Translations under genes and position numbers: made by a program | The notes under the pieces: model-generated | What the model was told of the DNA's origin: nothing | The model's input: the letters and a program-made list of their open reading frames with translations, nothing else | Databases searched by the model: none | Shown here: one piece after another, positions 1 through 64,000 of the stretch | Position numbering within the stretch: the first letter of the stretch is position 1 | Layout: every line of letters begins with the position of its first letter | Assembly: GCF_001465795.2 (NCBI RefSeq) | Contig: NZ_CP013659.2 | Location: forward strand, 310,001-374,000 | Source: Planococcus rifietoensis | GTDB taxonomy: Bacteria; Bacillota; Bacilli; Bacillales_A; Planococcaceae | Direction of reading: 5' to 3' | DNA: 64,000 nucleotides

Positions 1-131
1 GTCCCATCAGAAACGTCCACAACATAAAACACATCCCAGTTTTCACTGCTGCCCGAGAAGTTGTATCTATCGCCATCTACACATCCACTTAAAATGAATA
101 GAAGCACCAACAGCCCGCTTATTTTTTTCAC
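1..131 (-). CDS. Putative lipoprotein, N-terminal part only
   Basis: The minus strand reads from a GTG at 131 preceded by a GGGGG-rich ribosome site. The product begins with two lysines, a short hydrophobic stretch and a lipobox-like LSGC, so it is probably exported and lipid-anchored through Cys17. The mature part starts with an acidic/polar stretch (VDGDRYNF). The gene runs off the left edge of the window, so only about 43 residues are visible and no family can be named. The start is supported by the ribosome site and by the signal peptide beginning directly there. Confidence 0.6.
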   Translation of the reverse strand, partial: MKKISGLLVLLFILSGCVDGDRYNFSGSSENWDVFYVVDVSDG

Positions 132-293
132 AAATATTCCCCCTATTTAGTATTTGATGTTTGTTTAATGGCATCAATTTCCTCTTCTTCATTATTATAC
201 CTTAAAATTCAGAAAACATTTACTATTATTTAAACAATAACAAGCTCTAGGTGAGGGGATTTTATAAGGAATTTTAGTATAAAGTCTATCAAC

Positions 294-326
294 AAAACCG
301 CCCAGACGGATCTGGGCGGTTGTTTT
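294..326. terminator. Rho-independent terminator, overlaps stop of the gene at 325-882
   Basis: A perfect stem ACCGCCCAGA/TCTGGGCGGT with a 4-base loop is flanked by A and T runs. On the minus strand it follows the stop codon of the 325-882 gene directly. Confidence 0.8.
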
Positions 327-882
327 AATACATTTCCAAACGCTGCAATTCCTGTCCGTCTGCATCGAGCAATTGGAGCGGGATCGGGCGTTCTTCTGGT
401 GCGTTTTCGATGAACCAGACCGCTTTTCCGGCGAGTCCAGTTTCTTCCATTAATTCGCCCGGGAAGCGCTCGCCAAGCAATAGTTGATCAGCTGGAACCT
501 CGCCGATCTGCACGTGGCGCCCGTCAGCCGGGTCAAACAGTCCGTAGACCAAGCCGTCGCTGCTCATATAGCTGTCGATGCGATCCGGGTCGTCGAGTGA
601 GGGGATGGTAGCTTCGCTTCGCGTCTCGAGTCGCCAGCCAAACCACGATTCGGTTGCAGTCGCCGCCCCGAAATTATCGTCGCCGCGGATGAAGAAAAAT
701 AATGCGCGGCCGTTCAATTCGTAGATCGGCGTCAATACAAGGTCATCATCACCATCGCGCACTGCCTGTTCCGCTGTATCGACTGTATCCGAACTCCACA
801 CGAGCGCGATGATCAACGCTGCGGCGAGCACGAGGCCGAGCAGCACGAGCATGCGTTTTTGAATCAAATTATTCAGGGTCAT
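325..882 (-). CDS. Membrane-anchored protein of unknown function, 185 aa
   Basis: The protein has a positively charged N-terminus (KR at 9-10), one transmembrane helix at about residues 11-29 and a mostly acidic extracellular part of about 155 residues with no cysteine, so it is a single-pass or signal-anchored surface protein. I recognise no enzyme motif in the outer domain. It is monocistronic, with its own terminator overlapping the stop codon. GC content is high and matches the neighbouring core-like genes. Function unknown. Confidence 0.7.
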   Translation of the reverse strand: MTLNNLIQKRMLVLLGLVLAAALIIALVWSSDTVDTAEQAVRDGDDDLVLTPIYELNGRALFFFIRGDDNFGAATATESWFGWRLETRSEATIPSLDDPDRIDSYMSSDGLVYGLFDPADGRHVQIGEVPADQLLLGERFPGELMEETGLAGKAVWFIENAPEERPIPLQLLDADGQELQRLEMY

Positions 883-1049
883 TCACCATTTCCCCTTCCG
901 TTTCACGATGCTTCCATTATACGGTATTTCGCCGGATAGGGTGAAATGAAAAAATAACACAAAACGTTTCAAACGTTTTCTGGAACGGTGAAAAACCAGC
1001 TGGCTCATTATGAATAATCAATGGTGGCACCGTTTTACATAAAAACTGA

Positions 1050-1190
1050 GTAGGCGGATGCAGTGGTTTGTAGAAGCGTCCGCTCGACTCCAGTGGATCA
1101 GCGAGACGACTGAGATCCCGCAAGGCGCAAAGCGACTGAGGAGGCTTGGGCGCGAGCCCACGGAAAGCGAGCGGTAAGCTTCGGAAAACC
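1050..1190 (-). repeat. Intergenic repeat of the GC-rich 'CTTTCCG-GGGCTCG' type
   Basis: Read on the minus strand this stretch runs CGCTTTCCGTGGGCTCGCG, AGCCTCCTC, GCGGGATCTC and GGAGTCGAGCGGACGC. These blocks recur in dispersed intergenic repeats of Bacillales and in related, more degenerate form at 7150-7262 and 55122-55190 of this window. A 96-codon open frame through it (917-1207) has no ribosome site and I take it to be a by-product of the repeat. Confidence 0.55.
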
Positions 1191-1206
1191 AGGTTTATCG
1201 ATTGCA

Positions 1207-1238
1207 TAAAAAACGCCCGGATGCGCCCGGGCGTTTTT
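1207..1238. terminator. Terminator downstream of the 140-aa membrane protein
   Basis: Stem AACGCCCGG/CCGGGCGTT with an A run on one side and a T run on the other; on the minus strand it lies just past the stop at 1241. Confidence 0.8.
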
Positions 1239-1240
1239 CG

Positions 1241-1663
1241 TCAGTCTTTTTCGGTCAAGAACGTAATAACCGCAAACAATAAGAACGCGAGCAGCAAAAT
1301 TGTGCCGCCTGCGATGAAGAAAATCAAGATGAAGGTTTCATTCATATTGAACGGATTCAAATTATAGAACCACATGCCGGCGGTCAAGCCGATTGCGCCG
1401 ATCATCGCGAGAAAGCCGTGAATGGTGACGAGCTTTTTGTACTTGACCGTATATAAGCGGTAGAAGACGCCCCAGGCAAAAACCGAGAGCCAGCCGACGA
1501 GCAGGATGTGGGCGTGGATTGGGCGCAGCGCATAATCCATCTGTCCCGCCATATGCGATCCAAGATAGGTTCCGATAAATCCGAAGATGGCCGAAAACTG
1601 GATCAAGCGCAAGCTCCATTTTTTCTCCAAAGTATTGTTGCGCGGTGTAGCTGTGTTGTTCAT
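1241..1663 (-). CDS. Four-helix membrane protein with HAHxxLxGW motif, heme-copper oxidase subunit I-like
   Basis: The product has four transmembrane helices (about 20-40, 50-68, 80-100 and 108-132). The segment HAHILLVGW at about residues 50-58 is the histidine-containing signature shared by small proteins related to cytochrome c/quinol oxidase subunit I and NnrS-type membrane proteins, where the histidines are expected to bind heme or metal. At 140 residues it is far shorter than a real oxidase subunit and no oxidase partner is nearby, so an actual respiratory role is unproven. The start follows a good AGGAGG site and the gene has its own terminator. Confidence 0.6.
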   Translation of the reverse strand: MNNTATPRNNTLEKKWSLRLIQFSAIFGFIGTYLGSHMAGQMDYALRPIHAHILLVGWLSVFAWGVFYRLYTVKYKKLVTIHGFLAMIGAIGLTAGMWFYNLNPFNMNETFILIFFIAGGTILLLAFLLFAVITFLTEKD

Positions 1664-1795
1664 GAAAATCCTCCTATAGCTTTAGGGCGCCGCGGCGAAA
1701 TGGGCCGCAACATCCCTGAGTTCGTATGACTGTATCATACCGCACGAATATAAACGCTATATGAACGGGGCGTGACAGATCATCGACAATTTTCT

Positions 1796-2650
1796 TTACG
1801 GCGTTTCGCTTTGGGACAAGGGTTCAGCGATTTCGTGTTTCTGCTTCGTATCCTTCAATCCTTTTGTGAGGCGGTAGATGATCCAAGCGGTGAGCAGCGT
1901 GCTGATGATCAAGACGATGATATTGGCGAACGCTTTCGCTTCAATATCCGCAGCTGTGTTGACGATAAACCAGTCGATTGCGAAAAACTCATGAATTGGC
2001 ACATAGATCGATAAAGCCGCGAGTGCATTATTAAGCATGTGGAAGAAAATCGGCAGCAATAAATTGCCGGTGCGCAAATACAACAGAGATGCGATGATGC
2101 CGAACAAAAATGAGCCGACAAAATCGAGATGCAACACGCCGAACATCAAACTCGAAATCAAAATGCCGCCCCACATCGAGGTTTTCGCCGCAATCCGGGT
2201 CAAGAACACGCCGCGGAAAACGAATTCTTCCACGATCGGCGCCAAGATCACGAGCGTCAGCAGCATGAAATACTCATACCCGACACCGCCCGGGGTTTCG
2301 ACTGGCGTCAGCAAAAATTCCGCAAGCCACGGAAACGCCGGATAAAGTATCGCGAGCTGCAGCCAGAACATCGTCAGCGAGAACGCGATCGATACAAGCA
2401 CCATGCCCGTAATGCCGGGAAGCCATGGCTTGACGCCTTTGGTCGTTAAGACTTCGCTAAGCGAAAAATCGGGGTTTTTGCTCCAATAATAATGAAAGAA
2501 AAAGTACGGGACTACAATGTAAAAGGCAATCTGTACCGCGATTTCAGTCGTAACGGGATCCGCGCCGATCAGCATGAAGATGATCAAAGTCGCGATGACG
2601 CCGAGGATAGTGAAGAGAATCAAATAACGCGATTTCATTTCAGCGAACAT
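1796..2650 (-). CDS. CPBP-family intramembrane metalloprotease
   Basis: The protein has eight or so hydrophobic helices and the three CPBP/Abi (Rce1-like) motifs: EEFVFRG at about residues 141-147, an FGVLH histidine motif about 25 residues later, and FFHMLNN near residue 200. In this family the glutamates and histidines form an intramembrane active site that cleaves membrane-associated peptides; bacterial members are linked to bacteriocin self-immunity or membrane protein processing. The substrate here is unknown. The start lies behind an AAGGAGG site. It is a single gene, with no bacteriocin gene next to it. Confidence 0.85.
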   Translation of the reverse strand: MFAEMKSRYLILFTILGVIATLIIFMLIGADPVTTEIAVQIAFYIVVPYFFFHYYWSKNPDFSLSEVLTTKGVKPWLPGITGMVLVSIAFSLTMFWLQLAILYPAFPWLAEFLLTPVETPGGVGYEYFMLLTLVILAPIVEEFVFRGVFLTRIAAKTSMWGGILISSLMFGVLHLDFVGSFLFGIIASLLYLRTGNLLLPIFFHMLNNALAALSIYVPIHEFFAIDWFIVNTAADIEAKAFANIIVLIISTLLTAWIIYRLTKGLKDTKQKHEIAEPLSQSETP

Positions 2651-2892
2651 AAATGGCCTCCTTTTCTTCCTTAATTATACGGAAGATGGGGCGGTTTGTT
2701 TCATAATGAATGAGATTCTTCGTTTTATTAAGTGTATTTCGCAATATTTTTCCTAAAGTGAGTTGAACGAACGGAAAGCGTCTGCCCGGAGCGATTTCGA
2801 ACTTTCAAACCCCTAATCCAAAAATTTCCGTATTGAAGCAAGCGGTTTCAGGGTAAGATGGTAAAAAGGGCTAAGGAGACGGAGGGGTAAAA

Positions 2893-4881
2893 ATGGGAAG
2901 AGTGAAGCTGTGGATGATCGGAATGGGCGCTGCGCTGACGCTTGCGGCGTGTTCAGACGAGGAAGCGGAAGTGCCGGCGCCGGAAGAAGCGGAACCGGAG
3001 ACGGTCGCATCGCCAGAACCGCGTGCAGAGCAATTCATGGAATTGTGGCAAGCGGGCGAATACGATACGCTGTACGAAGAATTTCTGACCGACCGGACCA
3101 AAGAAGCATTCGGCGAAGAGACGTTCATTGACTGGCAAGTGGAACTTGAAGAGCAATTGTCCTTATCGGAGCGCGAAATCGATTGGCAATTGGGCGAAGA
3201 GCCGTGGCTGAAAAACGAGCCGGCGGATATTCCTCTGACGATTTCGATGGACAGCGTCATCGGCGAAATCGAATTCGATAAGACACTGAGTTTTGTCTAC
3301 GAGGAGACGGAAGAAGCTGAAGCAGGCGAATGGTTCGCAGAATGGGATCCGTCTTTCATTTTGCCAAATCTGTCTGAAGACGATAACGTATTCGTGCAAA
3401 TTAGCGATACCGAGCGCGGCGAAATCGTCGACCGCAATGGCAAGGTCATCGCCGGCAATACGGATGCCTACGAAATCGGTGTCGTCCCGGGGAATTTCGA
3501 CCGCGATGATTACACGGAACGGCTCGCCGGGCTTTTGGATTTGTCCGTCGAAGACATTGACGCAGAACTCGAAAAGCCATGGGTCCAGCCGCACCATTAC
3601 GTGCCGCTTGGAACTGTTGGGCCAGACCGCGAGAAATTGAACCGCCTGTTTGCGATTCCCGGAACCAAGCGCACGAAAGTGACGATGCGTCATTATCCGT
3701 ACGGCAAATCGATGGCACACTTGACTGGCTATATCGCGCCGATCACCGCTGAACAGTTAGAAGAGCGCAGCGGCCAAGGGTATGGCCAAGGCGATATCGT
3801 CGGCCGTGAAGGCTTGGAAGAAATCTTCGAAACTGCATTGCGCGGAAAACGAGGCGGCAAGATCTTGATTGAAAAGACCGCACAAAACGAAACGATCACC
3901 GCCGTCGACAACTCGTCGGCAGCCGGCGAGACGGTGGAACTGACAATCGATGCCGATTTGCAGCAGGACGTCTATCAGGAAATGGGTGGGGAACCGGGCG
4001 CTGCAGCCGCGATCGACCCGTACACGGGCGAGACGCATGTGCTGGTCAGTTCGCCGGCTTACGACCCGAATGATTTCATTCCAGGAATCAAGGAAACGCG
4101 CTTCCGCCAGCTCACCAATGATCCGGACCAGCCCTTCTTCAACCGGGCAGCCGCCGCATATCCGCCGTCCTACTTGATGCAGCCAGTTACTGCGGCCGTT
4201 GCTATGAAGCAGGGAACGTTGGATCCGGCGGAAGGCATCGAGATCGACGGGGAGACGTGGCAGAAATTCCCGTCATGGAATGATTTCCGCATCACCCGTC
4301 CGAATCCGGGCGTCAAAAATCCGATTGATTTGGAAAAAGCGCTCGTCCATTCCGACAGCATTTACTTTGCGATCCAGGCCACTAATATGCCAGACGATAG
4401 CTTTTTAGAAGGCTTGAATGAATTCGGCTTCGGCACTACCTTCGATTATCCGGTGCCGCTTGCAGCTTCGCAAATCTCGGAAAGCGGAACGTTCGGCTCA
4501 GAAGGCCAGCTCGCGAGTTCTGCATCCGGCGAGAGTCAAGTGCGCATGAACGTTCTCCATGCAGCGCTCATGTATGGCACATTTTTAGCAGACGGCGAAA
4601 TGAAAAAGCCGATTTTGTTCGGAGACGCAGAAGAAGAAAATTTGAAACAAGAGCTCCTCAGCGCCGAACAAGCGGAAATGGTCCGCACAGCACTCGTCCA
4701 AGCCGGTGAAGAAGACGGCCACGGCCTTGCAGGCAAGACAGCTGTCATCAAAACCGATGATGGCGATATGGGCTGGTTCGCCGGCTACGACCCGAACGTC
4801 GGTAATTTAAGTGCAGCGGTCATGATGGAAGATGAGAAAGACGCAGCGGCTATCGCGGGCGCATTGTTCAGCGATGACTAA
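2893..4881 (+). CDS. Penicillin-binding protein homologue with degenerate catalytic motifs (pseudoenzyme)
   Basis: A 662-residue lipoprotein (lipobox LAAC, Cys20) with the layout of class B PBPs such as Bacillus PbpC and MecA: NTF2-like N-domain about 35-150, dimerisation domain about 165-320, transpeptidase fold about 355-660. The active-site motifs are all altered. Where STFK is expected after YPP/YAPG the sequence is YLMQ (residues 427-430), SxN is SDS (487-489) and KTG is KTA (615-617). The fold-specific context (NRAAAAYPP, ALVHSD, GWFAGYDP) is kept and the frame is open, so this is a conserved pseudoenzyme rather than a decayed gene. It probably no longer acylates beta-lactams and may act as a scaffold or binding protein at the wall. 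Start chosen behind GGAGGGGTAAAA. An Abi-type gene follows 16 bases downstream. Confidence 0.85.
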   Translation: MGRVKLWMIGMGAALTLAACSDEEAEVPAPEEAEPETVASPEPRAEQFMELWQAGEYDTLYEEFLTDRTKEAFGEETFIDWQVELEEQLSLSEREIDWQLGEEPWLKNEPADIPLTISMDSVIGEIEFDKTLSFVYEETEEAEAGEWFAEWDPSFILPNLSEDDNVFVQISDTERGEIVDRNGKVIAGNTDAYEIGVVPGNFDRDDYTERLAGLLDLSVEDIDAELEKPWVQPHHYVPLGTVGPDREKLNRLFAIPGTKRTKVTMRHYPYGKSMAHLTGYIAPITAEQLEERSGQGYGQGDIVGREGLEEIFETALRGKRGGKILIEKTAQNETITAVDNSSAAGETVELTIDADLQQDVYQEMGGEPGAAAAIDPYTGETHVLVSSPAYDPNDFIPGIKETRFRQLTNDPDQPFFNRAAAAYPPSYLMQPVTAAVAMKQGTLDPAEGIEIDGETWQKFPSWNDFRITRPNPGVKNPIDLEKALVHSDSIYFAIQATNMPDDSFLEGLNEFGFGTTFDYPVPLAASQISESGTFGSEGQLASSASGESQVRMNVLHAALMYGTFLADGEMKKPILFGDAEEENLKQELLSAEQAEMVRTALVQAGEEDGHGLAGKTAVIKTDDGDMGWFAGYDPNVGNLSAAVMMEDEKDAAAIAGALFSDD

Positions 4882-4897
4882 ACAGGGAGAGGTGGAC

Positions 4898-5842
4898 ATG
4901 AAAAGCTTTGCGACGCACGACGAACAGCTCGCGATCTTAAAAAGCCGTGGACTCATTGTAGAAGACGAAGCAGCCGCAAGACGCGTGCTATCGCGCGACA
5001 ATTATTATGCACTGATTGACGGATACAAGGAACCGTTCCTTGAGCGCGATGAAACGAAAAACCCGTACGGCCAAGAACTGTACGAAGCCGGCACGACGTT
5101 CAATCATATTCTCGCGCTGTACCAATTCGACCGCAAATTGCGCTTGTTATTGCTCGGGGAACTGTTGAAATTCGAACGCAGCATCAAATCCAAGCTCGCG
5201 TACCGGTTTTCCGAACGCTTCCAAGAAGTTGATAGCTTTCTCGACAGCGCGAATTACAGTCCGGATGAAATTCATTTCCATGAACGCGACCGCATCACCG
5301 CAACGCTCAATAACTTGATCGAAAGCCACAGAAAGCGCCACCGCGTGCGCTATCCGGAGCTTCGCGAGTTTTACGAAAAACACAAGAACTTGCCGCTATG
5401 GGTGCTGGTCAATTTCCTTTCGCTCGGCCAGATTACGAACTTTTATACGGTCATTGACCAGGACTTGCGTACGCGCATCGCGCAGGATTTCGCAGAGGAC
5501 GCAAGAGAACAGGGCATCACACTGCGTGCAGCGGAGCTTGATGAGATCCTATCAATCGTCTTTCCGTTTCGCAACAAGGCGGCGCACGAAGAAGTGCTGT
5601 ATTCGTTCCGCTTAAGGTCTCCGCTTGAACTGGGCAAGCTCGAAGCGCAATTGCATCAGGAAAAAGGCTATATCATACGTGGCACAACCGCTTCATTAAT
5701 TAAGTTGTTGAAAGTGGTGTCACCGCCTGATGAATATGAAGCGTTCACGCGCGAACTGTTGGAATTGATCCGGAGCTTGGAAGAAGCTTTGCCGGAAAGG
5801 CCATACGTGTGGATTATGAAAGATGCGGGATTCCGTGAATAA
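4898..5842 (+). CDS. Abi_2 (AbiD/AbiF-like) family protein with HEPN RNase motif
   Basis: A 314-residue soluble protein matching the Abi_2 family: the early KSRGLIVEDEAAARRVL and NYYALIDGYKEPF blocks and a long helical middle. RNKAAH (Arg225-x4-His230) is the Rx4-6H signature of HEPN ribonucleases. Family members such as AbiD and AbiF of lactococci block phage growth, presumably by RNA cleavage, often without a dedicated antitoxin. The start at 4898 is taken because GGGAGAGGTGGAC precedes it; a longer open frame begins inside the PBP gene. It lies 16 bases after the PBP homologue, so both are probably one transcript, and ends in a strong terminator. Confidence 0.8.
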   Translation: MKSFATHDEQLAILKSRGLIVEDEAAARRVLSRDNYYALIDGYKEPFLERDETKNPYGQELYEAGTTFNHILALYQFDRKLRLLLLGELLKFERSIKSKLAYRFSERFQEVDSFLDSANYSPDEIHFHERDRITATLNNLIESHRKRHRVRYPELREFYEKHKNLPLWVLVNFLSLGQITNFYTVIDQDLRTRIAQDFAEDAREQGITLRAAELDEILSIVFPFRNKAAHEEVLYSFRLRSPLELGKLEAQLHQEKGYIIRGTTASLIKLLKVVSPPDEYEAFTRELLELIRSLEEALPERPYVWIMKDAGFRE

Positions 5843-5843
5843 G

Positions 5844-5873
5844 AAAAGGCCTGGTCCGCGGACCAGGCCTTTT
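5844..5873. terminator. Bidirectional terminator between converging genes
   Basis: Perfect 14-base stem AAAAGGCCTGGTCC/GGACCAGGCCTTTT, between the Abi gene (plus) and the MFS gene (minus); it can serve both strands. Confidence 0.85.
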
Positions 5874-5878
5874 GCATA

Positions 5879-7063
5879 TTATAGACTTTGCGATTTTTGG
5901 TAGCTACGTATGCTGCGTTCAATCGCTGGGCGCGTAATCGAGAACACCGCACAGCCAAGCGCAACCAGTACAATCACCGCGCCGACCCAAGCAGTGCTGG
6001 TGACGGAGCCAGTCTGCGTCAAGGTGAGGCCGCCGACTGCGGAGCCGAGCGCGATGCCGACTTGCAGTGCGGAGTTATTGAAGCTCTGCTGGATGTCGGA
6101 TGTGGCCGGGTCGGTTTCAATCAAATAACTTTGCTGCGGCGGGGCAAGTGCCCAGCTGAGCGCTGCCCAAATGACCATCACTGGCAAAAAGATGACGAGC
6201 GAGAAAGTCGTGAACGGAAGGACGAACAAAGAGACAGCGAAAGCCGAGATGACGATCAAAATGCTTTTCTTTGAACCGATCGAATCGGACAAAGAGCCGC
6301 CGATTGCGCCACCGCTCACTGCTGCGATGCCGAAGATCAAATAACAAGCACTGACCCAGAATGGGCTAAGTTGCATGGTCGTTTCCAAAAACGGCGTGAA
6401 GTACGCATAAACTGTGTAATGCCCAGCAAGCATGAATAGCGTCGCGAGGTGGGCCGTACCGATTTTCGCACTTGCGACCGCTTTTAATTGCTGCTTAAGC
6501 GGAATCGCCGTGCCTCCAGGAATCGGCTGGAGGTAAAGCGCGATCAACGCCATCGAACCGAGCGACAGGGCTGCGATCGCAAGGAAAATGACGCGCCAGC
6601 CGAATGCATCGGCAATCAAAATGCCAAGCGGAACGCCGAGCACGAGCGACGAGCTGATCCCCATAAAGATCAGGCCGATCGCTTTCGCGCGGTAAGGCGG
6701 CTCAACGATTTTCGCTGCGATCGTGAGAGATAGGACGACGATAAGCGCCGTACTCGCCGCGGTAATGACGCGCGCGATGATCATCCACGTAAAGTCTGGG
6801 CTGAAGAACGTCATGATGTTCCCGAGGAAAAAGATGAACATGGAAATCAAATACACTTTCTTGCGCTCAAAACGGCTGGTTGCAATCAGCAATACCGGTC
6901 CGGCGATTGCGTAAATCAAAGCGAACAAGGTGATCAATTGACCGGCAGCGCTCAACGACACATCGAACTCTTCGGCAATGGTTGGCAAGATGCCGCCGAC
7001 AATCAGTTCGACCAGTCCAACTGCCACTGTGGCCAAGGCTAAAATATAAACTTTCAAATTCAT
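5879..7063 (-). CDS. MFS transporter, drug/arabinose-efflux (AraJ/YdhP-like) type
   Basis: About 394 residues with 12 transmembrane helices and the drug:H+ antiporter-1 pattern: [19 protein letters not shown] at the first helix, a loop 2-3 motif around [11 protein letters not shown], and the helix 5 GVPLGILI segment. Such proteins export small toxic compounds or sugars by proton antiport. The start MNLK is preferred over one nine codons earlier because GAAAGGA lies about 9 bases before it. There is no neighbouring regulator of the TetR or MarR type, so the substrate is open. Confidence 0.85.
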
Positions 7064-7149
7064 AACATACGCTTCCTTTCGTCTATACAAGTTTTACGGG
7101 TTAGCGCCTTTTAATGGATAAGTTACATTGCTAGTACATTCATCAGATA

Positions 7150-7262
7150 TTCCGCAAAACAGCTGGCTTTCCGGGGGGCTCGAGCTGAACTAATTCGGGC
7201 TATGCGCCCGAATGGATTTCAGCACTTCGCTGGTCCCCCAGGAGTCTGCGCTGTTTTGCTCC
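7150..7262 (+). repeat. Degenerate copy of GC-rich intergenic repeat
   Basis: Begins CAGCTGGCTTTCCGGGGGGC and ends with GGAGTCTGCGCTGTTTTGC; the CCGCAAAACAGCTG/GCTTTCCG start is shared with 55125-55150. The middle carries its own inverted pair (ATTCGGGC...GCCCGAAT). Confidence 0.55.
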
Positions 7263-7341
7263 ATATCTTTGCTTGTAAACTAAGCGTTCTTCTCATTTAT
7301 AGGCTTTGTAAGTTCAACTTGTAGAAGTATCGTCAGAAAAT

Positions 7342-7395
7342 AAAAAAATCCTGATTACAGAAAACGAGTGATCGCTTTCTGTAATCAGGATTTTT
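7342..7395. terminator. Orphan bidirectional hairpin with 16-base perfect stem
   Basis: ATCCTGATTACAGAAA pairs perfectly with TTTCTGTAATCAGGAT across a 12-base loop; A7 precedes and T5 follows. No gene ends here on either strand, so it may end an unannotated small RNA. Confidence 0.6.
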
Positions 7396-7610
7396 CGGTT
7401 CCTGGTAGAGACCCTTAAGCCGTATTCTTAAGGTTATACAGATAGATTATGGGGGTTATTCACTTTGAACAGCTTACTATATAAACGGGGTTTATGCAAG
7501 AAAATATACAATAGACGTCAGACCTCTCCTGAAGAAATGAAACTTAATTCCAGTTCGACCGTAGAATAGACTACCGCAACCAAATCGGTCCACGCGAAAG
7601 GAATGAGTTG

Positions 7611-7781
7611 ATGAAAACGATTGGCTATACGTTTCTTATGCTAGGCCTCGTGTTCTCTATCCTCAGCTTCACGGGCGACCAGTCGCCGGCACTGGGCCTG
7701 ATCTTTATATCAGTCGGCATTACCTATTTCTTTTTGGAGGACGAGGACGAACAAGACGATAAGGACGAAAGCAATTCTTAA
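7611..7781 (+). CDS. Small two-helix membrane protein, 56 aa
   Basis: The frame from ATG 7611 gives two hydrophobic segments (about residues 4-20 and 27-42) and a very acidic tail (EDEDEQDDKDES). A GAAAGGAATG ribosome site sits upstream and a terminator-like hairpin follows at 7826-7874. The pattern resembles small Bacillales membrane proteins of unknown function. It lies just upstream of the two-component genes in the same direction, so it may be involved in that system, but this is only position-based. Confidence 0.6.
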   Translation: MKTIGYTFLMLGLVFSILSFTGDQSPALGLIFISVGITYFFLEDEDEQDDKDESNS

Positions 7782-7825
7782 GATTTTCCACTATTTCCAT
7801 TCAATAGCTAGTCACTTTCAGCGAA

Positions 7826-7874
7826 AGCCTGTATCGTAGATGATAATAAATCTACCGGTACCGGCTTTTTTCAT
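7826..7874 (+). terminator. Terminator after the 56-aa membrane protein
   Basis: Imperfect stem AGCCTGTATCGTAGAT/ATCTACCGGTACCGGCT followed by T6, 25 bases before the response regulator start. Confidence 0.65.
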
Positions 7875-7898
7875 TTTAACAAGGATAGGGGAATACAG

Positions 7899-8582
7899 AT
7901 GAACATACTCGTAGTCGAAGACGATCGGACGATCGCTTCCGGCCTGACATATTCTCTTGAGCAAGAAGGCTTCACCACCGTGTTATGCCACACGTCAAAA
8001 GACGCCAAGGCTACAATCGAACAACAGCTGTCCGCAATCGATTTATGCCTCTTCGATTTGTCTTTGCCCGACGGCAGCGGCTATGACTTATGCGCGCTTG
8101 TGAAAAAGAAAAGCGACATCCCGGTCATTTTCCTGACGGCGTTCGACGATGAAGTGAACGTCGTCATGGGGCTCGATATGGGCGCGGACGATTACATCAC
8201 CAAACCGTTTCGAGTGCGTGAGCTGTTGTCGCGCATCAATTCCGTGCTGCGCCGCTACCAGCGCCATGCGCAGCCGAAAACGGTCGTCGAACTCGGCGAT
8301 GTGCACATCAACATGTCGGACGGCAAAGTCCATAAAGCGGGCAATGAAGTTCTCCTCACTGCGTTGGAATACCGCTTGCTGCTCATTTTCGCGAACCACC
8401 TCGGCCAAGTGCTGACGCGGGCGCAATTGCTCGACCGCATCTGGGACGTCGGCGGCGATTTCGTCAACGACAATACGCTAACGGTCTACATCAAACGGCT
8501 GCGCGAAAAACTGGAAGACGATCCGGCGCGACCGGAACTCATAAAAACAGTCCGCGGCATGGGCTATAAGGCGGGTGAATAA
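7899..8582 (+). CDS. OmpR/PhoB-family response regulator
   Basis: 227 residues: receiver domain with acidic pocket ED at 7-8, phospho-acceptor Asp53 (LCLFDLSLPDG), Thr and Lys in LTAFDD and DDYITKPF, then a winged-helix DNA-binding domain at about 130-225 (NTLTVYIKRLREKL, VRGMGYKAGE). It would be phosphorylated by the kinase two bases downstream. The direct repeats of GTCAC spaced 11 bases before the ABC transporter genes (10078-10104) are a plausible binding site, since OmpR-type dimers bind such repeats. Confidence 0.9.
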   Translation: MNILVVEDDRTIASGLTYSLEQEGFTTVLCHTSKDAKATIEQQLSAIDLCLFDLSLPDGSGYDLCALVKKKSDIPVIFLTAFDDEVNVVMGLDMGADDYITKPFRVRELLSRINSVLRRYQRHAQPKTVVELGDVHINMSDGKVHKAGNEVLLTALEYRLLLIFANHLGQVLTRAQLLDRIWDVGGDFVNDNTLTVYIKRLREKLEDDPARPELIKTVRGMGYKAGE

Positions 8583-8584
8583 GG

Positions 8585-9589
8585 ATGCTGCGCAACCGCG
8601 AAATCCGCTGGCTATTTGCCGCACTCGTTACAATCAGCGCACTTGGCACAATCCTGTCAGCCATCTTCGTTTCCTCTAAAGCCGCTTGGTTCGTGCTCGG
8701 CGTCTCGCTATTGTTGAGCGCAACGGCACTCGTTTTCACTTGGTGGCGCTACCGGCAAATCGAGCGCTTATCGGGATTTCTCCAACAAATCAGCGGAGGC
8801 GATTTTCAGCTCGATGTGCGCGACAACCGCGAAGGCGAGCTGAGCCTGCTCAAAACGCAAATCTACAAAGTGACGAAAATGCTGTCGGAACACGGCGCTC
8901 TGCTTAGTGAAGACAAAGGCAAGCTGACGAACGCCATTTCGGACATTTCCCATCAATTAAAAACGCCGCTCACCTCGATGATGGTCATGGCGGATCTGTT
9001 ACGCGACAGCGAGTTGGATGACGCAAAACGCACCGAATTCATCCGCAATCTCCACGTCCAGCTCGAGCGCATGGACTGGCTCGTGTCGTCGCTATTGAAA
9101 CTATCGAAAATTGATGCCGGCACGATTCATTTCAAACAAGACCGCATCCCGGTATCCAAGCTCATTGAAAAAGCCGTCGAACCGCTGCTGATCCCGATGG
9201 ACATCAAAATGCAGGAACTCCATATCGAAGGTGACCCAAACGCGGCGTTTACAGGCGACCTCAACTGGACCACAGAAGCGCTCATCAATATTTTGAAAAA
9301 CTGCGTCGAACATACTGGGGAAGGCGGCAAGCTGACAATTAGCTACAGCGAAAACGCGCTGTACACGGATATCCGGATCGAAGACAACGGCAGCGGCATT
9401 TCCAGAAAAGACTTGCCCTACATCTTCAAGCGTTTCTATAAAGGCGAAAACGCGGGCGACGACTCAGTCGGCATCGGTCTCGCCATGGCCTATAGCATTA
9501 TCACGAGCCAAAGCGGCGACATCGAAGTCGCAAGCACGCCAAACGAAGGCACCCGCTTCCATATCAAATTCTACAAGCAGGTGATCTAG
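8585..9589 (+). CDS. Intramembrane-sensing histidine kinase
   Basis: 334 residues: two transmembrane helices (about 9-28 and 33-53) joined by only a few residues, so there is no extracellular sensor domain. Next come a linker, the phosphorylation helix with His123 (ISDISHQLKTPLTSMM), and an ATPase domain with N box (NILKNCVEHT), G1 (IEDNGSGI) and G2 (GDDSVGIGLAMA). This layout is that of BceS-like kinases, which read the state of a partner ABC transporter rather than a ligand. The ABC genes 570 bases downstream are the obvious partner by position. Confidence 0.88.
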   Translation: MLRNREIRWLFAALVTISALGTILSAIFVSSKAAWFVLGVSLLLSATALVFTWWRYRQIERLSGFLQQISGGDFQLDVRDNREGELSLLKTQIYKVTKMLSEHGALLSEDKGKLTNAISDISHQLKTPLTSMMVMADLLRDSELDDAKRTEFIRNLHVQLERMDWLVSSLLKLSKIDAGTIHFKQDRIPVSKLIEKAVEPLLIPMDIKMQELHIEGDPNAAFTGDLNWTTEALINILKNCVEHTGEGGKLTISYSENALYTDIRIEDNGSGISRKDLPYIFKRFYKGENAGDDSVGIGLAMAYSIITSQSGDIEVASTPNEGTRFHIKFYKQVI

Positions 9590-9603
9590 CGCCTGCTTTT
9601 TTT
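9576..9603 (+). terminator. Terminator overlapping the kinase stop codon
   Basis: AGCAGG...CCTGCT stem with the stop codon in the loop, then T8. It probably separates the two-component transcript from the ABC genes. Confidence 0.6.
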
Positions 9604-9607
9604 CATG

Positions 9608-9652
9608 GAATGAAAAAACAGAAACTCCGCCTCGACGGAATTTCTGTTCACT
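9608..9652 (-). terminator. Minus-strand terminator of the 76-aa membrane protein
   Basis: CAGAAA-TTCCG/CGGAGTTTCTG stem followed on the minus strand by T6, about 25 bases past the stop at 9674. Confidence 0.65.
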
Positions 9653-9673
9653 ATTGTTAATTAGAATCAACGC

Positions 9674-9904
9674 TTATCCCGATGTACTGTTAAACCACCA
9701 GAAGACCAGTGCAATACTGGCAACGCCCCAAGTAGTAACGCTCCATACCCACCAAACCAAGTGCTTGGTATCTTTTGAAACATACTCGCTGTCCGGATTT
9801 GCTTTGACATGCGCAAGCTTCGTCTCCATGCGTCTTTTCATGAAAAGGAATACAAGCAATCCGATGAGAATAAATCCGATCATAAACCACAATAATAAAT
9901 CCAC
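9674..9904 (-). CDS. Small membrane protein, 76 aa
   Basis: Two transmembrane helices (about 3-22 and 52-70) flank a charged loop with KRRMETKLAHVKANPDSE. A very strong GGAGGAGG site precedes ATG 9904 and a terminator follows the stop. It interrupts the two-component and ABC genes on the opposite strand. No family recognised. Confidence 0.7.
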   Translation of the reverse strand: MDLLLWFMIGFILIGLLVFLFMKRRMETKLAHVKANPDSEYVSKDTKHLVWWVWSVTTWGVASIALVFWWFNSTSG

Positions 9905-10066
9905 GTTTCCTCCTCCTCTATATGGATGAGTTGTTCACGCTAAACCTGTTTAACCAAACTGAACTAAATAGGAGTTCTATAATTAAATTGTAACATGAAA
10001 TCAATATCTGGAAATTGCCTCCCACTTTCAAGTGGACTAAAACAGATCTCACTAAATTTTCGTTAA

Positions 10067-10120
10067 GTGACTAGATTGTCACCTAAGAGTCACCGGGCAG
10101 TCATCATGCGCCGTTATAGT
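10067..10120 (+). promoter_or_regulatory. Probable activator-dependent promoter of the ABC transporter genes
   Basis: GTCAC at 10078, GTCAC at 10089 and GTCAT at 10100 form three direct repeats with an exact 11-base period; GTGAC at 10067 is inverted to the first. A -10 box TATAGT lies at 10115-10120 and no good -35 is seen, because the repeats occupy that position. This is the arrangement expected for an OmpR-family activator, here most simply the regulator at 7899. Confidence 0.55.
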
Positions 10121-10154
10121 AAAATCATACAGTAACCAAACGGAGGGTACACTT

Positions 10155-10838
10155 ATGACAATCATGGAAGTGAAAAACTTATCAAAAGTATACGGCAAGG
10201 ACGAAATGGCGGTCAAAGCACTCGACGATGTGTCGTTCACGGTCAATAAAGGTGAATTCATCTGCATCATCGGGCCATCCGGTTCCGGCAAATCAACTTT
10301 GCTCCACTTGCTCGGCGGCGTCGACCGACCGTCCAGCGGCAATGTGTCGATCGACGGCACCGACATCTATCAACTCGACGAAACACAGCTGGCTATTTTC
10401 CGCCGCCGCCAAATCGGTTTGATCTATCAATTCTATAACTTGATCCCGATCTTGACGGTCGAAGAAAACATCACTTTGCCGATGCTGCTCGACGAACAAC
10501 GTGTCGACAAACACCAATTCCGCAAAATCACCGACACGCTCGGGCTCGACCAACGGCTGGACCATTTGCCGAATCAATTATCCGGCGGCCAGCAGCAGCG
10601 CGTGTCGATTGGCCGCGCGCTTGTCAGCAACCCGGCGATCATGCTTGCGGACGAGCCGACTGGAAACCTCGACAGCAAAAACAGCGAAGAAATCATGGAG
10701 CTTCTGAAGATGTTTAACAAAACCTTCAAGCAGACTTTGATCGTCATCACGCACGATGAGCGCATCGCCTTGCAAGCGGACCGCGTCATCTCGATCGAAG
10801 ACGGCAAAATCGCCAAAGACGAGGTCATCCGCTCATGA
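10155..10838 (+). CDS. ABC transporter ATP-binding protein (LolD/MacB/BceA type)
   Basis: 227 residues with Walker A GPSGSGKST (about 40-48), Q loop QFYNLIPILTV, signature LSGGQQQR, Walker B ADEPTGNLD and the H loop VITHDERIA. This is the subfamily that drives FtsX-type permeases in mechanotransmission, lipoprotein release, or peptide antibiotic resistance. The start follows GGAGGG. The gene overlaps the permease by four bases (ATGA), so the two are translationally coupled. Confidence 0.92.
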   Translation: MTIMEVKNLSKVYGKDEMAVKALDDVSFTVNKGEFICIIGPSGSGKSTLLHLLGGVDRPSSGNVSIDGTDIYQLDETQLAIFRRRQIGLIYQFYNLIPILTVEENITLPMLLDEQRVDKHQFRKITDTLGLDQRLDHLPNQLSGGQQQRVSIGRALVSNPAIMLADEPTGNLDSKNSEEIMELLKMFNKTFKQTLIVITHDERIALQADRVISIEDGKIAKDEVIRS

Positions 10839-13420
10839 ACATCGTCAATAAAGTCACCGTCCGCCACTTGAAGGAAAACAAACGGCGCTCGCTTGTCACC
10901 ATTATCGGCGCCATCATTTCCGTCGCCATGATCACCGCGGTCGCAACGCTTGGCGTGTCGTTTCTCGATCTGTTGATTCGCGGAGACATCGAAGAAAACG
11001 GCGAATGGCATGTGCAGTATCAAGACGCAAATGTCGAACAGCTTGAAGCGGTTGCTAAAGACGATAACACCGAACAGCTTATTGTCACGAGCGATGGTTT
11101 TGCCGCATTCGACAGCGCCAAAACGGAAAACAAACGTTATCTTTATTTTCGCAACTTCGAAACACAAGGCATGGATCATTTCCCGCTTGCGCTCACAGAA
11201 GGGCGCTTGCCTGAAAACGCCAATGAAGTCGTCATCTCGGAAACTTTGAATACCAATTCCGACGAAACCTACCAAGTCGGCGACACCTTGACCGCCGGCA
11301 TCGGCGAACGCATGCACAGCTTGGAAAACCGCAAGCTCTCAGAGTTCGATGCCATGCAGTTCGGTGAAGGCGACACATTCAATGAAGAACTGGTTGATGT
11401 AGAAGAGAAAACCTTCGACATCGTCGGCATCATCGAGCAGCCGGGCTGGGAAGTCTCTTGGCTTCCGATAGTGAGCGTCGTCGGGTTTACCGATACCAAC
11501 ACGGCCGCAGCGGGTGACACTTTTGACGGTTACGTCGTCGCTTCGAAAATCAACAACGAATTATTCGATGACGCCAAAGCGTTTGCCAACGAACAGGGCA
11601 TCCCATCGGTCGATTTCAATTCAGATCTCCTGCGCTTATACGGCGCCACGCAAAACGATAATTTACGGACGACCTTGTTCTCGCTCGCCGGTATCATGAT
11701 GGGCATCGTCGTCATCGGTTCGGTGGCACTCATCTACAACGCGTTCGCCATCAGCGTCTCCGAACGCGCGCGTCATCTCGGCATGCTCGCAAGCGTCGGG
11801 GCGACCAAGCGCCAGAAACGCAACTCGGTATTTTTCGAAGGGGCCATCATCGGCGCCATCAGCATCCCGCTCGGCATTCTTGCAGGGCTTGGCGGCATTT
11901 GGGTAACCTTTCAGTTCGTCAACACTTTCTTGCAAGGCGCGCTCAATGTCGAGCAGGAGCTCGAAGTCGTTGTCACGCCGATGATGCTCGTCGTGGCGAT
12001 TGGTGTCTCGGCACTGACGATTTTGATCTCAACGTACATCCCGGCGCAAAAAGCGTCGAAGATTTCCGCGATTGACGCCATCCGCCAAACGCAAGACATC
12101 AAACTGACGGGGAAAGCCGTGAAGACCTCGAAATGGGTGCGCAAATTATTCGGTTTGGAAGCGGAAATCGGCTTGAAAAACTTGAAGCGCAATCGCAAAC
12201 GTTATTTGGCCACGGTGTTCTCACTGGTCATCTCAATCGTCTTGTTCTTGTCGGTGACCTATTTCACCAATAACTTGAAAACTTCGCTTGAAATGACGCA
12301 AAGCGAGCTGCGATACGATATCCAATTGTATGGGGGTGAACTGAACGAAGACAGTCTCGCACAATACGCAAACTTGCCGGACGTCACCGAAGCCGGCTTG
12401 ATGCGCCAAGCAGGAGGCGAAGCGCATATCCCGCAAGACCGATTGCCGGAAGCATTGCTCGAAGAAATTGAACGGGGCGAAACGGAGCTCATCGACGACC
12501 GCTACCGTTATTACGTGTCGGTCTATGCGATGGACAGTGAAAACTTCGAGCAATACGCGGAACAAATCGGCGTCGATCCAGCCGATTTCGGACAGGAAAC
12601 GCCGCGTGCCATCCTTATCGACAAAGTGGTCTACCAAGACGGCATGTCCGGTACGTTGAAAGAAACGGAGACTGTCAAAGTGGAGGAAGGCGAGAGTTTA
12701 GAACTTCTCGGCAGCTCCATCAATGAAATGGGTGAGGAAATCGAACCGGAAGTGCTCGCCAATGTCGAAATCGCTGCGCTGACGGACGAAACGCCAGCGG
12801 GTGTGTCCGCTTCCTATCTAGGTAATTTGGATTTGATCGTGCCAATGGATGCGCTTGATGAAATCGGCTTTATCGCTGGCGACACCTATCCGTCCATCAC
12901 GCTTGCATCGAGCGATCCAATGAAAACGGAAGCCGAGATTCTGGAAATCAACGAAGCTGGCATCGACATCTCGAATGTCTTCCAGCGGCGCCAGCAAGAA
13001 GAACAGCTTGTCTTGCTTATGCAGATATTCACATATGGGTTCATCACCTTGATTTCGCTTATTTCCATCGCGAACATTTTCAACACCATCTCGACGAGCG
13101 TTCAACTCAGAAAACGCGAATTCGCCATGTTGCGCTCGGTCGGCATGACACCAAAAGGCTTCAATAAAATGATCCGCTACGAAAGCCTGTTCTACGGCGT
13201 CAAAGCCCTCGCATACGGCTTGCCGATCAGTTTCGCGGCAATGGTGGCGATGCATTTCGCACTCGGCCAGACCTTCGATTACGGATTCATCGTCCCGTGG
13301 GGCAGCGTCGCCTTTGTCATCGTCGTCATCTTCTTGATCGTCGGCGCAGCGATGCTTTACTCGATAGCGAAAATTAAGAACGACAACATCATTGAGAGTT
13401 TGAAACAGGAAAATGCATAA
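10835..13420 (+). CDS. ABC transporter permease with two FtsX modules, 861 aa
   Basis: N-terminal transmembrane helix at about 18-40, a large outer domain to about 275, three helices (about 280-400), then a second module: helix about 465-490, outer domain about 500-730 and three helices to the end. This is the MacB/FtsX duplicated layout rather than the single-module ten-helix BceB. With the ATPase it probably exports or removes a membrane-acting compound. The intramembrane-sensing kinase nearby suggests that transporter activity is what is sensed. The two outer domains are acidic and contain no cysteine pair that would hint at a specific ligand. It ends in a strong terminator. Confidence 0.85.
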   Translation: MNIVNKVTVRHLKENKRRSLVTIIGAIISVAMITAVATLGVSFLDLLIRGDIEENGEWHVQYQDANVEQLEAVAKDDNTEQLIVTSDGFAAFDSAKTENKRYLYFRNFETQGMDHFPLALTEGRLPENANEVVISETLNTNSDETYQVGDTLTAGIGERMHSLENRKLSEFDAMQFGEGDTFNEELVDVEEKTFDIVGIIEQPGWEVSWLPIVSVVGFTDTNTAAAGDTFDGYVVASKINNELFDDAKAFANEQGIPSVDFNSDLLRLYGATQNDNLRTTLFSLAGIMMGIVVIGSVALIYNAFAISVSERARHLGMLASVGATKRQKRNSVFFEGAIIGAISIPLGILAGLGGIWVTFQFVNTFLQGALNVEQELEVVVTPMMLVVAIGVSALTILISTYIPAQKASKISAIDAIRQTQDIKLTGKAVKTSKWVRKLFGLEAEIGLKNLKRNRKRYLATVFSLVISIVLFLSVTYFTNNLKTSLEMTQSELRYDIQLYGGELNEDSLAQYANLPDVTEAGLMRQAGGEAHIPQDRLPEALLEEIERGETELIDDRYRYYVSVYAMDSENFEQYAEQIGVDPADFGQETPRAILIDKVVYQDGMSGTLKETETVKVEEGESLELLGSSINEMGEEIEPEVLANVEIAALTDETPAGVSASYLGNLDLIVPMDALDEIGFIAGDTYPSITLASSDPMKTEAEILEINEAGIDISNVFQRRQQEEQLVLLMQIFTYGFITLISLISIANIFNTISTSVQLRKREFAMLRSVGMTPKGFNKMIRYESLFYGVKALAYGLPISFAAMVAMHFALGQTFDYGFIVPWGSVAFVIVVIFLIVGAAMLYSIAKIKNDNIIESLKQENA

Positions 13421-13423
13421 AGG

Positions 13424-13458
13424 AAACGCGCTCTGCCGGTTGGCGGAGCGCGTTTTTT
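13424..13458. terminator. Terminator between permease and the converging small gene
   Basis: AACGCGCTC/GAGCGCGTT stem, A-rich on the left and T6 on the right, a few bases after the permease stop. Confidence 0.8.
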
Positions 13459-13468
13459 GTATAGAGAG

Positions 13469-13759
13469 TTAAATTCTGCGAACGGTGTCTTTCTTGCGGA
13501 AGATTCCCATTAGCAATAACACCAAGCCGATGATGAACGTGCTGGGGTACAGGATAGCAAGCATCGCCACTGCAGCCCAACCGTTTCGTTCGTAATGAGC
13601 ATAGCCCATACTGACGAGCCAGGAGAACAACGGGCAGATAACAAACATTGTCGTAACGCCCCAAATGATATATTTGCCTTTGCGCGAATAGCCTTTACCA
13701 AATTGATAGGCGAGAAGCAGCGAGACGAGCAAAATGCCACCGGCTGCAGCGTATTCCAT
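13469..13759 (-). CDS. Small three-helix membrane protein, 96 aa
   Basis: Hydrophobic helices lie at about residues 4-20, 30-52 and 62-86. The start MEYAAAG is chosen because AAGGAGG lies 8 bases upstream; a frame ten codons longer has no such site. It ends KKDTVRRI, a cytoplasmic basic tail. No family recognised; converges on the ABC permease. Confidence 0.65.
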   Translation of the reverse strand: MEYAAAGGILLVSLLLAYQFGKGYSRKGKYIIWGVTTMFVICPLFSWLVSMGYAHYERNGWAAVAMLAILYPSTFIIGLVLLLMGIFRKKDTVRRI

Positions 13760-13938
13760 GTCGGATAGCCTCCTTGTGATGGATGCCAATCTAAGATGAG
13801 CGTCTGTTTAGTTGGTTTCAGTTTAACACAAATTACCAATTTTTGAAGGTTTGCTTGAATAGCGTTCAGCTATCTTGCTGGAAAGGTTTCCCGGTATTCC
13901 CTGAGGGTAACAGGGGAGTATAGCTAGGAGGAGAAAAA

Positions 13939-14163
13939 ATGAATAACCGATGGAAAAATGCGTTATTGGTGATACCCATTTATGGCGCAGCCGCCTTTAT
14001 TATGGGTTATATCATAGAAGGAAAACCGGTTTGGAATCTGGTCATTAGTTCCGTCATTGCTGGATTTCTTCTTGTTGTATTCATTTTGCCGCGCATGGAG
14101 AAGAAGCGGCTAGAAAAAGAGAAGAAAACAAAAGCTAGCTTGGAGGAAAACGGTAATGACTAA
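13939..14163 (+). CDS. Small membrane protein 1 of a three-gene cluster, 74 aa
   Basis: Two transmembrane helices (about 8-26 and 32-52) with a conserved-looking GxxV-WNLVISSVIAGFLL second helix, then a lysine/glutamate-rich tail. It starts behind AGGAGG and overlaps the next gene by eight bases. The first two proteins of the cluster share the pattern helix, EGKP/SEP-W, helix, basic tail, so they look like tandem paralogues. Confidence 0.65.
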   Translation: MNNRWKNALLVIPIYGAAAFIMGYIIEGKPVWNLVISSVIAGFLLVVFILPRMEKKRLEKEKKTKASLEENGND

Positions 14164-14362
14164 CTATGCAGTAAAGGCCATTTCATGGGCAGTGGCATAC
14201 GCGGCCATCGCGTTTTTGACGAGTTACATATTCGGCAGCGAACCGGGATGGGTCTTCTTTTTCGGGTCGTTGATTGCCGGATTCATAATAGCCGGTGTGC
14301 TGCGGCCCATCGTCCTGAACAAGCGCCGCAAGAAACAGCAGCGGGCAGGTGAGCGTATATGA
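14156..14362 (+). CDS. Small membrane protein 2 of the cluster, 68 aa
   Basis: Two helices (about 7-24 and 30-50): AVAYAAIAFLTSYIFGSEPGW then VFFFGSLIAGFIIAGVL, with a basic tail NKRRKKQQR. Overlaps both neighbours, so expression is coupled. Similar in layout to the preceding protein. Confidence 0.65.
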   Translation: MTNYAVKAISWAVAYAAIAFLTSYIFGSEPGWVFFFGSLIAGFIIAGVLRPIVLNKRRKKQQRAGERI

Positions 14363-14601
14363 ACTGGCCGGAGGTGAAGAAACATCTCACAGAACCGATT
14401 ATTTCAAAGGAAAAAGATCCACTGATATTTTTCCCTTTAGTGTTCCTCGCTACCTGGGTCGGGACAGCTGTCTATCAAAGCAGCGGCATCTCATACCTTG
14501 AATACATACTATGGATGATTCCAGTAGCCATCGTTGTTTCTATCTTGTATATTTTATTGGTCGTCTGGCTTAAAAAAAGACGAGCGAAATACAAAAAATA
14601 A
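14359..14601 (+). CDS. Small membrane protein 3 of the cluster, 80 aa
   Basis: Starts four bases before the previous stop (ATGA-type overlap). After a soluble N-terminus it has two helices (about 26-42 and 48-70) and the tail KKRRAKYKK. Function unknown. A terminator follows at 14612-14643, closing the three-gene transcript. Confidence 0.6.
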   Translation: MNWPEVKKHLTEPIISKEKDPLIFFPLVFLATWVGTAVYQSSGISYLEYILWMIPVAIVVSILYILLVVWLKKRRAKYKK

Positions 14602-14611
14602 ATCATTCAAG

Positions 14612-14643
14612 AAACGCTGATCTTCAATAGATCGGCGTTTTCT
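14612..14643 (+). terminator. Terminator of the three-gene small membrane protein cluster
   Basis: AACGCTGATCT/AGATCGGCGTT stem (one G-U pair) followed by TTTTCT. Confidence 0.7.
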
Positions 14644-14774
14644 CATGCTCTTAATTGGTGTAAAGAAGCTTATCTCCTTGATTAAATTAATTTATCCCAT
14701 AAGCCAAAAACCTATTCTCCAAATGAGTAGTAAGTGCTATTATATGTAAGATATTCCAAATCGAGAGGGAGAAA

Positions 14775-16064
14775 ATGATGAGCAAGACGAATATTCAATC
14801 CAGCAGAGAGACCGTGTATTTTGTAATTAGCCTGATCTTCAGCATTCTTATTTATATTTTGGCAGCTGTCTCCATTATCGGGATCGGCATCGCCTTGACG
14901 GTGTTTGCGATTCTTTTGTTCGCCAATGTCGTCATGCTCGGGACCATCCGCGGCAACGGCGTGCGCATCCACGAGCGCCAATTCCCGGATGTCTATGAAC
15001 GCGTGCAGACTTTAGCTGCGCAAATGGAATTAAAGAAAGTCCCGGACGTTTTCGTCATCCAATCCGAAGGCGCGCTCAACGCGTTTGCGACACGCTTTTT
15101 CGGGCGCGACATGGTCGTGTTGTATTCAGAAGTATTTGAACTGGCGCGCGAGCAAGGCCAAGACGAACTGGATTTTATCATCGCCCACGAACTGGCTCAC
15201 GTAAAACGCCGCCACGTCTGGAAAAACTTATTGATCCTGCCGGCCGGGTTCATTCCATTCCTCAGTACGGCGTACAGCCGTTCATGTGAATACACGTGCG
15301 ACCGCCACGCCGCGTACGCTATTCAAAACGCGGCAGCCGCAAAACGCGCATTGACGCTTCTTGGCATCGGCAAGAAAACCTACGCAGAAGTGAACGAAGA
15401 CGCGTACCGCGAACAGATCCACACCGAGTCGAATGCATTCGTTTGGCTTGCCGAGGTATTGTCGACGCATCCGCGTCTGCCGAAGCGTATCCAGTCCATC
15501 GAGCGCTTCCATGATGGCGATGTAAGATACTACGAGCCGAACAACGGCAAAATTGCTCTGGGTGCGACATTGCTCATTGCGGGAGTCACCGCAGGCTATA
15601 TCGGCCTCATCGCATTAACGACAGCCGGCACCATAGCCTTTGCAAGCTTCATGCAATTTTCAGAAGCGAGCTTCGCCGACGGGTTTTCAGTCGACGGTGA
15701 AACGCCGCTCATGGTCGCGGCCTCAGAGGGTGATGTTGCTGAAGTGGAAGCCCAACTCGCAAACGGCGCCGACATCGATGCCCGCAATGGCGGGAATGAA
15801 GACGCCTTGATGTATGCGATGTATTCAGGCGATACGGACGTTGTCACCACGCTGCTCGAAGCAGGAGCGGACCCGAACACAACAGATGACTTTGGAACGG
15901 TTCTCGCGACAGCCGTGGCTTACGGAGATTACGAAAGCGCTAAAATTCTCGTCGCAAACGGCGCCGACCCAGCACTCGAAGGACCCGATGGCCTAAGCGC
16001 CATGGATGAAATCGGCGCGAGCTCCGAAGAAGAATTCATGGAAATGCTGGAACAAGGCTATTAA
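14775..16064 (+). CDS. M48-family membrane zinc protease with C-terminal ankyrin repeats
   Basis: 429 residues. Two helices at about 14-55, then an M48 (HtpX/Ste24-like) catalytic domain with HELAH at 138-142 and the downstream glutamate and aspartate in SCEYTCDRHAAY (Glu172, Asp176). A further hydrophobic region lies at about 256-290. The last 115 residues form three ankyrin repeats and a partial fourth, with the hallmarks ETPLMVAASEGD, LLEAGADPN and LVANGADP. M48 enzymes clip membrane proteins on the cytoplasmic side; the ankyrin part probably binds substrate or a partner. This fusion is unusual for a Gram-positive M48 protein. Start behind GAGAGGGAGAAA; a second ATG follows immediately. 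Confidence 0.85.
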   Translation: MMSKTNIQSSRETVYFVISLIFSILIYILAAVSIIGIGIALTVFAILLFANVVMLGTIRGNGVRIHERQFPDVYERVQTLAAQMELKKVPDVFVIQSEGALNAFATRFFGRDMVVLYSEVFELAREQGQDELDFIIAHELAHVKRRHVWKNLLILPAGFIPFLSTAYSRSCEYTCDRHAAYAIQNAAAAKRALTLLGIGKKTYAEVNEDAYREQIHTESNAFVWLAEVLSTHPRLPKRIQSIERFHDGDVRYYEPNNGKIALGATLLIAGVTAGYIGLIALTTAGTIAFASFMQFSEASFADGFSVDGETPLMVAASEGDVAEVEAQLANGADIDARNGGNEDALMYAMYSGDTDVVTTLLEAGADPNTTDDFGTVLATAVAYGDYESAKILVANGADPALEGPDGLSAMDEIGASSEEEFMEMLEQGY

Positions 16065-16073
16065 TAGATATCA

Positions 16074-16113
16074 AAAAAACAAGCGTCGATCGCTAACAGA
16101 TCGACGCTTGTTT
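16074..16113. terminator. Bidirectional terminator, overlaps the end of the minus-strand lipoprotein gene
   Basis: Perfect 13-base stem ACAAGCGTCGATC/GATCGACGCTTGT with A7 before and a T-rich stretch after. The stop codon of the gene ending at 16093 lies in the loop. Confidence 0.8.
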
Positions 16114-16359
16114 CATTTTTACGCTGCCATCATCCCCATCGACATGATCGATGCCCCATTCGCAATTCCCTTCGTTTTCCCACTCCAGCTCATAACGACC
16201 CCAGCTGTATTCGATCGAAATCACTTCGGCTGTCCCGAATGAATTGGTATTAAGCTCTTCGATGATCGCGATGGCCTCGGATTCAGTAATCTGCGGTTCT
16301 TGCATGCAGCCGAATAATAGAGGGCTTAAGAACAATACGAGCAAACTCAAGCGTTTCAT
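16093..16359 (-). CDS. Small lipoprotein of unknown function, 88 aa
   Basis: The start MKRLSLL is chosen behind AAAGGGGTGAAGCC. It gives a signal peptide with lipobox LLFGC (Cys18). The mature part begins with EPQITESEAIAIIEELN, resembling the N-terminal helix of PepSY-like or small secreted lipoproteins, and contains two further cysteines (EGNCEWGID and the last residue). Function unknown. Confidence 0.65.
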   Translation of the reverse strand: MKRLSLLVLFLSPLLFGCMQEPQITESEAIAIIEELNTNSFGTAEVISIEYSWGRYELEWENEGNCEWGIDHVDGDDGSVKMKQASIC

Positions 16360-16573
16360 GGCTTCACCCCTTTGACAGATAGACGGAATTGAGCCAACAA
16401 AAGTTACTGGAATTTTGGCTGAATATGTTATGTGATTGCGATAGGCGGGTAGGCAGGGAGTAACACACATTTATTTGGCAACTAGGAACAGCTTGGTGAA
16501 TGGCAGCAAATGTCCCGGATAGTTAGCACGGAGGAAGAAGCCTCAAAATCCTTACTAGAGAGGAATGGTTGAA

Positions 16574-16729
16574 ATGAAAAAATTCGCAGCAATCATCTTC
16601 GCGAGCGGACTGGCATTGTCTGCATGCTCAGGCGACAGTGAACCGGAAACAGAACCGCTCGAAGAAAACGACGGCGCTGATGATACGATGACTGATACGG
16701 ATGATGGTGAAGAGGAAGAAGAGGATTGA
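16574..16729 (+). CDS. Tiny acidic lipoprotein, 51 aa
   Basis: ATG 16574 follows GAGAGGAATGG. A signal peptide of 17 residues ends in the lipobox LSAC (Cys18). The rest is almost purely acidic (many Asp and Glu, ending EEEEED), which suggests a disordered cation-binding tail on the outer membrane face. Such short acidic lipoproteins are common in Planococcaceae and Bacillaceae and have no known role. Confidence 0.6.
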   Translation: MKKFAAIIFASGLALSACSGDSEPETEPLEENDGADDTMTDTDDGEEEEED

Positions 16730-16838
16730 TATGATATCAGCGTTAATTTAAGGGTCTTTAAGGTGAAAGTGTTTTACACACTCACTTATCCCAAAACCTT
16801 GGAATAGATGAGTGAGTAATAGAATAAAAGGTATTCAA

Positions 16839-16869
16839 AGAAGCTCGCAGCCATTGCGAGCTTTTTATC
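16839..16869. terminator. Terminator at left edge of the defence island
   Basis: GCTCGCA...TGCGAGC stem followed by TTTTTATC. On the minus strand it follows the antitoxin-like gene, on the plus strand the tiny lipoprotein. Its right half (15 bases, 16855-16869) recurs exactly at 24727-24741. Confidence 0.65.
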
Positions 16870-16884
16870 GTTCAAAGTAACAAA

Positions 16885-17259
16885 CTATTCATCATCGAAC
16901 AAACCATCATCATCCATCTCATCTGGATCCATAGCTAAAATCTGCGCATAAGCCTGTTCTCCAACAACTTCTCTCAACGGCACCAGTTTTTCAGGAGCGG
17001 CATTTAGCTCCGAAACGCGATTGCTGATTTCAAACTTCCAAAACAGCTCCTTATAATACTCGAGCTCCTGATACAATCTCTCAAATTCTCTGTAATCCAG
17101 CATCACGGAATCGATTCGGCCATGAAAAGATAGGTATTGTGGTTTTTCTTTAGCTGCCTTACGCAAATAAGAAAAGTTCTTCGCAGCCTTAGAGACAGGT
17201 ACGATTTGGTCGGAAGTAATAGAAGGTTTGGGTCCCGATTTAAGAAGCACTCGAATCAT
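16885..17259 (-). CDS. Phd/YefM-like antitoxin without adjacent toxin
   Basis: 124 residues. Residues about 18-66 match the Phd/YefM DNA-binding fold: VPVSKAAKNFSYLRKAAKE, then HGRIDSVMLDYREFERL. The C-terminal half, where antitoxins usually bind the toxin, is helical and ends in the very acidic DPDEMDDDGLFDDE. No Doc, YoeB or RelE-like partner is found on either side: the gene to the left is a lipoprotein and the gene to the right is divergent. It may be solitary, or regulate the divergent nuclease-helicase gene whose start is 160 bases away. The upstream region shows no clear operator. Confidence 0.65.
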   Translation of the reverse strand: MIRVLLKSGPKPSITSDQIVPVSKAAKNFSYLRKAAKEKPQYLSFHGRIDSVMLDYREFERLYQELEYYKELFWKFEISNRVSELNAAPEKLVPLREVVGEQAYAQILAMDPDEMDDDGLFDDE

Positions 17260-17418
17260 CTCCTTATCAGCTCTTTGTCTAAATATGCTCTCAAGCTAAT
17301 AATCTGTCAATAATCGTAGCAATATTGCAAAAAGCATCCTCAGATTAGTTAAATAATGCTAAACTGAAAATAAGTAAGATACAGGATTTTACAACTAGAG
17401 TAGACAGGGGGCAACCGC

Positions 17419-19284
17419 ATGATTATCTATAACGAAAGCTCTTCCAAATTCATCAGCCATGTGCTCGAGCAGCGCATTGAATCTGTTCTTCTGGATCGAG
17501 TGCAGGAGAAGATGAACCATTCGGTTTCTCCGAGTGAAATTCGTTCGTGGACCAACTCCTTGCCTCAAATGGCAAAAATTTTGAGGGATGCTGATTTGAA
17601 AGATGGCACGCATGTCTTGCTCGAATACAAATTACCATCAACTGAAAAGCGGATTGATTTTCTCATCACCGGCGAAGACAAGACTGGTAAGCAAAACGCG
17701 GTCATTGTGGAGCTAAAGCAATGGCAGAAATCCCAGCTGGCAGAAGGCGATGGCATCGTCAAAACCTATCTCGGCGGGCGCAATCGTGAAACGGTGCATC
17801 CTTCCTACCAGTCCTTATCCTATAAGCGCTTTCTCGAGAACTTCAACGAGTCCTTATATGAAGGCACTTCAATCAATTTAAGCTCTTGTGCGTATTTGCA
17901 TAATTACATACCCAACCGTGAATCAGAGCCCTTGCTCGACGAACGCTACCAAAGCTATATCGAACAGTCTCCGGTCTATTTCCAATTTGATGACCTGTTG
18001 TTGCGAAAACGTATTAATGACGCGGTCTCGGAAGGAAAAGGCGACGAAATCGCACGGAGAATTGAAGAAGGACGTATCCGACCCTCAAAAAAACTGGTCG
18101 AAGCCGTTAATTCATTGTTCGAAGGCAACGAGGAATTCATCCTGCTCGACGAACAGAAAGTCGCCTACGAAAAAGTGCTATCCATTTACAATGGCTTAGA
18201 TCTCGAAACCGACCAAAAGCACACAATCCTCATCAAGGGCGGACCAGGCACCGGTAAATCTGTCATCGGCTTGAACCTGATGAATTTCCTGTTAGGTGAG
18301 GAAGCAACAATTGAATACATCACGCCGAATCAATCGTTCCGTGAAATCCTGCGCAAGAAACTGATTGGCCGGAGCGGCTTCGTGGAAATCCGTAGCTTGT
18401 TCAAAGGATCCGCAGCATATGTGGATACACCAAACAACTATTACGACGTCCTCGTCTGCGATGAAGCTCACCGCCTGAAAAACCAAGGCCACATGAAACC
18501 GAAAATCGAAGGTGAAAACCAAGCGACACAAATCATCCGCTCCAGCAGACTCAGTGTCTTCTTTATCGACGACGAACAAGTCATCTCTAATAAAGATATT
18601 GGACGCTTCGAGCTGTTAAAAGAAGAAGCTGAAAAACAAAATGCCAACGTCCATGTCGTCGAACTCGACTCACAGTTCCGCTGCGCAGGCTCAGGCAATT
18701 ATCTAGAATGGCTCGATAATTTGCTATACGACAAGAAACAGGACATCCCGCTCGACGGCGACTTCGACTTCCAAGTCGTCGATTCCCCGCAGGAACTGTA
18801 CGACAAAATCGTCAAAGAAAAAGGCGGCCGGCTACTTGCCGGCTACGCCTGGGATTGGAATAAGAACCCTATAAACGGAAAGTTGCCAAAAGACGTTGTC
18901 GTAGAAGAACATGACTTCGCCATGCCATGGAACGACCCGAACCGCATCGACTGGGCGATCCACCCTGAAGGCTCTGAACAGATCGGCTGCATCCATACCG
19001 TTCAAGGACTCGAGATGGAATATGTAGGTGTCATTATAGGCAACGACTTGACCTATAATCCGGAAACACAATCGCTGGAAGTGAAGCGGGAGAATTTTAA
19101 AGACAAAGGGGCAAGACCGGCAAAACCGAAGGGGAAATATGCAGTCGATCCGCTTGATCAATTGGTGAGGAATACGTATAAGACCTTGATGACTCGAGGG
19201 ATGAAGGGGTGCTATGTTTATTTAGTGGATAAAGATCTTAAAAATACTTATATGGGAGGTAATAATAAAGATAAAAGCCACTAA
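17419..19284 (+). CDS. Nuclease-helicase, PD-(D/E)XK-like N-terminus plus DUF2075 helicase
   Basis: 621 residues. The N-terminal 200 residues look like a restriction-type nuclease fold: RIDFLI (Asp80) followed after about 15 residues by AVIVELKQW (Glu-x-Lys). From about 230 comes the DUF2075 (Schlafen-like) helicase with Walker A GGPGTGKSVIG (about 274-284), Walker B VCDEAHR (about 345), an SF1 motif III-like FFIDDEQVI, an arginine QFRCAGSG and the C-terminal GCIHTVQGLEMEYVGV. Such proteins are frequent in defence islands. GC content is moderate, unlike the three AT-rich genes behind it. The start follows GGGGGCAACC. It stands at the head of the cluster in the same direction, so a joint function is plausible but not shown. 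Confidence 0.82.
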   Translation: MIIYNESSSKFISHVLEQRIESVLLDRVQEKMNHSVSPSEIRSWTNSLPQMAKILRDADLKDGTHVLLEYKLPSTEKRIDFLITGEDKTGKQNAVIVELKQWQKSQLAEGDGIVKTYLGGRNRETVHPSYQSLSYKRFLENFNESLYEGTSINLSSCAYLHNYIPNRESEPLLDERYQSYIEQSPVYFQFDDLLLRKRINDAVSEGKGDEIARRIEEGRIRPSKKLVEAVNSLFEGNEEFILLDEQKVAYEKVLSIYNGLDLETDQKHTILIKGGPGTGKSVIGLNLMNFLLGEEATIEYITPNQSFREILRKKLIGRSGFVEIRSLFKGSAAYVDTPNNYYDVLVCDEAHRLKNQGHMKPKIEGENQATQIIRSSRLSVFFIDDEQVISNKDIGRFELLKEEAEKQNANVHVVELDSQFRCAGSGNYLEWLDNLLYDKKQDIPLDGDFDFQVVDSPQELYDKIVKEKGGRLLAGYAWDWNKNPINGKLPKDVVVEEHDFAMPWNDPNRIDWAIHPEGSEQIGCIHTVQGLEMEYVGVIIGNDLTYNPETQSLEVKRENFKDKGARPAKPKGKYAVDPLDQLVRNTYKTLMTRGMKGCYVYLVDKDLKNTYMGGNNKDKSH

Positions 19285-19329
19285 AATTAGAAAATTATTT
19301 ATAACAATGTGAGGGGAGCTATATGCTCT

Positions 19330-20610
19330 ATGGAAGAAATAAAAATGATAACAAATGTATTTACAAAAGAAGAGATAGTGAGAATTGTTGAAAATTTTAA
19401 TATCAAAATACCTGGTTTCCAAAGAAGTTTCGAAAGAGTACCTATAGAGATGCTACGCTCATACCTAGCAAAAGAATTGAAAGCTAGTTTAACTCAAAAA
19501 AGAAAAGGTAGAAAACATACCACAATTTCGGAAGTTTATGAGTTCATAAGCTTTACATTTGCTAAAAATAACTCTGAAGTTCCCAATCTAACATTAGAAG
19601 AACTTAGTTTTAAAATAGGTGTAGATGTAAATTATTCAACAGGTATTGTTCTATCTTTAATTAACACTAATTTCCCCGAAGTTTATGAAAAAAACAAAGA
19701 TTTACTTATTAATAATGTAATACAAAGCGAGCCTATACTAAAAAATATAATTAGATCAAGTACTACCGATGAAAAAATTGAAAATATAAAAAAGGTTCTT
19801 CTTTCCGAAAATGCCTTAGACATTAAAATAAATTCATATATTACCGAAATAAAGAGTATATATAGTATAAATTTTTACGAAGAAATCTTCTTTAAAGTCA
19901 ATAATAAAGGGGCTGATAGCTTTACAAAGGAACTATTAAAAACACCAAAAGAAGATTGGTATATCCATATTTTAGCTTTCTTAAGTGAGAAAGAAAGATA
20001 CTTAGAAAGTAAGTATAGTTTTCTTCTTCAATACGTCATTAGTTGTATGGAAGAGAAAATTTCAAATAGTCAGATAAAAAGAATCACTAAGCTAGTAGAA
20101 GAGAATACGCACAAGAGTAATAAGTTAAGTGCAGCATATGAGGAAAATAAAAAATTAGAAAACATTGTACAAGAATTTGAAAATGTATCAAAATCTCATA
20201 ATGAACTAATGGAGGAAAATCAAAACTTAAAAATTACTTTAACGAAATTAACAGAACAAAGAAACAGAGAGGAACCTTTTCTGCAATACTATGATTTTTT
20301 ACTGAAAAAACACAGGGCAATTATTATAACGAGTGATATCCGATTGTTTGAAGGAACTCAATTAAATGACTATGTACTGAGCATAGAACATTTTCATCAA
20401 ATGAGAAAAGAAAAGAATGCAACATTCTTATTGAACAAAACTATTCTCATATCCAGGACTTCTTTCATATCCACTAACGAATGGTTGGTCTCTAAAAGAT
20501 ATTTAGAAAAAAATGACTTCCTTTTTCATGAGATATTAGGATATGAAATTGAAGATTATTTAAAACAAATTTTGAAAGTATTACAGAATGAAAGGATGAG
20601 GGAACGTTGA
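19330..20610 (+). CDS. Coiled-coil protein of unknown function in McrBC-like cluster
   Basis: About 426 residues, strongly AT-rich, not recognised. The first 130 residues are helical with RKGRKHTTISEVYEFI and an FxIGVDVNYSTGIVLSLI segment that may be a helix-turn-helix. Residues about 245-315 form a coiled coil (EENKKLENIVQEFENV, MEENQNLKITLTKLTEQ), followed by an alpha/beta end domain with KHRAIIITSDIRLFEGTQLNDYV. The start is chosen behind GAGGGGAG; a GTG start 7 codons earlier is possible. It overlaps the next gene by four bases, so it is translationally coupled to the McrB-like ATPase and likely works in the same complex. Coiled-coil partners are known from CoCoNuT-type McrBC systems, but a link here is inference. 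Confidence 0.7.
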   Translation: MEEIKMITNVFTKEEIVRIVENFNIKIPGFQRSFERVPIEMLRSYLAKELKASLTQKRKGRKHTTISEVYEFISFTFAKNNSEVPNLTLEELSFKIGVDVNYSTGIVLSLINTNFPEVYEKNKDLLINNVIQSEPILKNIIRSSTTDEKIENIKKVLLSENALDIKINSYITEIKSIYSINFYEEIFFKVNNKGADSFTKELLKTPKEDWYIHILAFLSEKERYLESKYSFLLQYVISCMEEKISNSQIKRITKLVEENTHKSNKLSAAYEENKKLENIVQEFENVSKSHNELMEENQNLKITLTKLTEQRNREEPFLQYYDFLLKKHRAIIITSDIRLFEGTQLNDYVLSIEHFHQMRKEKNATFLLNKTILISRTSFISTNEWLVSKRYLEKNDFLFHEILGYEIEDYLKQILKVLQNERMRER

Positions 20611-22673
20611 TTAACGGATACATGAATCAGGAAATAAGCAAAGAAAATCGACAATTAATTGAAGAATGTTACATTTTAGGAAGGTTAGCAGATGATAATG
20701 ACGGAGGTCATTTGCCAAGACTTGGAGCCGAATTAGACAAGGCAATAACGTACCATAAAGATGGAGATGATCGAGTTGTATTTTACCTTACAGCTTTATC
20801 AAGGGAACCAGAATTACTGAAACGCTTGTTAGGGAAAAATAGCAATGAAGTGTATATTTCATTTGACAACAAAAATAAAAGATATTTAGAAAGAATAGGT
20901 TATTACGACGAAGAGAATAGAGTAGATTTTTTACGTGAACATTTTAACGAGAAATTAATCTTATTTAAGCCGATTTTAAATTATGAAACAAAAAAAGGAC
21001 GTTATCACTTTAATTTTGAAATTCTTCTAGTAGAAAAAATGGATACTGACGAGGAAAGAATCGAAACCTTTTTACCAGTTCCGATTCTGAGTCACTCTAT
21101 CCCTGCAACTCGATTTGAAAGAAAGTTATTAGATGGTAAGCCTATAGAATTAAATGATTATAATCATGCATTTGATGTTCCGGAATTTATTATTTGTGAT
21201 GGATACATTTATCAAATTCCTGACGAAACTGTATTTGAAAAATATAACATTAACTCTAATATGTATATTTGTCGAAAGCCCGAGCAGGTTATGCGTATTG
21301 AAATACCTGAAGATTACGAAAGAAACATGAAAATGGTGCACAAAGAAATAGCTTTCACCTCAAATAATAATCGATTAAGTTGGATAGATTTATTTAATGA
21401 AGAGGGTATTTCTGTTCAAGAAATAGAAGATAACAAGAAAGTGGAAAACGAAGAAAGAACACAATTAAAAGTAGAGAGTTCAGTTTCACAAGCTGGATCA
21501 GTAGAAATGAGTGTTGAAGAAAAGGTAAGTGAGGGGGATTTTATATTTCGTCTAGATTACTTAGCTCGAAAAAAGAAACTAAGGTACTCTGCTGATGACC
21601 TTTATAATTTTCATACCTCATTGAAGACATCTAACTTCACTATATTAGGGGGGATGAGTGGGACTGGGAAAACTCAACTAGCTATGCTGTATGCAGAGGC
21701 ATTAAAAATCGAGGAAGGAGATAATTTGCTGTTTATCCCTGTAAAACCTTCATATACTGAACCAAGTGATTTGTTAGGGTTTTTAAATCCTATAACGGGT
21801 GTTTATACAGAAAGTGACGTTGGATTAGTATCCTTCATATATAACGCAAGTCAAAACCCTGAGAAAATGCATATGGTTGTGTTTGATGAAATGAATTTGG
21901 GTCAAGTTGAACATTATTTTAGTGATTTCCTATCTATTTTAGAACTTGAAGGTGATCAAAAAAAATTGCGCTTATTTAGTAAAAAAGCAATTTGTGTTCA
22001 AGAGCATTTTAGATCTGGAATTCATATCGGTGATAATATTTTATTTGTAGGAACAGCAAACTTTGATGAAACTACAAGAGATTTTTCAAATCGTATGTTG
22101 GACCGCAGTAACGTTATAATACTTGAAAAAACAACATTTACTGATGCTTACAAACATGAGGTAAACGAAAATATTGAAAATCCAAAGGATTATGAGAATC
22201 AAGAGAAGAATGAAATAAAAAATCCTGATACTGCAATTAGTTCAGATAACTACAATAGTTGGATCATACAGAGCGGAAAAAGATTAGGTTCTTTAGAAGA
22301 AAAAGAATTGTCAATTCTAGATAAGTTACATGAAGAAATGAGTAGTTTCGATTCGCAGACAGGCGTCTCTTTTAGAATTGCTGAACAAATAGGACATTAT
22401 TTAGATAATATACCTAATGATGAAAAAGGAGTTCCATTTCTAACAAGAAAAACTGCATTTGATTATCAAATTAAACAAAGAATATTATCGAAAATACGTG
22501 GTCATAGAGAACAAATAGAGAAGTTAGTTGGTCGTTTTGATGAAGAAAATGGATATTCGGGAGGTAGACTAAGCATTGTATTAACAAGCGGAGAAAGGCA
22601 CAATTGTGAAAAATCTATAGCATATTTAGAACAAAAAGCGAAAGAGTTGATGAGGAATGGTTATACATTATAA
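20607..22673 (+). CDS. McrB-like AAA+ NTPase
   Basis: 688 residues. The N-terminal 290 residues are unique and may recognise DNA or a phage signal. The AAA+ domain starts at about 330, with Walker A GGMSGTGKTQ (about 347-356), Walker B VVFDEMNLGQVEHYF and sensor-like FVGTANFDETTRDFSNRMLDRSN. The VGTANFDE...LDRSN block is typical of McrB-like translocating NTPases. Start TTG behind GATGAGGGA and overlapping the previous stop; ATG 20622 is an alternative. It overlaps the nuclease gene by 17 bases. By analogy with McrBC, this subunit would form a hexameric motor that hands DNA to the downstream nuclease. Confidence 0.82.
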   Translation: MINGYMNQEISKENRQLIEECYILGRLADDNDGGHLPRLGAELDKAITYHKDGDDRVVFYLTALSREPELLKRLLGKNSNEVYISFDNKNKRYLERIGYYDEENRVDFLREHFNEKLILFKPILNYETKKGRYHFNFEILLVEKMDTDEERIETFLPVPILSHSIPATRFERKLLDGKPIELNDYNHAFDVPEFIICDGYIYQIPDETVFEKYNINSNMYICRKPEQVMRIEIPEDYERNMKMVHKEIAFTSNNNRLSWIDLFNEEGISVQEIEDNKKVENEERTQLKVESSVSQAGSVEMSVEEKVSEGDFIFRLDYLARKKKLRYSADDLYNFHTSLKTSNFTILGGMSGTGKTQLAMLYAEALKIEEGDNLLFIPVKPSYTEPSDLLGFLNPITGVYTESDVGLVSFIYNASQNPEKMHMVVFDEMNLGQVEHYFSDFLSILELEGDQKKLRLFSKKAICVQEHFRSGIHIGDNILFVGTANFDETTRDFSNRMLDRSNVIILEKTTFTDAYKHEVNENIENPKDYENQEKNEIKNPDTAISSDNYNSWIIQSGKRLGSLEEKELSILDKLHEEMSSFDSQTGVSFRIAEQIGHYLDNIPNDEKGVPFLTRKTAFDYQIKQRILSKIRGHREQIEKLVGRFDEENGYSGGRLSIVLTSGERHNCEKSIAYLEQKAKELMRNGYTL

Positions 22674-24513
22674 ACAACAACCTCTGCATATAACGGGATA
22701 TTTTGAAAATAGATTCCAAAAAACTCTAGATATTGTAAAGGTTTGGAAAAATGAAGAAGAAATGGAAATATCTGATTTTCCCATAGTAAGAGAAAACTCT
22801 ATAATTGGTTTGCAATTTTTTGTTGATGAAGAACACCAGTACGATGATTCTGCAAACTTCAATATTCAAACGAATTTATATGAACAAGATGAGAGAAAAA
22901 TGTTGAGATATAAATTAAGTTTAGGTGTCTCAGAAAAACAATGGTTGTATCAAGGTAAAGATAATGAAGAATTCCCATGGAGAATGGGAATTTACTTTTT
23001 TGAAATATATTATCGAGGAGTTAAGTATATAGGCGGTATAAACGTACTTCCTAATCACTTAGATGAAGAGCAAGTATTAACTATTCACAACTATCTTAAT
23101 GAACAGGTCCAAGATATTATTTATGATTTCGTTTATAGTAATAAATCGTCTTCACATGAGAGTGATATCTTGTTGCCTAAATATTGGTACTATGATTATG
23201 CGCGTAAAGTGGCGGATAGATTGGGGGAATTTACATATTCTATGGCAGCAATTAATAAAAACCCTTCTAACCAGATTACAACTGTTTATAAACCATCAAT
23301 CCATCCTGGAATAACAGATAAAAAAAGTATCGTGTGGGCATTGTCAAACAAAGGCTTGTCAAAAAATGCTGGAATTAATCGAAGTGCATTTCAATTGAAT
23401 AAGAGAAAAACGGAAGACTTTGAGTCTCGGCAAAATCAGTGGATAAAAAATATATTGCTCCTTTTGAAAAGGGATGTTCACACTGTATCTAAACATATAA
23501 TTAAAGATCTAAATATATATAAAGATAAATTATATAGTCAAAAAGAAGCGTACAATAAAGCACTAAAAGACAGAGATTATTTAAAAAATAAAAGGGATAG
23601 TGGAGAAAATACAATAAGAAATATTAGCAGTCAGTTGTATATGCTCGATAATGATATAAAAAATACTAATGGTAAAGTGAGCATTTTATCAAATAAATTA
23701 ACTAACTTAAATAGGATGGAAAGCAGATTATCATATTATATCTCAAATACTTTTCTAGATAAGGTATCAAGAGCTAAATTAAAACCTATTTTAAAAAATT
23801 CCCAGTACTATCTTGTGGATTCAATATTTGAAGAACTTTCTAAGATCAGAGAAAATAAAGGCACCGAGAAGCATTTAACTTCGGCATTAAAGCCTACTTG
23901 GCAAATATATGAATACTTTTGTTTGTTTAAGGTTATCAAAACATTTACAGACTTAGGATATTTGTTAATTAGTGGAATAGAAGAAAATATAGGAAATGTT
24001 TATTTTGAAGATTATATTCAAGAAGGTACAAAATTCATTTTAGAAAACGATGATTATGTGATACATGTTTGGTATGACCATTACCATTCACATTCTGAAA
24101 AAGAGGCAAGGGAGAAAGAAGAGCTTTTCTATACTCCAAATCCTAAGAAAAGACCTGACCTTAAAGTTGATTACTTTAGAAAGACAATTGAAGGTGAGAA
24201 ATTTTTAACATCAATAGTATTGGATGCAAAATTTAGCCAGTTAAAATCAATTTACAATGGTCAATATAGAAATAGAGTCACCGAACAATTAGTTGGCTAT
24301 TATCACTATTTCTGTGTTCTTTCAGAGGCGGGACATAGACCATGCGTGGAACGTGTAATATGTCTATATGCTGGAGAAGGAAATAGAAATGTTCAGCAGA
24401 TTCATGAATCAATCACGTATTTAAGATTCCATCCAGAAGTCGGAGAAAATGGCCCCTTTATAATTGGAGAAAACGAGTTGAAAGAAATTCTGAACCCTTC
24501 CAGCTATGAGTGA
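22657..24513 (+). CDS. DUF2357/PD-(D/E)XK nuclease, McrC-like partner
   Basis: 618 residues, AT-rich. The N-terminal 200 residues are beta-rich as in DUF2357 proteins (ITGYFENRFQKTLDIVKVW). The middle carries a long coiled coil (about 275-370). The C-terminal domain has TSALKPTWQIYEYFCLFKVI, then RPDLKVDYF (Asp) and IVLDAKFSQL (Asp-x-Lys, about 522-527), the PD-(D/E)XK active site, followed by the Tyr/Arg-rich RNRVTEQLVGYYHYF. It overlaps the McrB-like gene, a typical McrB-McrC arrangement. It probably cuts modified or foreign DNA when driven by the NTPase. No methyltransferase is present, in line with a type IV-like or abortive mode. Confidence 0.8.
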   Translation: MVIHYKQQPLHITGYFENRFQKTLDIVKVWKNEEEMEISDFPIVRENSIIGLQFFVDEEHQYDDSANFNIQTNLYEQDERKMLRYKLSLGVSEKQWLYQGKDNEEFPWRMGIYFFEIYYRGVKYIGGINVLPNHLDEEQVLTIHNYLNEQVQDIIYDFVYSNKSSSHESDILLPKYWYYDYARKVADRLGEFTYSMAAINKNPSNQITTVYKPSIHPGITDKKSIVWALSNKGLSKNAGINRSAFQLNKRKTEDFESRQNQWIKNILLLLKRDVHTVSKHIIKDLNIYKDKLYSQKEAYNKALKDRDYLKNKRDSGENTIRNISSQLYMLDNDIKNTNGKVSILSNKLTNLNRMESRLSYYISNTFLDKVSRAKLKPILKNSQYYLVDSIFEELSKIRENKGTEKHLTSALKPTWQIYEYFCLFKVIKTFTDLGYLLISGIEENIGNVYFEDYIQEGTKFILENDDYVIHVWYDHYHSHSEKEAREKEELFYTPNPKKRPDLKVDYFRKTIEGEKFLTSIVLDAKFSQLKSIYNGQYRNRVTEQLVGYYHYFCVLSEAGHRPCVERVICLYAGEGNRNVQQIHESITYLRFHPEVGENGPFIIGENELKEILNPSSYE

Positions 24514-24921
24514 ATTTTATTTAAGGTGACGTGATTTGATGAATTATAAAAGATTTTAATAATTGATAAGTATGTTAGTAAGATCAATGAAATTGCCTTT
24601 CTAGTAATACATATTTCTATGGAAGGTATTGATTTTGAAACAACTAAAGATATATGGATTAACATGATTGATTGAATTGTAGAAGTAAATGCCATTACTA
24701 GTGAAATGAGAGTTCGCGGATAATTCTGCGAGCTTTTTATCTTTGATTTAATAAATAGTTTGCTTCTCCTTCAGAAACTCATTACTATGAATTATTTCTC
24801 TTCAATTTATAGATAGTTTTCTAAATGATCTGCTGTTACAACTACTCAAGTGGTAAAATTAAAGGGAAATATCCCCACCTATAAGTGAGTAAATGATTAT
24901 GTAAATCAAAGGAGCAATACT
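24514..24921. other. Gene-free stretch of about 400 bases inside the island
   Basis: AT-rich. A short frame around 24555-24675 reads like protein (HISMEGIDFETTKDIWINMID) but has no start or ribosome site and is probably a remnant. A terminator-like hairpin lies at 24710-24741. Confidence 0.4.
24710..24741 (+). terminator. Terminator after the McrBC-like cluster
   Basis: TTCGCGGA...TCTGCGAG stem followed by CTTTTTATC; the last 15 bases equal those of the hairpin at 16839-16869. Confidence 0.5.
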
Positions 24922-25968
24922 ATGGACATGATGGATAAATTCGGTTTGGATTCAGAGCAGACGCTTTTGCTCTTTAGTTTACAAAGATACTTGGTCGCTA
25001 AAGATATTGAGAGTGAAAAAAATGTTACTACAGCAGAAAAGAAAAAGAAATGGCTCGAATTATGGGAGCAAGGGATACATGATTTACTCACTAAGTCTAT
25101 AGGGGAAACAAAACTCCTGAAGGATAAAGCCTCATTAACAGAGAAATGTCTGGATATATCAAAAGAAGCAGGGCAATTGAGGACACCTCTGTACTTAATC
25201 GTGCTCGAATTATCCTTATTCTCTCCATATTTCCCTTTAGTCGAGCAAGCTTCTGGTGATAAAAAAGAGGAACAACAAATGAAATTTAATTTCTTAGAAA
25301 GAAAGTTAATGAATTTTAAAGAGCAAGAAAAGCATATAAGATATTTTTCAAACTTATTGGATATTGATGAAGACTTTGTATCTAAATATCAAAAAACATT
25401 CAAAAAATCTATTAGGATATTATCTGGAGTGCAGAAAAAATTTGCCGTCGGCGCAGGATTAGGAGCATTACTAATGATAATCACAGCAGGATTGGCGACG
25501 CCATTGATTGGTGGACTTGCTGCGCCAGCTGGTTTATTTGGTGCCGCTGCAACTAATGCAGGTCTGGCAGCTATCGGTGGAGGCGCTGTTGCTGCTGGTG
25601 GGATGGGTATGGCCGGCGGAATTGCTGTTGTGGTCGGAGGCGGCGGTATTTTCGGGGCATTGAGTGGAGGTACATTGGCTTCTATGCTAACAAAATCGGC
25701 TGACTATGCCCTTCGTGAAGGGGCCAAGTTGGAAGTCATTATGAAAGAGATTATCCTTTCAAGCCAAAAGGACATGCGCTTTGCCCAAGAAATGATTAAA
25801 GCCCAAAAACAAGTGATCGGGAAATTAGGAGAGCAATTAACAGAGTTGCAGTTAAAAGAAGGCGATAACATGGAACGTATTAAACAATTAACAAAATCTA
25901 TTATGTATCTGGAAAGGTCTTTGAAGCATTCTCAAGCTGCTTATACTAGTCAAAGCAAAGCTGTTTAA
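24922..25968 (+). CDS. Unrecognised protein with glycine-rich membrane-active segment (module gene 1)
   Basis: 348 residues. The first 170 are charged and helical (LLLFSLQRYLVAKDIESEKN, a TerB-like look but no firm match). Residues about 175-255 are almost only Gly, Ala, Ile, Leu and Met, with GxxxG-type spacing, as in pore-forming or membrane-inserting segments. The last 90 residues are an amphipathic coiled coil rich in Lys, Gln and Glu. The start follows AAAGGAGC. The next gene begins 18 bases after the stop, so the two form an operon. The layout, soluble sensor plus glycine-zipper helix pair plus coiled coil, suggests a membrane effector. Function unknown. Confidence 0.65.
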   Translation: MDMMDKFGLDSEQTLLLFSLQRYLVAKDIESEKNVTTAEKKKKWLELWEQGIHDLLTKSIGETKLLKDKASLTEKCLDISKEAGQLRTPLYLIVLELSLFSPYFPLVEQASGDKKEEQQMKFNFLERKLMNFKEQEKHIRYFSNLLDIDEDFVSKYQKTFKKSIRILSGVQKKFAVGAGLGALLMIITAGLATPLIGGLAAPAGLFGAAATNAGLAAIGGGAVAAGGMGMAGGIAVVVGGGGIFGALSGGTLASMLTKSADYALREGAKLEVIMKEIILSSQKDMRFAQEMIKAQKQVIGKLGEQLTELQLKEGDNMERIKQLTKSIMYLERSLKHSQAAYTSQSKAV

Positions 25969-25986
25969 ATTAAGGAAGTGATGATA

Positions 25987-27261
25987 ATGCCAAAGAAAAG
26001 AATCATCGATTTCAGTGAAGAACTAAATGATATGCAGACCTCCATTAGTGATTTATCGAGCACGATGGAGAGGCTTGATAATAATGCAGAAGAACAATCC
26101 GACCTATTAAAGGAATTAGAACGAAGACTTTCCGATATAGATCCTTCTTTTATTGCTGAACCTGCTAAATTTAGCGAACATCCTTTCAAAGTTTATTCCA
26201 GTCAATATTTCCTTGAACAGTCAGAAGAGATTGAGGAAAGAATTACGCAGGAAGTACATAGCAACTTTCAACTGCTGCCTCCAATGACCAAACTAGATTA
26301 CATAGTAGCAACAATCATAGGAGCTATTGCAGCATTGGTGGATATTTTATTAGTCAAAATCCCCAAAGACGTGACCTACTTAGGAAAGTACACACAAGAA
26401 GGCGGTAGTTTGACGACTTGGTTACGAACACTAGGAGTTAATGAAGATGGGAAATTAAATGGTTTTCTATCGAACCTCGAAAAGAATAGCAAAGTCAGTT
26501 TTGATGCAAGCACAAAGAATGCTTTTACTGAATACGATAGAGAAGTTTCGGGCTTTTCCCCTAAAACACACCGCTTCATGTCACTAGGCCATGACCCTTT
26601 ATTCGGTTTATTATTCGGAGTTTTAGATATAGTCAACGGACGGATCTCTCTTATCGATTCCAAAGGAGCGATCCATCTTATTCCTATTGAAAAATACCAA
26701 AATCCGACTTTTGAAAATATGATATTCGCCCCGTTTCTATGGATAAGCCATATTCTATCGGATGTGTGTACCAAAATGGGAGTCCCAGCTCCGGGGTGGG
26801 GATTGACTCAACTTCTTCAGTTCGGTGAATTCGGTGAAAAAGACAGAACAGTAGCAGACTTAGCACGCTATATGTACTTAGAAGGCTATGACTTAAGGCA
26901 CTTCATTTCGATGGGGACCGTGCCTGGAATTGTTGAGTTGTGCACAAGGATATACTACAAGCTCACTTTGGAAAAAAGCGATCCATTTACACTTACTTAT
27001 TCAAAAGATCTAAAAGAAATCCACAATAAAATCCGTTTGCAAAAACTCTTGTTCACTGCACATACCACTGCTACGGGTGGGAATGCATTGAAGATAGTAA
27101 TGAATCAAGGGAATCCTCTTGCTTTCAACTACCCGCAATTAATCGCATTTACCAAACAAAGTATACAAATGTCTGTAATAAGCACCCGTGATAAAACGAC
27201 AGAAAAGATTATAAGAAATAGGGAACAGATAAATCGAGAGTGGGGAAATAATTATATTTAA
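25987..27261 (+). CDS. Unrecognised membrane-associated protein (module gene 2)
   Basis: 424 residues. The N-terminal 60 residues form a coiled coil (SEELNDMQTSISDLSSTMERL). One clear hydrophobic helix lies at about 98-116 (YIVATIIGAIAALVDILLV), and two weaker ones at about 205-220 (GLLFGVLDIVNG) and 240-260. The block SLGHDPLFGLLFGVLDI and the later RYMYLEGYDLRHFISMGTVPG look conserved but match no family I can name. ATG 25987 is preferred because AAGGAAG lies 8 bases upstream. Both this protein and the previous one have coiled coils and membrane segments, so they may form a complex at the membrane. Confidence 0.65.
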   Translation: MPKKRIIDFSEELNDMQTSISDLSSTMERLDNNAEEQSDLLKELERRLSDIDPSFIAEPAKFSEHPFKVYSSQYFLEQSEEIEERITQEVHSNFQLLPPMTKLDYIVATIIGAIAALVDILLVKIPKDVTYLGKYTQEGGSLTTWLRTLGVNEDGKLNGFLSNLEKNSKVSFDASTKNAFTEYDREVSGFSPKTHRFMSLGHDPLFGLLFGVLDIVNGRISLIDSKGAIHLIPIEKYQNPTFENMIFAPFLWISHILSDVCTKMGVPAPGWGLTQLLQFGEFGEKDRTVADLARYMYLEGYDLRHFISMGTVPGIVELCTRIYYKLTLEKSDPFTLTYSKDLKEIHNKIRLQKLLFTAHTTATGGNALKIVMNQGNPLAFNYPQLIAFTKQSIQMSVISTRDKTTEKIIRNREQINREWGNNYI

Positions 27262-27572
27262 AAATTTATCCATCATATCTCAATCAATTACAGCACAGGA
27301 TGAACTTCAAATATACTGAATAGAAAAATGTTCATACAAAGTTATGGAGTAAAAGTGTTCTTGAAAAATACCATGTTGACTGTAATGTAGTCTAAAGCAT
27401 ATGTAAAACAAGTAGGGAATAAATTGCAAGGGTTGCATTAATAGAAGATGTAATTAAGAGGAGCGCGTGAACCAATAAGGAAAAAGGATTAAAGGATTAT
27501 GGAACAAGGATGGGGAAACATATTTTTATAGAGCCCAAGGTTTTTATTTAAACGCAGAGGAGCAACTTAATA
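27262..27572. other. Gene-free AT-rich gap of about 310 bases
   Basis: No frame with a ribosome site was found. It must carry the promoter of the AIPR gene. A GGAGGAGCAAC-like ribosome site (AGAGGAGC) lies directly before that gene. Confidence 0.4.
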
Positions 27573-29597
27573 ATGGATATTATTGTGCAAAGATATTTCG
27601 ACAAGTTTTTAAGAGAACACCAAATAACAGGAAGAAATGAAAGTAAGAAATTTGAAAAGTTTATAAATCACTGTGTACTTTCTACCCAAAATATTTCTAA
27701 TCTAGAGTTATCAGCTGTCGACACTGGAGAAGGAGATGATTGTTCGACTGACGGAATTGCAATCTCAATAAATAATCGTTTCGTTTCAAACCTTAATGAA
27801 GTTACAGATATTATTAACTATAATATGGAAATCGAAGTTAAATTCTTCTTCATACAAACTAAGATGTCTTCGAGTTTTGATGGGAGTGAGATTCTTAACT
27901 TTGGTAATGGAGTTATTGATATCTTTAAACCTGAAGGGAAAAACCTCTTAAGAAGGAATGAGCAAATTAAAGAAAAAAGCAAGATGATTGAGAGTATACT
28001 AGATAACTTTGAAGCGTTAAAAGAGCAACCGAAATGTTTTTTATATTTTGTTACGACTGGAAAATGGGAAAATGATCAGAACTTAGTTGCTAACAGTACA
28101 AAAATAATTAGTGATTTGCAGAATCTAGAATTATTCAAAAGTATTGATTTTTTTCCTTACGGCAAGCAAGAAATCAGGAAACTTTATGAGTCTTCTAAAC
28201 AGCAAAATTTTGCAGAATTTACTTTGCAAAGTAAATTAGAGATACCCTATATAGAAGGAATAAATGAAGGTTACTTAGCTTTAATGCCTGTTAGAGATTT
28301 AGTCAACCTTATTTCTGATGAAGACACTCTAAAAAAAGGTATTTTCGACTCTAATGTTAGAGATTTTCAAGGCTTAAGTGACAATAGAGTAAATCAAGAA
28401 ATTAATGGAACTATTAATTCAGTAGATAATAATCGTTTTGGTTTACTAAACAATGGGGTAACTATTGTGGGTAAGTCTTTAAACAGAGGTCAAGGAAAGT
28501 ACACGATAAAAAATTTCCAAGTAGTGAATGGTTGCCAAACAAGTAATGTGCTTTTTGCAAATAGAGAAAAATTAAACAGTGATATGTGGGTTAGCGTGAA
28601 AATAGTAATTACAGAAAATGATGAAATAATTAATAATATAGTTAAGGCTACGAATAATCAGACAGAAGTAGAAGAAATACAATTACAAGCTATGACAGAG
28701 TATCAATATCTACTAGAAAGTTTTTATAATACATATTCTTTTGAAGAAGAAAAATTATTTTATGAGCGGAGACTGGGGCAATACAATTCAAGGGCAGATA
28801 TTGAACATTCAAGAGTTATTTCTTTTGAGGAGCAAATCAAATCTTTCTCTGCTGTTTTTTTAAACATTCCTCATAGGTCTAGTAGATTTTATAAAACTAT
28901 TTTAGAAGAGATTGAAAAAAAGGTTTTTCTTAAAGGACATGAACCAATCACATATTTTACAGCTGCTTATTTAAGTTATCGGTTAGAAGATTGTTTTACA
29001 AATGATAGTATTGATCATAAATTTAAAAAGTACAAATATCATATAATCATGTTAATGCGGTTATTAATCACTAAAGGTGAGAAAATGCCACCTTTAAATT
29101 CAGACAAGGTAGTAAAGTATTGTGAAAACATTTTAACTAATATCTTTAATAGTTTTGAGGAGATACTTGAAGATACTCTTGAAATTATTGAAGTTGTAGT
29201 AAAGGACTTAGAGAGTTTTGAAAATAATAAATATCATCACATAGTTAATCAATTAATTATGTATAATGATACCGGTCTTACTTCTCAAGATTTACAAAGA
29301 TTTAAAACCTTTACACATGAAATTGAAGGATATATCATTCCTTTCTATAATATGAGAATTGATGGAGATATGAGATATAATATTTACAAGTGGATTAACG
29401 ATTTAAATGTAGTACTAAGTGAACACAACTTTTTAGAAGAAGTTAAAATTATCAAAGATCTGGAAAAGGAACTAAACGACGAGTCTAGAGAGAATAGAAA
29501 ATTGTTTTCTGATTTAATTCATCAAATCGTAATTGATTTACAAACGTACTGTACGGAACAAATTGAGTATTCTAAACGTTATACAATACTAGATTAA
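27573..29597 (+). CDS. AIPR-family abortive infection phage-resistance protein
   Basis: 674 residues. The N-terminal 200 residues resemble a restriction-type fold (MEIEVKFFFIQTKMS, a possible E-x-K/Q-x-K active site). The central part has the AIPR signature: RDFQGLSDNRVNQEI, FGLLNNGVTIVG, IKNFQVVNGCQTSNVLF and VKATNNQTEVE. The family is named for phage resistance in Lactococcus and is common in defence islands, either alone or next to restriction genes. The C-terminal third is helical and AT-rich. The gene stands alone with a terminator behind it. Whether it cuts nucleic acid is not established from sequence. Confidence 0.8.
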   Translation: MDIIVQRYFDKFLREHQITGRNESKKFEKFINHCVLSTQNISNLELSAVDTGEGDDCSTDGIAISINNRFVSNLNEVTDIINYNMEIEVKFFFIQTKMSSSFDGSEILNFGNGVIDIFKPEGKNLLRRNEQIKEKSKMIESILDNFEALKEQPKCFLYFVTTGKWENDQNLVANSTKIISDLQNLELFKSIDFFPYGKQEIRKLYESSKQQNFAEFTLQSKLEIPYIEGINEGYLALMPVRDLVNLISDEDTLKKGIFDSNVRDFQGLSDNRVNQEINGTINSVDNNRFGLLNNGVTIVGKSLNRGQGKYTIKNFQVVNGCQTSNVLFANREKLNSDMWVSVKIVITENDEIINNIVKATNNQTEVEEIQLQAMTEYQYLLESFYNTYSFEEEKLFYERRLGQYNSRADIEHSRVISFEEQIKSFSAVFLNIPHRSSRFYKTILEEIEKKVFLKGHEPITYFTAAYLSYRLEDCFTNDSIDHKFKKYKYHIIMLMRLLITKGEKMPPLNSDKVVKYCENILTNIFNSFEEILEDTLEIIEVVVKDLESFENNKYHHIVNQLIMYNDTGLTSQDLQRFKTFTHEIEGYIIPFYNMRIDGDMRYNIYKWINDLNVVLSEHNFLEEVKIIKDLEKELNDESRENRKLFSDLIHQIVIDLQTYCTEQIEYSKRYTILD

Positions 29598-29609
29598 ATT
29601 AATGAATAA

Positions 29610-29634
29610 CTACAGGCATAAAACGCCTGTTTGC
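29610..29634 (+). terminator. Terminator of the AIPR gene
   Basis: ACAGGC...GCCTGT stem followed by TTGC; short and moderate in strength. Confidence 0.45.
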
Positions 29635-29779
29635 TAAAATTGTTCAAAATTATTTAATTGAATTTTAGTAGACAAAAACTAAAGCTAGAAAAAGTTATCA
29701 TACTGACTGCTAAATTATAGAATTATTAGTATTTTTATTAAAATAATATAGACCGAAAAAGTGAATCTCAAATTATAAA

Positions 29780-30270
29780 AAACTTTGAAGGATTTTAAGT
29801 GCTTACGAAGATCTTGAAGACAAGCGTTTGAAATATTGAAAGCTTGAAAGAACACGAGATGCGGCGCAAATGAGAAGATGTCCCCCTAAAAAAGTATGAG
29901 CGGCTTACCTCCCAGTGCAATACCTAGCAAAAGCTCTTGCTTCTCAATGCACAATTTATCGAGGACTACTACTGCTAGCCATATCTTTGGGCAATCCCGA
30001 ATTATGACGAAGCCGATGTGAAATTGTGGAGAACCGTACCTTGATTGGGGTTATTGAAAGAAAGTGAGAAGTACCGAGAAGAACTATCAAGTGAAGGTCA
30101 GTTTCGGCATCTAGGCCTTGAAATACTACCATTTGAAAAGTATGAAAGACTTGGCCCAGAGGAAAATTAGCCAGCAGCACCTGGCAGAGTAAGAAGTTCT
30201 AACTGAGGGTTGTTGGAAGTGACGGAATATAACAGTGAATTTGTGTATATACCAAGAAAAGATGAAAAAT
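29780..30270 (+). pseudogene. Decayed 3' part of a homologue of the coiled-coil membrane protein at 56757
   Basis: Base-level similarity to about 57490-57995 is visible along the whole stretch: AGGATTT-AAGTGCT-ACGAA matches GGATTTGAAAGTGCTGACGAA, CTTGAAAGAACACGAGATGC matches CTTGAAAGAGCATGAAACGC, AACTATCAAGTGAAGGTCAG matches AACTATAAAGTTAAAATCAA, and the end (LLEVTEYNSEFVYIPRKD) corresponds to LVEVTEDDQAYAYVPRRE of the intact protein. Frames are broken by many indels and stops. The terminator of the intact gene is also represented, at 30283-30345 with an enlarged loop. Only the 3' end is present. Confidence 0.75.
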
Positions 30271-30282
30271 TGAAATTATATC

Positions 30283-30345
30283 AAAAAACACCCTTTACTA
30301 AAACGTCAGCATGCAAATGCCGAACGCTTAGCAGAGGGTGTTTTA
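30283..30345 (+). terminator. Terminator remnant with enlarged loop behind the pseudogene
   Basis: AAAAACACCCT and AGGGTGTTTT are the same arms as in 58091-58124, but here about 40 bases separate them instead of about 10. Confidence 0.5.
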
Positions 30346-30349
30346 GACT

Positions 30350-30745
30350 TCGTTTCTACTTTACTTCGCTCCAAAAGCCACAATCCCAAAAACCTCCAAA
30401 TACATTTTCAACACACCCAGCCATTGCTTGTCAGTCGCAGCGTCACATGGTCATCCGGACGGATTAGGTAAAGCGCTTCTTGCTTAAATCCTGCGTCTTT
30501 CATTCTAGCTTTCCAAGGAAACTCATGGAGTTCAAGCGACTGCGCGTGGGCAAAGTCGATGAGCTTAGGCTGGACTTTGCCATATATACATGAAGTTGCC
30601 AACCGACTGAGCGCAGCGGCGAGAAGTTATTGCCATTTGCGGTTTTGATCCACGATAAGCGCATGCCACTGTAGACTTTTCCGACTTTGCCTTTGCTCAA
30701 GAGGCAGCTGCAGTAATTGATTTGGATTTGAGAGCACGCTTTAAA
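30350..30745 (-). pseudogene. Decayed C-terminal fragment of an FAD monooxygenase
   Basis: The minus strand matches the last third of the intact monooxygenase at 32632-34161, for example CGCTCCAAAAGCCACAAT versus CGCTCCAAACGCCACAAT and CATTGCTTGTCAGTCGCA versus CATTGCTTATCAGTCGCA. Reading frames are interrupted by several indels. The N-terminal two thirds, including the FAD-binding GxGxxG, are absent. It lies between the coiled-coil pseudogene and the YfkAB gene. Confidence 0.75.
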
Positions 30746-30761
30746 TGCATTTCTTTAAAAA

Positions 30762-30816
30762 CAAAAGTCCGATCCGGGGGGGGGGGGGGGAAGTGTCCAC
30801 ACCGAATCGGGCTTTT
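30762..30816 (-). terminator. Terminator of yfkAB with a 15-G run in the loop
   Basis: AAAAGTCCGAT pairs with ATCGGGCTTTT (one G-U). The loop contains an uninterrupted run of 15 G at 30776-30790. Confidence 0.6.
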
Positions 30817-30819
30817 CAT

Positions 30820-31950
30820 TTAAACGGTAATTTTTGATTTTTGGGCGGTGAAATCGATGTCCGGGTAATAGGCATCTTTCACTAATAAATTCGGTCCGAG
30901 GCATTTGGCGGCTGGGCAGTGGCAGGCGATCGTTTTGGCTAATGGCCGCTCCAGCCAGCGGTCAAGCATAGCCGGCAGTGAATCGCGCTGGATGTTGCCC
31001 ATCGCGGGTGTGTCGCCGAAATCGGTGACGATGACTTCGCCGGTGAAGATATTCACATTGAGCCGTGAGCGTCCGTCCGGATCATTGCGAACGGTGACGT
31101 TTTTGCTTGCGTGAATGCGGTTTAGGAGTTGAATGTCTTCGTCGTTTTGGCTGCACGGGTAAAACGGCAATGTACCGAAGAGCATCCAGACATTTTCATC
31201 GCGGGCATCGAGTAATTCGTGGATCGCTGTTCTCGTTTCATCGAGCGACAGCACTTCCAATTGGCTGGCGAAATCGCTTGGGTACATCGGATGCACTTCG
31301 TGGCGTGCGCATTTCATTTCTTCGATGATTTGCTTATGTATGTTCTTCAGGTGAGGCAATGTCCGCTTGTTCAGCATCGTTTCTGCCGAGACCATAACGC
31401 CTGCTTCTGCGAGCGCGCGACTGTTGTCGATCATGCGCTGGAACTGTTCGGCCCGGCGCTCACGGGAAGGCTTGCGTTCCATATTGGCAAATCCGCCATC
31501 GACAAAATCATCGATGGTGCCCCAGTTATGGGAAATGTGAAGGACATCCAAATAAGGGGCGATTTCCATATAACGGCCCAGCGGCATCGTCAGGTTCGAG
31601 TTCATCTGGGTGCGGACACCGCGTGCATGGGCGTATTTCAGGAGGGGCAAGACATAATTGGCGACCGATTTTTTCGAAAACATCGGCTCTCCGCCAGTCA
31701 AACTGATGGTCCGCAAATGAGGGATCTCATCGAGGCGCGAAAACAGCAGCTCGATCGGCAGTGCGTCCGGATCTTTGTGCTCAAGCATATAGCCGACCGC
31801 ACAATGTTCACAGCGCATATTGCATAAATAAGTCGTGGTGAATTCGATGCTGGATAGGGTCAGTTTCCCGTGGTCTTCGATATCCATATACGCTTCCCAT
31901 GGATCGTATTGAGGGGTGATCTTTTTAAGTGTTGTTGCCTGGTTTTCCAT
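30820..31950 (-). CDS. yfkAB: Radical SAM/CxCxxxxC-motif protein YfkAB
   Basis: 376 residues from the start MENQATTL, chosen because TAGGAG lies 10 bases upstream. The radical SAM iron-sulfur motif CNMRCEHC (CxxxCxxC) is at about residues 42-49, followed by SLTGGEPMFS. Near the C-terminus is CHCPAAKC, the CxCxxxxC signature of the Bacillus YfkAB family. The 4Fe-4S cluster would cleave S-adenosylmethionine to start a radical reaction; the natural substrate of YfkAB is unknown. Length fits the family. It is a single gene between two monooxygenase-related sequences. Confidence 0.9.
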   Translation of the reverse strand: MENQATTLKKITPQYDPWEAYMDIEDHGKLTLSSIEFTTTYLCNMRCEHCAVGYMLEHKDPDALPIELLFSRLDEIPHLRTISLTGGEPMFSKKSVANYVLPLLKYAHARGVRTQMNSNLTMPLGRYMEIAPYLDVLHISHNWGTIDDFVDGGFANMERKPSRERRAEQFQRMIDNSRALAEAGVMVSAETMLNKRTLPHLKNIHKQIIEEMKCARHEVHPMYPSDFASQLEVLSLDETRTAIHELLDARDENVWMLFGTLPFYPCSQNDEDIQLLNRIHASKNVTVRNDPDGRSRLNVNIFTGEVIVTDFGDTPAMGNIQRDSLPAMLDRWLERPLAKTIACHCPAAKCLGPNLLVKDAYYPDIDFTAQKSKITV

Positions 31951-32172
31951 ATGTATCGTACTCCTAATCATTTTTTCGACTCTTAAGTATGCGCTTTTCC
32001 TGTAGCTCACGCAAGAGCTTGTTTTAATGTGAAGTAAAGTAAGTGAACTACTTTAATTTATTCTTTTATCATTTTTTAACTAAATATTCTATTTTTTTGA
32101 GCTTTTTACTAGTAATCAAACACTTGTTCTGGTATATTAAAAGCATACCACTATGGAATGAGGTGCGTTTCG

Positions 32173-32499
32173 ATGGTGCTAGCGATTAAAGAAGTGAACG
32201 GATTCGAAAAAGGGATTGAATACACGAGGGATCTTGAGTTTTTGTCATGCTTTACAAACGACGAACATCGGGTCGTCTCTTTAATAGATACAGATGGCAA
32301 TGTTTTTTACTGGACGACGACGGAAGATTCACCTGAGTATCGAAACTTCCGGTTAAAAGCTACTTATACATTTAAAGTCAGTTATATATCGACCATACTG
32401 GGTCCTTCAAGCCCGAAGGTCATTATTGCCGACTTGAAGGACCTATCAGCTAGAAAAAGCATGTATGGCAAGGCAAAACGCTTTAAGTTAAATGCTTGA
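32173..32499 (+). CDS. Small protein of unknown function, 108 aa
   Basis: The start MVLAIKEVNGF is supported by GAGGTG 7 bases upstream; a frame five codons longer starts inside that site. The product is beta-rich with no cysteine: ISTILGPSSPKVIIADLKDL and YWTTTEDSPEYR suggest an OB-like or small nucleic-acid-binding fold, and the C-terminal KSMYGKAKRFKLNA is basic. I recognise no family. It is divergent from yfkAB with a 220-base AT-rich promoter region between, and ends before a strong terminator. Confidence 0.6.
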   Translation: MVLAIKEVNGFEKGIEYTRDLEFLSCFTNDEHRVVSLIDTDGNVFYWTTTEDSPEYRNFRLKATYTFKVSYISTILGPSSPKVIIADLKDLSARKSMYGKAKRFKLNA

Positions 32500-32564
32500 T
32501 TCACATAAATCATCGCTCTGTGTTAAAACCGATTCAGGGTGTGAGCTGCATTTGCATGCAAAAT

Positions 32565-32613
32565 AAGCCGTATCCAGAAACCTCAAGGGTTCATGGATAC
32601 GGCTTTTTTTGTT
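32565..32613. terminator. Terminator of the AAGCCGTATCC family
   Basis: AAGCCGTATCCA...TGGATACGGCTT followed by T7, with the A-rich side towards 32499. The same stem start occurs at 37485 and 45965, and in variant form at 56646. Confidence 0.8.
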
Positions 32614-32631
32614 TTCATTGCTGTCTCAATC

Positions 32632-34161
32632 TCATTTCGCTCCAAACGCCACAATTTCAAAAGACTCCAGGTACATGTTTAACACACGCAGCCATTGCTT
32701 ATCAGTCGCAAGCGCCACGTGGCCATCCGGCCGGATCAGGTAGAGCGCATCTCGCTTAAATCCCGCGTTTTTCATTTTGGATTCCCAGGCAAACTCATGA
32801 AGCGCCAGCGACTGCGAGCGGGCAAAGTCGATGAGTTCAGGAGTCGCTTTTCCGTAGATATGGATTTGCCAATCGACTGAACGCAGCGGCGCGAAATTAT
32901 CGCCGTTTGCGGTTTCGATCCATGGTAAGCGCATGCCGGCGTATACTTTGCCGGCTTTGCCTTTACTTAACAGGCTGTGGCGGTAATTGATGTGGATTTG
33001 AGACAAAATCCGAAATGCATTTTTGGAAGCGAACGGAAATGTGAAGACCGACGGCAAGACGTAAGGGACGGCGTACTCCCGGAGTAAGGTCCCGGGCAGT
33101 TTTTGGTTGACGATTGTCTGGAATGCTTTGTCGGTCGTCGCGATCAAGCGGCGCGCAAAGGCGATGCGCTCTTGTTCGTAAGTGCCCAATATGATGGGAT
33201 TCGCTTTCCCTTGAACGACCGCTGCGAGTTTCCAGCCGAGGTTGATGGCGTCGCCGATGCCGGTGTTCATGCCTTGTCCGCCGGTCGGGCTGTGCAAGTG
33301 GCCGGCGTCACCCAGGATGAAGATGCGCCCTTTGGTGAATTTTTCGCTGACGCGGTTGTGGACGCGGTAAGTCGAAAACCAATTGACCTTGGCCGCGCGC
33401 ACGCCGATTTTATTTTCCACATAGTCGGTGATTTCGCTGTATTCAACATCGGTGCGATCGTTGAATTCCTCTGGCACGATGCCGAGTATGCGTTTCGTGT
33501 GGGCATTGCGGACGTTCATATAGAGCATAAAGCCGTCATTGTCCATATACATGTCCATCTTTTCCATGTCATCGACCGGCTTCTCGGTTTCGATATCGGC
33601 GACGAAGAACAATTGCTTGTACGTGCCGCCCGGAAAGTCGAGATCCAGCCCTTTTCGGACCATGCTGCCGGCGCCGTCGCAGCCGCATACATAGGCGAAT
33701 TCCGCTATTTCCACTGGCTCTCCAAGTTGTTGCATGACGGTGTTCACGCCATCTTCTGTGTTTTCAAATGAAATCAACTCAGTGTTCCATTCCACTTCAA
33801 CGCCGATCTTGCTTAATTCGTCGACGAGAATTTCTTCGTGATCGTCTTGCGGCAAGCTCAAGATAAACGGAAACGGGCTCTGCCCTTTGCCGAGCTCATG
33901 GAATTTCACTTGGGCCCGCACTTTTTTGCCGTCGCTGACATCGAGCGATAAAATCGGATGCCCGCGTTTGATGTTGCGTTCAGCGAGGCCGAATTGCTCG
34001 TAATGCTCCAAGATGCGCGCGTGCACGGCGAGTGCACGGGATGCGGTGCCAGTTCCTGAATTTCGATCAATGATGCGAAACGGCACGCCTTGACGCGCCA
34101 GGCTATAGGCCAGAGCCAGGCCAGTGGGGCCCGCTCCAACGATTAAGATTTGTGGGTTCAT
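32632..34161 (-). CDS. FAD-dependent aromatic monooxygenase (PheA/MhpA type)
   Basis: 509 residues. N-terminal FAD-binding GAGPTG at 9-14 with DRNSGTGTASRALAVHARILE, the DG motif VCGCDGAGSMVRKGL (about 160) and the second FAD motif FILGDAGHLHSPTGGQGMN (about 283-301), then a thioredoxin-like C-terminal domain. This is the group A flavoprotein hydroxylase layout of phenol and 3-(3-hydroxyphenyl)propionate hydroxylases, which use NADPH and oxygen. No aromatic catabolic genes are adjacent, so the substrate is open. A fragment of a second copy lies at 30350-30745. Confidence 0.88.
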   Translation of the reverse strand: MNPQILIVGAGPTGLALAYSLARQGVPFRIIDRNSGTGTASRALAVHARILEHYEQFGLAERNIKRGHPILSLDVSDGKKVRAQVKFHELGKGQSPFPFILSLPQDDHEEILVDELSKIGVEVEWNTELISFENTEDGVNTVMQQLGEPVEIAEFAYVCGCDGAGSMVRKGLDLDFPGGTYKQLFFVADIETEKPVDDMEKMDMYMDNDGFMLYMNVRNAHTKRILGIVPEEFNDRTDVEYSEITDYVENKIGVRAAKVNWFSTYRVHNRVSEKFTKGRIFILGDAGHLHSPTGGQGMNTGIGDAINLGWKLAAVVQGKANPIILGTYEQERIAFARRLIATTDKAFQTIVNQKLPGTLLREYAVPYVLPSVFTFPFASKNAFRILSQIHINYRHSLLSKGKAGKVYAGMRLPWIETANGDNFAPLRSVDWQIHIYGKATPELIDFARSQSLALHEFAWESKMKNAGFKRDALYLIRPDGHVALATDKQWLRVLNMYLESFEIVAFGAK

Positions 34162-34581
34162 GATATAGACCTCCTAATGAGTATCACGCCTGTGGATTGA
34201 TTTGGTTTCAAGTATCGGGTAAAGCAATAAATTCGCGTATAAAAAAGTTGAAGCACGTGATACCGAACAAAAAAACCTTGTACAGCTACTATATCCTTAA
34301 TTGAGGGGTTTCAAGCATGTCCTTTTGCAAGAAACGGTTTTAAACAAGTCCATTTATTGTCTATCCATTGCTATTTCCACTGTGTGAACATGGCGGGGAT
34401 GTTTTTCATTCCTATAAAGCATGCGGAATGGGTTGAACCGAGAAATGGTTCTTCCTGTTGCTTTATGTAAGGAGGGATAAAGGTTACAGCAGATAAATAC
34501 TAGAAAAGCGTATACGGTTTCCTTGGAAGGAGACCGCATACGCTCGTTTTTCGTGCCTTGAATAGGTTCTGTTCAGAAATG
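34162..34581. other. Gene-free stretch of about 420 bases
   Basis: Upstream region of the monooxygenase plus the hairpin at 34508-34551. No convincing gene; a 61-codon minus-strand frame has no ribosome site. Confidence 0.45.
34508..34551. terminator. Terminator of the SDR gene
   Basis: GCGTATACGGTTTCC / GGAGACCGCATACGC stem with an 8-base loop; T-rich on both sides, so probably bidirectional. Confidence 0.7.
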
Positions 34582-35481
34582 TTATTTATTGAAATCAAAC
34601 GTGACGCCGGTCAGCTTTTCTGACACTTCCCAGAGTTTCTGGCGGACTGCCTCATCATTCACTGCCGGATCCGGTTTTTCTAACGTCGGATAGCCTCTGC
34701 GTTGGCCTTTGCCATCCGGCCCGATGTATTCGCCGCCAGTTAGGCTAGAGGCCGTAGCGGCGTAGACGGTTGGGAGCGCGCCCATCGTGGCAGGCTGCAA
34801 ATAGCGGTTCATAAGGCCTTTGAAGATGCGAGGCATTTCCCGGCCGCCGATTTTAAACAGATTGGTCGAAGAAATCCCGGGGTGGCAAGCAATGCTCAGC
34901 GTCGATAAGCCATGTTGCTTGAGCCGCTTGTCGAGTTCAGTGGCAAACATTAAATTCGCCAACTTGCTTTGGCCGTAAAACTTCATCGCTTTATAGCCTT
35001 TTGAGCCGTCCAGGTTATCAAAGTCAATGGCAGCATTGCGGTGTGCCAGACTGCTGAGTGTCACCACCCGCGAATTCTCGGTGTGGATCAGCAACGGCAA
35101 GAGCAAGCCGGTCAAAGCAAAATGCCCAAGATGGTTGCTGCCGAACTGCAGCTCAAAGCCGTCTTTCGTCTTTGCATAAGGAGGCGTCATGACGCCCGCA
35201 TTGTTGATCAGCAAATCGAGTGAATTGAAGCGGCTGCTGAAGGTTTCGGCAAAAGCCTGTACGCTCTCCAAATCGGACAAGTCGAGTTTCATTACTTCAA
35301 TAGGTGCTTTGGGAAATTCTTCTCTAATTTCTTGTTCAGCTGCTTGTCCTTTGTCGAGATCACGGACAGCCAAGATAACACGTGCCCCTAATCGGACGAA
35401 GGTTTTAGCTGTTTCCAGTCCGAGTCCGCTATTGGCCCCTGTAATAATGGCCGTTTTTCCTGTCATTGTATTAAATTCCAC
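34582..35481 (-). CDS. SDR-family oxidoreductase, retinol dehydrogenase-like
   Basis: 299 residues with the classical short-chain dehydrogenase motifs: TGANSGLG (14-21) for NAD(P) binding, LDLSDLESV, NNAGVM, and the active site Ser with YGQSK (Tyr-x-x-x-Lys). The C-terminal KLWEVSEKLTG is typical of the RDH/WWOX-like group that reduces or oxidises carbonyls of unknown natural substrates in bacteria. The start lies behind AGGAGCTGAG. Single gene. Confidence 0.88.
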   Translation of the reverse strand: MEFNTMTGKTAIITGANSGLGLETAKTFVRLGARVILAVRDLDKGQAAEQEIREEFPKAPIEVMKLDLSDLESVQAFAETFSSRFNSLDLLINNAGVMTPPYAKTKDGFELQFGSNHLGHFALTGLLLPLLIHTENSRVVTLSSLAHRNAAIDFDNLDGSKGYKAMKFYGQSKLANLMFATELDKRLKQHGLSTLSIACHPGISSTNLFKIGGREMPRIFKGLMNRYLQPATMGALPTVYAATASSLTGGEYIGPDGKGQRRGYPTLEKPDPAVNDEAVRQKLWEVSEKLTGVTFDFNK

Positions 35482-35554
35482 AAGCTCAGCTCCTAGTGTG
35501 ATAGATTCTACTTAAAATGTACCCTAATGTAGCTTTTGATAATCGGGTGAGAAA

Positions 35555-35578
35555 ATGTCCCTGTGTACGACACAATTC
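35555..35578 (+). repeat. Single copy of the TGTCCCTGTGC...ACACAATT repeat
   Basis: Matches the 24-base unit found as pairs at 57996/58061 and 61919/61984 (here TGTCCCTGTGTACGACACA). No second unit follows within 100 bases. Confidence 0.65.
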
Positions 35579-35675
35579 TAAACGATTCTGACAATACGCT
35601 ACAATTTATCGTTTATATATGAAGGATTCAGGGCGGAGCTTTCTGTATTCCTGATTGATAAAGTCGCAGAAGAAA

Positions 35676-35703
35676 GAGCAGCGCCGAAAAAAAGGCGCTG
35701 CTC
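35676..35703. terminator. Hairpin downstream of the antiporter gene
   Basis: Perfect GAGCAGCGCC/GGCGCTGCTC stem with an A-rich loop, about 20 bases past the stop on the minus strand. Confidence 0.6.
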
Positions 35704-35720
35704 ACAGTTGTTTGGTCTGG

Positions 35721-36677
35721 TTAATTCCTCAAAATGATAAAGACTAAATAAACGATATAGATGGCGGCCAAGAGCCCACCTTCGATCCTCGAAACCGTGT
35801 ACTTGGTTCTGGAGAGAATCATCAACAAAATAGTCACGGCGATCATCAGAAAGATGTCCGTAAAGATTTTCGAGTCGACGGTTAACGGATGAATCACGGC
35901 CGAAGTGCCCAATACAAAGAAGATGTTGAAGATATTGCTGCCGATGATATTCCCTAACGCGATGTCGACTTGTCTTTTCAGCGCGGCCGTTATTGAAGTA
36001 ACCAGTTCGGGGAGCGAGGTGCCGACCGCGACGATCGTCAAGCCGACCAAGGTTTCGCTCATTCCAAGTGAAAGGGCAATTTGGACGCTGTTATCGACGA
36101 CGAGGCTGCCGCCGAAGATGATGCCGGCCAGCCCGCCGATGGTTAACAGCGAATTTTTCAGCCTGGATTTGTTCGCGGTGTCAGCGTGCGTGTCTTCATT
36201 ACTCCGGCGGTCTTTCCGCGCCACTTCGAAGATATAATAAAGAAAGATGGCGAAGAACAGCAACAGTACAATGCCTTCTGTTCTGGTGATGAGGTTGCTG
36301 TCCAAAGATTGGAGCTGCTGGTCGCTGATCAACACGAGCAATGCCACGGCGCTGAGCAAGGCGAATGGTATTTCTTTACGGATCGTGTCGCTCTGGACCA
36401 TCAACGGGAAAACGAGCGCAGTGGCTCCTAAGATGAGCGTGATGTTGAAGATATTGCTGCCGACGACGTTCCCAATCGCGACTTCACTGCTTCCTTCCAA
36501 GGCGGCAATAAAGCTGACGGAAGCTTCCGGCGCGCTGGTACCGAACGCGACAACCGTCAAGCCGATCAATAGCGGCGAAACCCTCAAACTTTGCGCTATT
36601 TTTGACGCTCCTTCTACAAAAAAGTCGGCGCCTTTGATTAACAGAGCGAAGCCAACCAATAATAAAACGTAAGTCAT
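35721..36677 (-). CDS. Calcium/sodium antiporter (YrbG-like, CaCA family)
   Basis: 318 residues with about ten helices and the two alpha repeats that define the cation/Ca2+ exchangers: GTSAPEASVSF...GNVVGSNIFNI at about 46-77 and GTSLPELVTSI...GNIIGSNIFNI at about 223-256. The acidic residues in these repeats bind Ca2+ and Na+ in NCX-type proteins. It probably exports Ca2+ in exchange for Na+ or H+. A hydrophilic loop with many charged residues (KDRRSNEDTHAD) separates the halves. Single gene. Confidence 0.9.
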   Translation of the reverse strand: MTYVLLLVGFALLIKGADFFVEGASKIAQSLRVSPLLIGLTVVAFGTSAPEASVSFIAALEGSSEVAIGNVVGSNIFNITLILGATALVFPLMVQSDTIRKEIPFALLSAVALLVLISDQQLQSLDSNLITRTEGIVLLLFFAIFLYYIFEVARKDRRSNEDTHADTANKSRLKNSLLTIGGLAGIIFGGSLVVDNSVQIALSLGMSETLVGLTIVAVGTSLPELVTSITAALKRQVDIALGNIIGSNIFNIFFVLGTSAVIHPLTVDSKIFTDIFLMIAVTILLMILSRTKYTVSRIEGGLLAAIYIVYLVFIILRN

Positions 36678-37003
36678 CAGGCCATCACGTCCTTCCTGTT
36701 TTTCTGTTTAATATGACTCAATCCTTTCTATGACCATACCCTTTAAACGAGTTCAAATCCAATGAAAACCGACACTGTTTAACGGGATGATGTTGGAAAT
36801 AAAGGATCAAATCCGCTGTCTGTTATTCGCGTAAATAGGTTGCAGGATTGAGCCGCTCCGGAGAAATGAAATTTAAACAAGGAGCAAGCAGAACAGCGTG
36901 ATAGAATAACAGAGAGTGAAACAGAAAATAAACGGAGTTGCCTTGTCTAATCTGAAGTGCAGCAACCATAAATGATAGATGAGTTGAAGGGATGGATAGC
37001 AAA
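36678..37003. other. Gene-free stretch of about 325 bases
   Basis: Divergent promoter region between the antiporter and geneX. No coding frame, repeat or hairpin of note seen. Confidence 0.4.
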
Positions 37004-37459
37004 ATGAATAAAATGGTCGAACAAAAAATGAACGAGATGACAGACGTCTTTAACAGCCTGCCGAATTGCCGGGTTGAGACAAGTGAGGACGGTAAGGTAT
37101 TGATCTTAAGCGACACCCCGGTTCCGTGGAGTGACATGATTGATAAGCGTGACGCGCATTCAGAATATAAAATCGGATCCATCACGCCTCATAAAGCGGC
37201 GCTCGGCCTTTATATTGATTTCCCGCATAATCTGTTGGATATTGACCGGGTGGAAGACATCGTCGATCCCGAAATCACCTTGACTTACTTTGAGCCAGGC
37301 ACGAAAACGTCCACGGCGAAAAGCTGGTGGCGGTTCCGCTCAGACGAGAAATTCGACAGTGTCCATATGGTTCTGAGAAAAACCGAACTGGAGCTGTATG
37401 ATTTCACGAGAGACGACTGGGTCGGATTAATGGAAGAGATTACAGCTGTTCATAAATGA
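37004..37459 (+). CDS. geneX: small protein of unknown family, complete copy
   Basis: About 151 residues; ATG 37004 lies 12 bases after AAGGG, while ATG 36992 is too close to it. A short helical N-terminus (VEQKMNEMTDVFNSL) is followed by an alpha/beta body with VPWSDM, TPHKAALGLYIDFPHNL, DPEITLTYFEPG and KSWWRFRSDEKFDSVHMVL. No known family. Two further copies of its 3' part lie at 45659-45934 (with a stop) and 51012-51399. The terminator behind it is copied with the first of these. The Wadjet operon sits directly between this copy and the 45659 copy. Confidence 0.65.
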   Translation: MNKMVEQKMNEMTDVFNSLPNCRVETSEDGKVLILSDTPVPWSDMIDKRDAHSEYKIGSITPHKAALGLYIDFPHNLLDIDRVEDIVDPEITLTYFEPGTKTSTAKSWWRFRSDEKFDSVHMVLRKTELELYDFTRDDWVGLMEEITAVHK

Positions 37460-37484
37460 ATCACCTAACAAGTATTACTTGATG

Positions 37485-37531
37485 AAAAAGCCGTATCCGG
37501 CAAGCTCTGAGCTTGCCAGATACGGCTTTTG
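37485..37531 (+). terminator. Terminator of geneX (AAGCCGTATCC family)
   Basis: AAAAGCCGTATC...GATACGGCTTTT outer stem with an inner GGCAAGCT/AGCTTGCC stem. Duplicated at 45965-46014. Confidence 0.85.
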
Positions 37532-37639
37532 TATATTCATAATAATAGAATTTATGTTAAAAGACTTATAATAGTAGATATTTTTGTTATTTTTAAATAC
37601 TATAGAACTAATAAAGTTAATGATTAAGGGGGGAGAATT

Positions 37640-39112
37640 ATGCTAGAAGAGGAATTTAAACGCATAAAAGAAGCGACGTATTTATCTGCGGAGAAAAGTG
37701 GAACATACAGAACGATTTTACGTTTCTTTTATATTCAGCATGAAAGAATGAAGGAGTTTTTACTGCCAGAGGAGGTGTTTGCGCATCTCAAAGAATATAT
37801 AACTTTTGAGGATTATGCGATAGAAGAACTCCATATGGATTTGACGCAGCTGGTGAAATGGGGCAATTTATTCGCTCAACAGGAGAGTGGAAATGTTCGC
37901 ACAATCGAGGAATTCAAGAAGCGCCGTTTTCGTTATCAGTGTACCCCATATACCGTGGAGTTCGAGCGTATGCTCACCGGATTGGAAAGAAGCGATACGT
38001 TTAGCGGTTCGCTAGAAAAAACGCAGTTCGATCGCTTATACAAATGCCTGAAGAGTATTGAAGTATTTTCGAAAGATGATGATGATGAAAAGTGTGCACA
38101 GTATTGGGATGATGTTCTGACTTATTTCAATAAAATCCGGCAGAACACATCTGATTATTTCGCATACCTCCGCAGTGAAGATGCGAGTGAACAAATGAAA
38201 TCGGAAGCGTTTCTTCTATATAAAGATAGCTTCACAGCCTACTTGCGAGATTTTATCATTGCGCTGCAGCAAACTGCTTCACAAATACAAGGACTTTTGC
38301 AGTCACTTGATCACCGACATATGGCATCGTTTTTCGAGAAAGTCGACCGTCATGAGGGAAAAACATTCCGCTTCGAACAGAATGACACGGAAGCAATTAC
38401 CGTAATGCTAGAGAAATGGGCCAACATTAGAGATTGGTTCCTTGGTGGCGAAGATAGCCAATACGAAACGATCCAACGACAGACGAACGAAGCGATCCGC
38501 CGTATCACGCGTACCGTGCAAAGATTGGGTGAGCGCAATCAGCAATTTCGGAGCAGGAAAGACGATTATTTGCATCTGGCTAATTGGTTTGCAGGAATGG
38601 AATCAGTCGATGAAGCGCATAAGTTGTCTTCAGTTGTCTTTGGTGTTTTTCACACTCGTCATTTTCATTCAGATCATATTCCTACCGATGATATCTATAC
38701 AGAGACGTGGGAAGAACAACCAATGATTCACGAAACACTCCCTCGGGTTCTAAAATACGGAGAGAAAACAAAGCCGACTGAAATGTCGGATCACACAGAA
38801 CGAAAGGAAGAAGCAAAGCGGCAGCATCTTAAACGTCGTAACGAGGAAAAACGGGTTATCGAGCAGTACATGAATGGCAGCGAAATTCTTCTCCACGAAT
38901 TGCCCTCCGTGGAGCCATATGTTCGTAAATTGCTATTGTCATGGATTGCCAAGGCAATGGTGAGAGAAGACCGGATAATTCAAACGGAATACGGTACGAA
39001 AGTAGAAGTTACGCTTGATTCGCATGAAACGGTCTTGCTTAAATCGTCAGATGGCACGATTGAAATGCCTAATGCCCGTTTCCGCTTTATCCGGGAAGAG
39101 GTGAGGTCATGA
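37640..39112 (+). CDS. jetA: Wadjet component JetA (DUF2397/TIGR02677)
   Basis: 490 residues matching the DUF2397 type of JetA: YLSAEKSGTYRTILRFFYIQHERMKEF, LPEEVFAHL, DLTQLVKWGNL and TIEEFKKRRFRYQCTPYTVEFERM. In Wadjet this is the kleisin-like bridge of an SMC-type complex that senses circular plasmid DNA. It opens a four-gene operon behind GGGGGGAG and overlaps jetB by four bases. Codon usage and GC (about 43 percent) differ from the flanking genes, pointing to acquisition. Confidence 0.9.
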   Translation: MLEEEFKRIKEATYLSAEKSGTYRTILRFFYIQHERMKEFLLPEEVFAHLKEYITFEDYAIEELHMDLTQLVKWGNLFAQQESGNVRTIEEFKKRRFRYQCTPYTVEFERMLTGLERSDTFSGSLEKTQFDRLYKCLKSIEVFSKDDDDEKCAQYWDDVLTYFNKIRQNTSDYFAYLRSEDASEQMKSEAFLLYKDSFTAYLRDFIIALQQTASQIQGLLQSLDHRHMASFFEKVDRHEGKTFRFEQNDTEAITVMLEKWANIRDWFLGGEDSQYETIQRQTNEAIRRITRTVQRLGERNQQFRSRKDDYLHLANWFAGMESVDEAHKLSSVVFGVFHTRHFHSDHIPTDDIYTETWEEQPMIHETLPRVLKYGEKTKPTEMSDHTERKEEAKRQHLKRRNEEKRVIEQYMNGSEILLHELPSVEPYVRKLLLSWIAKAMVREDRIIQTEYGTKVEVTLDSHETVLLKSSDGTIEMPNARFRFIREEVRS

Positions 39113-40278
39113 ATGTGAGAGAAGAATATTTTGACGAACAGACGGAAGAAGCACTCGGACTGTTATTTGAGAAGTTTTGGATTTTACGAGCGGAAGACCC
39201 CAATGCTTACAAGCAGATTCAGGAGCGGGAACACAAATTAAAGCGCTACATCAGCGAAAAGTTTGGCTTTGATCTAATTATTCGACAGCATTTTATCAAG
39301 ATGGAGAAAGTACCGGTTGAACCGAAAAGTTGGATGGGTATTCAAGTATTCCAAGAGCCAATGGACTATGCTATTTTCTGCTGTGCACTTGCTTTTACGG
39401 AACAAAAAGCAGTAAGTGAGCAGTTTCTGCTATCAGACTTAACAGAAAGTATCCAGGAAATTTATAGTGGTGATTTTCCACTTGATTGGACAGATTATCG
39501 GCATCGCAAATCACTGGTGCGTGCATTGAAAGAAATCGCCCAGTTGAAGCTGATTCGTACAATTGACGGAAACGTAGAATTGTTTCAGTCGGATGGTGGA
39601 GAAGAAGTATTGTATGAAGTCACGATTTATGCCCGCTATTTTATGCGCTCGTATCCGGATGACCTATTCCGATTCAATTCAATTGAAGAGATTTTGGAAA
39701 GCGAATGGCAACGACATCTAGATGATCAACGGCGCAAGCGCGTCTATCGAAAGCTTATGTTTTCACCCGTGGTGCATCGCAATGGAGAGGCAGATGCAGA
39801 TTTTGCTTATATCCGTAACTATCGAAACTCGCTGCGTGATGATTTAGAAGCACACCCGCCGTTTAGACTCGAAGTATTCAAGAATGCGGCAATGCTGACT
39901 TTACCTGAGCGGAAACAACGATATACATTTTTGCCGGACCAGCGTGGTATCAGTAGTGTCGCACTGCACGTGGCAGCATATTTGCGTGAAGAGGAAAATT
40001 TTGAAGTGACAGAGCTTGGCGAAGTCCGGCTGCCGCGTCAAACATTTGAAGCAATTGTGAGACAAGTTAAGGAGCGACATGGTCATGGTTGGAGTAAACA
40101 GCATCGCGATGAGACAGATAAAGAGACAGTCGCATCGCTTCTTTCCATGTGGCAGGAATGGGAACTTGCAGAAGTAGATAAGGAGCAGGAAGTAATCGTC
40201 ATCCGTTCCGGCGCAGCGCGGATGATCGGCCATTACCCAAAAGACTATATGAAAGAAGTGAAGCGAAGTGACGAATAA
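39109..40278 (+). CDS. jetB: Wadjet component JetB (DUF2398/TIGR02678)
   Basis: 389 residues of the DUF2398 type: EALGLLFEKFWILRAEDPNAYKQI, FIKMEKVPVEPKSWMGIQ, DYAIFCCALAF and DYRHRKSLVRALKEI. JetB is the winged-helix (KITE-like) subunit that stabilises the JetA-JetC motor. It overlaps jetC by eleven bases. Its length is normal for the family and no frameshift is visible. Confidence 0.9.
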   Translation: MNVREEYFDEQTEEALGLLFEKFWILRAEDPNAYKQIQEREHKLKRYISEKFGFDLIIRQHFIKMEKVPVEPKSWMGIQVFQEPMDYAIFCCALAFTEQKAVSEQFLLSDLTESIQEIYSGDFPLDWTDYRHRKSLVRALKEIAQLKLIRTIDGNVELFQSDGGEEVLYEVTIYARYFMRSYPDDLFRFNSIEEILESEWQRHLDDQRRKRVYRKLMFSPVVHRNGEADADFAYIRNYRNSLRDDLEAHPPFRLEVFKNAAMLTLPERKQRYTFLPDQRGISSVALHVAAYLREEENFEVTELGEVRLPRQTFEAIVRQVKERHGHGWSKQHRDETDKETVASLLSMWQEWELAEVDKEQEVIVIRSGAARMIGHYPKDYMKEVKRSDE

Positions 40279-43200
40279 ATGGAAAATGAATCGGGCAGGA
40301 TTGTTGAATTTCTGGTATTACGATGAAGAGACATTTGATTTTGAAGATGGAAAACTCTTACTACGTGGCAGTAACGGCTCGGGTAAGTCAGTCACAATGC
40401 AAAGCTTTCTACCGGTCTTACTAGATGGGAAAAAATCCCCTGACCGATTGGACCCTTTTGGATCTAGATCACGTCGAATGGAAGATTATTTACTCGGTGA
40501 AAAAGAGATAACCAACCGGGAAGAACGGACCGGCTATTTATTCCTCGAGTATAAAAGACAGGGTACGGATCAGTATGTAACGACAGGTATCGGCATGCAG
40601 GCAAAGCGTGGCAAAGAATTGAAATCATGGGGATTTGTTATTACCGATAATCGCCGAATCGGTGTCGATCTGGAACTGTTCAAGGTGGAAAATCAGAACG
40701 GGAAGTTGGCGAAAATACCAAGATCCCGCATCGAACTGGAAAATCTTATCGGCACGGGTGGAGAAGTCGTTAAGACGAATCAGGAATATATGGCACTTGT
40801 GAACAAGTACGTATTCGGCTTTTCAACAATGGATGCATATAAAGAATTGATCGAGCTGCTCCTCCAGCTTAGAAGTCCGAAACTGTCGAAGGATTTCAGG
40901 CCGACTGTCATTTATGAAATCTTGGAGAATGCCTTACCTCCTTTGACTGACGAAGACCTTCGTTATCTGTCCGATTCGATTGAGCAAATGGATCAGACGA
41001 AACAGCAAATTGAACAGCTCGATAGGGAAGTGAAAGCACTTAGCAAACTGACGAAAGCGTATGATGCTTACAACCATAGAATTTTGGCCGACCAAATTGA
41101 AGAACTGAAAAGGGCTATATTGCGAGTGAAGAAAGAAAAGGAAGACGAGAAGGCGATGGTGGCGTCACTTCGAATACTAGAGTCAGTTATTCTTTCGATT
41201 GAGCAAGAACTCAGAGAACATGAGCAGCGCGAGAAAGCGCTCAAGCAGACGAAAGACCGGCTAACAGGTCATCGGATGTGGGGGCTGGAAGCGGAACGAG
41301 AGAAATTACTGAAATCGCAGTCTGACAATCAAAATAAGTTTAAGCGCGAAAACAATCGACTTGCAACCTATGAAAATAAAGAACGACAAAGTAAACAGGT
41401 GATTGAAGATACAGAAGAAACGCTCAACGAACAGCTTGGCAGACTGAAAGACCATTTGCAGGACATGGCATATGAAGGAGAAATGAGTGGATTCGGACAG
41501 CATGAGCAGAACGCAGCAGATTTTGGACGTTATTTGGAAGAAAAATTTTCGTTTGGCACATGGGAAAGAGAAACGGCTGCTCATCATAAGCGGCTAGAGG
41601 AAGCCCGAGGTAAACTACAGACATTTGAAGCGCTGAAAGAGAAAATTGCCGAGAAGCGTAAAGAAATCAGCAATATTGAGCATCAGCGTGACGAAAAAAA
41701 GCAAGAGGCAAAAGGCTGGAACGATACATTTGAAGAAGATAAGCAAAAAAAGTTGAACGAATTCCACTTATGGGCACAAACTTATAACCAATACGGGATC
41801 GCTGGAACTGCGCACCAGCAAGCATCTCGTCTTTTGGGTGAACTGTATGTGGACAGTTCATATAGTGAGGTGAAACAATCCTATCTACCATTTGTACAAG
41901 CATATGATGATAAGCTGCAACTCAAAAGACTGAAGCAAGAAAACGAGCTGAACGTTCAAAAAGACAAACTGGCGGATAAAAAAACTGAGCTTGAAGAGAG
42001 AAAAGCACAGCGTGATCCGGAGCCGGAACGCCAGCCGGCAACGGTCGAAGCAAGGCAAGTCCTTTTGGAAAAAGGTGTGGTATTTGCACCTCTCTATGAG
42101 CTAGTGGAATTTCAACCGAATGTATCGGAGGGAATGCAAAAACGTCTGGAAGCGGCGCTTATTGATGCTGGACTGCTTGATGCATTAGTAACGGAACAGG
42201 CGGTCGATATTTTACATGACCGCGTATTGGAAGAAGCACCGGTTATGCTCGCCCACACACTCGTTGATTATCTGAAGCCGGACACTGGACAGACCGGAAT
42301 ATCGGTTGAACAGGTGGAAAAAGTATTGCAAAGCATACTCGTCGGTGACCACGATAGTACGACGGGGATAGGAGAAGACGGCACATACTCACTCGGTATT
42401 CTAAATGGTCACGCCGTACCAGTCGAGCATGTACGCTATATCGGACGAGAAGCACGTCGACGTTTCCGTGAGCGGCTTATCCAGGAACTGGAGCTGGAAA
42501 TCGCGTCGATAAAAGAGCGGATTAATGTATTTGTAGCAAAACAGGAAGCGACAGCCACTGAACTGGCTAACTCTAAAATAGCCTGGAGTACATTTCCAGA
42601 AGACCTAGATTTAAAAACAAGTTTCAATGAAAAAAGGGAAGCAGAGCGTCAAATCCAATTCTTGGACAGTCAAATAGAGCAGGCAGCTGAGGGGCTCCGG
42701 AAGATGGACAAGGACTTTCAGCAGTTGAAACGGGATGTGTACGAAGTAACTCAAACACTTTCATTGGAAACAACAGCAGAATCGTACCGTGAAGCGCTCG
42801 GATTTTTACGGACATACGAAAAGCAATTGGCAGAGCTTAAAAATCAACATCTCATACGTCTTCATGATGCTGAAAGTTTGAGAAAAGAACAAGAGCAGCT
42901 GAAGTATTTAGTAGAGGACATTGATGAACTGAAAGGCGAACTGAATATGCTGGAAGACACTCTTGCTATTGCCAGCCAATCTCTTCAGCATCTGGATGAA
43001 CAACTGGAGGAGGAAGGGGCCAACGACATACGGAAACAGATTCGCTCTGTTCAACATGAGCTACGGCAAATCGAAGAAGTTTTAGCCGATCGGCGTACTA
43101 CTCTGCCGCAGCGAAAAGCCGAGAAAACAGCATTGAGTGATCAACTTTCGGTTTCCTCTAAAAGACTCGCTTTTTGGAGAAACATGCAGACGAGTTGGGA

Positions 43201-44380
43201 AGAAGCGGTGCGGGGAGAACTTAAGCGCGGATTTATTTCATTAAAGGAAAGCGTATGGCAAGATGTGACTAAAGTAGAAGCGGCATTATTAGTGGATGTC
43301 TCGAAAGATAAAAGCCAGATTGAACGAAAACTTACAAACGTATTTTACGAAGTGCAGACAGACCTTGCTGAACACCGCATGCGTGAGCGAAGCGTGAAGT
43401 GGGAATTAGAAGACTGGATGGCGGGCGTCGACGCAGATGAGTTGTTACCAATCATCGATCAGTGGCGTCAAAAGACATCACGCCGAATCATTGAATTCGA
43501 TAATCGTGGCATATCGGTAACACCTTATTCCCTGTATAAAGAAATTGGAGATGCGCAACTCCTACAGGAAAATCGCTTGAACGAACAAGATAAAGAATTG
43601 TATGAGGAAATTCTATTCAACTCGGTTGGTCATAAACTGCGCAGCCGAATCCGCCGGGCGGAGAACTGGACTGAAGGGATGAAGAAATTAATGGAAAGTC
43701 GCGATTCGTCTTCCGGTCTAAAGTTCTCTATCCGGTGGAAACCAAGAAGCGCGGACTCTGAAAGCCAGCTAGATACAACAGACTTGGTAGCGTTACTTAA
43801 GCAGGATGCACGATTGCTCAAGGAAGAAGATATAGAACGAATTTCTACCCACTTTCGTTCGAAAATCGAAATGGCAAAGCAGTGGATGCTAGAGAAAGGA
43901 GAAGGACAGACACTCCTGCAAGTGCTGAAGCATGTCTTGGACTACCGCAAGTGGTTTTCGTTCGAACTATCGTATGAACGACCAAACGAAAAGAAACGTG
44001 AGCTCACAAACCATAAATTTTTCACATTCAGTGGCGGTGAAAAAGCGATGGCGATGTACATTCCGTTGTTCACGGCGTGCTACTCGCGATATCTTGAAGC
44101 AGCTGATAGCGCGCCGTACATCATTACGCTAGACGAAGCATTTGCGGGCGTAGATGAGAACAATATCAATGAAATGTTCGAGGTCGTCGAACAGCTAGGG
44201 TTTGACTACATCATGAATTCTCAAGTTCTATGGGGAGATTATGAGACGGTCAGCAGGCTATCGGTTTGCGAACTAGTTCGGCCTCGAAATGCAGATTTTG
44301 TGACTGTGATTCGCTATAAATGGGATGGCCGTGCACTTGTCGCAGTGACAGATACGGAAAGGGATTGGCAGAATGAATAA
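40268..44380 (+). CDS. jetC: Wadjet SMC-like ATPase JetC (TIGR02680)
   Basis: 1370 residues. N-terminal Walker A GSNGSGKSVTM (about 34-44), two long coiled-coil arms (about 240-530 and 810-1040) separated by a hinge region around 580-760, and the C-terminal ATPase half with signature FSGGEKAMAMYIP and Walker B IITLDEAFAGVDE (about 1281-1293). SMC-like JetC dimers extrude plasmid DNA loops using ATP. GTG start; overlaps jetB and jetD. It looks intact, so the system should be active. Confidence 0.92.
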   Translation: MTNKWKMNRAGLLNFWYYDEETFDFEDGKLLLRGSNGSGKSVTMQSFLPVLLDGKKSPDRLDPFGSRSRRMEDYLLGEKEITNREERTGYLFLEYKRQGTDQYVTTGIGMQAKRGKELKSWGFVITDNRRIGVDLELFKVENQNGKLAKIPRSRIELENLIGTGGEVVKTNQEYMALVNKYVFGFSTMDAYKELIELLLQLRSPKLSKDFRPTVIYEILENALPPLTDEDLRYLSDSIEQMDQTKQQIEQLDREVKALSKLTKAYDAYNHRILADQIEELKRAILRVKKEKEDEKAMVASLRILESVILSIEQELREHEQREKALKQTKDRLTGHRMWGLEAEREKLLKSQSDNQNKFKRENNRLATYENKERQSKQVIEDTEETLNEQLGRLKDHLQDMAYEGEMSGFGQHEQNAADFGRYLEEKFSFGTWERETAAHHKRLEEARGKLQTFEALKEKIAEKRKEISNIEHQRDEKKQEAKGWNDTFEEDKQKKLNEFHLWAQTYNQYGIAGTAHQQASRLLGELYVDSSYSEVKQSYLPFVQAYDDKLQLKRLKQENELNVQKDKLADKKTELEERKAQRDPEPERQPATVEARQVLLEKGVVFAPLYELVEFQPNVSEGMQKRLEAALIDAGLLDALVTEQAVDILHDRVLEEAPVMLAHTLVDYLKPDTGQTGISVEQVEKVLQSILVGDHDSTTGIGEDGTYSLGILNGHAVPVEHVRYIGREARRRFRERLIQELELEIASIKERINVFVAKQEATATELANSKIAWSTFPEDLDLKTSFNEKREAERQIQFLDSQIEQAAEGLRKMDKDFQQLKRDVYEVTQTLSLETTAESYREALGFLRTYEKQLAELKNQHLIRLHDAESLRKEQEQLKYLVEDIDELKGELNMLEDTLAIASQSLQHLDEQLEEEGANDIRKQIRSVQHELRQIEEVLADRRTTLPQRKAEKTALSDQLSVSSKRLAFWRNMQTSWEEAVRGELKRGFISLKESVWQDVTKVEAALLVDVSKDKSQIERKLTNVFYEVQTDLAEHRMRERSVKWELEDWMAGVDADELLPIIDQWRQKTSRRIIEFDNRGISVTPYSLYKEIGDAQLLQENRLNEQDKELYEEILFNSVGHKLRSRIRRAENWTEGMKKLMESRDSSSGLKFSIRWKPRSADSESQLDTTDLVALLKQDARLLKEEDIERISTHFRSKIEMAKQWMLEKGEGQTLLQVLKHVLDYRKWFSFELSYERPNEKKRELTNHKFFTFSGGEKAMAMYIPLFTACYSRYLEAADSAPYIITLDEAFAGVDENNINEMFEVVEQLGFDYIMNSQVLWGDYETVSRLSVCELVRPRNADFVTVIRYKWDGRALVAVTDTERDWQNE

Positions 44381-45632
44381 GGAGATAATCTGCCAAGCTG
44401 TCACTTACTTTCAAAGTACTCCTGTGTACCACAAGCTGTTTAGTGAATTTCGAGCAAAAATCGAATCGCTTGGTCGAATAGGTGGTACCGTGAATATTGA
44501 AGATTATTCTGCGGAGGAGCTGGAATCACTAACACTTTTTTTCGGAGAGATGGGAAATAAGAAAGCAATTCCCCTCATTGCATTCGATGAGCGGTTGCAG
44601 GAAACGAAGTTTGTAGACATTCATCTACCTGAATTGCTTGAAGTGTTTTTCGGTGAACCGATTCGTTTTAATAAAGATGTGCGGAAAGAGAAGAGGGACA
44701 AGGAAGAGGAAATGCTTAAGAAATTAGGAGTTACTTATCCTGTGCTGAACGGTTACTTCAATTATCTTAGTAAGCGAACAGCTGACTCCCACTGGATTAT
44801 CCGACTTCTGTTAACTGACAGTTTTACTTTGAGTGCCCAATTTCTTGCGAAGGCAGCGAATGCGCTACCACAGAAGTTTGAGCGGCTCCCGTTTTTCAGT
44901 CAGAGAGTGAGCGGTAATCCACACACATTTGATTTATCGGGAATGAACGGCAAGTTGCTTATTCATTTTCTTCATTTTCGACTTTACGATGGCGGAGCAC
45001 CACCTTCCGGCACGGAAGAAGTGAATGAACTCTTGCTGCAATTTCTGATTCTTCGTGATGATATTTCAAATTTTGTATCATTTGCTAATTTACTCGGAAC
45101 TCAGGATGGTACAGTACATCCTGTTTGGTATGCAGCTGTTAAGACAGAAAGTGCAGTCAATATGCCACTGCGGGAACTGCTTCTGATTGATTTGGTAAAA
45201 CCAGCAGTGGGGACCGATGTCTATGTCGTAGAGAATTCTGGTATTTTCTCTTCGCTGCTCGATGCGGTGCCGTCTGCTCCTCTTGTCTGTACGCATGGTC
45301 AGTTCAAGCTAGCGGGACTTCGTCTTCTCGATTTTCTTGTGGAGTCTGGGAGCTACGTTCATTATGCAGGTGACTTCGATCCAGAAGGTGTGGCAATGGC
45401 AGCCCGATTGCTTGAACGGTATCCCGAACGCGTTCGACTGTGGAAGATGGATTCAGAATCTTATGCAACTGCACTGTCGTCGTTTGAACTTGGCGACCGT
45501 GTCAAAAAAATCGGTAGTATTAAGCACCCTGATGTACAGGAAATACTGGCGATGATGCGAGAAACAAAGAAAGCGGGCTATCAAGAAGCACTGCTGGAAG
45601 AAATGGTGAATGAACTGAAAGAGAAATATTAA
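44373..45632 (+). CDS. jetD: Wadjet nuclease JetD (DUF2399/TIGR02679, TOPRIM)
   Basis: 419 residues. The C-terminal third has the TOPRIM-like YAGDFDPEGVAMAARLLERYP (about 331-351) preceded by VCTHGQFKLAGLRLL. This is the DUF2399 form of JetD, the subunit that cuts plasmid DNA after loop extrusion by JetABC. It overlaps jetC by eight bases and ends 26 bases before the copied 3' half of geneX begins. No pseudogenisation is visible. Confidence 0.9.
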   Translation: MNKEIICQAVTYFQSTPVYHKLFSEFRAKIESLGRIGGTVNIEDYSAEELESLTLFFGEMGNKKAIPLIAFDERLQETKFVDIHLPELLEVFFGEPIRFNKDVRKEKRDKEEEMLKKLGVTYPVLNGYFNYLSKRTADSHWIIRLLLTDSFTLSAQFLAKAANALPQKFERLPFFSQRVSGNPHTFDLSGMNGKLLIHFLHFRLYDGGAPPSGTEEVNELLLQFLILRDDISNFVSFANLLGTQDGTVHPVWYAAVKTESAVNMPLRELLLIDLVKPAVGTDVYVVENSGIFSSLLDAVPSAPLVCTHGQFKLAGLRLLDFLVESGSYVHYAGDFDPEGVAMAARLLERYPERVRLWKMDSESYATALSSFELGDRVKKIGSIKHPDVQEILAMMRETKKAGYQEALLEEMVNELKEKY

Positions 45633-45658
45633 ATATTTTAGTAATCGATTTTTGCTTT

Positions 45659-45934
45659 ACGCCTCATAAAGCGGCGCTCGGTCTTTATATCGATTTCCCG
45701 CATAATCTGTTGGATATCGACCGAGTAGAAGACATCGTCGATCCCGAAATCACCTTGACTTACTTTGAGCCAGGCACAAAAACCTCTACCGCGAAAAGCT
45801 GGTGGCGGTTCCGGTCGGACGAGAAATTTGACAGTATCCATATGGTTTTGAGAAAAACAGAGCTGTAGTTGTATGATTTCAACAGGGAAGAATGGGTTCG
45901 ATTGATGGAAGAGATCAAAGCAGTTCATAAATGA
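45659..45934 (+). pseudogene. geneX 3' fragment, copy 2, with in-frame stop
   Basis: 92 codons aligned with codons from TPHKAALGL to the end of geneX (37184-37459) at high nucleotide identity. A GAG codon of the intact gene (in TELELYD) is TAG here, so even the fragment is interrupted. The 5' half is absent: similarity starts abruptly 26 bases after the jetD stop. The geneX terminator follows, as in the intact copy. Confidence 0.85.
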
Positions 45935-45964
45935 TGGGGAATCGCCTCGAGATAGTTTCGTGAT

Positions 45965-46014
45965 GAAAAAGCCGTATCCGACAAGTTTTAAACTTGTCGG
46001 ATACGGCTTTTGTA
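45965..46014 (+). terminator. Second copy of the geneX terminator
   Basis: AAAAAGCCGTATCCGACAAG...CTTGTCGGATACGGCTTT, nearly the same as 37485-37531 with compensating changes in the inner stem. Confidence 0.85.
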
Positions 46015-46074
46015 TTTTTAAGTAGGAACTGTTCATTGAAATTAGTGCGATTCCAGATCCGGTGCAATCAGTTT

Positions 46075-46190
46075 CTGCGTCGCTTGTTCATAAAAACAAG
46101 CTTTTCAATCAAGCGTGCATCGTTGAACGCCTGTGCGCTTAAGGTGACACTGACCAGATTGGCCGCTCTTGCCGGTTTCACGGCCCTCTA
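46075..46190 (-). pseudogene. C-terminal fragment of an amidase homologue
   Basis: Minus-strand reading gives SVTLSAQAFNDARLIEKLV, which corresponds to GVTFSAQAFSEARLIELAY near the C-terminus of the amidase at 60385. Only about 40 codons remain and they have diverged, so this is a remnant of a paralogue and not a recent copy. Confidence 0.6.
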
Positions 46191-46369
46191 CAGGGCTTCT
46201 AATAATAGGTAATGAACTGTTTTTAGTTATACACCATTCGGTAATTTCGTAAATTGTGATAATTTTTTAGGAGATTTAATTAAAGCTAACTTTACTTTGA
46301 TAGAGGCATTCCTAAAGGTATAGGCTTCGATTTAGAAATACCGAATCAGCCATTATCTCGTCAATGACT

Positions 46370-46408
46370 AAAAGCCTTCCTTGAAAATGTGCTTCAAGGA
46401 GGGCTTTT
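46370..46408 (-). terminator. Terminator of the TPR protein gene
   Basis: AAAAGCCTTCCTTGAA/TTCAAGGAGGGCTTTT stem, symmetrical A and T runs, just past the stop at 46415. Confidence 0.75.
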
Positions 46409-46414
46409 GTGTAT

Positions 46415-47032
46415 TTACGATTTTAAATAGATATCTATAACATCTGTACTTTCAATTTTGCTCCATTGAATTTCTTCAAGCAAGAAATTTTGCCCAGCAG
46501 GGATGTAAATATCTTCGTCAGTTGCAAGTTGATCCGAGGCTGTTAAACCGAAACTTTGTAAAATACGGCTATGAGATCCATCTCCTAAAATATGAGCATC
46601 ATAAATTTTTGAATATGGTTTTAGATGTGGGTGACTATTTAATGTTTGATCTGATAAATCAAAAAGAGAGTGTGCTAGGTGTCTTGGTGTATTGGTATCC
46701 ATAAAAATAGCAAATGCTGATTTTTTTGGAAGAGAGGCAAGTGCATCTAAGGGGAGTTGCTCATACTGAATCTTCAGGTGTAATGGCAAATTATTCTGTC
46801 TTATACCTTTCTCAATAGGAGATAGCATTAAATGGCAGAATGCTAGATAACATTTTATTGCTAAATTTTGTTGTCGTAATAAATGAGCAGTTTTCCCTAA
46901 ACTTAAATAGACATTCATATTAGTTGGATCTGCATTTAAGGCTTCGATATAACAGTCTCTCGCGCCTTCTAAGTTTCCACTTCTTTTTAAAGCTACTCCT
47001 CTGTCTAGTAATTGATCAACTTGATAAGACAT
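46415..47032 (-). CDS. TPR-containing protein of unknown function, 205 aa
   Basis: The first 70 residues carry two TPR-like repeats (LLDRGVALKRSGNLEGARDCYIEALNADP, then NVYLSLGKTAHLLRQQNLAIKCYL). The remaining 135 residues form an unknown domain with histidines (NTPRHLAHSLFDLSD, HPHLKPYSKIYDAHILGDGSHSR), which could bind metal. A strong AAAGGGG site precedes ATG 47032. The gene is AT-rich, divergent from the nuclease/HIRAN pair and probably part of the same acquired block. Confidence 0.65.
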   Translation of the reverse strand: MSYQVDQLLDRGVALKRSGNLEGARDCYIEALNADPTNMNVYLSLGKTAHLLRQQNLAIKCYLAFCHLMLSPIEKGIRQNNLPLHLKIQYEQLPLDALASLPKKSAFAIFMDTNTPRHLAHSLFDLSDQTLNSHPHLKPYSKIYDAHILGDGSHSRILQSFGLTASDQLATDEDIYIPAGQNFLLEEIQWSKIESTDVIDIYLKS

Positions 47033-47348
47033 TTCAAATCCCCTTTAATTAATATTTTTTGTATTTCAATTTGATTATAAATCATCACTTCCATTTTTAG
47101 AATAAAATTCTAAAAAATAAAAATAAATGTAAAAATATTAATTTAACAACATAAGTTATATTGTATTAAAAAAAATATAGTTTAGAATTAAATTACACAA
47201 AACATTTCCGTTTTATGGATTTTAGTGAGGATATTGATGTTTCTTTAATTTTTAACTAACAATCGTATTTTTGTGACTTTTATCTTATGAGCTTCAAAAA
47301 TACTTATATTTTGAATATGTTACTAAATATAAAATTGGAGGGAATTAG
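47033..47348. other. AT-rich divergent promoter region, about 315 bases
   Basis: Over 75 percent AT with many T-rich runs. It must carry promoters for both divergent genes. No coding frame seen. Confidence 0.4.
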
Positions 47349-48281
47349 ATGTACGAGAAAAGACAATTTCCCGAATATTCCTGGTCTCTATCAAGGCATA
47401 AAACGTTTTTAGAGTGTAGCCGCAAATATGCCTTTCAGTATTACATGAGTCACAACGGTTGGCTTAAAGATTCGAATGTTTTAGCAAAAGATGCATACCG
47501 CTTAAAAAATCTAACGAATCTTGAAATGTTTTTTGGGAAAATCGTTCATGAACTTATTGAAAAAATTCTTAAGAACTTTCTTGAGAATGATACAGTTCCT
47601 AATGAAGATTCGCTTAACAAAATCATTAAAAACCAGTTGAATCAAGGGTTTTGGGAGTCAATGAATAGCAAATTATTATGGGAAATGAAGCCGAAACATT
47701 ATACGATGTTTCATGAAATCTACTATGAAGGGAAACTGATGTCAGAAAAAATAGAAGAAATAAAGTATCGCTTAAATGTTTGCATGAAACATTTCTTAGC
47801 AAGTCATACATTTCAAGAAATTCAAAGCAGAAACAAGACAGAAGTTTTTGAATTTGAACAATTTAGATCGATGAAATGGAACGGAATAAAGGTTTTCATT
47901 GTTATGGATATGGTATATAGAGATCTTGAAAATAATAAATGGATTATTGTTGATTGGAAAACTGGAAAAGCATCAGATGAAGATCGGGGCCAATTAGCTC
48001 TGTATGCCAAATATTTAAAAGATAAATTTAAACTCAAGGATTTTTCAGAAATAGAAGTACGTAATGAATACCTATTAGAAGGGTTCCATAAAACATACAA
48101 ATTAACCCGACATGATATAGAAAATATTAATTTTGTTTTTGAATTAAGTAATGAAAAGATGAGCTTATTGTTAGAGGACCCTATTGAGAATAAACCTCTC
48201 GACTTAGAAAATTTCGAAAAAACAATTTACGAATCGAAATGTATGCGGTGTAACTTCAAAGAGCTTTGCGAGATGTATTAG
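47349..48281 (+). CDS. PD-(D/E)XK nuclease of the Cas4/RecB type with cysteine cluster
   Basis: 310 residues. It starts with YSWSLSRHKTFLECSRKYAFQYY (Cys around 24), the typical entrance of Cas4/AddB-like nucleases. The active site is WIIVDWKTGKASDE (Asp-x-Lys at about 201-203) followed by QLALYAKYL, where Gln and Tyr complete the site. The C-terminal SKCMRCNFKELCEMY gives three more cysteines, so four cysteines could hold an iron-sulfur cluster. No CRISPR array or other cas gene is present. It begins behind GGAGGG and lies 46 bases before the HIRAN gene in one operon. Confidence 0.8.
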   Translation: MYEKRQFPEYSWSLSRHKTFLECSRKYAFQYYMSHNGWLKDSNVLAKDAYRLKNLTNLEMFFGKIVHELIEKILKNFLENDTVPNEDSLNKIIKNQLNQGFWESMNSKLLWEMKPKHYTMFHEIYYEGKLMSEKIEEIKYRLNVCMKHFLASHTFQEIQSRNKTEVFEFEQFRSMKWNGIKVFIVMDMVYRDLENNKWIIVDWKTGKASDEDRGQLALYAKYLKDKFKLKDFSEIEVRNEYLLEGFHKTYKLTRHDIENINFVFELSNEKMSLLLEDPIENKPLDLENFEKTIYESKCMRCNFKELCEMY

Positions 48282-48327
48282 GAATCAGTTATAGAAGAAT
48301 ATAATAGAGAAATATTGGGGGATTTAA

Positions 48328-49656
48328 ATGTTCACAGTTATAATAATTATCATTATTTTAGTAGTGGTATTTGGAGGGGCAAGTGGAAGTGCGAGTTCGA
48401 GTCAAAATGGTTCGTCTAATTCACATGGAAACCCTACTTCTAATAAAAATACTACAGCTACTTCAGGAGAAGGCACAAGAAAAGTGAAAAATACGGTCTC
48501 TCCTACCGCAGAAAAATCTAAATCAAAAGTTATCAAAACCTTTAAAGAATGCCCGAAGTGTGCATCAAGGAACTTAATTGAAAATCTCAATAGCTCAAGT
48601 ACTTGTAATAAGTGCAATTGGAGATTGTTTGAAAGTTATAATTCAAACGTAGCCAATGGGGAGAAACAAGTTAAAAGTTCTCCACACTCAAAAAGTGTTA
48701 AATCTGTAACTGATGTAAACGCCCCTATAATTGTAAGGCTTGCTGGAGTTACATACGAAGGCAGACAAGAAATTTTATCTGAAATGCGTATGACTGACAA
48801 AATTAAAATGAAAAGAGAAAAATACAACAACTACGATGAAAATGCGATTGCTGTCTATAATATTAATGACCAGAATATAGGATGGATTCCAAAGGATATA
48901 GCTACCGCTTTAGCACCAAATATTGACGCAGGGGAAAAATATAAAATCGAAATTAATAAAATTCATGGAGGTAATGGCTATAACTATGGCGTTGAAGTTC
49001 TTATTAATAAGATGGACAACACGTTGAAATCCTATCAAACACACAAACATAGTTCTAAGTCTGCTAAGACTTTCAGCGAAAATATTAACTCTAAACCAGC
49101 TAATAAGCTATTTCAAAAACCCGAATACATTTATTTGGATTCGATTTTAACAAAATCAGCGAATCAAGAATCTTTAAAAGAAGTTCACAATGTCTTAGCA
49201 GACTTTATTAAATATAGAGATAAAACTCTACCTAAGTTAGACAGGAAAAACATTGAGCATTTAGTGATTGCTGATTTGGAATCTCTATTTGATAATACAA
49301 TAATGCTGGCAGCCGGAACTGAATCCAATTTTATTCATAGACATTATAAAGCAATTTTAGTACAACTTTCTTTTCAGTTAGGATTTTTAATTCACAGACT
49401 TCTACCGGGTAGCACGTATGCAAGTTATGCACAAAGTAAAATGAGTTGGTTGAGCACCATGGATGTTCGTCTTGAGACCAAAGCATTACAACCATTTTTT
49501 TATGAAAACGTAGTAGTTTCAGGGAACTCTCCGACAATTGCTGATACAACTGTAAGTGATCAAATTTACTTTTGGGATATTGAAGAAATCAATTATGTGC
49601 TGTCCAACTTAACTGACTTAGGATTTGAGTTTAAAAAGTTTATTAAACAATATTGA
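48328..49656 (+). CDS. Membrane-anchored zinc-ribbon/HIRAN-domain protein
   Basis: 442 residues. Transmembrane helix at 2-16, a Ser/Gly/Asn/Thr-rich linker to about 70, a zinc ribbon ECPKCASRNL...STCNKCNW (CxxC-x17-CxxC at about 75-97), and a HIRAN domain at about 132-220: VRLAGVTYEGRQ, MKREKYNNYDENAIAVYN and GWIPKDIATALAP. The last 180 residues are helical and unrecognised. HIRAN domains bind DNA ends in helicases such as HLTF; here the domain is tethered to the membrane. Start behind GGGGG. Paired with the Cas4-like nuclease, it may recruit damaged or incoming DNA at the membrane. Function is inference. Confidence 0.7.
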   Translation: MFTVIIIIIILVVVFGGASGSASSSQNGSSNSHGNPTSNKNTTATSGEGTRKVKNTVSPTAEKSKSKVIKTFKECPKCASRNLIENLNSSSTCNKCNWRLFESYNSNVANGEKQVKSSPHSKSVKSVTDVNAPIIVRLAGVTYEGRQEILSEMRMTDKIKMKREKYNNYDENAIAVYNINDQNIGWIPKDIATALAPNIDAGEKYKIEINKIHGGNGYNYGVEVLINKMDNTLKSYQTHKHSSKSAKTFSENINSKPANKLFQKPEYIYLDSILTKSANQESLKEVHNVLADFIKYRDKTLPKLDRKNIEHLVIADLESLFDNTIMLAAGTESNFIHRHYKAILVQLSFQLGFLIHRLLPGSTYASYAQSKMSWLSTMDVRLETKALQPFFYENVVVSGNSPTIADTTVSDQIYFWDIEEINYVLSNLTDLGFEFKKFIKQY

Positions 49657-50280
49657 AGTTTAAATAAGTACGCTGAATACTTAATAATAAAGATATTGAA
49701 TTGAGTAAAACTAATGTAAGAAGACATGAGATGAAATGACATAATATCTGTACACTATGCCTGTATAACAGTATGGAACAAAATATAAGAACAGATTTTA
49801 AAAATAAAAACTAGATAGATGATACAAGAAGATTAAAAGAATAATTAAAAGAAGTGGCTAACTTTTTTATAAATTATACGAGTGAAAGAGTTTTTACTTA
49901 CTCAACATAGTAGTGAAATTTATTCATGTCAGTTCTCTTTTAATTAAGGCGCCTAATAATTCAATCATTTAACTGTCTTAAATCCAACCACACTTAGATA
50001 AGAAGAAAAAGTTCACCAAAGTAAATAGAATTCTTGGAATAGCTGCTACGACTTGCCCTTGTAGTAAGCCTCTTTACGTATACTAAGAGATTTTGAATGA
50101 AATTGAACCAATGATGGACATTATAAATGAAGCTTTTTGAATTATGGTTCCTTATTTGAAGGAAGGCTTGATTGCTTCCGCGCTTATGTTGGAAAAGGAA
50201 TTAGGACATTTTAAGTTTAGTATAAACAATAGAAATATTCCTTTCTAACGGTAAAGGATATAAAAAAGGAGATATTTTAA
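49657..50280. other. Gene-poor stretch of about 620 bases
   Basis: AT-rich. No intact gene. A decayed reading frame lies at 50087-50248. The rest shows no hairpin or repeat that I can name. Confidence 0.4.
50087..50248 (+). pseudogene. Possible remnant of a small gene
   Basis: One frame reads EILNEIEPMMDIINEAF, a single TGA (50138-50140), then PYLKEGLIASALMLEKELGH and SINNRNIPF to a TAA. No ribosome site and no start are visible. The composition looks protein-like, but length is short, so this could be chance. Confidence 0.3.
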
Positions 50281-50766
50281 ATGACAATGTCAAAAGAAGA
50301 AGCTAAAAAATTCATTAATAGCGAAGAAGTTCAGGAATGTATTCTTCACCACACTGCGCTTGCGTTTGATAATATTTTAGTTTATTTTGCTACTCAGCCT
50401 GAGCTTGGTTATTTAAGAATTCAATCAGAAGATGAGGTAAATAGATTAGCTCTGTCAGACTTTTTAGAACTTTTTTATACTACTGATGACACCTTTCTTA
50501 AGTTATACCCTAAGCAGACGCTTTACGAGGAAGCATCACTAAGCAAGCATTTTCGTAGTGCAATTGGCTTTATAATAGTTTCAGCGGTTTCAGAATACTT
50601 AGAGGTTGAGGTAAACCACTTATGGAATGACGAATCTGACTTATACGAAGCGTGCTTTGAAGTTGCAGGAAAAAGATATTTTGAGTTAATGTCATTGAAT
50701 GATTTGTATACTATCGAAAGAGATTATCCAACAAGATTAATGAGAATAAAACAATTCATGAAATAA
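50281..50766 (+). CDS. Small acidic protein of unknown function, 161 aa
   Basis: Helical, acidic product without membrane segment: MSKEEAKKFINSEEVQECILHHTALAFDNILVYF at the start and YEACFEVAGKRYFELMSLNDLY near the end, with a hydrophobic middle (SAIGFIIVSAVSEYLEVEV). AAAAGGAGAT lies 9 bases upstream of ATG 50281. AT-rich like the rest of the block. No family recognised; an anti-toxin or immunity-like role would be guesswork. Confidence 0.6.
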   Translation: MTMSKEEAKKFINSEEVQECILHHTALAFDNILVYFATQPELGYLRIQSEDEVNRLALSDFLELFYTTDDTFLKLYPKQTLYEEASLSKHFRSAIGFIIVSAVSEYLEVEVNHLWNDESDLYEACFEVAGKRYFELMSLNDLYTIERDYPTRLMRIKQFMK

Positions 50767-50826
50767 ATAAGATCAATATAAAATATATTCAATCTAATCG
50801 AAATTTTAAGATGTGATAGTTCAGAT

Positions 50827-50963
50827 ACAAAAAAGACCGAGTGCGCTAACACTCGTTCGATTCAGTATATGCAGTGTAAGCGCGGCTGGCCAAATTGAAG
50901 ATGTTTTTTAAGCAAAGAGTGACCACATAAAATCCTGGCCGGGAATGGGTGGTTGCTTTTTTG
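50827..50963 (+). ncRNA. Orphan copy of the type I antitoxin RNA
   Basis: Aligned base by base with 59333-59471: AAAAAGACCGAGTGCGCTAACAC, GCGGCTGGCCAAATTGAAGATGTTTT and the end hairpin ACCAC...GTGGT followed by TGCTTTTTT. An imperfect -10 (GATAGT at 50815-50820) sits where the intact copy has TATAAT. The toxin frame opposite is truncated, so this copy could only act in trans. Confidence 0.5.
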
Positions 50964-51015
50964 GTGATCGCGAATCGATCGGCTAAAGCTGAAGTGAGGA
51001 ATATGCTGAGTTGAA
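50958..51015 (-). pseudogene. Remnant of a TxpA/Hol_Tox-like toxin gene
   Basis: The minus strand reads LFQLSIFLTSALA, matching LFQFGIFLTSALT of the intact toxin at 59458-59568. The N-terminal methionine region is missing because the geneX fragment begins there (about 51012), and the C-terminal part is scrambled. Confidence 0.6.
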
Positions 51016-51399
51016 ACAAGTGAAGAGGGCCGGATATTGATTGTGAGCGACACCCCGGTTCCGTGGAGTGACACGCTAGAGAAGAAGGACGCGCACTCGG
51101 AATATAAAATCGGGTCCATCACGCCTCATAAAGCGGCGCTCGGCCTCTATATCGATTTCCCGCATAATTTATTGGATATCGACCGGGTGGAAGACATCGT
51201 CGATCCCGAAATCACCTTGACTTACTTTGAGCCAGGCACGAAAACGTCCACGGCGAAAAGCTGGTGGCGGTTCCGCTCAGACGAGAAATTCGACAGTGTC
51301 CATATGGTTTTGAGAAAAACTGAACTGGAGTTGTATGATTTCACGAGAGACGACTGGGTCGGATTAATGGAAGAAATCACGGCTGTTCATAAGGGATGA
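51012..51399 (+). pseudogene. geneX copy 3, lacks its N-terminus
   Basis: Reads VETSEEGRILIVSDTPVPWSD onward and is nearly identical to geneX (37004-37459) to the last codon. The first 25 codons are missing; upstream sequence is the toxin remnant. TTG 51037 could be a start but has no ribosome site. The frame is open, so truncation was recent. The downstream terminator differs from that of copies 1 and 2. Confidence 0.75.
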
Positions 51400-51458
51400 G
51401 CAAGCTAGCCGCATGGCGGATCTGCAATAGCTTTTCATCAAACACATACTAGATTTCC

Positions 51459-51492
51459 ACACTTGCCGATTCAACCTGGCAAGTGTTTTTTA
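51459..51492 (+). terminator. Terminator downstream of geneX copy 3
   Basis: ACACTTGCC...GGCAAGTGT stem followed by T6. Confidence 0.75.
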
Positions 51493-51610
51493 TTGTCCCG
51501 TATTCAGCAAGTGGCCTGAAGGAGTTAGGAAAGTATTGTGTATCCTTTCTATCTAACGGGTTAGTTATCTAGGCGCTACAGAGAAATAATGTATAAGGAA
51601 TGAAGTATAT

Positions 51611-51715
51611 TTGCACCTAATTGCTTCAATATTTTTGGTATTAATTGGCATCGTTCGTTTTATTAAAAAGAATGAACAGGCGTATGCGTATATAGTAGCA
51701 CCTCCTGTGGTATAG
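51611..51715 (+). CDS. Possible small membrane peptide, 34 aa
   Basis: TTG start 51611 behind AAGGAATGAAG gives a hydrophobic helix (LIASIFLVLIGIVRF) and a basic turn (IKKNEQAYAY). It resembles small membrane peptides of Bacillales but nothing firm supports it. It precedes the glycosyltransferase gene in the same direction. Confidence 0.25.
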   Translation: MHLIASIFLVLIGIVRFIKKNEQAYAYIVAPPVV

Positions 51716-51758
51716 AATAGGAAGAAACTAATCTACTGAAAGCATCGGGGGATGAAAA

Positions 51759-53798
51759 ATGAACGAATTTATTGAGTTCAGAAATCGTGTGTATGACAAG
51801 GAAAGTAACTATAATTATCCTCTTCAATTTTTAGATGAGTACATAAATAACAGCAAGGCGATAAACTCCGATGAACAAAGAGTGGTCGAGCAAATTCGAA
51901 CGATCAAGCAACTAGAGCTGGACAAGCAGCTAGGTGAACATGAAGTAGACGAATTGCTGTCGTTTTTAGGAGAGCATCCAACGACAGACCGCTTTATCGC
52001 AGATGCGATTTTACATTTGTTCCATGATGACAACAAGCAACTAATAGAGAGAAAAATAAAAGACTTACTCGTAAACCAACAATACGATAGCCAAAAGCTT
52101 TATCATGTGTTGGATATTTGCATTGAATGTGGTCTCGATATGTTAAGCGATGACGATATCTTAGTGATGCTCGAGAAATACGAACTGGATGTAGAGATCG
52201 TTTCCATCTTGCTGGACTTTATCGATCGCTTTAACAGACAGGAATTTAAAGACGCGATTTACAAAATATTAGCCATGGATTACCCGGATGGCATCAAGAT
52301 CCAAGGAATCAATGCATTAATGAATTTGTATCCAACGGAAACTATCGATCAGTCCTTTATGGAGGAGCATGTAAGAAACAAGAAAAACCAGGTGTTTATT
52401 GATAGCTATATGGACTTTCTCAAGAAAGACTTCACCTTTGAAAAGCCAGGCATTTCCATTTTACAGTCGATGTTCTATGGGGATTTTGAAGATAGCGGAA
52501 AAGGGAATAATGGCGGCTTAGCCGTATTATTAAAAGGCTTGGGTGAAGAGATCTCGAAAGACAGCCGCATAGCCCATGTATTTACGATTACGATTACCCA
52601 AGAATTGAACAAGCCCTTTATCAGCTCTCATGGAGATAAACACGTCTTTATCAGGTTGCCGATTTATTTGGACCAGTCTCGATCAGACAAGTTCATCAAA
52701 AGAGAGTTGTTTATCAAACGGCAGATAGCCAGTTATTTAAAACGGTCAGCAATAAAGCCCGACGTCTTTCATATCCGGTTTTTAGACAACGCGTCTAAAG
52801 CGGTGGCTCATTTAAGTGAGGAATTAAATGGCAAACTGGTCTTTACGCTAACGCCAGACCCGCACCGGAACATGTTTGAGGGAACGGGGCAGTTAAAAGA
52901 ACTTGGTTTTGACGAGCTTATTGAAAAACTGAACAAGATCAAAATAGGGGATGAATTAATCCACACAAGCAATGGAATCGTTGGGATTGGGAATGGAGAT
53001 GTGAAAACAGAACTTGCGGTTTATTTCCCTCAATTCAAAGATGAAGATGTAAATGGAAAAATTAAAATGATTGGTGAAGGCATACAAACAGGCCAAACCA
53101 TTGATGAGGAAGCGATCGCTGCCTATTCCAACCGCCACATCGAATGGAATGAAACCAATAAAGGCTTTTTTGAAAAACCTGTCATCTTAAACGTCGGGAG
53201 ATTGGCAGTGTTAAAAGGGCAGATGGAACTGTTAAAAGCGTGGGCAAACTCCAAGCTTTCGGAAACCCATAATCTGCTCATCATCGGTGGAGATTTGGAG
53301 CGGCCGAGTAAAGAAGAAGAAATGGTGATGGAGTTTTTCGAGGATTTCCTACAACGGCATCCCGAGTTCAAAGACAGGTTCATCCATAAAGGGGCCATGT
53401 CGAATGTGGATATCAGATTGCTTGAAAGGGATATTATCAAAAGAGACTTTGACTATCCCCATATCTATCTGTGCTCCAGCGTAAAAGAAGAGTTTGGCAT
53501 CGCTATTTTAGAAGCGATGTCGATCGGCTTCCTGACTCTCGGTCCGATCAAAGGCGGAGTTAAGAGTTATATGAAGAACGGAGAAAATGGATTTTTGATC
53601 GACACCAGCAATGGCGAAACGATTGCCAAAGAAACGGAAAGCCATCTGTATGATCCTAAAATTGATAAAGACGCAGTGAAACAAATTCAAGCTGCAGGAC
53701 AGAAAACAGTAGATGAAAACTTTTCCATTCAAAAGATTTCACACGAGTTCGTGTCATTTTATTTGTCTTTAGAAGGAGAAAACGAAAATGAAGTATAA
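51759..53798 (+). CDS. GT4-like glycosyltransferase with large N-terminal extension, 679 aa
   Basis: The C-terminal 230 residues are a GT-B domain of the GT4 type: PVILNVGRLAVLKGQMELLKAW at about 468, LLIIGGDLERPS, and the acceptor/donor end YLCSSVKEEFGIAILEAMSIGFLTLGPIKGGVKSYM with the E-x7-E pattern (about 585-592). The middle (HVFTITIT, DVFHIRFLDNASKAVAHLS) is the N-lobe, similar to sucrose-phosphate-synthase-like enzymes. The first 220 residues are helical and may be an oligomerisation or scaffold domain. It overlaps the next glycosyltransferase by eleven bases, so they probably act on the same product. Acceptor unknown. Confidence 0.8.
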   Translation: MNEFIEFRNRVYDKESNYNYPLQFLDEYINNSKAINSDEQRVVEQIRTIKQLELDKQLGEHEVDELLSFLGEHPTTDRFIADAILHLFHDDNKQLIERKIKDLLVNQQYDSQKLYHVLDICIECGLDMLSDDDILVMLEKYELDVEIVSILLDFIDRFNRQEFKDAIYKILAMDYPDGIKIQGINALMNLYPTETIDQSFMEEHVRNKKNQVFIDSYMDFLKKDFTFEKPGISILQSMFYGDFEDSGKGNNGGLAVLLKGLGEEISKDSRIAHVFTITITQELNKPFISSHGDKHVFIRLPIYLDQSRSDKFIKRELFIKRQIASYLKRSAIKPDVFHIRFLDNASKAVAHLSEELNGKLVFTLTPDPHRNMFEGTGQLKELGFDELIEKLNKIKIGDELIHTSNGIVGIGNGDVKTELAVYFPQFKDEDVNGKIKMIGEGIQTGQTIDEEAIAAYSNRHIEWNETNKGFFEKPVILNVGRLAVLKGQMELLKAWANSKLSETHNLLIIGGDLERPSKEEEMVMEFFEDFLQRHPEFKDRFIHKGAMSNVDIRLLERDIIKRDFDYPHIYLCSSVKEEFGIAILEAMSIGFLTLGPIKGGVKSYMKNGENGFLIDTSNGETIAKETESHLYDPKIDKDAVKQIQAAGQKTVDENFSIQKISHEFVSFYLSLEGENENEV

Positions 53799-55089
53799 AA
53801 AAATCTTTGTCGTCAGTCCGCCATTTTACTCGCATTTTAATCCCTTGCTCGTATTAGCCAAAAGCTTTCAAGAACAGGGTGCACAAGTGACAGTTGGCTG
53901 CAGCATCGAATTCAAGGAACAAATCTTGAAAGAGAATTTGGCTTTTTATGAAATTGACATCAGTTCCAATAAAAATACAGGGACCAGTGAAGACACCGTG
54001 CAGCCGGATACGGAGAGAATGAGGTTGGAAGAATTCTTCGAGTCGACCAAAAAAGGGGCGGTGGAAACACTGATCACCCAGTCCCGCCACCGAAAAGCGG
54101 ATATGCTTTATAATCCGCAAGAGCTGATTGATAAGATTAAGACGATAGATGATTCTATGGATGTTGACCTCTATGTGGTGGACATCTTATCGTATTCGGT
54201 TACGCTGAGCTTGTATTTCTTGGGGCTGCCTTTCGTGACGTTTTGCCCGCCTCATCCGAACACCATTCCAAGAGATGGACGGTATTTCAATGTACCGAAA
54301 AGCTGGCCAGAGGCGATAACGGTCAAGGAAGAAGATTTGAAGAAGTTAAAGCAAGTTTCCACCCAAACGCAACAGGAGTTTACTGAAGTCTTCAACAATA
54401 TTATCAGTGAAAATAAATCGATTAAAAAAATCGGCAATGCGTTCAGCTTAGTCTCTGAAATCGCGGTGATCTACAATTATTTTGATTTCAACAATATCGA
54501 AAAAAGTGAAGAAAGCCCGAAAGAATTATTCATAGGGAATTCATTTGAAGCGGTTGCGTTAGATGAAGACTGGATGGAAAAGATAGAGACGAAAGAACAG
54601 AAAATCATGATCAGTTTAGGGACTTTTTTGTCGAATAGAAAAGACGTCCTGGAAAAACTCATCCTGTCGGCCAGGGAAAGCCATCCTGATGCGCTGTTGA
54701 TCGTTTCGGCAGGCAGCCATGCGGAGGAACTCAAGAAGTACAGCTCGCCCAATACGATCATCGAAGGTTTTATTCCTCAAGTCGCGCTGATGCAGTATGT
54801 CGACACCGTGGTCTTTCACGGCGGCTGCAACACCTTGACTGAAGCGATGTACCATGGGAAAAAGATGGTCATCTTACCGTTCTCCAGCGATCAGTTCAAT
54901 ATTGCCTATGATATTGAGAAGAATAATTTGGGAAGAGTGCTGGACCCGAATAATTTCAGCACAGAACAATTGGCACAGGCGTTTACTGAGCTAGAAGAGA
55001 GTTCTAAAGACAATTTGCTGCATTGGCGCAACGTCTCAAGAGAACGAGGCGCGGATTATGCGGTGAAGAAAATATTGGAGATTGAATGA
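53788..55089 (+). CDS. GT1-family UDP-sugar glycosyltransferase (YjiC/MGT-like)
   Basis: 433 residues of the GT1 GT-B fold: the N-lobe KKIFVVSPPFYSHFNPLLVLAKSFQEQGAQVTVGC with the catalytic histidine in SHFNP, and the C-lobe IISLGTFLS-like MISLGTFLSNRK followed by the nucleotide-sugar motif VVFHGGCNTLTEAMYHGKKMVILPFSSDQF (about 349-378). These enzymes glucosylate small hydrophobic molecules such as macrolides, flavonoids, terpenoids or carotenoids. Coupled to the preceding GT4 gene. A repeat element follows its stop. Confidence 0.85.
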   Translation: MKYKKIFVVSPPFYSHFNPLLVLAKSFQEQGAQVTVGCSIEFKEQILKENLAFYEIDISSNKNTGTSEDTVQPDTERMRLEEFFESTKKGAVETLITQSRHRKADMLYNPQELIDKIKTIDDSMDVDLYVVDILSYSVTLSLYFLGLPFVTFCPPHPNTIPRDGRYFNVPKSWPEAITVKEEDLKKLKQVSTQTQQEFTEVFNNIISENKSIKKIGNAFSLVSEIAVIYNYFDFNNIEKSEESPKELFIGNSFEAVALDEDWMEKIETKEQKIMISLGTFLSNRKDVLEKLILSARESHPDALLIVSAGSHAEELKKYSSPNTIIEGFIPQVALMQYVDTVVFHGGCNTLTEAMYHGKKMVILPFSSDQFNIAYDIEKNNLGRVLDPNNFSTEQLAQAFTELEESSKDNLLHWRNVSRERGADYAVKKILEIE

Positions 55090-55121
55090 CATCCAAGTAT
55101 AGAGGTTGACTAATAAGTCGA

Positions 55122-55190
55122 TATTCCGCAAAACAGCTGCGCTTTCCGCGGGCTCGCGGAAAGCGCAGCATGGAGCGCAGAGTCCTATAT
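55122..55190 (+). repeat. Copy of GC-rich intergenic repeat with perfect palindrome
   Basis: CCGCAAAACAGCTGCGCTTTCCGCGGGCTCGCGGAAAGCGCAG contains the palindromic arms CTGCGCTTTCCGCG/CGCGGAAAGCGCAG, ending GGAGCGCAGAGTCCTATAT. Related to 7150-7262 and, inverted, to 1050-1190. Confidence 0.65.
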
Positions 55191-55248
55191 ATCGAACATG
55201 ACACGGTGGATCGAATAATAGCTGAATAAAATGGAAAAGAGGTGTTGT

Positions 55249-56589
55249 ATGAAGGAAGTAGTTGGAGCTGATACAAAGACTAGGAATACAAACAAATACG
55301 ATGTGGATGGCGTACCTCCATTAAGAGAAGCCATACCATTAGGATTGCAACATATTTTCGCGATGTTTTTAGGGAATGTTGCTGTCCCGATCATCATTGC
55401 AGGTGCGGTCGGCATCACCGGAGCGGATTTGACAATCTTGATTCAAAGCGCCATGGTCATGGCTGGAATTGCAACGATCATCCAATGTTACCCAATATGG
55501 CTGGTCGGGGCGCGGCTCCCGGTCGTGATGGGAACGAGCTTTGGATTTTTGCCGACCAATCTTGTCATCGCCGGCTCTTACGGCATAGGCGGATTATTGG
55601 GTGCCAGCCTGATCGGTGGTTTATTCGGCGGCGCCTTAGGGTTTTTCATCAGGAAAATAAGAAGATTCTTTCCGAAAATCGTCACCGGTACGGTCGTTCT
55701 GACGATCGGTTTGTCCCTGTTGCCTACAGGTATTGTCTCGATGGCTGGAGGCAGCGGATCTGAGAATTTTGGATCAGCTAAAAACTGGTTGGTGGCGTTA
55801 CTCGTATTGGCCATTGTGCTGTTTCTCAATCGATATGCAACCGGAATGGCGAAAACATCCTCCATTTTAATTGGTATTATTATTGGATATTTAGTGGCTT
55901 TGCCGCTGGGGATGGTCGAATTCACCGCTATGAGAGAAGCTAGCTGGTTCTCAGTTCCGCAACCATTTTATTTCCCGATGGAATTTTACTGGGGAGCGAT
56001 TCTCCCGATGATGATCATGTTTATCGTGACATCTGTTGAGACCGTTGGGGATGTGACAGCCATGACGAATGGGGGAGCCGGGCGAGAACCTACAGAAAAG
56101 GAACTTTCTGGCTCCGTCATAGCCAATGGTTTTACATCTTCGCTGGGAGCGATTTTCAACTCTCTGCCAAACACATCTTTTAGCCAAAATGTAGGGATGA
56201 TCGCATTTACCAAAGTCATGAGTCGCTATGTCGTCGCTGTCGGCGCTGGTTTTCTCATTTTGGCTGGGCTGATCCCTAAGATGGGCGCGCTCATCTCCAC
56301 CATGCCACCAGCCGTTATTGGTGGGGCCACGGTCATCATTTTTTCTCAGATTACCTTAACCGGCATCTCCATCTTAACTTCAGAGCCATTGACTGAAAGA
56401 GCCAAGATCATCATTGGCTTGTCTTTGGTATTTGGGCTCGGCTTAAGTCAAGTACCCGATGCAATGGCTGGCTTTCCGGAAGTGATCAAGTTATTGTTTG
56501 GCGGCTCTGGCATCACCATCGCCTGCTTTATGGCGATTGCATTGAACTTGATCATTCCTGAGGAAGCAACGAAAGAAGAAAACGCATAA
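55249..56589 (+). CDS. Xanthine/uracil permease (NCS2 family)
   Basis: About 446 residues with 12-14 helices. NCS2 features are LGLQHIFAMFLGNVAVP in helix 1, the QCYPIWLVGARLPVVMGTSFGFL segment, MFIVTSVETVGDVTAMT (Glu and Thr in the substrate site) and NSLPNTSFSQNVGMIAFTKV. Such proteins take up xanthine, uric acid or uracil by proton symport. The start MKEVVG is preferred because AGAGGTG lies just upstream; a start six codons earlier is possible. No purine catabolic genes follow. Confidence 0.9.
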   Translation: MKEVVGADTKTRNTNKYDVDGVPPLREAIPLGLQHIFAMFLGNVAVPIIIAGAVGITGADLTILIQSAMVMAGIATIIQCYPIWLVGARLPVVMGTSFGFLPTNLVIAGSYGIGGLLGASLIGGLFGGALGFFIRKIRRFFPKIVTGTVVLTIGLSLLPTGIVSMAGGSGSENFGSAKNWLVALLVLAIVLFLNRYATGMAKTSSILIGIIIGYLVALPLGMVEFTAMREASWFSVPQPFYFPMEFYWGAILPMMIMFIVTSVETVGDVTAMTNGGAGREPTEKELSGSVIANGFTSSLGAIFNSLPNTSFSQNVGMIAFTKVMSRYVVAVGAGFLILAGLIPKMGALISTMPPAVIGGATVIIFSQITLTGISILTSEPLTERAKIIIGLSLVFGLGLSQVPDAMAGFPEVIKLLFGGSGITIACFMAIALNLIIPEEATKEENA

Positions 56590-56645
56590 TCCCGAAATCA
56601 CGTGCTTTTGTTAAAGGCGATTCCGTGTATTCGCAAGCATAAACC

Positions 56646-56693
56646 AAAAAAAGCCGTCTCCGGCAAGCTCAAAGCTTAGCGGAGACGGCTTTC
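56646..56693 (+). terminator. Terminator of the permease gene (AAGCCGTCTCC variant)
   Basis: AAAGCCGTCTCCG...CGGAGACGGCTTT stem with inner AAGCT/AGCTT; related to the terminators at 37485 and 45965. Confidence 0.8.
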
Positions 56694-56756
56694 ATATTTT
56701 GTTAATGAACATTTCTTTAGTAAAATGGTAAATATCGAAGAAATGAGGCATGGCTA

Positions 56757-57995
56757 ATGGAATATATGTATCTCCTGATTGCGGCAGTTTTAGTTATATT
56801 AATTGGCGTCTTTCTTTATTTCAGAAACAATAAAGACGCATCCATTCAAATAGAAGAAACACCAAGTGAAAGCATGGAAGAAGAGCTTGAAGTCGAGGAG
56901 CCTGAGCCAGAGCCGGAAGACGATGACAGCCATTTGAACCCGGTCGTGACGGAAGTGGAGGACGCCGAACTCGTCAAGAGCGGCTACAAGCGGATTGAAA
57001 TCCCTGCGAATATGATTCCTGTAATCGCTGAGACCTTGAAAGACGGAGCGGTGATTTTCCATCAAAGTCGGACCTTCCGCGTGCAATTCAGCCCGGAAGT
57101 GGTGAAGGGCTTGAAGGATAAGAGCATGACGCTCATTGAGCGGGTCAACGGCAAGGGCTATATGCCGGCGGTGAAAAAAGATGGCGTGAAAGGGATATAC
57201 GAGCAGGCGGTGTTGGTGAAACGGGTGAATCCTGGTCTTGTGGCCCATGCGAGCATGAGCTTGTTGACAACCGTGGTCGGCCAGCAGCAACTCATGGAAA
57301 TCCAAAGTTCCTTGAAGAGCATGGAGAAAAAACTTGAGACACTCATCCAACACCGCGAACATGACTTTGCTGGGAAGATCGATGCGCGCTTTGGTTATTT
57401 CAAAGAAGTCATCGAACGCTTCCGGAGAAATGGCATCACACTAGGCGGCGTGGAAGATGCGGAAATCGAAGGCTTTTACACAGCGACGCTGCAGGATTTG
57501 AAAGTGCTGACGAAAGACTTGAAAGCCATCGTCGCGAGCGTCGTGAACTTGAAAGAGCATGAAACGCTGCGGAAATGGGGGGAGGCCCCGGTGAAAAAAG
57601 AGTACGAGCAACTCATCGGGCGCTTCAACGCAAAACAGGAATTATTGCTATTGAACGTTCAGTTTATCCAGGAATGCTACGAGCCGTATTTGCGGACCAT
57701 TCGGAATTACGAAGAAGCCGACGTGAAATCGCAGACTTTGGCCGAGATCGTGACGGAGAATCATTCCTTGATCCAAAGCATTGAAGAGAAAGTGAAGAGC
57801 ATTGAAGAAAACTATAAAGTTAAAATCAACTTCGGCCTGAAAGCCTTGAAGTACCGCAATTTGGAGAGCTTGAAAGAACTGGCGCCTGTGAAGATTAATG
57901 AGCAACAAGCTTCGGAACAGGAGGTTCCTTCTGAAGTGTTGGTTGAAGTGACAGAAGATGATCAGGCTTATGCTTATGTGCCGCGGAGAGAGTGA
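56757..57995 (+). CDS. Single-pass membrane protein with coiled coil, 412 aa
   Basis: N-terminal transmembrane helix (residues 4-22), then a long acidic stretch (EETPSESMEEELEVEEPEPEPEDDDSHLN) and from about 75 a mainly helical domain with heptad-like runs (about 175-220 and 340-370). Known tellurite-resistance or DUF proteins have a similar layout, but I cannot assign a family. The start follows GAAATGAGGCATGG. A decayed 3' copy lies at 29780-30270. The repeat pair at 57996-58084 lies between its stop and its terminator. Confidence 0.7.
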   Translation: MEYMYLLIAAVLVILIGVFLYFRNNKDASIQIEETPSESMEEELEVEEPEPEPEDDDSHLNPVVTEVEDAELVKSGYKRIEIPANMIPVIAETLKDGAVIFHQSRTFRVQFSPEVVKGLKDKSMTLIERVNGKGYMPAVKKDGVKGIYEQAVLVKRVNPGLVAHASMSLLTTVVGQQQLMEIQSSLKSMEKKLETLIQHREHDFAGKIDARFGYFKEVIERFRRNGITLGGVEDAEIEGFYTATLQDLKVLTKDLKAIVASVVNLKEHETLRKWGEAPVKKEYEQLIGRFNAKQELLLLNVQFIQECYEPYLRTIRNYEEADVKSQTLAEIVTENHSLIQSIEEKVKSIEENYKVKINFGLKALKYRNLESLKELAPVKINEQQASEQEVPSEVLVEVTEDDQAYAYVPRRE

Positions 57996-58084
57996 ATGTC
58001 CCTGTGCACCACACAATTCTGCGGACAAAAACCTTGATGTAGAGAAGATTGTGTTGCCTAATGTCCCTGTGCATGACACAATTC
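57996..58084 (+). repeat. Paired repeat element, copy A
   Basis: Two 24-base units (57996-58019 and 58061-58084) with consensus TGTCCCTGTGCACGACACA plus ATT, 65 bases apart start to start. Between them lies AAAAACCTTGATGT, which also occurs in copy B at 61919-62006. Confidence 0.75.
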
Positions 58085-58090
58085 ATCGCG

Positions 58091-58124
58091 AAAAACACCC
58101 TCTACTCAGCAGAGGGTGTTTATT
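58091..58124 (+). terminator. Terminator of the coiled-coil membrane protein gene
   Basis: AAACACCCTCT/AGAGGGTGTTT stem with a short loop followed by a T-rich tail; the pseudogene copy at 30283 has the same arms. Confidence 0.75.
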
Positions 58125-58213
58125 TTAGTTGATTAAATTCAGTGGGATTTAAAGTTTGGTGTGATCCGTTTCCGCTTTTCTTATTTACAGAAGCAGGTGA
58201 ATTAAAGACAGGC

Positions 58214-58702
58214 TTAAAGCATTTTTAAAAGCTTATAATCACTATCGATATGAAAACCATATTTTGTATAGAAATTTTTTTGTCTAACTTTTTGTTCGTC
58301 ATTTTCGAAAGACATTTCTCCAGTTATTGCAGTTAGGTTTCTTTTCTTAGCTTCTTTAATAAGGTAAGTCATAAAAATAGTTCCATAACCCTTGCCATAT
58401 TTTTTAATATAAGGTTTATCACGATACTCTAATACTTGAATATCACTGATTTGTAAAGAATGTTCATTTAAAAAAAGAATCATTGATGATCGATCAATCT
58501 TTGTCCAGTGAACTGAGTACAACCAAAAATTTAATACTGGACCTTCTTTATCTTCATGGAGAGCCAGCAAAACTGGCTCTCCATGTTTTGTTTCTAAAAG
58601 GGTAGCCACAATTCCGCCTTCGCCTGGCTTATTGAATTCTTTCAACCTTGTCTTAAGTATAAAAAGTTTGAATTTGTTTATTGATTTTACCATTGCTTCC
58701 AC
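58214..58702 (-). CDS. GNAT-like acetyltransferase
   Basis: 162 residues. The acetyl-CoA binding motif A appears as YGKGYGTIFMTYLIKEAKKRNL (about 103-124, Q/RxxGxG/A-like) and motif B as RQKNFYTKYGFHIDSDY near the C-terminus. The N-terminal half is beta-rich. Substrate unknown. GTG 58702 follows AAGGGGTGGG; ATG 58693 is an alternative. The gene is AT-rich compared with its neighbours. Confidence 0.7.
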   Translation of the reverse strand: MEAMVKSINKFKLFILKTRLKEFNKPGEGGIVATLLETKHGEPVLLALHEDKEGPVLNFWLYSVHWTKIDRSSMILFLNEHSLQISDIQVLEYRDKPYIKKYGKGYGTIFMTYLIKEAKKRNLTAITGEMSFENDEQKVRQKNFYTKYGFHIDSDYKLLKML

Positions 58703-58947
58703 ACACCCACCCCTTTAGTTTTAATACGAGGAATATATTAAAAAGTTTCGATATATTTTTTATCAGATGAACATGAAAACGTAGGGTTGACGGAATTCAA
58801 TTCTTTTCGATTTATGTGTCCATATGTAAAAGCACCTTTTCTTGTTAATTATAAATGTTGAAGATTAACAATAAAATATTTACTGAATCAGGCTGTAATT
58901 TTATGTGCTATTCTGGAATTGTCTTACAAGGGAAAGGGGAATCTAGC

Positions 58948-59262
58948 ATGAGTACAGTTAATAGAGCGCTACAGTCTATAGGGAAATCTAATTTTGTTCA
59001 CTACTTCGAGGATTATAAGCAACTGGCATTTAGCAAGGAAAAACTAAGCGGGAAAGATAAAATGCCTTTGGCTAAAAAGCTTCTAGAGGACAATCCAAAT
59101 GCTTCTAAAATTTCTGGCCAATTAATGAGGATTTCTTCAGCTATTACCATTTTTAAAAATGGGTGGGAAGAAGAAGCTTTAAAAGAAGTGATTGCTTCAA
59201 AGCATCCCTCGATCAGTAAAGAGATAAAAGCAAAAGCCGCAGCATTAATTAGTATGAGATAA
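58948..59262 (+). CDS. Small basic protein of unknown function, 104 aa
   Basis: The start MSTVNRALQSIGKSNFV is chosen behind AAAGGGG; a longer open frame to 58855 has no such site. The product is helical and slightly basic (DKMPLAKKLLEDNPNASKISGQLMRIS, KEIKAKAAALISMR), resembling small DNA-binding or phage-type proteins, but no family is recognised. It lies 70 bases upstream of the antitoxin RNA of the type I module. Confidence 0.55.
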   Translation: MSTVNRALQSIGKSNFVHYFEDYKQLAFSKEKLSGKDKMPLAKKLLEDNPNASKISGQLMRISSAITIFKNGWEEEALKEVIASKHPSISKEIKAKAAALISMR

Positions 59263-59317
59263 AATCCGAAAGAGTCTATTAATAAACTATTAAATAATAG
59301 AACCCAAAAACTTAATA

Positions 59318-59326
59318 TGCTATAAT
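59318..59326 (+). promoter_or_regulatory. Extended -10 promoter of the antitoxin RNA
   Basis: TGCTATAAT, a consensus extended -10, seven bases before the expected RNA start. No clear -35 is seen, as is usual for extended -10 promoters. Confidence 0.55.
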
Positions 59327-59332
59327 TTAGAC

Positions 59333-59471
59333 ATAAAAAAAGACCGAGTGCGCTAACACCCGGTCGATGCAGTACATGCCGTATAAGTGCGGCTGGCCAA
59401 ATTGAAGATGTTTTAAGCAAAGAGTAACTACCTACAATCCTGGCAGGGAGAAGGCGGTTACTTCTTTTTGT
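59333..59471 (+). ncRNA. Antisense antitoxin RNA (RatA-like)
   Basis: Begins at an A-rich start after the extended -10 box and ends in the hairpin GTAAC-TACC...GG-CGGTTAC followed by TTCTTTTTG. It runs antisense to the 3' end of the toxin message and to the last codons of the toxin, the geometry of Bacillus txpA/ratA. It would bind the toxin mRNA and promote its decay. Confidence 0.6.
59335..59371 (-). terminator. Terminator of the toxin mRNA
   Basis: On the minus strand GACCGGGTG...CACTCGGTC followed by T7. It lies about 90 bases past the toxin stop, within the RNA overlap region. Confidence 0.75.
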
Positions 59472-59568
59472 TCATGGCAATTGCGATGATCGCAACTCCA
59501 GCGGTCAAAGCTGAAGTGAGGAATATACCAAATTGAAATAGCATATTCATAGCATCGTAAGTTACCAT
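59458..59568 (-). CDS. TxpA/Hol_Tox-like type I membrane toxin, 36 aa
   Basis: Too short for normal gene calling. ATG 59568 follows AAAGGGGGTG. The peptide is MVTYDAMNMLFQFGIFLTSA and then LTAGVAIIAIAMNKKK: a short polar start, one transmembrane helix and a lysine-rich tail. That is the pattern of the 'putative holin-like toxin' family (TxpA, BsrG, Fst-like), which depolarises the membrane when produced in excess. The antisense RNA at 59333-59471 should repress it. A broken copy lies at 50958-51015. Confidence 0.75.
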   Translation of the reverse strand: MVTYDAMNMLFQFGIFLTSALTAGVAIIAIAMNKKK

Positions 59569-60035
59569 ATCTAAACACCCCCTTTCTCAAGGGAGTGCCA
59601 ACCGCCCGTCCACTTTATGTAGCTGCATTTTTTATTTTATCACGTAGATAGAGAGTTTACTATTGCGGATAAAATGTATGGGACTTGTGCCGCTTCTTGG
59701 AGATTTTAGATAAACGTGATGGGAGTTATATAATATACTTTTTCTGTTCAGTCCGTGGGGAGATTGTTCTTATCGAAAACTGAAGCCAGATAAGTAACTC
59801 TATGTCTCGTTCTTTTCTGTGGAACTGAAAGTATTTCATGACAGAACTACTATGTTGTGTGTTCGGTAACTTGTACTTTGCGAGTTTCTATTTCAGATAT
59901 TTTTTAATGGTTATAAAATGGATTATTAAAATTCATTAAACACTAAAAAGGATCAAGACGGCATACATCCAAGCCACCCCTGATCCTTTATGACGAAAAC
60001 TAATACTTTAAAATAAAATTCATCAAGAAATTCTC
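59569..60035. other. Gap of about 470 bases without a recognised gene
   Basis: It holds the toxin promoter side near 59570-59640 and a minus-strand terminator at 59944-59992. No coding frame with a ribosome site was found. Confidence 0.4.
59944..59992 (-). terminator. Terminator of the small minus-strand peptide gene
   Basis: AAAGGATCA...TGATCCTTT arms; on the minus strand followed by TTTAGTGTTT. Confidence 0.6.
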
Positions 60036-60140
60036 TTAGGGCAGCGGGTGGGATGACCACACGCCCAGTATCAGGAGAAATGCTTTGACAAACAAATTGC
60101 TAAGCAAGTTTCTTACTTTCAAAATAGTTTGTTTTAGCAT
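60036..60140 (-). CDS. Possible small membrane peptide, 34 aa, toxin-like
   Basis: MLKQTILKVRNLLSNLFVKA then FLLILGVWSSHPLP: basic amphipathic start and a short hydrophobic helix. A very strong AAAGGGGG site lies 7 bases before ATG 60140 and a terminator follows 45 bases past the stop. The same frame is open for 30 more codons upstream (start MLLVISVIDFIVAL at 60230, also behind GGGAG). It could be a second type I toxin or a small bacteriocin-like peptide, but no antisense RNA was recognised. Confidence 0.4.
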   Translation of the reverse strand: MLKQTILKVRNLLSNLFVKAFLLILGVWSSHPLP

Positions 60141-60307
60141 ATACATTCCCCCTTTAAGGATTCGAACCTTGAAATAACTTCGAGTTATTAACGCAACGAT
60201 GAAATCAATCACCGATATAACAAGTAGCATTTCTCCCGCTCCCCTAAAAGAATTTCAATGTAAGTATTATAACCTTCATATTTTAAGAACTCAAATGTCT
60301 TACTAAT

Positions 60308-60372
60308 AAAAATACCCTTAACTAAATGGTGAGTGCTAAATACCAACTCTTTAGTAAAGGGTGTTTTTTTGT
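60308..60372 (-). terminator. Terminator of the amidase gene
   Basis: ACACCCTTTACTAAA...TTTAGTTAAGGGTAT arms on the minus strand followed by T5. Confidence 0.65.
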
Positions 60373-60384
60373 TGTCTTAAAAAC

Positions 60385-61842
60385 TCAATTTGCTTTAAAA
60401 TGTGGGATCTTTCGTTTAAATGATTTCTGTTCATAAGAATAAGCCAGTTCAATCAACCGCGCTTCGCTGAAGGCCTGCGCACTGAAGGTCACGCCAACCG
60501 GATGTCCGTCTTCTGTGTAACCGGCCGGCACCGTGATGGACGGATAACCCGCTTTGGCCGACATCGCCGCGCCGCGGTTGTTTTGGAAAAGAAGTGCGTC
60601 GAGTTGGTGCTGTTTCATGACGTGGTCGATGCCTTCTGTGGTAGAAGTGCGCCAATCGATTTCGCGGTGTTTCAGGTATGTCGCGTCGTTCGGATCGTCG
60701 CTCAAGCCTTGTGCTTTCTCTAGTTCGGCTTGGCCGAATTTCATGCGACGCTCGGGGTCTTGTTTGTTGAATGCGATGACGTCTGCGAGTGATTTGACCG
60801 GCACTTCGTCTGGTGTAGTCGCAAGATAGTCGTTGACGCCGCGCTTGAATTCGTACCATAAGACGTCTGATTCGAACTCCTGTTTTGGAATCGTCAATTC
60901 GACGACAGTGGCGCCGAGTGCTTTGATTTGCTCGATGGCTGCGTCCATAATGGCGCGTTCTTCCGGGGCTTCGTTGTTCAAAAACGATAAGTCCACGCCG
61001 ATACGGGCGCCTTTCAAGCCATCTGATTTCAGATGCGGCGTGTAATCGGTGAGTGTGCATGCTGCGCTCCCCAGTGTCGCCGGGTCTTGTTCGTCGACGC
61101 CGGTCATCGCGCCAAGTAAGATTGCAGCATCCGTCACGGTACGTGCCATCGGTCCAGCGGTATCTTGGCTTTCGGCGATCGGGATAATGCGCGAGCGGCT
61201 GATGAGCCCGACGGTCGGCTTGATGCCGACGAGGGAATTGGCACTGGATGGGCTGAGGATCGAGCCCGAAGTTTCCGTGCCGACGCCGACCACTGCGAAG
61301 TTCGACGCGATCGCAGCACCAGTCCCCGAACTCGAGCCGCCGACGTCTTCTGGTTTGAAGATGTCGATGCCGTACGGATTTTTCACTTGTCCGGCGAGTG
61401 AGCTATAGCCGCTCGGTCCATCTTGCGACATGAAATATGCCCATTCGCTCAAATTTACTTTGCCGAGGATGATGGCGCCGGCGTTTCGCAGTTGCTTCGC
61501 CACGAACGCGTCGTCTTTCGCGAAATTGTGTTCGAGTGCGATGGCGCCGGCAGTGGTCGGCATCGGGTCTTTCGTTTCGATATTGTCTTTCAGCAACACG
61601 GGAATGCCGTAGAGCGGTCCTTGCTCAGTCTGTCCGCGTTGTTCGTCCAACTCGGCTGCAATTGCCAACGCGTGTGGATTGATCGCCCGGACGGAATTGA
61701 CTTTCGGTCCGTTTTGATCGAGTGCTTCGATCCGGTCGAGATAGGCTTGGACCAATTCGACTGAGGTCAGTTTTTGGTCACGGAACGCTTGTTGAACGTC
61801 TTCGATGGTCGCTTCGATCAGTTTAAATGTGCTCGTTTCCAT
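60385..61842 (-). CDS. Amidase-signature hydrolase (GatA-like)
   Basis: 485 residues with the Ser-cisSer-Lys triad of the amidase signature family: Lys85 in GIPVLLKDNIET, cis-Ser around 170 in GGSSSGTGAAIAS, and nucleophile Ser around 194 in GTETSGSI. It hydrolyses amide bonds of small molecules. It lacks the GatB/GatC neighbours needed for transamidation, so it is probably a stand-alone amidase related to 6-aminohexanoate-cyclic-dimer hydrolase and similar enzymes. A remnant of a relative lies at 46075-46190. Confidence 0.88.
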   Translation of the reverse strand: METSTFKLIEATIEDVQQAFRDQKLTSVELVQAYLDRIEALDQNGPKVNSVRAINPHALAIAAELDEQRGQTEQGPLYGIPVLLKDNIETKDPMPTTAGAIALEHNFAKDDAFVAKQLRNAGAIILGKVNLSEWAYFMSQDGPSGYSSLAGQVKNPYGIDIFKPEDVGGSSSGTGAAIASNFAVVGVGTETSGSILSPSSANSLVGIKPTVGLISRSRIIPIAESQDTAGPMARTVTDAAILLGAMTGVDEQDPATLGSAACTLTDYTPHLKSDGLKGARIGVDLSFLNNEAPEERAIMDAAIEQIKALGATVVELTIPKQEFESDVLWYEFKRGVNDYLATTPDEVPVKSLADVIAFNKQDPERRMKFGQAELEKAQGLSDDPNDATYLKHREIDWRTSTTEGIDHVMKQHQLDALLFQNNRGAAMSAKAGYPSITVPAGYTEDGHPVGVTFSAQAFSEARLIELAYSYEQKSFKRKIPHFKAN

Positions 61843-61918
61843 ATGTAGGCTCCTCGCTATAATGATGTACTGTCTTTAATTGTACATGAATTCGTAATTT
61901 TGTATAAAGTTTTGGTCG

Positions 61919-62006
61919 ATGTCCCTGTGCACGACACAATTCTCCGGGTAAAAACCTTGTTGTGGAAGGGTTTATATGTTTAGACGTCCCTGTGCATCAC
62001 ACAATT
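61919..62006 (+). repeat. Paired repeat element, copy B
   Basis: Units at 61919-61942 and 61984-62006, again 65 bases apart, with the same AAAAACCTTGTTGT between them as in copy A. It lies between the divergent amidase and carboxypeptidase genes. Confidence 0.75.
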
Positions 62007-62117
62007 AACTGGAATAAAGTCCTATTTTTAAGAATTAATCCTTTCGCCTACTTCGGATTACGAAATATTCTGTTATATTAAGAGCTGGTAATAAAAATTT
62101 CAAGGTGAAGGGATGTT

Positions 62118-64000
62118 ATGTGGATGAAGAAAGTTTTTGCAGGATGGCTCTCGGTAGTGCTGGTATTGTCAGCGTTTGTGCCGACAATGGCCGCAAATGA
62201 AACGGGGGTCAGTGCGACTGAACAAGCGACTGCGCTTGAAGTCAGCCGTTCGGTCTTTTCATTGACCGAAGCGCGCACTGTCGAAGTGTCGGCTGATTTA
62301 GGCGAAGGGGTCGACTTGGAAGATGTCGAATTCCAATTTGGCGGAAAGCCATTGTCTGAATGGCAGCAATGGACAGAAGGCCAAAACTATAATGGCGACC
62401 CGTTCATCACGGTCGTTGAAGAGCCTTCTTTTGTGGAAGGCACGAACAAAATCACTGCGGTGCTGGAATTCGGTTTATTGTACGGGACGGATGATTTATC
62501 CAACCGCACGATCCGCACTCAATACCAGCAATTTATCGGTGACTATGAACTGGCGCTGATTGATGCGGCAAGCGGCGACAAAGCGACAGCGACTGTCGAA
62601 TTGAACGTCTACGATGAGTTCAAGTTTTACGATGAATTAAAACCGGCGATCGATGACATTTTCGAAGCCGCTGAACAAGATGCGGACAACGATCGCTACC
62701 TCGAATATCAGACCGTCGGCAAAACGGTGGAAGGGCGCGATATTCATTTCGTCATTTTGGCACGAGATGAAGCAGCGGTCGATCAGTATTTGAATGAAAC
62801 TTTGCCGACTGCACTCGAAGATCCGGAAAGTTTAATTGAAAAACTCGAGAACGATACGATGGGCGATTACCAAGTGCCAATCTGGTTCAATAATATCCAC
62901 CCGGACGAAGTGGAAGGCGTGGATGTACAAGTTGAGCTATTGGAGAAATTCGCTTTGGAAGACGAAGTGAAATTCATGAATACAGACGGCGAGACGGAAT
63001 TCGAAGAGAACTTGAATGTGGACGAAGTTTTGGACGATGCGATTTTCCTCTATATGTTCACGAGCAACCCGGATGGCAGAGCGGCCAACACGCGCGCGAA
63101 CGCCGAGGGCTTTGACTTGAACCGCGACAATGCGTACCAGACGCAAGTGGAAACGCAGCAAGTGAATGAAGTGCTGTCGAAATGGACGCCGCTATCATTT
63201 GTGGATTTCCACGGCTATGTAGACGGATTCTTGATCGAACCGGCAACACCGCCGCATAACCCGAACTTTGAATACGATTTGTTGATCGACAATATGATGG
63301 AACAAGCCAATGCGATGGGGCAGGCGGGCATCGCCAATTCCGAGCTGACGTCTTATTTCATTGCCAAAGACGGTTATGGTTCCGGTTGGGATGATATGAC
63401 GCCAGCGTACACCGCGATTTATGCGATGCTTCACGGATCGCTCGGCCATACGATCGAAGTGCCGACACTGAGCCAGGACGGCTATAATGCGTTAGTCGGC
63501 AGTGGCCTTGGTGCGGCGAATTATGTGCATGACAATAAAGACCAATTGTACAAAGAGCAATTGGAGATTTTCAAGCGCGGCGTGGACGGGGAAGATAACC
63601 GTGCCGTCGATGAATATTACGTCAATGCGGCGGGTGAAGTGATCGGCCGTGACCGCGGAGACAATGAAAACTTTTTCCCGGATTATTACGTGATTCCGAC
63701 AGATGACAAGAACCAGAAGAATGCATTGGAAGCGTATAAGATGGCGGATTATTTGATTCGCAACGGCGTGGAAGTCGAAAAGACCGTGAAACCTGTCGAA
63801 GTGGACGGTGTCACGTATCCGAAAGGCACATTCATCGTGCCGATGGACCAAGCGAAGCGCGGCTTGGCGAACGCCATGCTCTATGAAGGCGATAACGTTT
63901 CTGACTGGGACGCGATGTATGACCCGATCGTCGTCAACTTCTCCGATTTGAGAGGCTTTGATCTGGAAGAAGTTCGTGTTGAAAATGCATTCGATGGAAA
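62118..64000 (+). CDS. Secreted M14 zinc carboxypeptidase, 3' end outside the window
   Basis: 627 codons visible, still open at the edge. A signal peptide (MWMKKVFAGWLSVVLVLSAF, cleavage near MAA-NE) is followed by a beta-rich domain of about 150 residues and then the M14 catalytic domain: NIHPDEVEGVD (His and Glu zinc ligands, about 255-258), FTSNPDGRAANTRAN and FDLNRDNAYQTQ (substrate Arg), DFHGYVDGF (third ligand His), and GHTIEVPT with the catalytic Glu. It probably degrades extracellular peptides or wall peptides. Start ATG 62118 behind AAGGTGAAGG; ATG 62124 is possible. Confidence 0.85.
   Translation, partial: MWMKKVFAGWLSVVLVLSAFVPTMAANETGVSATEQATALEVSRSVFSLTEARTVEVSADLGEGVDLEDVEFQFGGKPLSEWQQWTEGQNYNGDPFITVVEEPSFVEGTNKITAVLEFGLLYGTDDLSNRTIRTQYQQFIGDYELALIDAASGDKATATVELNVYDEFKFYDELKPAIDDIFEAAEQDADNDRYLEYQTVGKTVEGRDIHFVILARDEAAVDQYLNETLPTALEDPESLIEKLENDTMGDYQVPIWFNNIHPDEVEGVDVQVELLEKFALEDEVKFMNTDGETEFEENLNVDEVLDDAIFLYMFTSNPDGRAANTRANAEGFDLNRDNAYQTQVETQQVNEVLSKWTPLSFVDFHGYVDGFLIEPATPPHNPNFEYDLLIDNMMEQANAMGQAGIANSELTSYFIAKDGYGSGWDDMTPAYTAIYAMLHGSLGHTIEVPTLSQDGYNALVGSGLGAANYVHDNKDQLYKEQLEIFKRGVDGEDNRAVDEYYVNAAGEVIGRDRGDNENFFPDYYVIPTDDKNQKNALEAYKMADYLIRNGVEVEKTVKPVEVDGVTYPKGTFIVPMDQAKRGLANAMLYEGDNVSDWDAMYDPIVVNFSDLRGFDLEEVRVENAFDG

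Follow-up and report, generated by a model that had tools for sequence, protein, structure and literature searches.

The locus examined here raises the question of whether four adjacent genes make up a new bacterial defence system or a known system beside an unrelated gene. Within a window of 64,000 nucleotides from Planococcus rifietoensis, a first-pass annotation had marked positions 17419–24513 as a candidate new system composed of a nuclease-helicase (gene 1), an unrecognised coiled-coil protein (gene 2) and a McrBC-like pair (genes 3 and 4). An ORF check of the window found four intact ORFs on one strand, as had been described (Table 1). We conclude that genes 2–4 are very likely a Type I-B CoCoNuT (CnuA-CnuB-CnuC), a relative of McrBC, and that gene 1 is an independent helicase located at the edge of an exchange site, CnuABC having been brought in behind it. 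CoCoNuTs are a kind of predicted antiviral system described in 2024 (PMC11090510).

Organization of the locus

Gene 2 starts at the ATG at 19330, in line with the starts of its two close homologues, and this start sets the gap between genes 1 and 2 at 45 bp, in agreement with the spacing of about 45 bases previously proposed. The overlaps proposed among the last three genes held in part. In the window 17 bases are shared by genes 3 and 4, and an overlap of 17 or 11 bases was found at all 16 loci measured. The 4 bases of overlap proposed for genes 2 and 3, however, are obtained only if gene 3 starts at a TTG; the ATG at 20622, which is the likely start, leaves an 11-base gap.

Table 1. Positions of the genes and of the surrounding cargo in the window.
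Feature	Position	Strand	Description
Gene 1	17419..19284	+	621 aa; PD-(D/E)xK nuclease domain and Schlafen-group-3 (formerly DUF2075) helicase
Gene 2	19330..20610 (alternative start 19309)	+	426 aa (433 aa); CnuA-like separate coiled-coil protein
Gene 3	20607..22673 (alternative start 20622)	+	688 aa (683 aa); CnuB/McrB-like AAA+ NTPase
Gene 4	22657..24513	+	618 aa; CnuC/McrC-like, DUF2357, coil and PD-(D/E)xK nuclease
Cargo interval	19245..30362		CnuABC, Bunzi-like pair and AbiU-like gene; differs among same-genus genomes (DNA comparison with G118, G119, G121 and G093)
Bunzi-like gene pair	24922..27261	+	Second gene BnzB-like (PADLOC, E 4e-66), first gene PDC-M09A (E 4e-12); separate cargo
AbiU/AIPR-family gene	27573..29597	+	PADLOC AbiU (E 1e-114), PF10592 (E 1e-42); separate cargo

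Recurrence of genes 2–4

A protein search with gene 4 gave 26 relatives, itself counted, and an alignment of 25 of these was used to scan species genomes. The scan yielded 14 loci, all of which we take from their genus names to be Bacillota, and homologues of genes 2, 3 and 4 stood in the same order at 13 of them. At one locus (L003) CnuB is split into two ORFs and the upstream sequence amounts to just 455 bp; at the Heliobacterium locus (L014) a 460-aa ORF occupies the gene 2 position, gives no BLAST match to gene 2 and, once aligned, shares 16% identity with the family. The Paenibacillus family contributes three more loci (L101, L130 and L131), bringing the total to 18 with the window. Three additional loci of that family (L132–L134) show a weak CnuA match at the N-terminal end; they are counted among the 21 CnuABC-type loci used for gene 1 below, but lie outside the 18 strong loci. 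L129 and L010 represent the same contig and count once. Counts of motifs, identities and overlaps refer to 16 loci, leaving out L003, L129, L131 and L132–L134.

The system is sparsely distributed. Of 398 genomes sampled evenly across the class, 4 have CnuA at E 1e-8, and full-length CnuA is present in 3 of the 261 genomes of the window's order (its own, G223 and G244), the window's genome being alone in its genus. These three exclude 14 of the order's 17 genomes with a CnuA match, where the match was weak (E 6.6e-6 or worse) and lay in and around the coil. In a scan with gene 4, 15 of the 18 genomes with a match were likewise left uncounted as more distant. In the Paenibacillus family CnuA was present in 7 of 344 genomes, three of the matches being weak.

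The CnuB/CnuC pair

Gene 3 matched AAA_5 of Pfam (E 6e-6), and its NTPase stretch (321–460) matched the PADLOC candidate PDC-M26A (E 6e-38); the likeness to PDC-M26A is limited to that stretch, with neither gene 2 nor gene 4 matching any PADLOC model up to E 0.1. When sequences were searched against solved structures, E. coli McrB was the sole match to gene 3, and gene 4 gave chance coil matches only. The predicted structure of CnuB also matched McrB structures, with fold matches mainly over the NTPase part. Ahead of the NTPase the model has a beta-rich N-terminal region and only short helices, the longest spanning 21 residues (265–285), with low confidence at 276–298. The Walker A motif GGMSGTGK and the Walker B residues DE were present at 16 of 16 loci, as was an NxD motif followed by E (NFDE in the window; NFDE, NIDE or NLDE across the loci).

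The match of gene 4 to PF04411 (PDDEXK_7; E 0.022) is under the model's cut-off. Among its relatives, pre-computed domains include DUF2357 (PF09823) in 5 of 25 and PF04411 in 4 of 25. The nuclease residues P500, D501, D523 and Q544 of CnuC were present at every one of the 16 loci and K525 at 15, with R in its place in L006; judged from these residues, the nuclease motif of CnuC looks intact. The description of genes 3 and 4 as a McrB-like NTPase and a DUF2357/PD-(D/E)xK partner is upheld by AAA_5, the structural match to McrB, and PF09823 and PF04411 among the gene 4 relatives. The genes also share with E. coli McrBC the combination of an AAA+ NTPase with such a nuclease, but differ in having NxD at all 16 loci, where McrB has NxxD, and in the additional CnuA.

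CnuA, the coiled-coil protein

Gene 2 gave no match to Pfam or PADLOC up to E 0.1, and a coil of about 100 residues (227–327) is present in the predicted structure (pLDDT 87), consistent with its initial description as an unrecognised coiled-coil protein. The coil lies between N-terminal helices, which were barely covered by fold comparison, and a C-terminal alpha/beta domain; a Foldseek comparison of the model with known folds gave no match at E 0.001. The putative receiver-like domain has no invariant Asp. With gene 2 alone as the query, a protein search gave three proteins, one of them from the window itself. Searching with the CnuA alignment returned only the window's own protein and one from Heliobacterium, and the latter match is circular because the alignment had been built with its locus copy (L014) included.

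CnuA had the lowest identity of the three proteins in all 120 genome pairs, with means of 23% for CnuA, 34% for CnuC and 51% for CnuB. Within CnuA the middle part and the coil are most variable (about 18% identity), and both ends are at about 27%. Variability is to be expected of a coil anyway. Because CnuA is the least conserved component, these identities suggest that it may be a fast-changing sensor or adaptor.

Assignment to the Type I-B CoCoNuTs

Type I-B CoCoNuTs consist of a separate coiled-coil gene (CnuA) adjoining CnuB and CnuC, and occur mainly in Bacillota (PMC11090510). Their CnuB carries an NxD signature, with E or D as the usual next residue, and, at its N-terminus, a cold-shock-like OB fold that is often accompanied by a YTH-like domain; their CnuA has an N-terminal pyrin/CARD-like helical domain and a C-terminal receiver (REC) domain; and their CnuC joins DUF2357 and a PD-(D/E)xK nuclease to an N-terminal Ig-like domain (PMC11090510). 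Genes 2–4 correspond to this description in their separate coil gene, their NxD(E) McrB-like NTPase lacking a coil of its own, their DUF2357/PD-(D/E)xK partner and their distribution in Bacillota, so that the earlier hint of a CoCoNuT relative proved right in layout, motif and distribution. They differ in that their putative receiver-like domain has no invariant Asp and in that gene 1 stands upstream in this genome.

It is possible, though unlikely, that genes 2–4 are instead a CoCoNuT-like sister branch within the NxD clade, having its own CnuA and lying outside Type I-B proper. The accessory domains of Type I-B (CARD/pyrin-like, receiver, cold-shock/YTH and Ig-like) can be assigned only putatively in CnuA, CnuB and CnuC of the window, and labelled CoCoNuT reference sequences lay outside the comparison, which leaves room for such a branch. 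Nevertheless, wherever a Type I-B feature could be judged clearly, it fits: the layout, the motif, the absence of a coil from CnuB, the nuclease and the phylum. We retain the Type I-B assignment.

Gene 1 is not part of the operon

Gene 1 matched PF09848 over residues 267–604 (E 3e-87), a Pfam model now named SLFN-g3_helicase; the main text of PMC11090510 makes no use of the word "Schlafen". The N-terminal PD-(D/E)xK motif (E69/D80/E98xK100) and the GGPGTGKS motif were each invariant in 12 of 12 aligned homologues. PADLOC models resembled gene 1 over partial stretches only: PDC-S41 (E 1e-16) in three stretches, the best being 6–87, AbiO (E 2e-15) and Nhi (E 1e-13). The profile and PADLOC searches proposed in the first-pass annotation were run, and PF10592 (AIPR), named there, matched a different gene, the AbiU/AIPR-family gene of Table 1.

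Twelve gene 1 queries were compared with 21 CnuABC-type loci, 20 of them distinct and the window not among them. An intact gene 1 was found at one (L101), a broken copy at another (L002, Filibacter) and no trace at the remaining 18, although the upstream sequence of L003 is too short for a judgement and that of L013 extends over 2.3 kb. Counting the window, gene 1 is therefore intact beside CnuABC at 2 of 21 distinct loci and present as a remnant at one. The four-gene order does not generally recur; for gene 1 the rare co-occurrence that the first-pass annotation had itself named as speaking against its proposal is what was found. Gene 1 occurs frequently apart from CnuA. Six other genomes of the same genus (G119, G121, G092, G112, G109 and G080) contain full-length gene 1 at 90–96% identity without CnuA; in one of these, G112, a different McrB/DUF2357 pair lies further downstream. 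Gene 1-like proteins at E 1e-30, distant paralogues counted in, were present in 89 of the 261 genomes of the order, and in the Paenibacillus family gene 1 was present in 65 of 344 genomes at E 1e-100. None of the ten closest gene 1 relatives there (91–97%) has a CnuA adjoining gene 1, and in G735 gene 1 and CnuA are both present but 0.79 Mb apart.

We consider it very unlikely that a true four-gene system exists in which the nuclease-helicase works together with CnuABC, for instance through the opening or degradation of DNA that CnuABC has marked. Such a system would account for the shared strand and 45-bp spacing in the window, for the complete gene 1 homologue (39.7% identity) that lies 238 bp upstream of CnuABC at L101 in another family, and for the broken copy upstream of CnuABC in Filibacter. 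Against it stand the 18 loci with no trace of gene 1, the same-genus copies of gene 1 without CnuA, the freely varying neighbours of gene 1, and locus L130, whose CnuA is 87% identical to that of L101 and yet has no gene 1. These data lend no support to the proposal that the four genes are a new system, and neither does the position of CnuABC within exchangeable cargo described below; gene 1 is a separate island gene outside the three-gene operon. An ordinary two-gene McrBC-type restriction system with gene 2 as an unrelated neighbour is less probable still: genes 3 and 4 do form a McrB/McrC-like pair, and more distant pairs exist in the same family (e.g. L019, L020; L093), but the motif is NxD and not NxxD, and the coil gene adjoins the pair at all 18 loci (in L014 judged solely from position and alignment); at all 16 loci that were measured it overlaps the pair or sits within 11 bases of it. 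Genes 2–4 (19330–24513) are a conserved operon.

Gene 1 borders an exchangeable cargo region

The window was compared with eleven relatives that contain gene 1 or pieces of it (L090–L099 and L102). DNA similarity stopped at 19220–19245, in the last codons of gene 1, in all eleven, and the junction of seven of them was aligned. In G118, G119 and G121 similarity returns at approximately 30.36 kb, with other genes in between. G093 has the same flanks, with gene 1 reduced to its first 37 bases (to 17455); because only these 37 bases are retained, the border in that genome is the 5' end of gene 1, and gene 1 itself falls within the variable part. When ten further genomes were compared, both flanks reached the border in G093 only; in G120 the left flank extended to 17394, and in the other eight no left flank was present in the examined stretch. 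The Bunzi-like pair was found without CnuABC in G094 (24769–27250, 91.7%). CnuABC, the Bunzi-like pair and the AbiU-like gene are thus exchangeable cargo downstream of gene 1.

A similar border was observed in the second family, that of Paenibacillus. Similarity between the L101 copy and ten genomes of this family ended in every case at 7921–8018, in the vicinity of the stop codon of gene 1 (7933). It resumed at 13.48–13.60 kb in three of them (L154, L157 and L158), and the corresponding interval of L101 holds CnuABC. In L160 the L101 stretch at 13483 also matches, but on the other side of gene 1, and it was not counted as a shared right flank.

We picked 28 cargo proteins from gene 1 relatives for analysis with PADLOC in three batches. 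Matches, some of them weak, were obtained for 21 (5 of 8 and 7 of 10 in the two batches at E 1e-3, and 9 of 10 in the batch at E 1e-5). These included SspC, SspD, a Gabija-like UvrD helicase with a methyltransferase, a type I restriction enzyme, a retron phosphoribosyltransferase, LmuA/LmuB, AbiH and a dGTPase; one cargo protein is GmrSD-HNH according to Pfam. Gene 1 stands ahead of CnuABC and of Gabija-like, Ssp-like, type I restriction, retron-like, Lamassu-like and further cargo.

Evidence for a common operon of gene 1 with its downstream cargo is mixed. The next ORF after gene 1 was on the same strand and within 33 bp in 5 of 9 close relatives (L090–L098). In the second family no same-strand ORF lay within 250 bp of gene 1 in any of ten genomes: in five it was at 256–1040 bp, in four an opposite-strand ORF came first, and in one the contig ended. 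One suggestion, which we regard as speculative and rather doubtful, is that gene 1 leads exchangeable defence cassettes in both families, either anchoring recombination or providing a front end that interchangeable effectors have in common.

Proposed mode of action

CnuABC is predicted to be an anti-virus machine. CnuA, with its N-terminal helical domain, coil and receiver-like alpha/beta end, may sense an infection signal or scaffold on it, and would then recruit or license the ring of CnuB, an AAA+ NTPase of the NxD type whose N-terminal region is rich in beta structure. By analogy with McrBC (PMC11090510), CnuB would form a ring on which CnuC docks through its DUF2357/coil part, stimulating NTP hydrolysis, and the PD-(D/E)xK domain of CnuC would cut the bound nucleic acid, presumably DNA or RNA. 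CoCoNuTs are predicted to target RNA, and many might hit DNA too through their McrC nucleases (PMC11090510). Gene 1 would act as an independent PD-(D/E)xK helicase at the border of the exchange site, with CnuABC brought in behind it. In passages of a 2025 preprint (PMC12458937), Druantia I and II, cited as protective, are counted as Type IV CoCoNuTs; the literature passages and listings searched contained no phage assay of any Type I–III CoCoNuT, and titles and abstracts yielded no literature on the genes treated here, gene 1 and the PDC models included.

A seemingly new four-gene set is in this way resolved into a three-gene operon of known kind beside an independent nuclease-helicase, which shows that a gene can adjoin others as if in one operon and yet be cargo of its own. 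Two testable points concerning Type I-B CoCoNuT-like systems follow: CnuA shows the lowest conservation of the three proteins, which could point to a sensor engaged in an arms race, and its receiver-like domain has no invariant phosphoacceptor. The position of the nuclease-helicase as a border gene in two families also offers a simple route to more defence genes, by reading behind gene 1. Relatives of gene 3 were found on plasmids (seven, the best at 54%) and relatives of gene 1 in phages (four, at 25–39% identity).

Gene sets and repeats around the nuclease-helicase gene

G094, a second genome from this genus, carries the DNA of the Bunzi-like pair as well but lacks CnuABC (the Type I-B CoCoNuT-like operon) there, indicating that the pair is a cargo unit of its own. 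The right edge of the cargo, the exchangeable interval downstream of the nuclease-helicase gene (gene 1), carries a second copy of a FAD-monooxygenase gene-end fragment, which forms a direct repeat (79–82%; window 30352–30733 versus 32623–33003).

A repeated gene fragment also lies around the Wadjet-like gene set. DNA comparison with the same-genus genomes G118 and G119 placed this fragment at window 36862–37462, 45657–45932 and 50999–51392, with all three stretches matching one common site in G119, and likewise in G118. The repeated fragment may be a trace of the route by which that cargo entered.

Features in the window and at related loci
Feature	Location	Details
M48 peptidase fused to ankyrin repeats	window 14775–16064	left flank
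Bunzi-like pair	window 24922–27261	BnzB by PADLOC, E 4e-66
Wadjet-like gene set	window 37640–45632	DUF2397, DUF2398, SbcC-like 1370-aa protein, 419-aa protein
Gene 1 (90%), then GmrSD-HNH-related protein and McrB/DUF2357 pair	L093 (G112) 308–8826
MazG-like small gene	L101 5678–6022	18 bp upstream of gene 1, second family

The McrB/DUF2357 pair at the gene 1 locus of G112 differs from that of the window and occurs without CnuA. At L101, the locus from a second bacterial family, the MazG-like gene falls within the stretch that is conserved together with gene 1 in ten relatives. The M48 peptidase-ankyrin fusion gene is found upstream of gene 1 at L090, L091 and L099 as well.
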